From Tubulanus polymorphus (lineage: Eukaryota > Nemertea > Palaeonemertea > Tubulaniformes > Tubulanidae): a stretch of DNA of 64,000 bases. Where the stretch lies: NCBI RefSeq assembly GCF_964204645.1, contig NC_134028.1, forward strand, positions 1,302,001-1,366,000, read 5' to 3'. Each line of letters begins with the position of its first letter. The stretch's first letter is position 1. Of the stretch, positions 1 to 64,000 are shown piece after piece. Under the pieces are notes generated by a model, which made no database searches, had not been told where the DNA came from, and saw only the letters and a list, made by a program, of their open reading frames with translations. Made by a program: the position numbers and the translations under genes.

Positions 1-121
1 ACTGATGGAATAAGAGACCAATATGGAGGCGGATGAGAGAAATGGAAGAGGTGTTGATAAGGTTTCCTTACTCTGTCAAATCTGATAAATACACGCGCGT
101 CATGTTTTACACGATTATCAG

Positions 122-466
122 ATGAAATCAACCATAGAACCGCATTATACAATAATACATAGGATTTACATAATACATGTCAGCAACGAGAAAATCTGTG
201 TAGGAGGAAGCTGTGTTCATCAGAGGGGAAAAATTACTGAGTTAGTTAACGCTGCTGCTGCTGATGTTGTTATGATGAACTCTGCAGATGAAAAAGGACT
301 TGACAACGTGATAAGAATAGCTGTTAAAAAACAGAATCACGAGGTCACTGACTTTCATCTAATCTGCCACTCGGGTGAGAGAACTTTTATCATATTCTAC
401 AAAAAGCGTAATCGCTATACAGAGGAAGAGCTAGCGCCGGGCGAAGAGAAATACCACCTGAGTTAA
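122..466 (+). CDS. possible terminal exon, unknown protein
   Basis: An open frame of 114 codons ends in TAA and is followed at 497-502 by AATAAA, as expected for a last exon. The stretch just upstream ends in TTATCAG, a usable splice acceptor, so the true exon may start at about 121 and belong to a gene whose other exons lie left of the window. The translation is mixed and not low-complexity (it contains VGGSCVHQRGK and LICHSGERTFIIFYKK), which favours real coding. I do not recognise a family. It could also be a chance open frame. Confidence 0.3.
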   Translation: MKSTIEPHYTIIHRIYIIHVSNEKICVGGSCVHQRGKITELVNAAAADVVMMNSADEKGLDNVIRIAVKKQNHEVTDFHLICHSGERTFIIFYKKRNRYTEEELAPGEEKYHLS

Positions 467-502
467 AAACAAACTGTGCTGTAATTTGGCCAGTTTAATA
501 AA

Positions 503-852
503 ATACAATGCAGCGACGGATGGAGACCGATGGGAATAGGATCAGCGCCTTCAACGTTCATCATCATCATCAACGCTCATGGGTGATAGAGTTTACTGGT
601 CGATGGTTCTTCTCTGGCCTCTCAACGACGCAACAAAAACCAATCTGAACTGTGCATATTATAACACACCCGGAGGTGCACTCATAGTTATGTTAAATCT
701 AGGAGGAAACCTGATGATGTCCTAGTGATAGCCGTACTATGCCTCCGAGCGAATCGGAATAACTCAATAGAGAAACTGAACGGAATAATAATGATAACAT
801 CCATGAATAGAACGGAGAGGCAGTTGTATTTTGAGCTCAATTTACCAAAGTG
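503..852. other. no gene recognised
   Basis: Between the first exon candidate and the first minisatellite I see only a short CATCAT-rich run near 560-575 and no splice-flanked coding sequence. Confidence 0.5.
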
Positions 853-1126
853 AAGATCCCCTTCCCCACTGGCACCGACCAATGACCCCTTCCCACACTG
901 GCACTGACCAATGACCCCTTCCCACACTGGCACCGACCAATGACCCCTTCCCCACTGGCACCGACCAATGACCCCTTCCCCACTGGCACCGACCAATGAC
1001 CCCTTCCCCACTGGCAGCGAGAAATTACCCCTTCCCACACTTGCAGCGAGCAATGACCCCCTTCGCCACTGGCACCGACCAATGACCCCTTCCCCACTGG
1101 CACCGACCAATGACCCCTTCCCCACT
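853..1126. repeat. 28-bp minisatellite
   Basis: About 9-10 head-to-tail copies of a 28-bp unit of the form CCCCTTCCCCACTGGCACCG followed by ACCAATGA. Substitutions and 1-bp length changes occur in the middle copies (around 1010-1060). Long open frames across it are a by-product of the repetition. Confidence 0.9.
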
Positions 1127-1477
1127 TCTCATGTCAGTTAATGGAAAATGTCACATTCGCCGCATGTTTCAAATCAAGTGGAAGTGTAACATGATTGACG
1201 TCGATCAAAAGAACAGATTTTTGATCCGTCTGCAGAAATGGCTAATATAATTTCTGGTCGTACGAACGGACGTAGAATCAATAGAACGAAACAAACGACA
1301 TTACGCGAGATATTCACAGAAAACGGTCGCAACATCGTTAATGGAAATCTGGATGAAGATGAAATAAGGCAATGTCTGGTGTAGGTGATGTAATAATCTA
1401 CAGCAGTGACCTGTGAAACACCTAAAGTTCTATCAACTAATCATTATCAGTCTTTCATCATTTAAAATTATCACGTG
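1127..1477. other. no gene recognised
   Basis: Unique-looking sequence between two minisatellites, with no supported coding exon, RNA gene or mobile element end. Confidence 0.45.
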
Positions 1478-1724
1478 TAGGAGCACCCTCTCCTCCCCTT
1501 CCCCGTTCTCCCCACCCTCTCCTCCCTCCCCACGGTCTCCCCACCCTCTCCTCCCTCCCCACCCTCTCCTCCCCTTCCCCGTTCTCCCCACCCTCTCCTC
1601 CCTCCCCACGGTCTCCCTACCCTCTCCTCTCTCCCCACCCTCTCCTCCCTCCCCACGGTCTCCCCACCCCCTCCTCCCTCCCCACGGTCTCCCCACCCTC
1701 TCCTCCCTCCCCACGGTCTCCCAC
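1478..1724. repeat. polypyrimidine minisatellite
   Basis: A nearly pure C/T strand built from variants of ACCCTCTCCTCCCTCCCCACGG-type units of about 25-30 bp, alternating with GTTCTCC and GGTCTCC variants. The strong purine/pyrimidine strand asymmetry could allow triplex or H-DNA formation; that is inference. Confidence 0.85.
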
Positions 1725-2689
1725 CATGCAGCACGCAATGGTTTTCTGGTAATTAATGAGTAAATGGTATGCACTGATAGTTTTATACGTGCTGTTGTAT
1801 CTATATTGGATTCAATGTTCTCCACTGATAAGTGTCTCGACTCCGGGGGTGAGGGACACAGAACTAATCACAAATTGAAAGATGTACGGGTACATGTTTG
1901 TATAGGAGCTGTACGATGAAGATCTGTGGAACTGGGCTCCGCACGGGGATGACTACATCAAACCCTTTCATACTCGACTTTAGAGGATAAGATCTTTTTT
2001 AAAACTATGATTCAAAGATTCCGTCGGTTACGAGATACTTTTGCTCTCAGCTGCTCATCAGTTACAACATGTCTATGAAACCTGTTTGATATATTAAACG
2101 CACAAGACGAGTTGATGTTCAGGTATAAGACATTGAAGAACTGTCGTTTAAACGACAACCAGCACCAGCAGTAGTACACGCTAGACACACTTTCATCCTG
2201 ATAAAAACATCCAGTTTTACATCCAGTAAGAATCTCTGTCTCTTTTCCGGAGTAAAAAATTCAAACACGCGTTTATGACATTTTGCCATTGAACTTCAGA
2301 TGTGATTTTAGCTAATGTGTGAAATACAGGGAGTACATAACCCTGCGGTATCAGAGACTGTTGTATCGGTGAGTGAATGTATTTGTGGCGTTGACTGGTG
2401 GTGACAGTGTCAATGTGTATTGACAGAATGATGTATGTATGTGTTTACTAAAGCGCAACCCGAGAGTCTCTCGTCTAATAAAGATGCATCACCCGTCTGC
2501 CACTGGTCCGCCCGTCAGTTCATTCCCATCTCTGTCTCTCTCTTAAATAAAACACTTCCAAAATTGATGTCAACAAAACGATGAATGACGTCAACTGGAA
2601 GCAGTAACAGCAGACGCAGTTTATTTGACAATGAGATTGATTACAGTCACTACAGAGAACTGAAGACATCTGCGGGTAATGGTTTCATT
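1725..2689. other. no gene recognised
   Basis: AT-balanced sequence with no splice-flanked open frame that I can support. An AATAAAG at about 2480 on the plus strand is the only signal-like motif and is not tied to any exon. Confidence 0.4.
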
Positions 2690-3045
2690 ACCGCTCAGCA
2701 GCTCAGCTCTGGTAGCTCAGTCTCGGTAGCGCAGCTCTGATAACTCAGTCTCGGTAGCTCAGCTCTGATAGCTCAGTCTTGGTAGCCCAGTCTCCGAGGC
2801 TCTGCTCTGATAGCTCAGTCTCGGAAGCTCAGCTCTGATAGCTCAGTCTTGGTAGCCCAGTCTCCGAGGCTCTGCTCTGATAGCTCAGTCTCGGTAGCTC
2901 AGTCTCGGTAGCTCAGCTCTGATAGCTCAGTCTTGGTAGCCCAGTCTCTGAGGCTCTGCTCTGATAGCTCAGTCTCGGAAGCTCTGCTCTGATAGCTCAG
3001 TCTCGGTAGCCCAGTCTCCGAGGCTCTGCTCTGATAGCTCAGCCT
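2690..3045. repeat. AGCTCAGTCTCGGT minisatellite with higher-order units
   Basis: Sub-repeats of 14-28 bp (CTCTGATAGCTCAGTCTCGG and a variant with CCCAGTCTCCGAGG) alternate in a recurring order, so a larger unit of several sub-repeats has itself been copied. Variant G/A and T/C positions mark separate copies. Confidence 0.85.
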
Positions 3046-6000
3046 CCCCTGCAATCATAATCTAGTTATTGCGAGTCGAGCGGAATGAACGGAAACTATC
3101 ACCATTTTACACTGTCGCTTAAATTACACTAGAATTTACCGTCATTAACATCAAACTATCGTTAGTTCATCTTAAAGACATAAAAGCATGTTTCTATTAG
3201 CGACGGGTCATAGCACTTCTTATGATACGGACTTTTCCATCAAGGAAGAAATAGTATGATTCTTACACTGATTCTCAAGAGATTCGCAACAACAACTTAA
3301 AAGACATGAGCTAAAAAACGATAGAAATTATGCAACATTTGCTGAAAAAAAATTTCTGCTTTTTTACCCGGATGACTAAATACACGGGACGCCGACCCGC
3401 TGTGAGGTCCTGGGAATAGATAAACTCATAGAATATTAATCAATGTAACCAGCAGCAGTCAGTCAGGCCCCCGGCTGACTGGCTGCTGCTGCTGCTGCTT
3501 CTTTGGAGCTTAGATAAAGATAATGAGAAAAGAAACTTCAAGTTATGGATTATTTTCTCGCGGGACAATCAGTTACTATTTTCTGAGCATATAATTCCTT
3601 TGAGTAAGGCTGGGATGAGATTCAAGGAAAAAAGAGAGATAGAGAGAAGAGAGGGAAGATAGGGAAGAGAAAGGAGAGAGATGATGATAAATTGCCTATA
3701 TTGCCAGGATGAATTTGTCAAACCGCTGATGATGTTGTCACTATAGTTTCCGCAGTGTAATTGATGGTAGTTTTCACGGGGAACTTCAACACCTAAAGCG
3801 AGACTCGAGGATTCACGACAATCAACTGTTACTTCAACACCATCGACTCAAACATTCAGTTCTAATCTACTGATGAATGTGAAATGAATTCCCATATCTC
3901 GCGGGTCTCCGATGAAAAACATCTGAACTGCCATTAGAAAATTAAACCTGTCGGGCTGTGTATTACTGAATCGCTGTCCCAGATATAACGGGAACTGAAC
4001 AGATTTATCAGTTTGTCGATCATCGATTCCGCATCTGGGAAAGAATGCTTGGAACGTTTAGAGGGAGGTTGGGATGGAGGGACGGAGAGAGAGTGGATGG
4101 GAGGTAGAATACTGCAGTATCAGTAGCCGGGGTAGAGAGATTTTAGCTTGTCAGTTCCAGTCATGTTCAACCGGTATTATTGTAGATCTGTCACGCGAAG
4201 GTAATGCTCGATTAATCCGTTGAGATTCCACTCGGACTCTGAAATTTCCTCGGAGAATTCGGTTGAGGTCTCGAATTATACGAAATTGTCGACAGCTCTT
4301 TCTCATGTCGTCGGTTATTACAAACATCATTAACATAAATAAAGAAAAAACATGTTGACATCAATTTGATAAAAGAAGAACCGATTGAATAAAACCAGTG
4401 AACTGTTAGACTCACCACCAATCGTCCTTTACCAAGTATTTACACATAACTGGTTTCTATTTTCTATTAGTTGTTGTTAAAAAATTACCAAAAATCCACT
4501 TCCAAACTTGGGGCCAGTTGCATAGTGATGTCTAATACACTTTAAGACCAGTTTAAGACCATTGCAGCTCCTTTTTGTTGAACATTGACTAAAAACCCAG
4601 TTTCTGTACAAGTACCAGACTTGGGACAGTTGCACATGTCTTGTTCCATGTATATATAGCCGATCTAATAATTCAAGACCAGTCTTAAGATTGAAGGCCA
4701 CTTTTTAGGCTTAAGTCAAAACTGTGCTACCAGGAGACCACTACTATGAGATCAGTCTAAGACCATGTTGGCAGTGATCTCCACCAGGCCTCGGAGCTTA
4801 TGGATCCTCTATCTATCGAGGACTCGGGGCCTATAGACCCTGGCACCTGTAAGGGCATTGCAACGAAAGCTACATAAGAGATGTTTATCTAAAACGGTGA
4901 CCGCTGGAAGGAAGATACAAACAGTTTGAACATTGACACAAGATGTACATACCTGAACGTATACTCCAGGAACGTCGAATAAACCGTCCGTGTTCAAACA
5001 TCGTTAAAATCTGTCTCTTATTGTCTGGATTGAAATACATCGTTTGTCTAAACCGGCCGACAGTGAGACTTCAATTAATACCGGCTTCCGATTAAAAAAC
5101 ACGTACAAATAATAGCAACGTTACATTTGACAGGTATTAAAAATTCATAATCTCTCTGATATGTGCGTAATCGCAGTGAGATGATACACTATTAAATCTG
5201 ATTGATAATCCGCGCAATGTCTGCAGACGACAAATCCCTGATCGCATCAGTGAAAATACATCCCAGACGCCGCAGTTTAGTTTCTTTTTTCGAAAAATTC
5301 AATAAAACTAAAAGCTGTCTGAGCCAGCGGTAGGTTTAGAGAGAATTGCACAATAGCGGATACTCTCACTAATTAACAGATATTCTCAATTCCGATAATG
5401 AATTCAAGTCGTTTTCTCACAACAAACGAAACTCATATTTTTTCCGCTGTCTTTGTTCGGAACTGACAAAATACAGTCTGTCCGTAATGTCGTAATGCCA
5501 GAACAGTAAATATCACGCATAATACTGAAGTTAATACTTAATCCAATTACACGAATACCAATAGTTTAACCGTCAAAACCAGCCGGGAAAAACTGGCAGC
5601 AAAAGGAGATCTAACTCTGATCAGGCAACGCTCGAATATCCATTGTTTTGAGATGATTCGCGAGTAAACATCATCCGAGCGGAATGTTAAATATTGTTTG
5701 TTAAAACAAATTTGCGCGTCGTAAGCAAGTGATGCCAACAAAAACACCGATACAGTTTATATAGAAAATGTATCTTGGTACTCATGAAGAGGAGGAGAAC
5801 GCGAGTTCACGAAGAGCATCTTCACCGGATAACATCATTAAGTGTCTCATATAAACGAGCAGCGATGTTTTCAGCAGTAGAGAGCAGTACGTGAACGCGC
5901 GTTCTGAACGCACTGACGTTGGGTAATTAAACACGAATCACCACCACGCGTCAATTCAACCTCGATCGAACGCAGTCAATCTTCCAGCCGTGATTTGATG

Positions 6001-6151
6001 ATACTTCGCTCCGATATATTGACTTTTTACCGGTAATTGTGCAGTTCTATAGACCGTTCTGAAATCTGTAACCTCGCGACGAGATATCGGCTTCAATTCT
6101 TACGATCACATTTATACTATCATCGTTCACGTCGATGGAACTTTGAAAGAC
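3046..6151. other. intergenic or intronic, no gene established
   Basis: Contains a GCTGCTGCT run near 3484-3500, a GAGAGA-rich stretch at 3630-3680 and the dispersed repeat listed separately. The minus strand near 4212-4330 has an open stretch ending in stop codons in two frames that might be a terminal exon of a left-reading gene, but I could not tie it to a neighbouring exon by phase, so it is not called. Confidence 0.4.
4490..4760. repeat. degenerate interspersed repeat (CCAGTTGC...AAGACCAGT family)
   Basis: Two related sub-copies lie in tandem, each with a GGG-C/A-CAGTTGCA motif followed 40-60 bp later by a TAA..AAGACCAGT motif. The same order of motifs recurs at about 7150-7250 and, shorter, at about 27745-27785 inside the first intron of the transposase gene. 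I interpret this as an old interspersed repeat of unknown class. Confidence 0.5.
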
Positions 6152-6318
6152 GCCGCAAGTCGCTGCAAGTCTCCTCCGAGTCGCTGTAAGTCTCCTCCGA
6201 GTCGCTGTAAGTCTCCTCCGAGTCGCTGTAAGTCTCCTCCGAGTCACTGTAAGTCTCCTCCGAGTCGCTGCAAGTCTCCTCCGAGTCGCTGCAAGTCTCC
6301 TCCGAGTCACTGTATCTC
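6152..6318. repeat. 21-bp minisatellite
   Basis: About seven to eight copies of a 21-bp unit (AGTCGCTGTAAGTCTCCTCC plus G), with C/T and G/A variants. The unit is a multiple of three, so both strands are open in several frames; I do not take these as genes. Confidence 0.9.
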
Positions 6319-8102
6319 TATTCACTCATTGATCAGTGTGTTATAATTTCTGAAGAATGCGGAATTTCTAAATTGACAATCGCGTGATGAACATATCTGC
6401 GTTGTTCGCTCAGAGCAGAGTCGATGTTTGAAGATGTGACTGACGACGCGGAGTGAACCGCTGCAATATGAGCATGCACAGGAATTATAGAAGCTATTCT
6501 CGTGTTTCCCACGAGGGCAGACACAGAGAGAGAGATACGGAGAACAGCAGATCAACTCATTTGACTCATCAGCGCTGTTAACATCATCGACTTACAAATC
6601 GAGCTTAATAAATTTATCATCCTCATAATCTTTCTCAAGTATTACACTCATTAGCAGCGTCGGGCAGAGACCCCCCTTCAATTCTATTCAATAACCAAAA
6701 CACTTTCTCGTCCATAGGAATTGAATAATGCTAATTCCAGTCGGACCTGTTAAACACTGTCATTTATATAATTAGCTAACCTGAATTATGTAGAGGACTC
6801 TCTCCCCCTCCCCATCCTCCTCTCCCTCCTCTCCCTCTCTAAGCGTTTAGGAATGGACTGCGAATGTTCAGTAGTTGTTGAAGCATCATCTCATTAATTC
6901 TGTTGCAACATTATTTGTTTCCGCTGCGGGTAATTTTACAAATGGCAGCCGTCTAATCGAATGAATACTTCATTAAGACTTTGTTTGATTTTATTCATCA
7001 GAACCGCGACCGGGAGTAGATCGGGTGTAAACGATAAATTGATTTTCAAACATCTCTCATCTCTCTTTTGTGAATACTTTCACAGCGTTAGTTCAGATAG
7101 AAACAAATTCAAATTAAATGGAGGATAGAAACTGAATGGAGGGTTCACACGGCCCAGTTGCGTAATCAAGGCTTAGATATAGAGGACCAGTTAAAGCTCA
7201 TTTCTGTTCTATAACCAATCTAATAACTTTAAGACTAGTCTTTCTAATTTAGGATGAATATCCCATAAAACCTATAGCCGCGATCACACGGAGATGATCA
7301 GACCCGAGTCTAATTTGACTTAAACAAAGCGAAGTGAGCCACTTCCTGCACCAGTTCACACGCAATAATTTGCCCCATGCAAAATTTGGCCCGGGCCTGG
7401 ATCGACATTTTTGGTAGGGCGAAAGAGTGGCCCATTTGGCACCCATGTGAACAGTTGTTTATGTACCAAATTTGGCGCGGGTCAAAAATGCTTGCGTGAT
7501 CACAGCTTATGATTAGAAGTGAACAATCAGTAAAACAGATTCATGTTCAGTTGATCAGTTTAGAGTCGATCTCTGTTCCGAGAAGTAGGTGGTTCCCACA
7601 CAATGACTTCAAGTGTGATAAAACTAGTACAAACTACTATAGTGGTTACTGAAATCCTTGATGAAGACACAGAAGTTAAGGACTAACGTTAAGTAATGGA
7701 TGTCCATGCACTATAAGTAATAGACCATACATCCTGCTATTAGACATCATTATTGAGAAGTGACACATTCCCTAGCGAGCTGCGCTCTAAACTCAAGGTT
7801 ATTTTCCCCGATGAGATAAAAAACCTGAATCAGTGCCAGGGAAATGAGAAGTTGAGATTGAAAACATTTTAATCAAAATGTTGACGATTTCACGTAAATC
7901 GAGGCAATGATTTAAGTCAAACTGAAACGATACACGTAAAACCATTGAGAACTATTTCATGTTTTAGGCGACTGTGGAAGATGTTTAATGTTTATCTATG
8001 CGTAAATGAATGGTTTATGTAAATGTATAGATTTCTATCAGATGTGGTTAATGTTACTGTTGTTTTATTGATGGTCAAACTGAGGATGAAAGAATATCGA
8101 CC

Positions 8103-8103
<1 letters not shown>
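6319..8103. other. no gene recognised
   Basis: Apart from a second copy of the CCAGTTGC/AAGAC-AGT interspersed repeat at about 7150-7250 and a short CT-rich run at 6800-6840, I see nothing that supports a gene. Confidence 0.4.

Positions 8104-8146
<43 letters not shown>
8104..8146. repeat. (CAG)n microsatellite
   Basis: An uninterrupted CAG run with a single CAA interruption, 14 triplets in all, in non-coding context. Confidence 0.95.
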
Positions 8147-9221
8147 TTCACACCTTCATCGTGGTGACTATAGATAGAAATCATTGATCACTAATAATTA
8201 ATATTGCTTAAAAGCCTCATTTCTCATCACACTTCCTTTCATTCTGCTGTGTTGAATATTCCAGTGAAAATGGATGAGTTGTAATCACTCATTTTTCATC
8301 ATGTCATCATTTTCTATACCTTTAATAAGCAAAATCTACATGGATGATCATAAAAAACATCATATCAAAAAGTATTGCCTAAAAGAGTCCCCGGAGACCA
8401 GATCCTGTCATGTATTTTCATGAGCAGATTTAGGGGGCTCCTATTTTTTGGTAATATTTTCAGTCTACAAGAAAGTTACACAAAGAGTGGCTAATTATTG
8501 CAGGCCATTTTGTTTTAGAATCAATGCTCCAAAAATCATCCAATTTTTTCAAATTTTCCAAGCCCCTAAATAGGTTTCACACGTATGGCTTTAGCTGTTC
8601 ATGTTCAATGTATACACACAACTAGGCCTACAAAGTTTAGGGTACCTCCCTTTTCTAAATTTCTGATTCCACCCTTAATATTTATTTCAAATATACTCAG
8701 TAAATGGAGCTTCTAACAGATGATGGGGGTCGGATGAATTCAGGTGACATAATCTTCTCACAATTTCAGATGAAATAAGAGCCTTCCAATGACCGAACGC
8801 AGTTCATATCAATAAACTCTGGATTAAATGGCAGATTAAACAGCAGATTAAATGGGATTAAGGTGATAGTCAATTAGAGCGTGCTATAGTCTATTTCAAA
8901 CTAGGGTTTATCGACTACATTATCATCAACACAGCTATAAAGTGGAATGAGGTAGAAACAGGTGTTGAATATCAGTGTCTCGCTGACCGCAGAATGGAGA
9001 AATGGACCGTCTCTTGATTTCTCAGAGGTGTCGTTTTGATAGTGTTGGTTTAATGTAGCGAGGAACGCCGCACGTCGTTTACTCGTTAGAACCCGCAGGT
9101 CAAAACATTCGTTCTCCACCACTTTGCATGTCACTAAATGGTGGTTTTTATAGATGGAAAAATCTCTGGTGCGGGTAGAATGTCGATGATACTCCCTCCA
9201 ACACATTGATTTGTAAGTATA
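8147..9221. other. no gene recognised
   Basis: AT-rich sequence with no supported exon. A minus-strand open frame at 8901-9206 lacks flanking splice signals and resemblance to known proteins. Confidence 0.4.
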
Positions 9222-9374
9222 ACTCCAGAGTCGTGTATTGGCTGTGAGTTGTGTATTGACTGTGAGTCGTGTATTGACTGTGAGTTGTGTATTGACTGTG
9301 AGTCGTGTATTGACTGTGAGTTGTGTATTGGCTGTGAGTCGTATATTGACTGTGAGTCGTGTATTGGCTGTATC
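9222..9374. repeat. 18-bp minisatellite
   Basis: About eight copies of an 18-bp unit (GTGTATTGACTGTGAGTY), with GGC/GAC and C/T variants. On the minus strand it reads as a QYTTHS peptide repeat, a by-product of the multiple-of-three period. Confidence 0.9.
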
Positions 9375-11610
9375 TACACACTGAGCTCACTCACTATCTA
9401 TAATAATTGACAGATCAACTTACATTTACATAATAACACAAAACCACTACTGGTGCCTGCTACCAGAGAATATTATCCGACATCAGGCCTGAATTACAGA
9501 TGAAAAAATGACGTCTTAGCCATTTCCTTAAGTAAACATCCAGCTACTTATTATAAGGTTGAGTGGCCACTACATCTTGGGTAAAGCAGGGATTATTGCA
9601 AAACAGCTAAATGAGTAATCAACTATTTCTCCAACCTCCTAGCCTTATCAGCGCTTCAGGAAATGCAAACAGAGGGTATCCCTCATATCAGGAGCGACAT
9701 CATTAAACTACTGGTCACAGGTCAGTGAGGACATCTTTTGTTTCGAAATTCTAGTTAATGACCCGAAGCGGATACATGAGTCACAAACATAATTATCTAC
9801 CGACCACTGTGAGAAAAACACCATCTCCTTATCACAATAAAACCATGAAAAACGACAAAATAGAAAAAGAGCCTTTTACAACAAAAAACATGAAACAGTA
9901 AATATGAAGAGCATATCGAATATATCTGGGTTAAAACGCATAACGGTATCAAGTGTCGCGGCCAATGAACGACGTCATCTGAACAACAACCACAAACGAC
10001 GACGATCTATTGAAAGAAATGAACATTCGATAAAAGGAAAAAGAGTGAGTTGAGAACTAGTGCTGCCATCGGTCCGTCTGGATTCTGGATTATTCAACCC
10101 TTCACCACAAAGTGAATTGATGAAATTATACAAATGAATGAATATATCACGAAACACGTAATGTCACGTACACTAATTCACACCGATGAAATTAACCCCT
10201 CCCTCCCACGCTCCCTCCGCCCTCCACGGAGAAACAACGGACATTGAGTTAACGTGTACTGCATGGCAATAGTGACGACACTAATGGGTATTACACATGA
10301 GTATTACAGATGGTAGGCACCACAATATACAAGGGTATTACAGAATGGTATTACGCATATCACATAAGGGTATTACACCACACAAGGGTATTACAGACAG
10401 GCGCTGCGGAAGGGTATTACAGAGGAATTTAATGGAAAGGTATTATAGATACTTGGATGAGTATTAAACTGGAAGGTCAAGGACAGAGATGTAGAGTGTA
10501 ATGAGATGAAAAAGGGAGAAACTTCATCCTACAATCCGTATTGATTCCAGATTGATCTCGTTCCCTCAATCCGTATTGATTCCAGATTGATCTCATTCCG
10601 TTAACAAAAGGTTTCCGATAATCATGCGATCGCCGGGTAACAGAACAAAATATCTCATCTATCACGAATCAATAACCGAATATCAAATATCGATAATTCT
10701 GATTAGATATTGATTTGAGAGTGAGATTGAGAAGCACGGAATCATGAGACACAGCGTCTGCTCATATTTACTGTGACGCAGATATTTTTTGAAAAATAAA
10801 AACTGCAGACGACAATTTTTGCTGGGTACGTTACGAGTGTTTAGGGACCGTCACGCATGATGCTCAGGGACCGTCACGCGTGATGCTCAGGGACCAATAA
10901 TGATTACCCCGATGATGGTAATTTGCGTCGAAGCTTTACATAACACTACATCATTACAGACCATTACAGACTCATTTCTGGTTACGGCGAATGATGTAAA
11001 ATGACTGGTCCGAAACTTTGAAAGAAGAATTAGCGAGAGACTCGAGAACGGAGGCATCTACCAGACACGCGATATATCAGGACAATTATACCACGAAGGA
11101 GCTTCAACCGAGATCTAATTCATATGAAGAGATACCATCTGAAGTCACTTGATACTAGAGGTTAAATCGAGACAAATCCGAGGTTGTTATAGCTACGACT
11201 CCTTTTTCCATTGCCTTTAATAAACTGTAACCCGTTATACCTGAGGATCGTTGAGCAAAGGAAGAGAGATGAGTATTACACAGCACCAGTCAATTATATC
11301 AATCAATAAATCAATTCATCTATACAGTTCAATCCTTGATGTCATTTTCCTCATTTTCACTAAATCAATATAGTAAAGGTCATATTAAAATTCCAAAAGG
11401 GAAACTTAATTGCATCAAACTTCTATAGAACTTGTTTCTAACAACTTTTTATCAAGTTTGAAATAAATATGTAATTTTTCTGATTTGTTATAAATTGATG
11501 AATTGTTACTGTATTTGTAATTATATTTGAAGGTTCCGCTGACTGTAAACATCTTCTGAAATGAAAGCGTTTTATAAAGAGAAACAATATTTAAAAGAAT
11601 TGATTAATAC
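9375..11610. other. no gene recognised
   Basis: Short imperfect repetitions occur: GGGTATTACA motifs at 10290-10450, a duplicated 40-bp segment at 10528-10600 and GGGACCGTCACGC repeats at 10845-10892. No splice-flanked exon is supported here, although the exon at 11611-11706 must continue somewhere to the left. Confidence 0.4.
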
Positions 11611-11706
11611 CTGTCACTTCATGATGAATAGTTCTCAAAGTTTCCTCAGAATCAGACGTCAAAGATGTTGATACCGAGGTTGACATCGATGTCGACATGG
11701 TCAAAT
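11611..11706 (-). CDS. first coding exon of an unidentified gene
   Basis: On the minus strand a polypyrimidine-poor but usable acceptor (TTTTCAG, 11707-11713) is followed eight bases later by ATG at 11698-11696. A 29-codon serine/threonine-rich reading then runs to a donor CAG|GTATTA at 11611/11610, leaving a one-base phase. The peptide begins MSTSMSTSVSTSLTSDSEE. The acceptor-ATG-donor arrangement indicates a coding exon preceded by a 5' UTR intron. I did not find a phase-compatible next exon within 11.6 kb, so the rest may lie beyond the left edge or be split into small exons I missed. The family is not recognised. Confidence 0.5.
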
Positions 11707-12239
11707 CTGAAAATACATTTATTATAACAGTGAGAACAGTTTATTGTACAACTAATTTATTTTGCTTTAATTCAAGAGCTGGGTATAATTTATTTTTCAA
11801 GAAGTCCCTAAGTCACTAAATGCCTTCTTTATTAAAATTATTATGATCTATAAGAATATGATCTATTGAATAACTAATATTTCAGAATTATCAGTTGGAG
11901 AAGGTTGATAACAAAAGGGGTACAAATTTGCGATATCAAACCCACAATGACGCAACTGATACGTTTTTAAAGTACCATAAAATGACACTCAGTTAGATTG
12001 TTTATGAAATTCATGTATCAACAATTACAGCACACATGTATTTTGAATTAGATAACTTTATTGATGCAAAAATCCTGATAACGGGCCTCATAAGTTAAAC
12101 CCCCTAATCAGAGAATGGTAGGGTATTGCCGCTATTGAATAGAGCATTTCACGATCAGTTATCACACCTGACTGGTCACCACAGCCAAATGGTCACCACA
12201 CTGACCAGACAAACTTACTACCTAAATCAATCACCAATA

Positions 12240-12400
12240 TCTTGGTGGTCTAGTGGGTAGAGTGCTGGACTGGCATCCAATAGGTTCCTGGTTCAAGTCC
12301 CACGAGGCCAGAGTCAGGGTTGTCAACCAACTGAGGTTAGGGTTGGGAGAACTGTGAAGGGGGATTTTTGGAAAAAATTTTTTGTGAAAAAAACATCCGA
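12240..12400 (+). mobile_element. tRNA-derived SINE
   Basis: A promoter-like head has an A-box-like TAGTGGGTAGAGTGCTGG and, about 40 bp on, a B-box GGTTCAAGTCC. It is followed by an unrelated body and an A/T-rich tail near 12360-12395. The cloverleaf stems do not pair well, so this is a pol III retroposon rather than a tRNA gene. No target duplication was identified. Confidence 0.65.
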
Positions 12401-15400
12401 TCTTAATCGATATAAGTACTAGTTCCCAGCGCAGTATGAAGATGGCAGCACCTTCCAGAATAGAAATGACTAAGATGAATCAGCGAAGTGACTCAAATAG
12501 ATTAATGAGATTTTATACCAGTACAGCTCTCTCTATCCACGTATACAATCCAGGGTATACTTCCACATCGAGTCACTGCAGAATTGAATCCAAATATATA
12601 TCAGTCAACAACAATCTTTTATTATTGTATTTTATGCGTAATAATTTCAGGAAAAGTGTTGCAACAATAACAATGTTCGGTCGGGGGCCGACTTACAGAA
12701 CTACTACAAATCGGTATGACATACTATATACATATCATACATTAGTCAACACAGTCAACTCTTATATAATAAAACAGTTTAATATGTCTCTTATATTGAC
12801 ACAACACACGCTGAGAGTAGAGAGTCCTCGGGAGAGTTGTCAACGTTCATTCAGTACAACCGACCTGACAGTTAACCCTACCCCAATATCACACACACAT
12901 ACAGGGCTTATTGACGAACAGTATTATAAATACAACTCGTAAACAATAAACAAAAACAATCTCGATGTAACTAAGAACTCGATCCTATTCACAAAGTACG
13001 ACAGATTTAAATATAGCTTCCAATCCGCAGTAAATAGGAGTAGTTTGACCGTCTATAGCAGGTGGTGTGCCCGGGGTTAAAAATAGGGTTTCCCCATAAC
13101 GCCCCATACCCATATGAATAAAAAACAAATCTATTCAAATTTGAAAACGACAAATGTTGACACTGAATTCACCAGCACGATTCATATTCAAATGGTAGCA
13201 AATTTGAAAATCAGATTGTCGCATGTACATACAGAATACAACGTGCTCGGTGGCCTGCTCGGTCGGTCGTCAGCTCGGTCGGTCGTCAGCTCGCTCGGTC
13301 GCTGTTTCTTATGAGTCATTCTATATAGAGATAGAGACTATTGAAACAACTCAGTCAAATGTGTTGCCATCGAAAATGTGAATTCCCACAAAAACATAAA
13401 TGAAATTCAGTGGGCGATTTATACAAGTATCAATAGCATTAATCTGTAGAAAACACCCGAGGGTCTTTAGGAATCCGTATAACTAAAATACTCAAACACG
13501 AATCAACCTTATAAACAACTTTATATAAAGCCATTTCTAGATCAATCTTTTCAGATTGTTTTTTCAACGTGTTTACGACGGCGGTTCACCGGCAGTAGCA
13601 ACGAACCACGAAGCCATTTCATCAATTATACGTAATTATTATTAATAACTAGTAAAAAGCATTGACCCCCTGAGGAGACATTACAGTACGAGCAGTTCGA
13701 TGGGGGATACCATCGCCGTGTGTGGGGTCGATAGTGAAATAAACTGTAGCTCGTATATGCTAGAAGTAGAGTAAATAACTCTGGTTTGATAAAAAGTCAT
13801 GTCAGTAAGAAATGAAAGTACAAGTAACGTGTCCTCGGTAATTCAGGTGCAAATACTGTACTTTCTGAAAGGGAATCAATCATTCATTTATTACGTACGC
13901 TTAAAATGTGAATTTTTCAGCCACCCCCCTCAGTCACGTTTTTAAACAAAATCTACCATTTTTTAAACATCCAAAACGATACATGATAAAGAATTACCCC
14001 ACCGTCAGTTTGATAAGTTCTTTCTACAGTAAAGCCTGTTTAAGTCAGACGTTTTCGGGACAGGGAATCTAAAAATCTGACTTTGTGAACCAGTATAAGC
14101 CTAATCTGACTTCTAAGAAAATCGGACTTCAAATGTGCTCGATTGCATCAACTTTACTCTTGAGACCAGTTTTAAAGTGATATCTTAATCGATCATAGAT
14201 ATGAAATTTCTCAATATGCATACCGGTATGTGTAATACATGTTTGAGACTAGTTTATACTTTAGTGGCGGCAGTCGGATTGAGTTCATTAGCCTTCAGGC
14301 TCCACGATTTGATATCGAGATCGAAGCACTTGATTGAAGTACCCCGATTCAAGCGCCGTACAGCTCTTGTTCTGTAAGATGATAATTATACAATCATAAT
14401 TGAACATAAATCTATTTACTGATTTCACAGTGGAGTTGGTAAAGGTTGAATTACGAGTTGGCTCCACGAGGATGTAACCGTTAATAAAGAGTTTCTATCT
14501 TATATCTGAAGCATCGATAACCAGAATTATTGCTTTAATAAACACAAAACGATCGATTCTGTGATAGATATTTCCTGAAATATTTGTGTGAAATATTGCA
14601 CCTACCGCACTTAAACACAGAAACTATGAGTTATGCATTTAATAACAATTTTACAGTTGTTTTTTTTACCCTACAGCAAATATTAGACAAGTTTCCATAC
14701 AACATTCCTAGATTGAAATTGTACGCTAAGATACGTTAAAAACTCTACTGGTAAAAACTTGCTTTCAATTTCAAAAACCTCAAGTTTCAAAATGTTCAGA
14801 ACATTAAGCGACCAATTCAACAGGTGAATTGAAGATACAGGCTCTAATGGGGCTTTTCAAGGAGGCAGGCATCATTTCTTAAAGGTTTGTAGCGTATTGG
14901 CATATAGACCTAATCGCTTTAGTGGTGATGATGTCATAGTGGATTTATGGAAGAAGCCATCTTTTCTAGAAGGGTCTATAGTAGGTGTATCTTATTTTAG
15001 TGCATCATCTCTTTAATCGAGTCAAGGATAAGCAGTAAATCTGGTTGAAATAGAACTGCAGCACCGGTGCTATCAGTGCTGGTACTGGTTAGAACACTGG
15101 AATCATTTTTATTACACTTAGAAATAGATGTGTGTACAGCGAGCGGGCGTGTACAGTATTGGTGTGTGATAAAGTGTGATAACGGTACAACTGCAGCTGC
15201 TGATCCATGCAGAAAATCTACCCCTAATCTGACGAGCAGTTTGAGCAGTTTTTAGCTACGCTCTATTGCTCACATCTCCTTCGTTCAGTAAGCTGAAGAA
15301 ATAGTATATTTTGACTAGTGGCAGCTGTGTTTGATCCGACATCCCGGGAATATTAACACATTCTGACTAATACAACATCAAATCCTGCAGGATCTATAGA

Positions 15401-15920
15401 ACTATATTTCAAATCCCGCCCAAACTAGAAACTGAAGCCTAAAGGGGACTATCTGGATATCTGTTCTAAAATAAACGCTTATTGCAATCATCCTGATTAA
15501 ATGTTGAAACACTTCATCCGTGTTGTGTAACAGAAAATCCCAGACCAAGAATTTAAAACGGTCCAAAACGTTTCTTCGCCACAGAAGTCTATTCAACGTT
15601 TCGACTTTTTTCCTAATACCGGTAAATCATCTTCAGGAATACGAGCATCTGTGACAAAATCATGATATGAAGATTAGGATATAGGCCTAGTCGAAATGTT
15701 GTAATAACCTACTGGTTCCAGGAAAAATATCGGACTTCATTTTTCATTCTTAGGGCGGGATTTTCACATAAACGACTTCAAATTATTTTTGATCAGCTTC
15801 ACCGAATTGTGGGAAGCTGCTCCGGTTATTTCTCAATCATTGCTACGAGAGATTTTTACGGGCGGATGATGATCTGCCCACAGCTGCTGCTCACAACACG
15901 AGAGCAGAGGAAAAACACCT
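12401..15920. other. no gene recognised
   Basis: Includes a small tandem repetition of TCGGTCGGTCGTCAGC at 13257-13306 and a sequence at 14034-14130 starting CAGTAAAGCCTGTTTAAGTC, which resembles the terminus of Tigger/pogo-type elements; I could not find a matching opposite end. The open frames at 12436-12942 and 13114-13314 lack splice or promoter support. Confidence 0.4.
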
Positions 15921-15998
15921 TATAAATAGGATAAAAACAAACAACTCTCGGTGAACTTTTAACAAGCTAAAACTCGTCAACATGGACTTCTACAAGAG
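15921..15998 (+). promoter_or_regulatory. TATA-type promoter with short first exon
   Basis: TATAAATAG at about 15921-15929 is followed some 50 bp later by GTCAACATGGAC, a good start context, at about 15980. The reading MDFYK runs into AAGAGTAGG, a possible splice donor. The spacing is right for a TATA box, a short 5' UTR and a mini first exon. I found no following exon before the transposon at 17.4 kb, so a split across the insertion or a chance match are both possible. Confidence 0.3.
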
Positions 15999-16199
15999 TA
16001 GGAAATGTGTAATACAGAAACATTATGCATATATGATTATTATTGAGAAATAGAAATCATAGTAAGAGTCTTAGTACACTGTGCACACGCATAGAGAGAG
16101 TGGTAGAACTTGTTTACTGATCATCTCAGAAATAAAAATAGATTGTTCTTCACGTTGATTAGACTCTTCAGTACATACGCTTCTAGCAATATCACCCAC

Positions 16200-16590
16200 A
16201 GCTGCACCAGCGCGGACTGCAGCTAGCAGCTACTACTATATGCACCGCAGCACCAGTCCGGACTGCAGCTACTGCTGTAGGCCTACATAACTGCACCAGT
16301 CCAGACAACAGCTAGGCCCTACTGCTGTATGTACTGCACCAGTCCGAACTGCAGCTACTGCTGTACGTAACTGCACCAGTCCAGACTGCAGCTAGGCCCT
16401 ACTGCTATATGTATTGCACCAGTCCGGACTGCAGCTACTGCTGTACGTAACTGCACCAGTCCGGACTACAGCTAGGCCCTACTACTGTATGTATTGCACC
16501 AGTCCGGACTGCAGCTACTGCTGTATGTACCACACCAGCGCCGACTGCAGCTACTGCACCAGTTCAGACTGCAGCTACTGCTGTAGTATC
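16200..16590. repeat. CTGCACCAGTCCGGACTGCAG tandem repeat
   Basis: About ten units of 35-45 bp share the core CACCAGTCCGGACTGCAGCT. Two alternating variants (ACTGCTGTACGTAA and AGGCCCTACTGCTGTATGTA tails) make an approximately 80-bp dimer. Each core is a near-palindrome (CTGCAC..., CAGTCCGGACTG), so single strands can fold into hairpins. Confidence 0.85.
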
Positions 16591-17412
16591 ATCAGACTCA
16601 GCAAAGGTGTGGAATCAAATAACATCAGGATCTGCGCTATAATCAATCAAAAATTCATTCAAACCATAGGGGCCGACAGGCCTTCCGCTACCAGTATTCA
16701 GATTTAGTGGATCCTGGCACTAGAATCAACATTAGGCTACCCTCTCTGTAAATTCTACCACAGTTGGAATTCAAACCTGACGACATCGTGAGACCATGGC
16801 ACCAGTGCCCATAATGATATCAGACCTTGTCCCTACACACTGATGGCCTGTAAACCCTTAAAACTAGGCAAACCAGCCATATATACGATAGCCTGCTTTC
16901 CAGTTCAATAATGTCAATGCTGAGGAGACATATATATTGCTATCAGGGGGTTAAAATTGTATTATCAGTATCAGGCAACCGAATGAAGCCACCAGGTTCA
17001 GTTAGCAACTTAAGTGTCAAATAGATCTGGATCTGGTGTTTCACCACTTTAGACTTTGATGAAATGATACTGATTCACAAAATTACATTCATACATTAAC
17101 GTTTGATGCTCAAAAACAATACGTTGTTAATTAAATCTTACACTTTATGAGAACTAATCCGAAATATCATAGCAGCAGCAGACTAACTGAAGCGTCAGTA
17201 AAATCGCAGGAGATGAGGACTGCCTGCTCGCCATCTTGATTTAACCAGCACCGTTCAGTTCACTTGACCCAGTTTACCATAATTGGCAAAAAAAGTAATT
17301 TATACAGAGTTGATTGTAATTCGAGAAAAGAACACGGCTAGAAATTGATTGAAGAAATATAAAATCCGTTGGTAATCCTGGTCAGGCAGGGAGTTTATTG
17401 ACGTGTTCACTC
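16591..17412. other. no gene recognised
   Basis: Left flank of the transposon. No exon, repeat array or RNA gene could be supported. Confidence 0.45.
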
Positions 17413-17420
17413 CGCTATAC
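17413..17420. other. left target-site duplication (8 bp)
   Basis: CGCTATAC, identical to 33792-33799. The bases on either side differ between the two sites, so the match is exactly 8 bp. The distance from each copy to the first conserved terminal base is the same at both ends. Confidence 0.9.
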
Positions 17421-17442
17421 GAGTTGCATATGAGCTATCCAC

Positions 17443-17490
17443 GTTCCCGTCTCGACCCGTTACTGTCTCGACCCGTTCCCGTCCCGACCC
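17443..17490 (+). repeat. three 16-bp terminal core repeats, left
   Basis: GTTCCCGTCTCGACCC, GTTACTGTCTCGACCC and GTTCCCGTCCCGACCC lie end to end. The first is identical to the core found in nearly every 59-bp unit of the internal arrays. The same trio, in inverted order, is at 33722-33769 and equally far from the element end. I infer transposase binding sites. Confidence 0.85.
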
Positions 17491-18058
17491 TACCGTACAA
17501 TAGCGCCACCGCAGTCGATAATTTGAACTAAAACACTTCGGCGCGTATCGGATTCGTTTTTCGCATGTTATAAATGGTTGAAGAACGATCAGTGAAACAT
17601 ACCAACAATTTTAAAAAGTCAATTAGATTTTATAAAACTTTTCATTAAAAAGATCGAATGAAGAAAACGCCTCCAATGTCAACAGAGGTAAAAATTCAAG
17701 ATGCGAAGTTAGCAATTTCCAGTCGAGATTTCCTCCCAGAATATTACTGAAGTGGGTTTAAACTGTTTTCAAATGTAATGTTGAATAAATCATACGAGTT
17801 TAATTATTTTGGTTTCAAGTTTCAAATGATATCAACTTTCGGCTTCAAATCTCTCAAAACTCAGTTCTAAAAATGACCCCTCTCGGCCGGGGGCATTTTG
17901 TTTAGGGTACATTTTATTTTGCCATTAATCAGTTCGAATTCATCAAATTTATGAAGAAAATTAATGTATGAATTTTGCAAAAAAATAAAGATGATTGTTA
18001 AATTTATAACGCGTTGTCTTTCTCTACCAGATCCCGTCGGTCTTTCTCCGATGGACAT

Positions 18059-19554
18059 GTTCCGGTCTCGACCCGTCACCTGTCTCTACTCTCTAGACAG
18101 TCCCGTGGACGCTATGTTCCCGTCTCGACCCCTCACATCTGTCTCTACTCTCTACACAGTCCCGCGGACACTATGTTCCCGTCTCGACCCTTCAAATCTG
18201 TCTCTACTCTCTACACAGTCCCGTGGACACTATGTTCCCGTCTCGACCCTTCACATCTATCTCTACTCTCTACACAGTCCCGTGGACACTATGTTCCCGT
18301 CTCGACCCTTCAAATCTGTCTCTACTCTCTACACAGTCCCGCGGACACTATGTTCCCGTCTCGACCCTTCAAATCTGTCTCTACTCTCTACACAGTCCCG
18401 TGGACGCTATGTTCCCGTCTCGACCCTTCACATCTGTCTCTACTCTCTACACAGTCCCGTGGACCCTATGTTCCCGTCTCGACCCTTCAAAACTGTCTCT
18501 ACTCTCTACACAGTCCCGTGGACCCTATGTTCCCGTCTCGACCCCTCACATCTGTCTCTACTCTCTACACAGTCCCGCGGACACTATGTTCCTGTCTCGA
18601 CCCTTCAAATCTGTCTCTACTCTCTACACAGTCCCGTGGACCCTATGTTCCCGTCTCGACCCCTCACATCTGTCTCTACTCTCTACACAGTCCCGTGGAC
18701 CCTATGTTACTGTCTCGACCCTTCACATCTATCTCTACTCTCTACACAGTCCCGTGGACGCAATGTTCCCGTCTCGACCCTTCAAAACTGTCTCTACCCT
18801 CTACACAGTCCCGCGGACACTATGTTCCTGTCTCGACCCTTCAAATCTGTCTCTTCCCTCTACACAGTCCCGCGGACACTATGTTCCCGTCTCGACCCTT
18901 CAAATCTGTCTCTACTCTCTACACAGTCCCGCGGACACTATGTTCCCGTCTCGACCCTTCAAATCTGTCTCTACTCTCTACACAGTCCCGCGGACACTAT
19001 GTTCCCGTCTCGACCCTTCAAATCTGTCTCTACTCTCTACACAGTCCCGCGGACACTATGTTCCCGTCTCGACCCTTCAAATCTGTCTCTACTCTCTACA
19101 CAGTGCCGCGGACACTATGTTCCTGTCTCGACCCTTCGAATCTGTCTCTACCCTCTACACAGTCCCGTGGACCCTATGTTCCCGTCTCGACCCTTCAAAA
19201 CTGTCTCTACTCTCTCAACAGTCCCGTGGACGCTATGTTCCCGTCTCGACCCTTCAAACCTGTCTCTACTCTCTCAACAGTCCCGTGGACCCTATGTTCC
19301 CGTCTCGACCCTTCAAAACTGTCTCTACTCTTTCAACAGTCCCTTGGACGCTATGTTCCCGTCTCGACCCTTCAAATCTGTCTCTACTCTCTACACAGTC
19401 CCGTGGACCCTATGTTCCCGTCTCGACCCTTCAAATCTGTCTCTACTCTCTACACAGTCCCGCGGACGCTATGTTCCCGTCTCGACCCTTCAAATCTGTC
19501 TCTTCTCTCTACACAGTCTCATGGATATGTTCGTGTCTAGAGCCTTCACATCCG
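18059..19554 (+). repeat. left 59-bp satellite array (about 25 units)
   Basis: The unit begins GTTCCCGTCTCGACCCTTCA and continues through CTGTCTCTACTCTCTACACA to CAGTCCCGYGGACNCTAT; the period is 59 bp. Units differ at a few recurrent positions: TTCAAA/TTCACA, CGCGG/CGTGG, ACACT/ACGCT/ACCCT, CTACAC/CTCAAC. The last unit (19501-19554) is degenerate. The strand shown has no stop codons in any frame for most of its length, which explains the long overlapping open frames here. Confidence 0.95.
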
Positions 19555-19666
19555 TTTGAAGACAGTTTGTGGGACACCCTGACATATCTAATCGGTTTGT
19601 AATATTTCCAGTCAGTGGGACGAACCTTTTTAAAAAATGGAAATGAATATTACAGGTGGTCAAATA

Positions 19667-19672
19667 TTTATT
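19667..19672 (-). terminator. poly(A) signal of the transposase gene
   Basis: AATAAA on the minus strand, 242 bp beyond the stop codon and just inside the left array. It is the first such hexamer after the stop. Confidence 0.5.
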
Positions 19673-19913
19673 GATTAAAATCATGAAAAATCTACAAAAT
19701 CGATGCTGACATGCTGAATACTGATACATCTACACATAAGGCAAATTTCTACAAATTTAGTGCAATTCTCAGGAATACGTATGTACTAAACACATTAACA
19801 TGCAAACTCATTAAAATGAACGCAAGGAACCAAATTATTACAACCGACAGTTGTCATATTGGCCGAAATTCTAGGTTTTTGATAACCAATAAATCGGTAT
19901 ATCAGAAGTATAA

Positions 19914-22900
19914 CTAGGCTCCACTGTTTCTTGGCTGAATCCCGTGGTCTTCAATACGAAAGGCTTTCATTCTCATCTGAATTTCTTTATCATTTCTGCC
20001 TGTTGTAGCCCGACAAATCGTGAATGACAAATCATAACTTATATCGAAATATCTTGATACAAGATAACACACAGCCTCCATCTTTATGGCTTCAATAAAC
20101 CTGTGTCCACTAAAAATGTAACGACATGAAAAAACTGTTGATTATAGTATATGCATGAAACGCATACTGTAAGAGCAAGTGAGGTTTTACGTATGGGACT
20201 CGACCTTACCTTATCCAGTCTTTCAGAATGTACGATATGATTTTATTCGGTGCCATAAATGGAATGCGTACCGGTGGGTACTGTATATACATACTTAAAA
20301 AAAGGAAATTAAAATAGCAACAAATCATTGATATCGAATCATGATAGTGATCTTTTGTGATGGTGCAGCGAATCATATTCTTGGTGATCCGTACCTTGGG
20401 TGTAGATAAATCTTTTTGCATATTGCTTGCGTGGCCCAAACATAGATGAAGTTAAGAGCACTTCGACGAATAACCATTACACCGTGTCCTTTGCTTGATA
20501 GTGGTTCAGGACGTATATATTTTTGGACAAGCCTGGAAAATAATAAAATATTATTATTCGAATTCAAAGTGGGCCTATACAAAATGTCGTGTGCGATGTA
20601 ACTTTGACTTTACTTTATAAGGAAACATTAGTATGTAAATTAATAAAATTAGTGATAAATTTGTGTAATAAGCATCACAGAATTATCAAAACTTAGCGAA
20701 TATTTGATATTTTCGGATGGTTTTCAGCATGTACAAGTACTGCCGTACCGTACATATAATATGCTTTCATCTTAAGAGCAATTAAAAGTCACAATTGCAA
20801 GCAGAATATAAATCAAAGCTTACAAACACTGTTCTTGAGTCAATGTATTTGTTATATATCGGTTGAGGTCATCAAGCTGTAAAAAATGAAAATACTGTAC
20901 ATCAAAATAGATTCACATGGGCACATTTACAATCAATCCGTCGTTGGCAAGATTAAGCTGAAAGCCACCAAGGCTCTTTTGCCTTTTAGGATATATATGA
21001 AACTGACGTGAGATCTATTTGTTACTTGAATAGCATGCTTTACGCAAGTTGAAAATAAAATTCTTACAATTGCGCGCCGTTTTTCCAATAAATACTTGAG
21101 AGGGACTTGGCGACCATCATCGTTTTCTGAAGTGTCTGGTTCAATTTTCTGAAAGCACGCCCCACAGATCATGTAGTCAGGAAACCTTAAAAAATACATA
21201 TATTTTCACATGGGGTGGTGAGTGATAAAGTTTTGCTCACTAACTCTCATATCCTACACCCACCTTATCTCAAGTTCTTTGCAACAGATACATTTTTTCT
21301 CATTTCCATCTTTAAACAATGCATCCTAAAATTCGATATTATTCAAGACATAGCAAAAAGCAAACAGATTCAACTGGCACTGAAATCTGTTTTGCGAGGC
21401 CCATCGAATAAAATCAACAAGAACACAAAAGCCGATTAGTCCAAAAAAAAACTTGAATTACCTCCCATGTTCTTCGCAACTTCTCAATTTGGCACATGGG
21501 ACAACGGTAAGAATAATTGAACGTGTAGTCATCCGAATTTCCACCTATACACTCTGGGTGTATGGCCCAGTTGCAATTAAATCCATTGCAAACTATCACT
21601 TTCTTACTACAAAAACAAAAAGATTTTTGGTGTCCTTTACAAACCCACCATACCTGATGGGAGCGAAGTTTTAACTGAATGCGAAACTCACCATTTATTT
21701 GAACAGAAACAAAAGATCTTCCGTTTTCCACCTAACTCACTAACATCTTTTAATCTGCAAACTGGAACCTAAAACAAAGTGTGCCATTTTTCATTTATCA
21801 TGGACTTAACACAACATTAACGCATATATTGTAAATAACAAACCTGACGAGCTCTTGTTACTGCAAGCCCCCGAATTGTTTTCTAAAATATTGGATATCA
21901 AATTTTGATTGATGCAAGGCATAAATAATCAATCACTTCGAAATAGAAGATTCACTACATAGATCCTTTTCGACGTTTGATACAAAAATACAATAATCTA
22001 GGATAAGCTGCAAAGGTAAATACGTATAAAAGTATGATTTATAGGAGATCCAGTTACAGGGTTTCCAGTTAAAATTTGATTCTAGACTTAATACAATTCA
22101 AATCAACTAAAGGGCTAAATAACTGTGGAACCGGTCATTTGTTTTTTCCAAGTACCATTCTTTTACTGCTGATACATTTCTCACAAGTGAAACCAATTCG
22201 TTCTGCCTCCTGTTGCGACAAGTCACCAAGTCCTATACATACAGGATGGTACCACTCAACGCACCTTTCGCATGCGATGTATAAGCTACAAAATATCAAA
22301 TATCTAATGTAATTCGGAATTATAATAATCTTATTAGAGCTATGTATGTAATCATGATACACTAACCCTCCTGTATCGATTTTTTTACAAATACAATATT
22401 TCGCAGCTGACTGTGGCAATTCATAGAAAAAACTGCTGCGTCGTCTTGTCTGAAAAAGTGCATTTGATATTTTCAATTATCTGCATTCTACGTTAAACTA
22501 AACTTCTTCAATCTGCTACCACCGGTACCATACCTTCTTTGGATTTTCTCGGAGCTTCACCGTGGTTCTCGTTTCCAAGACCTGTCTTTGCTATAAAAAA
22601 GTGACATGACATACAATTTTTAACGAGCACAAAGACACCATTCCTTAATTTTGATACATATCAGGAATGCATGAAAAAAATACTTGTAGAGAATGCACCT
22701 CAAAAAAAAGTTCATCGCGCGTAGACATTTCTGGTGTTGGGTCATTCACCTATAAATCAAAGAGATCACATGAAATTAGTGAAACCTACATGCTGTTTGA
22801 ATATGGCTCAGATAACTAAGATATACCTCATATATTATATTTTCCTCGCCTATTTGCTGTTCGCGTTCATCGCGAGTAGACATTTCTGGTGTTGGGTCAT

Positions 22901-25900
22901 TCAGCTATAAATATAAAAGTAAGTAGAAACTGTAAATTAGTAAAACTTTATCCTCACATTTTCAACTAATGTTGTTACTTCATATTTTCATATGGCCTAC
23001 CTCTAATGATGTTGCTGGGCAAGAGGCATTGGTCACAGAATATATAGCTCCATTGCTGCTTTGATTTTTCAGATAATCTAGTCCTCGGAAGAGATCAAGA
23101 TCGATAGGCAGGGGCTGACTGGAGTCAATCAGACGGAAAGTATTGTCATTAAACTCCAGTACCAACCAGTGGTCTGTATCACTGGGCTTAATAATCATCT
23201 TTCTTTTCAAGGATGTTTGCAAAAATGCACTTGTCAACAGTTCAGTCAATTCTTCATAGGTCCTTGAGTTTTTTACACCTGATACAATGTTCAGAACTTG
23301 AAACCCACGTTGCTCTAGACATTCCATGATCACATCCATCGAATAAAATCCCTCTCTATCCCTCAGGGCAGATATCATGCAGGTTGGGCCAATTCCTGGA
23401 TTTTGCAACTGCCTAATCCACATTTCGTCTGATACACGATCCATATCATATACTGAAACACTGAACGAGCCATCTTCATCTGATCCAATCGCATTATTGA
23501 CCGCACAGAGTCCGCAGTAGTTGGTGGATCCTTGGATCTGCATAAAATCTCCTCGTTGAGTTTTCACTGATTTCACTTCAGCATGTCTGTTTGGTAATGC
23601 TGTTTGACCAATAACTTGAGCCGCGTATCTGAGGTTGCTGTGGGCTGCAAGCAGTTCATCACCATTTAGATTATCGAAGTCAAGGTTTCGGAAAATATCA
23701 CTGACATCCGAATTTAGAACTGCACGTAGATATGATGTACATTCGCTTCTCTGTCGATCACTATTATGACTGACTTTGGGTACAAAGGAAGACGATGTAG
23801 TATTTTCTGTATGACGTGAAATATTTGGAACAGAATTCGATGAGTTCGGGAAACTTTCGTTGCCGTGGAGAGAAGCATCGAGTCCACGCGTCATATCGCG
23901 AACAAACGCCCGTCCAAACTGATCTCGATCAAGCATGTCATTGCCTAGGTTTTCTCTAAGTTTATTTACGAGGGCATTGTTTATTTCTTCATTTCTCAAG
24001 TGCGAAGCGAGCCGGAAAACAAACATGTGAGTCGCCGGATTCATATTGTTGAGGAAATGAAGATTCTTTTTTCGGTTACTGAATTCCTGCTCAACCCGCT
24101 GACTGTCAATTAAACCTCCAACATTATCCAAAAGAGATATCCTCCGTAAAATCTCAACAGGACTCTTACAGTTTTCTTGATGAAACCAATCGTACAGGAT
24201 GTAGTGGTGAGATGAACGTGTTATTGGATGATCCTCATTTCCTATAGGTTCTGTGTTTGGTTCATAAATATATTTCAAGAATGTGGCCTCAAACGTGATT
24301 TGTCTTGTCTTTGCTTGCGCAATATTTTCATCGGAACTCTCTGCTAATCGACCATCGTGGGGTCGATACATATCACCATATCTGGAATTGGCAAACCTCG
24401 CCACAAGGTGAGCACTGTCACAGATAGATATTGTTGGTCGATGTTTCAGTGATCTCTCCAAGTCAACGTAGTCGCGAGGACTTTCACCCCGAAAATTGTT
24501 CTTTATGCAATATGTTACACCGTGGTCGCAACATCCAACTGCCCAGCCACCTTTCAGAAAAAAAAAACGCAAAATAATGCTATGTTTATGCGATTTTTGC
24601 GATGACAATGCGCGCGAGTGCGCGGTGTGTTCCTTACCGGTATGGCCAAAAATATCTTCATATAGGCTGTCGAACTTTGACCGAGACATCGACATACTTC
24701 TGAGGCGTAGAATCATGTCATTCGTAGACCCCTTGGAATCTACTTTCGCCTTCTTACAAAACTTTCTGATTTCCTTTACCTGCATCACAATGCGATTTAT
24801 ATAACGTATAGGACCTACCATTGTGTTAGTACTGACTAGTACATCATTTTACTTTCACAAAAGTGGAAGGTTTTACATATGCAATGCATAAAATGTGTAC
24901 CTTCTCATTTTTCAGGAGATGCTCCAAAGTATCAGGATGGATAGGCTCAACTCCTTCAGAACCACTATCTGTCGAGCACTTTTCAAATTCAGTGTTTATC
25001 AGAATTTCTGACTTTCTGGTATATTTCCCAATCCAAGGACTCCAGCATTCAAATGAAGGCCTCACAACATGTTCTACAAAAATTGAATACGTTTATCAAA
25101 AAACTTTTGAAACCGCATTTCACACACATGATCTGCCAGATGAAAATTTTATACATAATTAACATGATGTTGGATTTGAGTTTCTACCTTTATGGCATTT
25201 CGATCCTTTGCTCACTATTTCCTTTTCGATATCATTCCAGAAAGAAACGCAGTCGACTTCCTCGTTCAAAGATACTGGTGGCGCCAAATCTGAAACTGAA
25301 ATAAGAGATAATTCATTCACAGTTCTATCTTATATAGACTAGATATAATGTATATCCCTATGGGAGGGGGTGCGTGTACACCCTCCTAAAATTGCCAAGC
25401 TTCTTTGTGATTTGGGAAAATAAATATTAAGCTGATACCTAAGAAAGTTTAAATTCGTCTCTTGTTCTCTGTATTTCCAAGAATGAGTTAACGTTTTCCG
25501 AGGAGGTTTTTTCGGGGTGTCTCGTAATTATATGATATGCCCTATTTTGGGGGTTCACCCTACCTGAGTCAGACCCTGGATTCCCTTGATCAAACTGAAA
25601 CTAATACACAGAATACACAGAATACGCAGAACAGTCATAGACTCACGGTTGTAACGAAAACAGGCTTTTCGGAATGTATCCCATATCAATATGGGTGGGT
25701 AGTATCCACAGGATATGCAATAGAAGTCATAGCTATGACTTGTCATAGCTTCATAGTGGAGATACCCTTGCTGTAACGAGTTTAAAGGTATTTGCTCTCC
25801 TGATAGAGACGTCAGAATATTAATTGAGGTTTGTATAGCCACGTGATTCTGAAAATACAAGCAAAAATCATAAAATATGTAATTAATAATTAAATGATAA

Positions 25901-28525
25901 GGTATTAAATGATATTACATTTTTCGATGCGTTGATAAAACATAGTCAAAAAGTGATGATCACATTTGCAAAATATATCATAAATCACCATATAATAATT
26001 ATCTAACAATGTTATGAGTAAATACCTTTATTCCTTCTCGGATGGTCTTGCACAGCTCTAATGTCATAAATGTAGAATTGTTGAAGTTATGAATGCCATC
26101 TTGCCATTCCTGATAGCGATATGTCATCCCACATCCAATGCATTTCTTTATATGAACAGGTATATCTACCAAATCAATTGAAGAATAATATATACGATAA
26201 AAAGAAACTGAATATTCACGAATATAAATAAGATAAACCTTCATATAATGTCCTACGTACTTTTATGAACTTCATGAATACCAAAGATTCTACCAGAGCC
26301 AACTAATTGAGGGGACAATGTAGCATTGCAAGAAACGCATGACTCTTCACGAGGAACTATTGTTGAAATCTGTGCAACCTTGGTAGTGAGATCAGATGGT
26401 AAATCAACAGGTACCAGTTTTCTTTCAATTACGTACTGCAATTCTTTTTCATCAAGTTCGTTGTGGTTCGTTGTGGTGCATGGTTGGTTGGTTCCTGTTG
26501 TAACCGTAGCTCTATTATATTGGTTGTTATACCATGTACAACAAACTTTATGGACGCAGAATTTAGAGCCTTTGATACAATTACATCGATACAGTTTTCT
26601 CATACTGTCATACACCACAACCGTACGGCCCAATTTCGAATAATATCTCTTATCCTTGCACAGAACAGAAAAATACCGATAACGATCAGACTGATCAAGA
26701 ATCAAAGAGATTAGAGGAACACCATCTCTCAATGACTTTTCATACAGAGCTTCGACTTTTGGAATATGCTCGGCTTTAACGATGTTTCCATCAGCTAGTT
26801 CATTCAAATATTTCACATCCAATATTGGATTGTTCACAGTTGCGGTTACATAACTGACGGATTTTAGATGGGCGCATTCAAATGAATGATTACTTGAGAT
26901 GGCAGCCGCATGCTTTGCATCCCTACAGCTCCTCAATTCACAGAAAATTTCTGAATTTTCTGTCGTTTTCTTTTTTACGTGAATCGGATTTGAATGTCCG
27001 ATCATCGATGGGAAAACGGCAAATATCCCCTGTCTATTGTCGACGCAAACTGCTCGGTGGTGATGTCGCTCAGTGATCCTGCTTGCCGCCGCAGCTTTAT
27101 TTTTCTGACATATATGGATATGTATTTTCATCCATTTCGAAGACAAAACTTTTTCACAATGGGGACATTTCTCCGTTTTCTTTTGTTTGGTCGCATTGTT
27201 GCAGCTATTAGTGTTGCACTGTTGTTTTTCTCTTACATGAGAAACAACAGGTTGCTGTTTTGGATGACAACATTTTTCCATATGTTTAGAGAGTCTTCTT
27301 CTGTCGTGTGCTTTGTGATCACAAAAAAAGCAATGGTAGTGAGATCGCTTCATACAGTTTTGATGACAGATAACACTATATAATCTTGAAATGGAAAAAA
27401 AGAAATATAAAAATCTACCTTTTGCAAATAGTCGCAATTGAGCAAAAACGCGATTTCCAGTAATTATAGGGATATGTATGGTGGCTGATTCGGATCACGT
27501 AAAAAAAGAGAAATTATCCCACTCGATCTCCACCAATTTTTTTTACATATTAAAAACGTTGTTTTACGCTACGTCAAGAACAAAGTTTAATTTAGAACGA
27601 AAAACTGGTTTTAACGTGGCATTAAAAAGAAAAATGTAGAATTCGAAAATTGGTGGAAACCGAGTGTCATCTATTATTTTTTTAATGTGGCCCGAATCAC
27701 GAACCAGCCACAATAGACTATATGAGATCAGTTCATTCCCCGCTTTCCTGGGACCGGTTCCATAATCAGGGCTTAGACTTAAGCGGCCGTCGCGTTATAT
27801 AGCCTTGCATAAATCACAACATAACGAAACAAGACTACAAAACGCACTAGTTCAATGGCACGAAGCTCTTTGAAAACCATCGTTTCGATAATTTTGGATT
27901 CCATATAGTTTTCGAAACAATTACATTCATAATTTATTTCAATTCACCATTTTGAAATATTCACGTTTCTATTTTTTTTGGAAGAGAAAAATATATTGTT
28001 TATTCTTTATGTATCATTGATCGAATCTGAAATTAGATCGTATACCTCAGCTCAGTGACATTGAAAATTCGTTGATAGACTTTTTATTTCAGATGATTCT
28101 ATAGTGATGGCCGCTTGCTCTGGAGGTTTTCAGTAATGAAAATGAGTCAATTTTCATCTAAATGATGTGCCCGACAAAAAACGTTTTTACCTCATCGGTC
28201 AGATTTTTCATCACCCGTTGAGAAACTAATCGATTCAATTTAATGTATATATAAACCAAAAATGGAATACACAAGAAATTTAAAACCTAAAGAAGACTCA
28301 CCGGTCTGAATCGTCTCTGTCCCTCAGAGGTACGGGTATTCTGGTCGTCCAGTGCACCTGCGACAAGTGTTGGTCGACATGATGTTTTTTCTTAGGCTTA
28401 TACCTGACGTTGCTACATAAAGAGCAGTGGTACCTTTCACTTGGAGGTCTGTCGATGCAACAGGTCAAAAAACAAGGCTGGAGCCCAGCCTTCAAGTCGG
28501 ACACATTCTTGAAGAAAGTGGCCAT
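19914..28525 (-). CDS. KDZ-like transposase fused to Josephin protease and PHD fingers
   Basis: Twenty-one exons join with GT-AG introns and matching phases at every junction: 28525-28302, 27384-26261, 26165-26026, 25848-25647, 25295-25188, 25073-24901, 24779-24638, 24550-23001, 22904-22827, 22749-22699, 22590-22534, 22449-22367, 22285-22156, 21768-21692, 21606-21462, 21325-21264, 21185-21068, 20876-20824, 20532-20395, 20293-20210, 20109-19914. This gives 4,935 nt and 1,644 aa. In order: a C2H2-like finger (about 33-60); C2HC/C2H2 fingers (93-113, 148-167); a SWIM finger CNC...CVH (342-353); the motif IPVHIKKCIGCGMTYRYQEW; a split DDE core with D553 (ILIWDTFRK), D749 (CDSAHLVA) and E858 (SQRVEQEFS) and a SAP-like insert from 658; a Josephin domain (about 1036-1195); PHD fingers at about 1301-1345 and 1373-1420; and an unrecognised tail (1429-1644). 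The core resembles HMGXB3-like/KDZ proteins; this is from memory of motifs, not a search. The gene presumably mobilises the surrounding element from the nucleus. Exons 14-16 and the start codon are the least certain. Confidence 0.85.
22699..22904 (-). repeat. tandemly duplicated small exon
   Basis: Exons 9 (22904-22827) and 10 (22749-22699) of the transposase gene begin with nearly the same sequence, encoding LNDPTPEMSTRDE and VNDPTPEMSTRDE. Both are phase 0-0, and their acceptors are also alike (ATTTATAG before CTGAATGA or GTGAATGA). This is a local exon duplication; either copy could be skipped without shifting the frame. Confidence 0.8.
23080..23560 (-). other. Josephin-type cysteine protease domain
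   Basis: Residues about 1036-1195 of the transposase protein. QGSTNYCGLCAVNN aligns with the Josephin catalytic motif (Q, then Cys six residues before NN), placing C1050 as nucleophile. GFYSMDVIMECLEQRGFQV matches the region after it. HWLVLE with H1165 and D1180 (LIDSS) has the 15-residue His-to-Asn/Asp spacing of ataxin-3 and Josephin-1/2. All catalytic positions are present, so an active deubiquitinase-like enzyme is expected. Confidence 0.75.
24050..25848 (-). other. DDE catalytic core of the transposase
   Basis: Exon 4 gives YDFYCISCGYYPPILIWD, the first acidic residue (D553) after a CxxC. Exon 8 gives the second (D749) and the third (E858, in SQRVEQEFS), followed by HFLNNMNPATHMF. Spacing and flanking motifs (GESPRDYVD, HYILYDWFHQENCK) follow the metazoan KDZ/HMGXB3-like pattern. 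None of the three acidic residues is replaced. Confidence 0.7.
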
Positions 28526-29039
28526 TATTTTGAATATATTTCTACTATGCGGACATCACAAAACCGAGCACATCAATAACGCAAAGTTTTCGGTCTCTGG
28601 TATCTTCAAAGCAGTATTTGTAATACCAACGTTTAAGACCATGGATCGTGTCCCCGATAAGAAACGATTGAAATGAGCGTTTGTTTCAGTTTTCTATATG
28701 TTTTTTAAGAGTTGAGGTTGACGGGAGTTACTCAATTAGAGCATACCAACGTTAGTGATACAACAGTTCTGTCAACACTAAGAAACCATTAAGCATTTGC
28801 CAGGTTTCTACGTTGTACATCTTCTAGGCTATATATGACAGCAATGCATTAAAACCATTTGTGATTAATTATATGCAACATCCTATGTTCTAACCGTCAT
28901 AAACAGTTCCCACAAACACTGAAATAAATGTGTTTCGATGCTTATGTACCGTAACGCGACGATGAATTTCATTAGCTATAATCGTTTGTATACATTTTAC
29001 ATAACTTGAACTTGAACCCATCGAAGTCTAATCGATGAG
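28526..29039. other. upstream region of the transposase gene
   Basis: This should hold the transposase promoter. I see no clear TATA box with convincing spacing and no further exon. Confidence 0.4.
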
Positions 29040-29115
29040 AGGCGCGGTGGCCGAGTGCATTATGCCGCAGGTCGCTGGTCTCTTCAATTCACGGTTTGGT
29101 TCAAACCCTGGTGGC
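29040..29115 (+). mobile_element. tRNA-like SINE head inside the transposon
   Basis: GCGCGGTGGCCGAGTGCATT resembles a class II tRNA (Ser/Leu) 5' half with an A box, and GGTTCAAACCC is a B box 45-50 bp later. Pairing of the stems is incomplete and no clean acceptor end is seen. A retroposon nested between the transposase promoter and the right array is the best reading; its 3' limit (possibly to about 29230) is not defined. Confidence 0.5.
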
Positions 29116-29351
29116 GACAATATTTCTCGGTCGAAGGTTCTTTTCTCCATTTAATTAGGAAAAAGAATCATCGAACCCTACGTGGCGCTTAGCGGTTTAA
29201 GAGTTTAAAAATAAGTCTAAAATAAGTCTTATTACGGTAAACAGCATTATTTACAGTGCACGGGAAATTATAACTTTTGGGAGTAGAACGTGGTTTTCTG
29301 AATCTCCGGTCGCCGGAGACAGTTTTATGGGTCGACTAGATGGGAACGACA

Positions 29352-32300
29352 GGTGTGACGGGTCCAGGCGGGAACATAGGGTCCACGGGACTGTGTAGAG
29401 AGTAGAGACAGGTTTGAAGGGTCGAGACGGGAACATAGGGTCCGCGGGACTGTGTAGAGAGTAGAGACAGATTTGAAGGGTCGAGACGGGAACATAGCGT
29501 CCACGGGACTGTGTAGAGAGTAGAGACAGTTTTGAAGGGTCGAGACGGGAACATAGCGTCCACGGGACTGTGTAGAGAGTAGAGACAGATTTGAAGGGTC
29601 GAGACGGGAACATAGCGTCCGCGGGACTGTGTAGAGAGTAGAGACAGTTTTGAAGGGTCGAGACGGGAACATAGCGTCCACGGGACTGTGTAGAGAGTAG
29701 AGACAGATTTGAAGGGTCGAGACGGGAACATAGCGTCCACGGGACTGTGTAGAGAGTAGAGACAGATTTGAAGGGTCGAGACGGGAACATAGCGTCCAAG
29801 GGACTGTTGAGAGAGTAGAGACAGTTTTGAAGGGTCGAGACGGGAACATAGGGTCCACGGGACTGTGTAGAGAGTAGAGACAGGTTTGAAGGGTCGAGAC
29901 GGGAACATAGGGTCCAAGGGACTGTTGAGAGAGTAGAGACAGATTTGAAGGGTCGAGACGGGAACATAGGGTCCACGGGACTGTGTAGAAAGTAGAGACA
30001 GGTTTGAAGGGTCGAGACGGGAACATAGCGTCCACGGGACTGTTGAGAGAGTAGAGACAGTTTTGAAGGGTCGAGACGGGAACATAGCGTCCACGGGACT
30101 GTGTAGAGAGTAGAGATAGATGTGAAGGGTCGAGACAGGAACATAGGGTCCACGGGACTGTGTAGAGGGTAGAGACAGATTCGAAGGGTCGAGACAGGAA
30201 CATAGTGTCCGCGGCACTGTGTAGAGAGTAGAGACAGTTTTGAAGGGTCGAGACGGGAACATAGGGTCCACGGGACTGTGTAGAGAGTAGAGACAGATTT
30301 GAAGGGTCGAGACGGGAACATAGGGTCCACGGGACTGTGTAGAGAGTAGATACAGGTTTGAAGGGTCGAGACGGGAACATAGGGTCCGCGGGACTGTGTA
30401 GAGAGTAGAGACAGATTTGAAGGGTCGAGACGGGAACATAGCGTCCACGGGACTGTGTAGAGAGTAGAGACAGTTTTGAAGGGTCGAGACGGGAACATAG
30501 CGTCCACGGGACTGTGTAGAGAGTAGAGACAGTTTTGAAGGGTCGAGACGGGAACATAGCGTCCACGGGACTGTGTAGAGAGTAGAGACAGATTTGAAGG
30601 GTCGAGACGGGAACATAGTGTCCGCGGGACTGTGTAGAGAGTAGAGACAGATTTGAAGGGTCGAGACGGGAACATAGTGTCCACGGGACTGTGTAGAGGG
30701 TAGAGGCAGATTTGAAGGGTCGAGACGGGAACATAGGGTCCACGGGACTGTGTAGAGGGAAGAGACAGATTTGAAGGGTCGAGACAGGAACATAGTGTCC
30801 GCGGGACTGTGTAGAGAGTAGAGACAGATTTGAAGGGTCGAGACGGGAACATAGGGTCCACGGGACTGTGTAGAGGGAAGAGACAGATTTGAAGGGTCGA
30901 GACAGGAACATAGTGTCCGCGGGACTGTGTAGAGAGTAGAGACAGATTTGAAGGGTCGAGACGGGAACATAGGGTCCACGGGACTGCGTAGAGGGAAGAG
31001 ACAGATTTGAAGGGTCGAGACGGGAACATAGGGTCCACGGGACTGTGTAGAGAGTAGAGACAGATTTGAAGGGTCGAGACAGGAACATAGTGTCCGCGGG
31101 ACTGTGTAGAGAGTAGAGACAGGTTTGAAGGGTCGAGACGGGAACATAGGGTCCGCGGGACTGTGTAGAGAGTAGAGACAGGTTTGAAGGGTCGAGACGG
31201 GAACATAGGGTCCGCGGGACTGTGTAGAGAGTAGAGACAGTTTTGAAGGGTCGAGACAGGAACATAGGGTCCGCGGGACTGTGTAGAGAGTAGAGACAGA
31301 TTTGAAGGGTCGAGACGGGAACATAGCGTCCGCGGGACTGTGTAGAGAGTAGAGACAGTTTTGAAGGGTCGAGACGGGAACATAGCGTCCACGGGACTGT
31401 GTAGAGAGTAGAGACAGATTTGAAGGGTCGAGACGGGAACATAGCGTCCACGGGACTGTGTAGAGAGTAGAGACAGATTTGAAGGGTCGAGACGGGAACA
31501 TAGCGTCCAAGGGACTGTTGAGAGAGTAGAGACAGTTTTGAAGGGTCGAGACGGGAACATAGGGTCCACGGGACTGTGTAGAGAGTAGAGACAGGTTTGA
31601 AGGGTCGAGACGGGAACATAGGGTCCAAGGGACTGTTGAGAGAGTAGAGACAGATTTGAAGGGTCGAGACGGGAACATAGGGTCCACGGGACTGTGTAGA
31701 AAGTAGAGACAGGTTTGAAGGGTCGAGACGGGAACATAGCGTCCACGGGACTGTTGAGAGAGTAGAGACAGTTTTGAAGGGTCGAGACGGGAACATAGCG
31801 TCCACGGGACTGTGTAGAGAGTAGAGATAGATGTGAAGGGTCGAGACAGGAACATAGGGTCCACGGGACTGTGTAGAGGGTAGAGACAGATTCGAAGGGT
31901 CGAGACAGGAACATAGTGTCCGCGGCACTGTGTAGAGAGTAGAGACAGTTTTGAAGGGTCGAGACGGGAACATAGGGTCCACGGGACTGTGTAGAGAGTA
32001 GAGACAGATTTGAAGGGTCGAGACGGGAACATAGGGTCCACGGGACTGTGTAGAGAGTAGATACAGGTTTGAAGGGTCGAGACGGGAACATAGGGTCCGC
32101 GGGACTGTGTAGAGAGTAGAGACAGATTTGAAGGGTCGAGACGGGAACATAGCGTCCACGGGACTGTGTAGAGAGTAGAGACAGTTTTGAAGGGTCGAGA
32201 CGGGAACATAGCGTCCACGGGACTGTGTAGAGAGTAGAGACAGTTTTGAAGGGTCGAGACGGGAACATAGCGTCCACGGGACTGTGTAGAGAGTAGAGAC

Positions 32301-32978
32301 AGATTTGAAGGGTCGAGACGGGAACATAGTGTCCGCGGGACTGTGTAGAGAGTAGAGACAGATTTGAAGGGTCGAGACGGGAACATAGTGTCCACGGGAC
32401 TGTGTAGAGGGTAGAGGCAGATTTGAAGGGTCGAGACGGGAACATAGGGTCCACGGGACTGTGTAGAGGGAAGAGACAGATTTGAAGGGTCGAGACAGGA
32501 ACATAGTGTCCGCGGGACTGTGTAGAGAGTAGAGACAGATTTGAAGGGTCGAGACGGGAACATAGGGTCCACGGGACTGTGTAGAGGGAAGAGACAGATT
32601 TGAAGGGTCGAGACAGGAACATAGTGTCCGCGGGACTGTGTAGAGAGTAGAGACAGATTTGAAGGGTCGAGACGCGAACATAGGGTCCACGGGACTGTGT
32701 AGAGAGTAGAGACAGATTTGAAGGGTCGAGACGGGAACATAGGGTCCACGGGACTGCGTAGAGGGAAGAGACAGATTTGAAGGGTCGAGACGGGAACATA
32801 GGGTCCACGGGACTGCGTAGAGGGAAGAGACAGTTTTGAAGGGTCGAGACGGGAACATAGCGTCCGCGGGACTGTGTAGAGAGTAGAGACAGTTTTGAAG
32901 GGTCGAGACGGGAACATAGCATCCACAGGACTGTGTAGAGAGTAGAGACAGATGTGACGGGTCGAGACAGGAACATCG
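29352..32978 (-). repeat. right 59-bp satellite array (about 61 units)
   Basis: Reverse-strand copies of the left array unit; on the plus strand they read GGGTCGAGACGGGAACATAG and onward. Units carry the same recurrent variants as on the left. A block of about 29 units is duplicated within the array (see separate entry). The minus strand is free of stop codons in all three frames for over 3.5 kb. Confidence 0.95.
29581..32750 (-). repeat. higher-order duplication: 1,711 bp = 29 units
   Basis: Rare unit variants recur at a fixed distance of 1,711 bp (29 x 59): CATAGCGTCCGCGG at 29611 and 31322, AGCGTCCAAG at 29791 and 31502, GCGGCACTGT at 30211 and 31922. Near the outer end the distance becomes 1,770 bp (GGACTGCGTA at 30981 and 32751), because one unit containing GACGCGAACA is additional. 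A block of roughly 1.5-1.7 kb was therefore copied once as a whole. Confidence 0.9.
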
Positions 32979-33346
32979 GAGTAAGATAACGCGTCATGAA
33001 TTTAACAATCATCTTTATTTTTTTTTGCAAAATTCATACATTAACTTTCTTCATAAATTTGATGAATTCGAATTGATTAATGGCAAATAAAACATGCCCC
33101 AAACAAAATGCCCCGGGCCGGGTCGTTTTTAGAAAAAAACGGTTTGAGAGATTTAAAGAAAGTTGATTTTATTTTATAGAAACCAAAATAATTACACTCG
33201 TGTAATTTATTCAAGATTATATTTGAAATTAGTTTAGCTTTACCAGTAAATATATATTATTTCTAGGAGGAAATCTCGACGGGAAATTGCTTACTTCACT
33301 TCTCGAATTTTTTGTCCTGTTGACAGTGGAGGCGTTTTCTTGGCAA

Positions 33347-33559
33347 AAGTGCAGATCCACACCTCTCGTGATTGACGCAATCTGCTGAATGACAGAATCC
33401 AGGCTAAAATCTTTCTATGGAAGATACCCGGGTGAAGATATCTAAAAATTAACCAATGGCAATGTACTGAATTGCTGAATTTTGAATCTGAAATATTGAT
33501 ATCATATGTAGGCCCTAATTGATTGAACCGTTTATGCGGAGAGGTGTGGATCTGCACTT
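33347..33559. mobile_element. 213-bp MITE inside the right terminal repeat
   Basis: It is bounded by perfect 20-bp inverted repeats, AAGTGCAGATCCACACCTCT and its complement, and is absent from the corresponding place in the left inverted repeat. The flanks on either side both resemble the uninterrupted left sequence (AAGAAAACG and AAGGAAACG), suggesting a target duplication of about 9 bp; a few extra bases at the edges remain unexplained. It has no coding capacity. Confidence 0.85.
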
Positions 33560-33721
33560 AAGCTTATACCGTTTCCTTCTTCGATCTTTTCAATGAAAAG
33601 TTTTCAAAAATCTAATTGACTTTTTAAAATTGTTGGTAGGTTCACATGCGAAAAACGAATCCGATTCGCGCCGTAGTTGTTTAGTTCAAATAATCGACTG
33701 CGGTGGCGCTATTGTACGGTA

Positions 33722-33769
33722 GGGTCGAGACGGGAACGGGTCGAGACAGTAACGGGTCGAGACGGGAAC
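33722..33769 (-). repeat. three 16-bp terminal core repeats, right
   Basis: GGGTCGAGACGGGAAC, GGGTCGAGACAGTAAC and GGGTCGAGACGGGAAC lie end to end, 22 bp from the element end, in mirror order to 17443-17490. The first and third equal the core of the 59-bp array unit. Confidence 0.85.
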
Positions 33770-33791
33770 GTGGATGGCTCATATATATATG

Positions 33792-33799
33792 CGCTATAC
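33792..33799. other. right target-site duplication (8 bp)
   Basis: CGCTATAC, identical to 17413-17420. Confidence 0.9.
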
Positions 33800-35285
33800 A
33801 GCCGTGTTTACATTTACTGATGTGTATTAATATCGCGAGATGGCAGCACCATCTGGTCCGCAAAAATTGCCCAAACCTTCCAATTGTTTACTAAATGAAA
33901 TATAACTTGCAATTAGAAAGCTAATTTTATAATCAATATGCGTATATGGGTAATTTCGTTTCTAATTCATCTTATCTATGGCCAATAAAAATATAGTTGA
34001 TATTGAAATGGACTGGTTGCCTGTCGAATTCTGCGCCACCTGTATTCGAGACCGGCAACTAGTCTATTGTCGGGCACATGGCCGGACTTTCAGAAGTTCC
34101 GGATACGACCACCGTACCACTCGGCGCGGCCTCGCACGATATGCAAATGCGTTGTTTAGGGTGTGAATCAGAACGTAGTACTTTGTTTCGGGATTCAACC
34201 AATGTTTTTTTTTTACAAAGAACGAGTTGTGTGTTATTGTAACAAAGAGAAATTGTAATTCCCTTGATTGTGCGTTCTGGCACTCTCGGTCTCCGGCGGC
34301 TCCAAGTCCCGCCGGTGTCATAGAGTGAAATGCCTCCCACCGCATGGCAATAGCTCTCAGGATTAAGGGTTATGGTCAGCAGTCCTAATATGACTCTCAA
34401 CTCGTTTAGAACGAACAGATTCTGATTCTCTTTACTTGGTTTTAGATGAGCGCGTCTATGGTTGAGAGTCACAGACCTTTTCAAAGGTAACATATAAGTC
34501 AAATGCAATGATTTACTTGGCTTGTTGACTTATCTCCGTGTTTAGTCGGTTTTCGATAAAACAAATGTGGCTGGTTTCCGGCCCATCTAACGATGCGATT
34601 TTTCAGTAAACCTATTTGATTGGCTGCAATACAAATGTGACTGGATTCGACCACGGGCCCGAGTAACAAACTTTTTTTCAATATGTTCCAATGATAGGAA
34701 ATTTATTATCAGTTCACGTAAAATCTATCAAATATACATGTACAACAAACAACTGATTACATTGGACAAAGTCTCATTCAACATGAATGAATTAATCATA
34801 AAAATTCCGGATGAACACAGAAACAACTTAGTGATACATGTGCCGTACAATGGTATTTCAATCAGAAATGAATCATATATCTAAAACCAATAATATACAT
34901 GTATCCAGGTTTTAAAAAATACGGACAACCAGTCGCCAAAGAGCTGTTTGAACACTGCTACAACAAAAAGAATTAAGTTTATGGAAAAGTTAAACTCTAA
35001 ACACCTTTGAGCAACTGGTCCCACTATTACAGCGAGAAAACATTTACTATATAAAGTACTCGATAAAACGAAACGTTGTTATGGAATTACACTAAAAACT
35101 ACTTGGTTCTTAAAAATTTTAAACATCACAGCGCAACCCCGTTACAACGAACTTCACTGTTTCTAAAAATCTGTTTGTTTACAACCGATAGTTCGTTATC
35201 TGTACTATGAAATTATCAAACTAATCTAATAATAATAATGTTCTAATCTGCTGGATGAAATTCTAGTTTTCTTACCGATAGATCG
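33800..35285. other. intergenic, no gene recognised
   Basis: It contains an 81-bp inverted repeat at 34391-34471 (arms TGACTCTCAAC and GTTGAGAGTCA) and, towards its right end, the probable 3' UTR of the acidic-repeat gene. Overlapping open frames at 33978-34508 have no splice or homology support. Confidence 0.45.
34702..34707 (-). terminator. possible poly(A) signal of the acidic-repeat gene
   Basis: AATAAA on the minus strand about 580 bp after the stop codon at 35286. Confidence 0.4.
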
Positions 35286-38200
35286 TTATAACGCGTTTCG
35301 TTGAATTCCATGTAAACCGGAAAATGAAGACGAATAAAGTATATCATTTCTCGCCATCAAATGTGCCCTTGGTGTTCTCGGAGGATAAACATTATTCACC
35401 CTGTTTGGATAACCGAACGGTAGAGGTGGTCTGAAGAAGTTCAAATCTCTATAATTCGTCGTCGGATTTCGGTGACGATGAGTTGGATATATGTGATACG
35501 ACGAATTGACGGATGGAGGCGGTTTTAATTTAAAAAGATTATAGTTCGGTTGATTTTGAAGACGTTTCGCGCGGGAATTTGAACAGTTTTGAAGTTTAAT
35601 CGGTTTGTATAACGGTAACTGTAGTGATTGTGACGATTGACGAGTCGTAATTGATTGCGTGCTAATTTCTCGAGTTAGTGTTGGAGATGTCTGTGTCTCG
35701 GCGTTTGACTTCTTATCTAACTCAGTTTGCACCGACACGTCCAATCTAATCGTTTTCGAGGGTATTCCACTGTCGTCGGAGCGAGAATGTTTTCTACTGA
35801 GATCGATCGGGATATTATGTAGGGTTTTCTCTCCTGTAAAGGAAAGATTTAAAGCTTCTTCTTGAAAAGTGGATCCATCCTGTCTTACACCGATACGTAG
35901 ATCAATCGGTTCTCCTCTATCAGTCGATGCAGGGACGCCAGCGAGGACCTCACTGGTTTTTATTTCTATTGGCTCTCCTTCATGAGTTGATGACGTTCTA
36001 TCAATTGACGTTTCTATTCTCTTGTTATGATGAGACTTCGTACCCTGAAAAGATATGACAAAGTTTTCATTCGATTTGTTTCAGAGGTTCATCTTTGCAG
36101 CAATCCCCGATTGTTACTCATTCTCCCCGCTGAACCACATAATCATCACAACAAAACATTCTGACTTTTAAAATATTGAATGCAACTTACAACGGGTTTC
36201 TTCGGAAACAACCCATCAACGTTTCGGTTCCTGAATTCAGCGGGTGACGCTTTCTTCGGAATCAACCCATCAACATTTCGGTTTCCCAATTCCGCTGGTG
36301 ACGCTTTCTTCGGAAACAACCCATCAACATTTTGGTTTCTGAATTCAACGGGTGACGCTTTCTTCGGAAACAACCCATCAACATTTCGGTTTCTTAATTC
36401 AGCGGGTGACGCGTTGATTATCGAGAACCATTTATCTATAACCTTATCAATGAGAGATGAATCTATAATTCGCGTTATGTTGTTGTTCGCGTCGTCCTCA
36501 GTTGAAATCATTGTAGATTCATCACAAATGTTCATGTTTTGTATTGGTTGGCGATTATCTACATCACTTCCACGCGAGAGAGCCCGTTGAAACTCCCTGT
36601 GCGCAGAGTGAATAGACCAACTACTACTTAGGTCTTCACAACTCTGTGATTCTTCACTAGTCGAGGTGTTTAACGTATTCCAAAGAAGCGTAGGCTTAGT
36701 TGTTGTAGATGCATGGTTGCATCCTCTTGAACCTCGATGCTCGGTAGAATCTGCTGGAACATTTACAATACTATTTTGTTGATATGTTGATATTGAATCT
36801 TGTTTGGAAGAGGCTGCTAGATTTTCGGGTTGGATGATAGATGAATGGGTCACTGGCGCAACTAGTTGAAGCGTCAACTCATCAGGTGACGAAACACACT
36901 GACGAGCTGCAGAATCTTGATGAAGATTATCAGTCGCAATAGAGGAGTCACGTTGAAGGGTCGCTTCATTAACAGGTGGCGAAACACACTGACTAGCTGC
37001 AGAATCTTGACGAAGATTACCAGTCACAATAGAGGAGTCACGTTGAAGGGTCGCTTCATCTACAGGTGACGAAACACACTGACTAGCTGCAGAATCTTGA
37101 CGAAGATTATCAGTCACAATAGAGGAGTCACGTTGAAGGGTCGCTTCATCAACATGTGGCGAAACAAACTGACTAGCTGCAGAATCTTGACGAAGATTAC
37201 CAGTCGCAATAGAGGAGTCACGTTGAAGGGTCGCTTCATCCGGGACAGCACACATAGATTGAGTCACTACTGGGGATTTTTGTTGAGGAGCAATGGATTC
37301 AGCTTTAGATGACGATGTTGATGATTTGTGGCTTGTGATGATCGTTTCATCGATTAAGACAGGTGGATCATTCGTATGAGAACAGAGCAGTGTTTCAGTT
37401 GAATCGACAGAATACCGCCTCACAACTTCATCTATGAGATTTTCTAAATTGGAAATTTCTCGATCCGACATTGCACGATTTTTTATCTTTCGTTTTTTCT
37501 TTATTGGACTAACGATGTAATATTGATTTCCACCAATTAACCGGAGTTTTATCGGCAGCACCATCGACGGAGCAACGTCAAAATCATCATCTACCGTACT
37601 TGACATAGGACGTACGACCAGTTCGTTCTGTCGCATCCTTTTTCCATTTTCGTTTTCAGTATCAAAACTGAGTTTCCTTTTCAACGTTTCGATGTTTTCG
37701 GATTCATTTTGTGAGTTATATTTACGATTTTTCCATGAACTTTCGAACAATACGGTTTCCGGTGCAGGATCCGTTTCGCTTTCGTAAAACACAGTCAGAT
37801 TATCATCGACAAGTTCTGATGAAGGAAACGTAATGGAACTCGAATTTTCATTTGACACACTGAATGTCAATCCGCTAGTTCCATCACTGACAGCAGCATC
37901 ACCGTATTTCAGAAATTCCAAAGTGCCTTTCATCGGTGACCTAGATTGGTCAGGTACATATAATTGTAAACTTTCGATCAAATCCACTCGCGTCGAGATT
38001 ACGTCACTGAGAATTGCGTCACGATATATTTCTTTTCTTCTTTTAAGCATTCGATTTTTGATCGATGCTGACGAGTCGTAATCGACAACTCGTCTGGTGG
38101 GATATCTAGTGCTTGTACAGTCATCATTCATGCAGGCTGATTTACATGAACTTAATGACATATTCTGGTCAATTGTTGAAGCCGTTAGTTCATTCTCATC

Positions 38201-41200
38201 AACTTCACTCAATTTCAAATCTTTACACTCGGGTTGGTTTTCTTTATTCACACATGTGTTGATATCAGAGGTTACTCCATCGAGTTGCAAAGACGCCGCA
38301 AAATCTTTCGCCTGAGTTGTGTCGTATCCGGAACTATTAGATAGGGTTTTATGTAGCGTGGAACACTCGAGACCTAATTCATTCAGATTGTTCGTAGTTT
38401 CTACAGTTTGCTCATTTTGACTACTAGGCATATTTTCAAGGTTTACAACAATCCTGGAAACATCTTCCATGTTTATATCAGTTCGTTCATTGTCAGTTTT
38501 CGATGAATCGATCCCAGTACATGTATCGACAATTACATTCGCAACATCAATCTGTACACTTCCCTGTTCCGAGCTCAACTTCGTATGAATGCCTCCTCTT
38601 CCTATCGAAACATTTAAATTATTTGCCTCGGTGTCTTCATCAGGTTTTTCGATTTTAACATGAATACTTATGTCATTTGTACACCCATCATCTTCAATCC
38701 AAACTTTTGAAGTGTAGTTCAATATTTCATGATCATCGATGCTTTGTAAGAATTTTACCACGAGTTCGTTGGCAAAAACGTTCGCGATATTCGTAAATAA
38801 GACATGTTCAATACAAGACATCATAGAGACGACCACATCATCATCAAGACGTTTGCCAGTTATCGAAATATATTTCGATTCGTAGAGCATAAACAACTGA
38901 CGTGTTGCGCTAGATAATTTGAGTACCATTCCAACCAATGACGATTCGGTTGTTATTATTTCCTCGATGATTTCTGTTGACTCGGAGGTTACATCATTTT
39001 TGAGACATGTTTCCAGTATTTTCTTATCCTCAGCAGATGTGAGTTTACACAGTTCATTAGTGAGTGTAGTGATTATATTAGAAACAGCATCTGCATCCCT
39101 CGATTGATCGGACGTCACTAAAATCTGAGTTATCTTTGATTCAAGCAACTCGCGAAATATGTTAAGTTTTTCATTTTGCTGACCATGTTGTATGCTAAGC
39201 CAATTAGATACAGTTTTGTCCGTTTCAGTTAAAGCTTTAGCCGATATGACGCCTTCGCCAGAAGCATCAAAACAGCTAATTGCTTCTGTTTTGGAGACGG
39301 TATTGTAGGGATGATCTAATTCCGAGCTGGAAATTTCTACCTCATGTTGAATATCAATGCGATCGGATGAAAGATAAGTCACTTGAGGTTGTACTTCATT
39401 AGTATATACATTTTCATCAGCAATGGCATAAGCATCAACTTGTTCATCAGTACGATAATCATTTAAAACCAACTTGCTTTCATCAGCGGCATGGCGCCTC
39501 TCTTCTTCATTAACCACAGTCTTCTCTATATCTATCTCGATAATCTGAGGAGCATTCCTATTCTGCTGAACCTCCTCAATCACAATCAAATCAATCTCAG
39601 GAGTGTCTTCTTGTTCATTCTTTTTACTATTAATTTCCTCTATGAAATCAATCTCAGGAGCATTCCTATTTTGCTGAACCTCCTCGATCAAATCAATCTC
39701 AGGAGCATTCCTATTTTGCTGAACCTCCTCAATCACAATCAAATCAATCTCAGGAGTGTCTTCTTGTTCATTCTTTTTACTATTAATTTCCTCTATGAAA
39801 TCAATCTCAGGAGCATTCCTATTTTGCTGAACCTCCTCGATCAAATCAATCTCGGGAGCATCTTCTTGTTCATTCTTTTTGCTATGAATCTCTTCTATCA
39901 AATCGATCTCAGGAGCATTCCTAATTTGCTGAGCCTCTTCAATTAAAATCAAATCAATCTCAGGAGCATTCCTATTTTGCTGAACCTCCTCAATCACAAT
40001 CAAATCAATCTCAGGAGTGTCTTCTTGTTCATTCTTTTTACTATTAATTTCCTCTATGAAATCAATCTCAGGAGCATTCCTATTTTGCTGAACCTCCTCG
40101 ATCAAATCAATCTCGGGAGCATCTTCTTGTTCATTCTTTTTGCTATGAATCTCTTCTATCAAATCGATCTCAGGAGCATTCCTAATTTGCTGAGCCTCTT
40201 CAATTAAAATCAAATCACGCTCAGGAGCATTCCTATTTTGCTGAACCTCCTCAATCACAATAAAATCGATCTCAGGAGCATTCCTAATTTGCTGAACCTC
40301 TTCGATAACAATCAAATCAATCTCGGGAGCGTCTTCCTGTTCATTCTTATTACTATAAATCTCCTCAATCATGTCAATCTCAGGAGCAGATTCTTGAGCA
40401 ATTTCATCTTGCTCATTCGTGTTCCTTTGCATCTCCTCAATATCATCCAAATTCAGAATTTCAGTAGTATCGCTCCAAGTATCTTCTTCACAGGGAAGCA
40501 AAGCATTATCATCAAACGTTTCTACCATCGAGTCACTTTCATTAACTCCATTGCGAATACCCTCAGAACTATGAAGTCTTTTTTCAGCAACAGTATTATT
40601 CAAACTGTCACATGAAGCTAATTCCTCAAGGGCAGCTTTGTTTTTCCAAATATCACTCTCAGAGTTCGAACTCAGACTACCCACAGCCCACTCACAAGTA
40701 ATAGATTGTTCACTGTCCACTGCTTCATGATTCACTACATGATCACCATTATCATCAGTGTCATCGTTGTCATCAGTATCATCGTTGTCATCAGTATCTA
40801 TGAGTAACGAATAATCAACATCACTAGCGCAGAAATCATCATCATCATCAGTTACATGTGATAATAAGTCCTCATCATCATCAGTTGGACACCTATTCGC
40901 TTGAAATTGTAGAAAGTTTTGAAATCTTAAATTCAGATCATTTTCAGTATTATCATCATCAAAAACAACACTGTGATCTCCAAGCTCATCTAAGTAACCC
41001 GCCAGTGAGTTATTTGTCTTTCTCACATGACAATTTTCGTGCTGCAGTTTAGCAGAATATTCGGATTTCGACATGTCCAATAACGAATTACCAATTTCAG
41101 GCAGAGATATAAAGTTTTCAAAATCGACTAGTTCTGAATCCTCTGATTTGATAAGTAGATTTTCAAACGCCTTTTTGCACAGTGGAACACTGAATTCATC

Positions 41201-41720
41201 AACGCGAGTTAATACAACCTTCAGATCTTCGTGAATATTGAATTTTCGTCTGAGTTCATCCTCGCGGGTATCTCTATCAGATCGATGCATTCTGGTATTC
41301 AATATCTTATCATCGGAATCATCTACAATACAACCAAATATACATTTACTTTGAACATTAGCAACAACGATGAGAGACAGCTAGCGGAATCATCGAATCA
41401 AGCATTTTATCTACATTGTTACGATAAAGAAATTTACCACTACTTAAACTGTTCGATCTTTGACCAACAGTCACGGACCGAAGTTGTCTGTGGCAAAGAC
41501 GTTTTTTCGTGGATCCACAAACTCGGCAAGGTTGTATCGAAAGTCTCTTTCCCGACACTGGTGACCAAACCGCTGCCCACTTACTTTCCATGTTTGAAGG
41601 CGGGGGACTCGGGGGTGGGCTATCAGGAGAATAGTCGAGACATCCCGAACCAAGTGAGTATGAATGACGCATAGCACTGTCATCAGATCCAGAATGGTTG
41701 AATTTAGATGAATTTCTCAT
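35286..41720 (-). CDS. large acidic repeat-containing protein, unknown
   Basis: Three coding exons join in phase: 41720-41438, 41322-36191 and 36044-35286, giving 6,174 nt and 2,057 aa. The first begins at ATG shortly after an acceptor, so a 5' UTR exon lies upstream; AAAG|GTATTT near 43217 is a candidate donor. The N-terminus is proline-rich (SPDSPPPSPPPS) with a CRVCGSTKKRLC cysteine pair. Next come Asp/Glu-rich segments including a DDNDDTDDNDD run (about 260-290), a long tandem repeat of EEVQQNRNAPEIDLI-type modules (about 390-690), repeats of EATLQRDSSIVTGNLRQDSA (about 1454-1572) and four copies of FPKKASPAEFRNRNVDGL (about 1730-1805). Basic patches (SPIKKKRKIKNR, RMLKRRKEIYR) look like nuclear localisation signals. 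Most of the chain should be disordered. I do not recognise a family; a nuclear or chromatin-associated role is only a guess. An alternative donor for exon 1 (about 41380) is possible but weaker. Confidence 0.75.
36195..36415 (-). repeat. intragenic tandem repeat, about 60 bp, 4 copies
   Basis: Four units encode LFPKKASPAEFRNRNVDG variants in the acidic-repeat gene. Differences are mostly single substitutions (PAEL, PVEF, NQN). Confidence 0.9.
36890..37245 (-). repeat. intragenic tandem repeat, about 87 bp, 4-5 copies
   Basis: Units encode VDEATLQRDSSIVTGNLRQD followed by SAASQCVSSP-type endings. Copies are close in DNA sequence, indicating recent expansion or homogenisation. Confidence 0.9.
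39536..40430 (-). repeat. intragenic tandem repeat encoding EEVQQNRNAPEIDLI modules
   Basis: About 17 short modules of two alternating kinds: a type with VQQNRNAPEIDLI and a type with HSKKNEQEDAPEIDLI. They are arranged in larger blocks of about 260 bp that are nearly identical (for example 39570-39830 and 39960-40220). All copies stay in frame. Confidence 0.9.
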
Positions 41721-42174
41721 TTTCTTCAATGCTATATGAGGAGAAATAGATGAAAAACAAATAGAAACTAGTTGGATGAAGACTTAAGTGAACCTGTCTA
41801 CTGAAAAGAAATTATGAGAGTTCAAATAGCAAGCTTATATTCCAAGGTAACTTAAGTACCTGACCATAAGTACCCACAGAAAAAGTCCACTTTTCCAGCA
41901 AAAATGGCACGAAAAAAATGTCCTCTATTCATAATCTATTTCTCTTACCTGTCAATAGTCATATAAGAGTTTTCAAGTTAAACAAACATTTGTGTATAAT
42001 CTATTTTGACTAAAGGCAGGCACAATTCACCTTATTCATACTATCTCAATGTGGAGGAAAAATTTCATGATAATTAAAAAAGGCATCTGAACATTCATAT
42101 CATACTATCCTTAGGTCGAGATCTAATCACTGATTGACTTGAGTCAATAAATGCTAAAAAGAGTACAACCAAGT

Positions 42175-42199
42175 GTATATATATATATATATATATATA
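42175..42199. repeat. (TA)n microsatellite
   Basis: An uninterrupted TA run of about 12 dinucleotides. Confidence 0.9.
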
Positions 42200-42330
42200 C
42201 CATCATATAAGATCAATAACCTAGTTTTTACTGTAAGTTAAACACTAATTACAATATAGAATAAAAACTGGGTCATAGATTCTCTAATCTGAGACAAACA
42301 AAAAAGTAGAATAATTAAATATCATTGTTA

Positions 42331-42487
42331 CACAGTCAACCCCCTATAAACTGCCACCCTCTCTTGATACCAGATTTCTTGTTTATAACAACGGAACATC
42401 AGCAGTTTTGGAACTAGTCAAACTAAACTTCCATAACCGCCAAATACATGTCACCATCCTGGGCAGAATATCAGAGGGTTGACTGTC
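42331..42487. mobile_element. Tigger/pogo-like MITE
   Basis: Imperfect inverted ends: CACAGTCAACCCCCTATAAA on the left against the complement of AGAGGGTTGACTGTC on the right. TA lies directly on each side (42329-42330 and 42488-42489), consistent with a TA target duplication as in Tc1/mariner-pogo elements. The length is 157 bp and there is no coding capacity. Confidence 0.65.
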
Positions 42488-43644
42488 TAATGGTCTGTAA
42501 TGGTCTGTAGCTACCGTTTAGATAAACAACTCAAGTCATTTTAAGTGCAACTAAGAACCTAGTAACACTGAATTACATCATCCATCATTAAAATCCCTGT
42601 TTCTATCTCCAAAGCACTGACTATCCTATCTCCTCTAGCACGCTCACTTTCAACTAGGAAGTTATTAATCTGCACTAATCTAAAATTATTTAAATGTGGG
42701 CATACTGACACACTTGACAATACCAGTTATAACAAGACCTGTTGTCATACTGACATTTGTAAGCAATATGTTTCCTTGCTATGGAAATAGGCTACAAGTG
42801 ATAACAATGTTGGTGAGTTTTTATCAGCCCGCATTTTACTGTCAAGTTATCTGAAAAATCACTTATTTATGGAAATCCTATTACTCTGACTCATTGTATC
42901 GGTCTCTGAAGCTGTAACGAAAAAAAGCTACGACTTAAATGTCATAACACTTGTTCTTATTCATTCCTCACAAATTCATTACTTGTAAACTGGGATGATA
43001 GGAAATGCATATATAACCTTAATCTTCCAGATGGCATTCTACCGAGAATGCTATCGTTGAAAGCAGTTCTCTATATTTTTGGTACTGCCGGTGTTTGTGT
43101 GCACAGCAGCTGGACCGAACTCACAGCTTGCCCTGGCTGGTTATAATCATTACAATCAAATTCTACAGCATCTAACTAAGTAAGAAGATTGATTAAGATT
43201 GGGGATTTTAAATACCTTTCTTGATGTCAACGTAAAATCGTTAATCTCTTGTCTTCCATCATAGACGATATACCGGTAATGTATACACAACACCACAGCA
43301 TCCAACCTGACCTGACACGCCACGATAGATTGTTGTTGCTGCGCCGACGCTAATCAGCACCCGATGTAATAACGCCACGTGCAATCCGCGCGGGAACGCG
43401 GGAGTATACATGGGAAATACCCAGCATCATTCGCATGCAAGGGACGCTTTCTCCAGCGAGCCAGGACTCCTGGGCGGACGGCGCGCTTTTATTTCTACTC
43501 GTGGGATGGTGATGATGATACCATCCCTTTAGGCGATCGGGTTTAAAGTCTCTCCTCCTAGGTCTAAAGTCTCCACATATATTTCTTTATATAATGGTAT
43601 ATAATGGAAAGAACGATGATTAACAATACTCAAATTCAAATACA

Positions 43645-43650
43645 TTTATT
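43645..43650 (-). terminator. poly(A) signal of delphilin gene
   Basis: AATAAA on the minus strand, about 350 bp after the delphilin stop codon. Confidence 0.55.
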
Positions 43651-43996
43651 TCCTCATTATGTATGTACACATAGACTGCATAGCTGAAAAGTGCATTTTA
43701 ACCTATTCGTAAAATATAATAATTACATTTAAAAATATTTATAAACTTATTAACCAATTTAATTACACGAAACGGACGTTTAAATGGTCCCGGAAAGCGA
43801 ACCGTTCTCCATCGAAAATGTTGCGAATGTTTAGAGTCCCTTTTAGTGTAAATGCGTCAACGGGAATCATTTTTTGTATTAGGAGAACAAGTCTCGGGAC
43901 GAAGAATCGAAAGAACACAAAATATCTCGACGATGCCGCATCAATGTTACGTCTCAATCATTTCGTAAACAACGGTTATTGCGAAGTCTCTCAATG

Positions 43997-59751
<15,755 letters not shown>

Positions 59752-62204
59752 TTCGATATACTCCGATATTTAGTTATTATCCGTTTGATATGAAACTAAA
59801 ATAATTCCAAAAATGCTCCATCGTTCGGCTGGTCAGGTGGTTTACGTATATACAAGAATAATTGCGCAAGAATTTCTGAAATATCGAAGAATGGAGTTGA
59901 TAACCGAGCGAGTAAGCGTTGACTCTTATTCATTTCATAGAATTAACTCTTTAGTCGAATTCCAACAAGGAATCGTGGAATCGGGTCCAGAATGAGAGAT
60001 TTCTACTGTTTCATATATACATCTGTACATGTCGGATATTAATGCCCACGCGTGTATAATGCATATTTATTGGAAGCAACATGTTTTACATTCTATTTAC
60101 ATTGAAGGTACTTCTATAATAAGATCAATAATCGCTTTTACGTCGTTTATATAAATTCCATATCGAAATTGAATTTCAATATGTTTTCATTCCGGTATTC
60201 TATATACTGCACTTCCGGCGCATGGAATGAAACCGATTTCTTACTGTAATGATTAGATTTTTTCTCCACGAGTTCATTATATACCGAAACACGCGAAACA
60301 CAGTTCATAGATACACGTAGGAATATCCGTTTTAGATTGAAATAAACTATATTGCGATAAACTAACGTCATCGCGTTAACATGTATATACCTTAGTTTTC
60401 ATAATTGAATATATCAACTTCGATTCAATGATCTCAAATTCAAATTTCAATATGTATTTCGACTCCATTTAAAAATTCAAATTCCTGGGCTAGAATTAAC
60501 ACCTATAGACTGTAATTACGTGTCTGTATTTGCTAAAATTCATGGCGCAGTTTGATTAAATTAATGCAAATGTGTTTCGAATTATGCCATTCTATCTCAC
60601 ATAAACGAGCTGATACGGGTCCCTGATACCCGTTACCCATAAAATTAACCAATAAAATTTAAGAACTTACCGATTCTATTTACATGGTTTTTTCTTAAAT
60701 CAAATATGAAATCCTTGTGTTTAATTAGGAGAATGTTTGTCCTGGTGTATCGTGTATTACTAATTAACCACACCCGAGTTCGGTACTGCGTATAAAACTG
60801 TACACAACACAATCCTGTATGTGTCGTCCTGTCCTAGAGCTGTAAATACTATATGCGAGCAATAACGTCCCAGCTGTGATAAATAATGTATGTTATGGCG
60901 CTACGCAAGCGCACATGTCGCCTGGTGAATTCATCATCAGCTCTCTCTCTCTCTCTCTAGAATCTACAGCTCTACCTATCTATTAATCATGGAAAAACTG
61001 ACGCAAAAAACTCGTATTATATAATTAATGAAGGAGCCTTTTGTTCGGGAGAGCGAAATTTTCCACTGTCGAAACGTCAAAGTGATAAGTGTGAACGAAC
61101 TGAATACAATACGAGTCCTGCTTTAAGTTATCGGTTTTCACGCAATATATTCAACCACTTGTAACTGTTTAAATTCAAGTGAGAATATTAATGAGAAGTC
61201 AGACAGTTTTATTCTATGATGATATTTCAGAGAGCCAACAATAGTAGTGTATTGTATCAATATTAATAATATTTAAACCATTATTCTATAATTTATTACA
61301 CTTTTTCAGTAATTTCTGGAATTGTTGTTTTAAAAATGTGTCACCATTAAGAATAGATTGAATTTAGAAATTTCCAGCGTTCTCGCATTTTTGGTGCAAT
61401 GACCGACTATTTTTTTTACTTTAGGGGCCATTTTTTTAAACACGTCTGTATCTATTTGATTGGAGTAATTACCACCAGGGGGTGCTGTAGCGTTTCGCGG
61501 TTGTTCCAAAAATAACATTCTTCATTGCTATATATGGCGGACATCAGCTCTCAGCAGTAGAAACCACCTGTAGTACGCAGACTATTATAGCATCGTAGAT
61601 TACCAACTCTCCTGATACCACTGCACCCGTCTGAGGGTCACGAGGAAGTCCCCCAGGGCAGCATGAAGTAAAGGGTTCAATTTATGAGGAATTTGCAAAT
61701 TATGATTCACAAATTCAGAGCAACGTTTGGGAAAATTTGATCGCCATTGATTCGGACTTCGATTGGTCTGAAAGCTGAGGAAAGTCCACGTAGGTTTGAA
61801 GTGGTATCTTTTAGCTCTGCTGTTTGGGGAGGAATAAGTTTGAACCCATTTCAGGAGATACCCACTAGAATGGATTATAATGTAAAGTAAACACCATAAT
61901 GCAGAAACTATCTTTTTATTCTTTCGAAAAACCAACAATCTTTGAATTATTTTACAAGAAGCTGCAGCAAAACCGTATAATACACTGAATGTATGTTAGG
62001 AACACACTTCGCTCGCCATAAAACATTATTAATATAGCTATTATTCACAACTGGATTTTCTTATTTCATTTCTCTGTTTCATTATCCATAATTCATAATG
62101 ATAAAAATGTAAACAGAATATTGTAATTATTTCGCTATAACTCATCAGTATAAAGAACATTACTAATTCGTAATAAATAAGATATGAAGCCACAATTATT
62201 GTCT
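59752..62204. other. upstream of delphilin, no gene recognised
   Basis: The delphilin promoter and 5' UTR should be near 59752-60400 but no clear core motif stands out. A CT microsatellite lies at 60943-60959. Minus-strand open frames at 61330-61938 could not be linked to splice sites or a family. Confidence 0.4.
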
Positions 62205-62480
62205 CATCGCACCACTCTCTTGTTAGTACATAATCTTCATCTTATGTGACCACAGTCCGTAAGGTCAACCTTACGTCGAAGCGACAAACAAACCTCCCAC
62301 ACACCACTCAGCGCAATCTATACACTGACCAAATACGTAGGATTTGGATTGTTCAGCGCAAACCAGTTTGGCATGTACCGACAAAAGGTCTCGTTACCGT
62401 TATGTAATGAAGGTAGTGGCTTCAATTTACGCCAGTCCTGTACACGACAATTTGACCATGGAACAACGGGTTTAATCCAG
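62205..62480 (+). repeat. dispersed repeat family, copy 3 (longest)
   Basis: It contains TGTGACCACAGTCCGTAAGG, ACGTCGAAGCGACAAACAAA, CCAAATACGTAGGATTTGGA and GCAAACCAGTTTGGCATGTA in the same order as copy 4, with scattered substitutions. Confidence 0.7.
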
Positions 62481-63317
62481 TGTTTTACTATATATGACAA
62501 TATGACATGTACATAGTTAGAATTTTGATATCAAATATATTTTCTTAATCAAATCATAAGCGTCCTTGAGATGAAGGAAGATATTTCGAATTTTCCAAGT
62601 GTATCTTTTTTACAGAAAATATGCATCCAATTGTTTATATGTATATACTTTCAATTTGATATCATACGCGCCCGAGTTTCCTCCTCGCCGAACAGAACAT
62701 CGTCTATCAGAACATCCGAACATCCACAGCCATTTCAGATGAGCCTTAGGCTATATATAATAGAAGATATGATACAGCTCCAGTTCTATCAACTCTCGCT
62801 GATTAAGTATGCGGGGAAAAAAATGAAAACATCGCTGCAGAAAAAAAGCAATCAGGAAGACAACGAACAGGTTCCAGTGTCCACTATTAAGTGAGCTGAA
62901 CCATGAACTGGATCAGAGCGAACTCTAGAATCAGCTCAGCGCTCAACTCATATTTACAAATACCATATTTACACTTACTTTGTACAATTTCAGGTTTTGC
63001 TTTTAGTTATAATGATATACTGTACATACCGTCCACATACATAGGATGAAACAAAAACAACTGCTTACACTAGTCAATTAACTGACCATCATCCCTAATG
63101 CCTTTAGTATATAACATCTATTAGATTCATAATTATATATAGTATCATTCTTAACCAATAAACAAACTACATTCTAGTAATTGATATCAGCAATTATAGC
63201 ATTAACAATTTACAATTTGATTCATAACTTTGATATAACTTAATAAACAAAACGTCCCGTTTTAGCACCAATACTTTTTACGAAATACAAGAGCATTATC
63301 TAGAATTGCGTTAAATG
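62481..63317. other. no gene recognised
   Basis: AT-rich sequence between a dispersed repeat and the membrane-protein exon; the latter's 3' UTR may occupy the right part. Confidence 0.4.
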
Positions 63318-63617
63318 TTAGAGTACGATTTCCTCACTGGAAACGGTCCAGTAAATGTTGACTTGTTCTATTGTTGTATTGTTGTATCTCGTACGAACGA
63401 ACTTGAAAGGCCAGACGTAACAAAACGGCATCACGAAACTGATACGAAAAGGGCGTTGTATCCGTAGAACAGCGAATACACAATAAGCGACTATTGTAGA
63501 AATCAGTATTTCCATTTTGTTTCTAATCCGAAGATATTTTTTTACAATCACAATCACACTGATGATTATCAATATTATCACAAGCACATTATTTCTTATT
63601 ATTCCGAATAAATGTTC
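63318..63617 (-). CDS. terminal exon of a membrane protein, unknown
   Basis: On the minus strand an acceptor TTTTCAG is followed at 63617 by 99 open codons and a TAA stop. The reading starts EHLFGIIRNN, then a hydrophobic stretch VLVIILIIISVIVIVKKY typical of a membrane helix, and a second moderately hydrophobic segment (ILISTIVAYCVFAV). It ends with a basic, aromatic C-terminus. The phase is 0 and the length is exactly 100 codons. The remaining exons would be right of the window. The family is not recognised; a receptor or transporter tail is possible. Confidence 0.5.
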   Translation of the reverse strand, partial: EHLFGIIRNNVLVIILIIISVIVIVKKYLRIRNKMEILISTIVAYCVFAVLRIQRPFRISFVMPFCYVWPFKFVRTRYNNTTIEQVNIYWTVSSEEIVL

Positions 63618-63799
63618 CTGAAAATGAAAAGAAAAAAAAAATTGAACATCATGAGATTACTGAATGAAAGGTTTAAATAGATGATGCAAGTTACAAAGCT
63701 AATCGAGTTTTTTTCAAGGAATGGGTTTGGAATTTGTAGCTTTTTATCGGTCAAAATTAAAAGAAAGATTTAAAAAAAAGCTATTATTGGAATGGATTA

Positions 63800-64000
63800 T
63801 TGGTCATGGCACCTCTGTATAAACGAATCATCATATTCAGTGATCACAGTCATGAGAGCATGATCAGATCGAGACGGCAAACTAACCTTCCACGGACCAC
63901 TCATGCGCAATCTATATGATTGACCAAATACTTCGGTTTTGGATTGTTCTGGTACAAACCAGTTTGGCACGTACCGACAAAAGATCACGTTACTGTTATA
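63800..64000 (+). repeat. dispersed repeat family, copy 4 (cut by window end)
   Basis: It aligns with copy 3: GTGATCACAGTCATGAGAGC, GAGACGGCAAACTAACC, CCAAATACTTCGG, ACAAACCAGTTTGGCACGTA and CCGACAAAAGATC. It continues past the window. Confidence 0.7.

Follow-up and report, generated by a model that had tools for sequence, protein, structure and literature searches.

What kind of DNA occupies the 16 kb between two identical 8-mers in the palaeonemertean Tubulanus polymorphus, and has it moved recently? The segment lies in a 64,000-nucleotide stretch of contig NC_134028.1 (positions 1,302,001 to 1,366,000), referred to here as the window. A preliminary description read it, from the letters and open reading frames, as a complete KDZ-like transposon with a perfect 8-bp target duplication and an intact gene.

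Element boundaries and target-site duplication

The element is real and complete, and is flanked by perfect 8-bp duplications. It spans 16,371 bp (17421–33791), is assigned to the minus strand, which is that of its gene, and ends in termini common to other genomic copies. The duplication CGCTATAC directly adjoins both termini, at 17413–17420 and 33792–33799, and is itself without strand. It had been said to occur exactly once on each side; one copy does abut each end, but a third occurrence lies at 413, and the genome contains 2039 forward and 1897 reverse matches (3936 in total). The claim of a duplication rests on position, because both 8-mers abut the element ends exactly and other copies end likewise with other 8-mers. 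Assuming equal base frequencies, a chance 8-mer match at exactly both ends is expected in about 1 of 65,000 pairs. Duplications were counted in the 13 copies with both termini located, excluding one-ended or truncated places. They were perfect in 11 of these (one of which is poly-A and carries little information), matched at seven of eight positions in one (C1) and did not match in one (C2).

Other copies and recent movement

At least 42 genome matches to the right end were found (40 of 49 candidates scored). A second full copy is located at C6:16120131–16136034, with the duplication ATCCATAT. Over the 11,163 bp outside the arrays described below, it differs from the window copy by 13 substitutions and a single 5-bp indel, which falls in an intron of the gene model. 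The similarity between the two ends at the right tip and no more than 4 bases from the left tip. Both copies keep the conserved exons open, and a 622-aa stretch is 100% identical between them and free of stops, which bears out the large, open multi-exon gene of the preliminary description.

Shorter copies without the gene, likewise recently moved, carry the tips of the window element. Two of them (C7 and C11) show 1 difference in 3166 bp, and another pair (C11 and C5) shows two substitutions and three gap letters in 5567; the members of each pair occupy separate sites. Both pairs are at least 99.9% identical, and all four copies lack any of the gene region 20120–29300. In addition, a related empty site, in which the duplication occurs once, was found for a 27-kb copy on contig C4. 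This transposon family has moved recently, because a near-identical second full copy, near-identical short copies and the empty site of another copy are all present in the genome. The genome search that the preliminary description proposed found further copies, so the lack of copies that would have refuted the transposon reading was not observed.

A segmental duplication or a satellite-flanked host gene, with edge 8-mers matching by chance and no mobile element, would suit the abundance of CGCTATAC, including its three occurrences in the window. It would also suit the search for an empty site of the window copy, in which the joined flanks (800 nt), among the 40 of 107 candidates scored, matched their own flanks and short repeats of about 37–73 bases. 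Against this, the conserved termini recur at many loci with their duplications, the similarity between the two full copies stops at or close to the tips, and the C4 copy has an empty site. The duplications and the empty site rule this reading out, and we give it practically no weight.

The C4 copy contains an insert of about 21 kb, which was considered as captured cargo. This was rejected; the insert is more probably a nested repeat, because the 2.9 kb searched matches many places (at least 138 listed).

A further reading makes the window copy a recent but silent relic, its gene broken or silenced, with the short copies mobilised by another source. The window and C6 copies are the only two found with both the gene and matching ends, and they disagree in four of the 21 model exons. 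Furthermore, the short copies are 89–99.97% identical among themselves in aligned pieces; to the window element outside its right tip they are mostly 77–91% identical, among the matches listed. The open conserved exons of both full copies speak against a relic, and so do 14 shorter or partial copies whose rightmost 242 bp are 96–98% identical to those of the window element. We consider a silent relic unlikely.

Termini and subterminal arrays

The left terminal inverted repeat (17421–17669, plus strand) and the right one (33550–33791, minus strand) are 83% identical over 215 bp of the query, starting at the eighth base inwards. The left tip reads GAGTTGC-ATATGAGC and the right tip ends in GCTCATAT-ATATATG. 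In their outermost 7 bp the left and right ends are unlike, so the ends are inverted copies, as first described, only from about the eighth base. Each end's 7 bp is conserved among copies, with the length of the AT run at the right tip as the exception. The right repeat was found with 96–100% identity at 15 other places in the genome, at 14 over about its whole length and at one from base 11.

Each tip contains three direct 16-bp motifs (17443–17490 on the left, 33722–33769 on the right). This motif, GTTCCCGTCTCGACCC, is common to the tips and to the units of two subterminal arrays. The left array (18057–19525, plus strand) consists of 24.9 units of 59 bp, every one containing GTTCCCGTCTCGACCC or a variant, and the right array (29348–32976, minus strand) of 61.5 units of the same 59-bp sequence, inverted. 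The preliminary description was silent on both arrays. The motif has 93 matches at up to two mismatches, none of them outside the element, against an expected 0.01; 28 are forward at the left and 65 reverse at the right. This inverted order is identical in all 11 whole two-ended copies examined (window, C6, L041–L047, L052 and L053). Array size differs: at up to one mismatch, the window copy has 26 left and 63 right motif sites, and the C6 copy 49 and 29. Among 513 units, no other 16-base circular window of the 59-bp unit is as well conserved as GTTCCCGTCTCGACCC (0.988 versus 0.927 elsewhere); units with more than 16 mismatches in 59 were omitted, as were the C11_10.4, C5_12.1 and C8 arrays, which nearly duplicate arrays already counted. 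Each array also contains three long open frames (501–534 aa; 1221–1260 aa), which were rejected as genes because they result from a 59-bp unit without stop codons.

The arrays could be satellite growth seeded by the tip motif, with no role in transposition. Tandem arrays expand passively, the lengths seen here vary widely, and satellite DNA seeded by Tetris repeats is described in the portion of PMC4079207 available. The strict inverted order in every whole two-ended copy argues against this, and so does the rank of the tip motif as the best-conserved stretch of the unit, though its margin over neighbouring stretches is small. Passive growth is a possible but somewhat doubtful explanation.

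Gene model and protein domains

The gene was modelled provisionally with 21 exons encoding 1729 aa (19914–28525, minus strand, as are all features in this section); 17 of the exons are identical in the second full copy. The preliminary description had given 21 exons and 1,644 aa, of which the exon number recurred in our own model and the length did not. Exons of the window itself were part of the training set, bonuses were added where paralogues align, and the model's first exon and several small 3'-side exons have almost no coding signal. A version built under stricter splice-site rules, with 12 exons and 1318 aa, was rejected because the CxC4 exon was missing from it.

The long second exon (26261–27384) has a Cys/His-rich N-terminal part, with zinc-finger-like and SWIM-like stretches recognized by eye; its open frame alone gave no Pfam match. 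A CxC4 cysteine cluster of the KDZ-associated type (PF18717) is encoded at 26029–26187, scoring 34.2 bits against a cut-off of 26.9, with 30.8 bits in the spliced model and 32 in a six-frame scan. The same scan gave a match in this genome and in none of 14 control genomes.

A 517-aa exon (23001–24551), identical in the second full copy and 57% and 52% identical to two paralogues that are open across it, encodes a proposed transposase core and, after it, a Josephin-type region. Three conserved residues are proposed as the catalytic triad of a DDE-type core. The candidate first Asp (..PPILIWDTFRK.., 25678–25680) is kept in paralogues L061–L064 and L066. The candidate second Asp (..ISICDSAH.., 24417–24419) and the candidate Glu (..QRVEQEF.., 24090–24092) are both invariant in alignment A1 and kept in L063 and L064; the decayed L066 has Asn at the former and keeps the latter.

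The Josephin-type (papain-like) region lies at 23037–23549, the Pfam match covering exon residues 398–500. It scored 23.3–25.5 bits depending on the stretch given, just below the cut-off of 26, and the paralogues L062 and L061 scored 38.0 bits (E 1.8e-9) and 15.3 bits respectively. The proposed Cys (23514–23516, outside the Pfam match), His (23169–23171) and Asp (23124–23126) were placed by eye from alignment A1. A PHD finger (PF00628, 22174–22281) scored 26.8 bits in the open frame and 32.7 in the spliced model (cut-off 24). The gene seems to join a transposase to a ubiquitin-cutting type of protease. The Josephin and PHD matches sit beside the core, and the profile search, suggested earlier as a check for a non-transposase family, gave no such placement. 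No convincing relatives were found among solved structures, NCBIfam gave no match for three proteins, and tRNA and Rfam scans of the window found nothing.

Family placement and comparison with known systems

Placement in KDZ is less secure than the reality of the element, because the CxC4 cluster scores above its cut-off but the KDZ core (PF18758) is unmatched. The KDZ likeness first proposed is thus only partly supported. In 1590 of the 1729 aa of the model, PF18758 had no match at E 0.5; in a genome scan it had 20 matches elsewhere (some being two exons of one copy) and none at the window locus or the C6 copy. A profile comparison (hhalign) with KDZ-positive L075 and L076, shallow because the two are identical in protein, was negative, as were shuffle tests with L075 and L077. 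Pfam, hhalign and the shuffles thus gave no sign of homology to the KDZ core, the KDZ-positive comparisons being shallow.

HMGXB3 is a vertebrate gene thought to be derived from a KDZ-like transposase, and HMGXB3-type proteins have a CxC4/SWIM-like region upstream of a transposase-like core. On this general description, the window protein would be similar in having such a region ahead of its core; Pfam matched no HMG box in it.

The KDZ (Kyakuja-Dileera-Zisupton) DNA transposons include Zisupton and KDZ1–3 of Cryptococcus. In the sections available of PMC12730594, PMC12810828 and PMC9297572, Zisupton, Dileera and KDZ1 have 8-bp duplications, and KDZ elements share with the window element such duplications, inverted ends measuring a few hundred bp, a multi-exon gene and a zinc-chelating CxC cluster. 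KDZ1 is about 11 kb with 241-bp inverted ends, and KDZ2 and KDZ3 make 4–8 bp duplications (PMC12810828, in part); Kyakuja makes 7-bp duplications and is without inverted ends (PMC12730594, in part). The element had been called unusually large, and about 16 kb is large, but it is not far above the roughly 9–11 kb of the KDZ elements of a fungus in the same part of PMC12810828. Cryptococcus KDZ elements, as far as described there, carry CxC1, whereas the window element carries CxC4; the 59-bp arrays and the Josephin-type and PHD parts also set the latter apart. In the literature searched, which includes few of the subscription papers, we found neither a Josephin domain nor 59-bp arrays described for a KDZ element. 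The 8-bp duplication expected of KDZ was found in most two-ended copies but is not by itself diagnostic of KDZ, because hAT elements usually make 8-bp duplications as well (PMC12730594, in part). Pfam matched neither a hAT transposase nor a hAT dimerisation domain in the window protein.

Long repetitive inverted ends also define Foldback/Galileo-type elements of the P-element superfamily. In Galileo and Foldback/Tetris elements, as in the window element, the inverted ends are long and contain tandem repeats that carry the tip motif and vary in number, and gene-less derivatives occur (PMC3688188, PMC4079207, both in part). In Galileo, according to the portion of PMC3688188 available, two repeats hold extra transposase-binding sites, and the end studied has three mapped sites versus the 28 and 65 motif copies here. 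The ends are alike but the proteins are not: Pfam matched no THAP domain or P-element transposase in the window protein, and a CxC4 domain stands in their stead. Membership in this group is highly improbable.

Helentrons with VTD or OTU domains similarly combine a transposon with a cysteine-peptidase domain of the deubiquitinase class, but they are rolling-circle elements, unlike the window element; the text available of PMC9741609 mentions Josephin once, in listing deubiquitinase classes.

Proposed mechanism

The window element is, with good confidence, complete and autonomous, a cut-and-paste DNA transposon from a KDZ-associated lineage that carries CxC4; it may operate as follows. The multi-exon gene would encode a transposase of DDE type with affinity for the 16-bp motif. 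The roughly 90 copies of this short end sequence are probably landing pads for the moving enzyme; with three motifs per tip and another in almost all 59-bp units, they could make up an extensive inverted platform for binding that unites the ends. The transposase would cut at the tips, and insertion would proceed through cuts with an 8-bp stagger. After excision, repair synthesis across the tandem arrays may alter array length and sometimes copy foreign flanking DNA into the element. The Josephin-type region would be accessory, most simply protecting the transposase against ubiquitin-dependent turnover, and the PHD finger, also accessory, would most simply read chromatin.

A bolder version joins a working deubiquitinase to the transposase, guided by the PHD finger and deubiquitinating the transposase or host chromatin, with a multivalent platform of about 90 motifs whose length is reset in each repair cycle, so that a 16-kb unit moves despite its size. 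This combination is speculative, and we would not expect it to hold in full.

Significance

A single genome thus contains a large, recently mobile DNA transposon in two full copies that are nearly identical, together with gene-less derivatives and an empty site. This opens two questions to testing: whether inverted ends filled with arrays of transposase-binding sites compensate for the cost of being long, as has been proposed for Galileo (PMC3688188, in part), and for what reason a deubiquitinase-type domain would be part of a transposase.

Element boundaries and target-site duplications

The transposon occupies positions 17421-33791 (16,371 bp) and is flanked by two copies of CGCTATAC within 17413-33799. 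This 8-mer alone is little proof, because a third copy lies at 413 of the window and 3936 are found in the genome. The proof of the element is instead its tips, GAGTTGCATATGAGC... on the left and ...GCTCATATATATATG on the right, which recur elsewhere in the genome against different 8-mers. With CGCTATAC adjoining both ends, the complete element with an 8-bp duplication proposed in the preliminary description is upheld. A search of the same genome with 261 bases of the right end (the last 242 of the element and 19 of flank) returned at least 42 matches, with 40 of 49 candidates scored.

Both termini were traced in 13 copies, namely those in the window and on contigs C6, C5 (two), C7, C11 (three), C8, C4 (27 kb), C3, C1 and C2. 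A perfect 8-bp duplication was found in 11 of the 13, including a poly-A duplication in one C5 copy and that of the C8 copy, read from the outer of its two right ends, which was chosen because it fits. The C1 copy agrees at seven of eight bases and the C2 copy shows no match. The right tip ends in an AT run whose length varies, and this was allowed for in reading the duplications of C3, C4 and C1.

In the surroundings, an approximately 80-bp repeat forms an array at 16205-16581, under 1 kb from the left end of the element. A 1,744-aa open frame on the minus strand (36146-41380) contains internal tandem repeats of 54, 90 and 153 bp, among others, and has no Pfam match at E 0.01. Two further minus-strand segments are likely host exons: 59248-59769 encodes a PDZ domain (PF17820, 50.2 bits), and 46884-47342 has a sub-threshold match to formin FH2 (25.1 bits against a cut-off of 34.8).

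Terminal repeats and motif arrays

From the eighth base inwards, the two ends are terminal inverted repeats about 215-240 bp long, and in each a 16-bp motif (GTTCCCGTCTCGACCC or a variant) occurs three times head to tail. Further in, the same motif is part of a 59-bp unit repeated in tandem: one array of 24.9 units starts 0.64 kb from the left tip, and another of 61.5 units, oppositely oriented, starts 0.82 kb from the right. The 64-kb window holds 93 matches to the motif (up to two mismatches), none of them outside the element; the left side has 28, all forward, and the right side 65, all reverse. Shuffled sequence gives 0.01. Across 22 array readings with 513 units in all, the stretch shared with the tips is the best-conserved circular 16-base window of the unit (0.988 versus 0.927 for the rest), but shifting the window by one to three bases gives almost equal values. 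The arrays stand in strict inverted order in all 11 two-ended copies examined whole. Motif sites on the left and right (up to one mismatch) number 26/63 and 49/29 in the two full copies, which are 99.9% identical outside the arrays; array length therefore changes faster than sequence. On one strand, three reading frames run through each array (18002-19602 and 29251-33033) without a stop codon, for up to 1,260 aa; this is a side effect of the 59-bp unit.

Recent copying and empty sites

The second full copy (C6:16120131-16136034, 15,904 bp) has ATCCATAT as its duplication. Aligned with the window copy over the 11,163 bp outside the arrays, it shows 13 substitutions and a single 5-bp indel: one of 620 on the left, eight of 4327, four plus the indel in the 5414 of the gene region, and none of 802 on the right. 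In the main open frame, 622 aa are 100% identical and stop-free in both, and 17 of the 21 model exons are identical. Two pairs of shorter copies are also close; those of 3,166 bp on C7 and C11 are one base apart, and a C11-C5 pair, each about 5,565 bp long, shows two substitutions and three gap letters. Among 20 fetched regions, surveyed apart from the interiors of the long C8 and C4 copies, the gene region was found only in two C6 pieces, plus 483 bp of it in region L057.

Eleven joined flank pairs were searched against the genome. Those of the 27-kb C4 copy match C4:10157867-10158168 end to end (96%), where the duplication AGTTCAGT is present once, identifying a related empty site. No junction-spanning match for the other ten pairs, or for the window's own joined flanks, was among the matches listed. 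On its right side, the C6 copy is flanked by a repeat that occurs in many places.

The C4 copy itself (G000:C4:19420494-19447779; L050, L051) carries an insert flanked on both sides by the same 224 bp of the element; a search with 2.9 kb of the insert showed this part to be a high-copy repeat. The 34-kb C8 copy (G000:C8:9767012-9801097; L018, L048, L049, L022) has an intact outer duplication, GTTGAAAA, and, at 9772627, an additional right end in its interior. The 1.5 kb that follows this internal end matches C11:11158608-11160115, a locus lacking the element, at 98% identity. The far end of the cargo is 97-100% identical to C11:11151026-11154855, and a short stretch common to both marks the passage into a second copy of the element's last 1,049 bp, which has 99.8% identity to the internal right end. 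The foreign cargo, whose two ends give these matches, is about 27.4 kb long, compared with about 9.1 kb for the C11 span (11151026-11160115). The structure probably arose through gap repair templated by the flank of a different copy, in keeping with an element that excises. C11 would then represent the site of that other copy without its insertion; one of the eight duplication bases differs.

Gene, domains and superfamily placement

The minus-strand gene was modelled with 21 exons, the number described earlier, and with 1729 aa against the 1,644 first proposed. Conservation in paralogues L061 (C1) and L062 (C11) supports the exons from CxC4 through one of 517 aa; both paralogues are open in the 517-aa exon (57% and 52% identity). 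Each may be decayed, since another exon contains a stop codon. Coding signal is almost absent from the first exon and the small 3'-side exons of the model; these may be incorrect.

A PHD finger and CxC4 (PF18717), a cysteine cluster "associated with KDZ transposases", exceed their Pfam cut-offs. Josephin matches the window protein at 23.3-25.5 bits, under the cut-off of 26, and the paralogues clearly in L062 (38.0 bits) and weakly in L061 (15.3). NYCGLCAVNN, DHW and (I/L)DS, conserved in all three proteins, would fit a papain-like Cys-His-Asp triad, as assigned by eye. Deubiquitinase-class domains in transposons are already known from Helentrons (PMC9741609).

The suggested KDZ identity is supported only in part. 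CxC4 favours it, but the Pfam KDZ core (PF18758) has no match in the 1590 aa scanned of the 1729-aa model, and comparisons of the core with KDZ-positive sequences of the same genome, which were shallow, detected no likeness. Because the genome contains 20 matches to PF18758 elsewhere (some being two exons of one copy), the element and these Pfam-KDZ elements are at least far apart. On these grounds, it is classified as a CxC4-bearing, KDZ-associated DNA transposon and not filed as a Pfam-KDZ member. No Pfam match to hAT or P-superfamily domains was found in its protein. Paralogues L063 and L064, although decayed, also retain the candidate core D, D and E residues; L066 has lost the second. Two PF18758-matching elements on different contigs (L075, L076) encode protein identical over 156 aa and represent another, possibly recent, KDZ family.

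Proposed mechanism of transposition

The transposase would bind the 16-bp motif and bring the two ends together by way of the arrays, and cleavage at the tips would be followed by insertion with an 8-bp stagger. Galileo, which likewise has tandem repeats within long inverted ends, is a precedent for extra binding sites in such repeats (PMC3688188). Tetris is a precedent for a variable number of such repeats in inverted ends (PMC4079207). The element family has inserted with an 8-bp duplication and copied itself recently, and it includes gene-less derivatives bearing the same tips as the full element.
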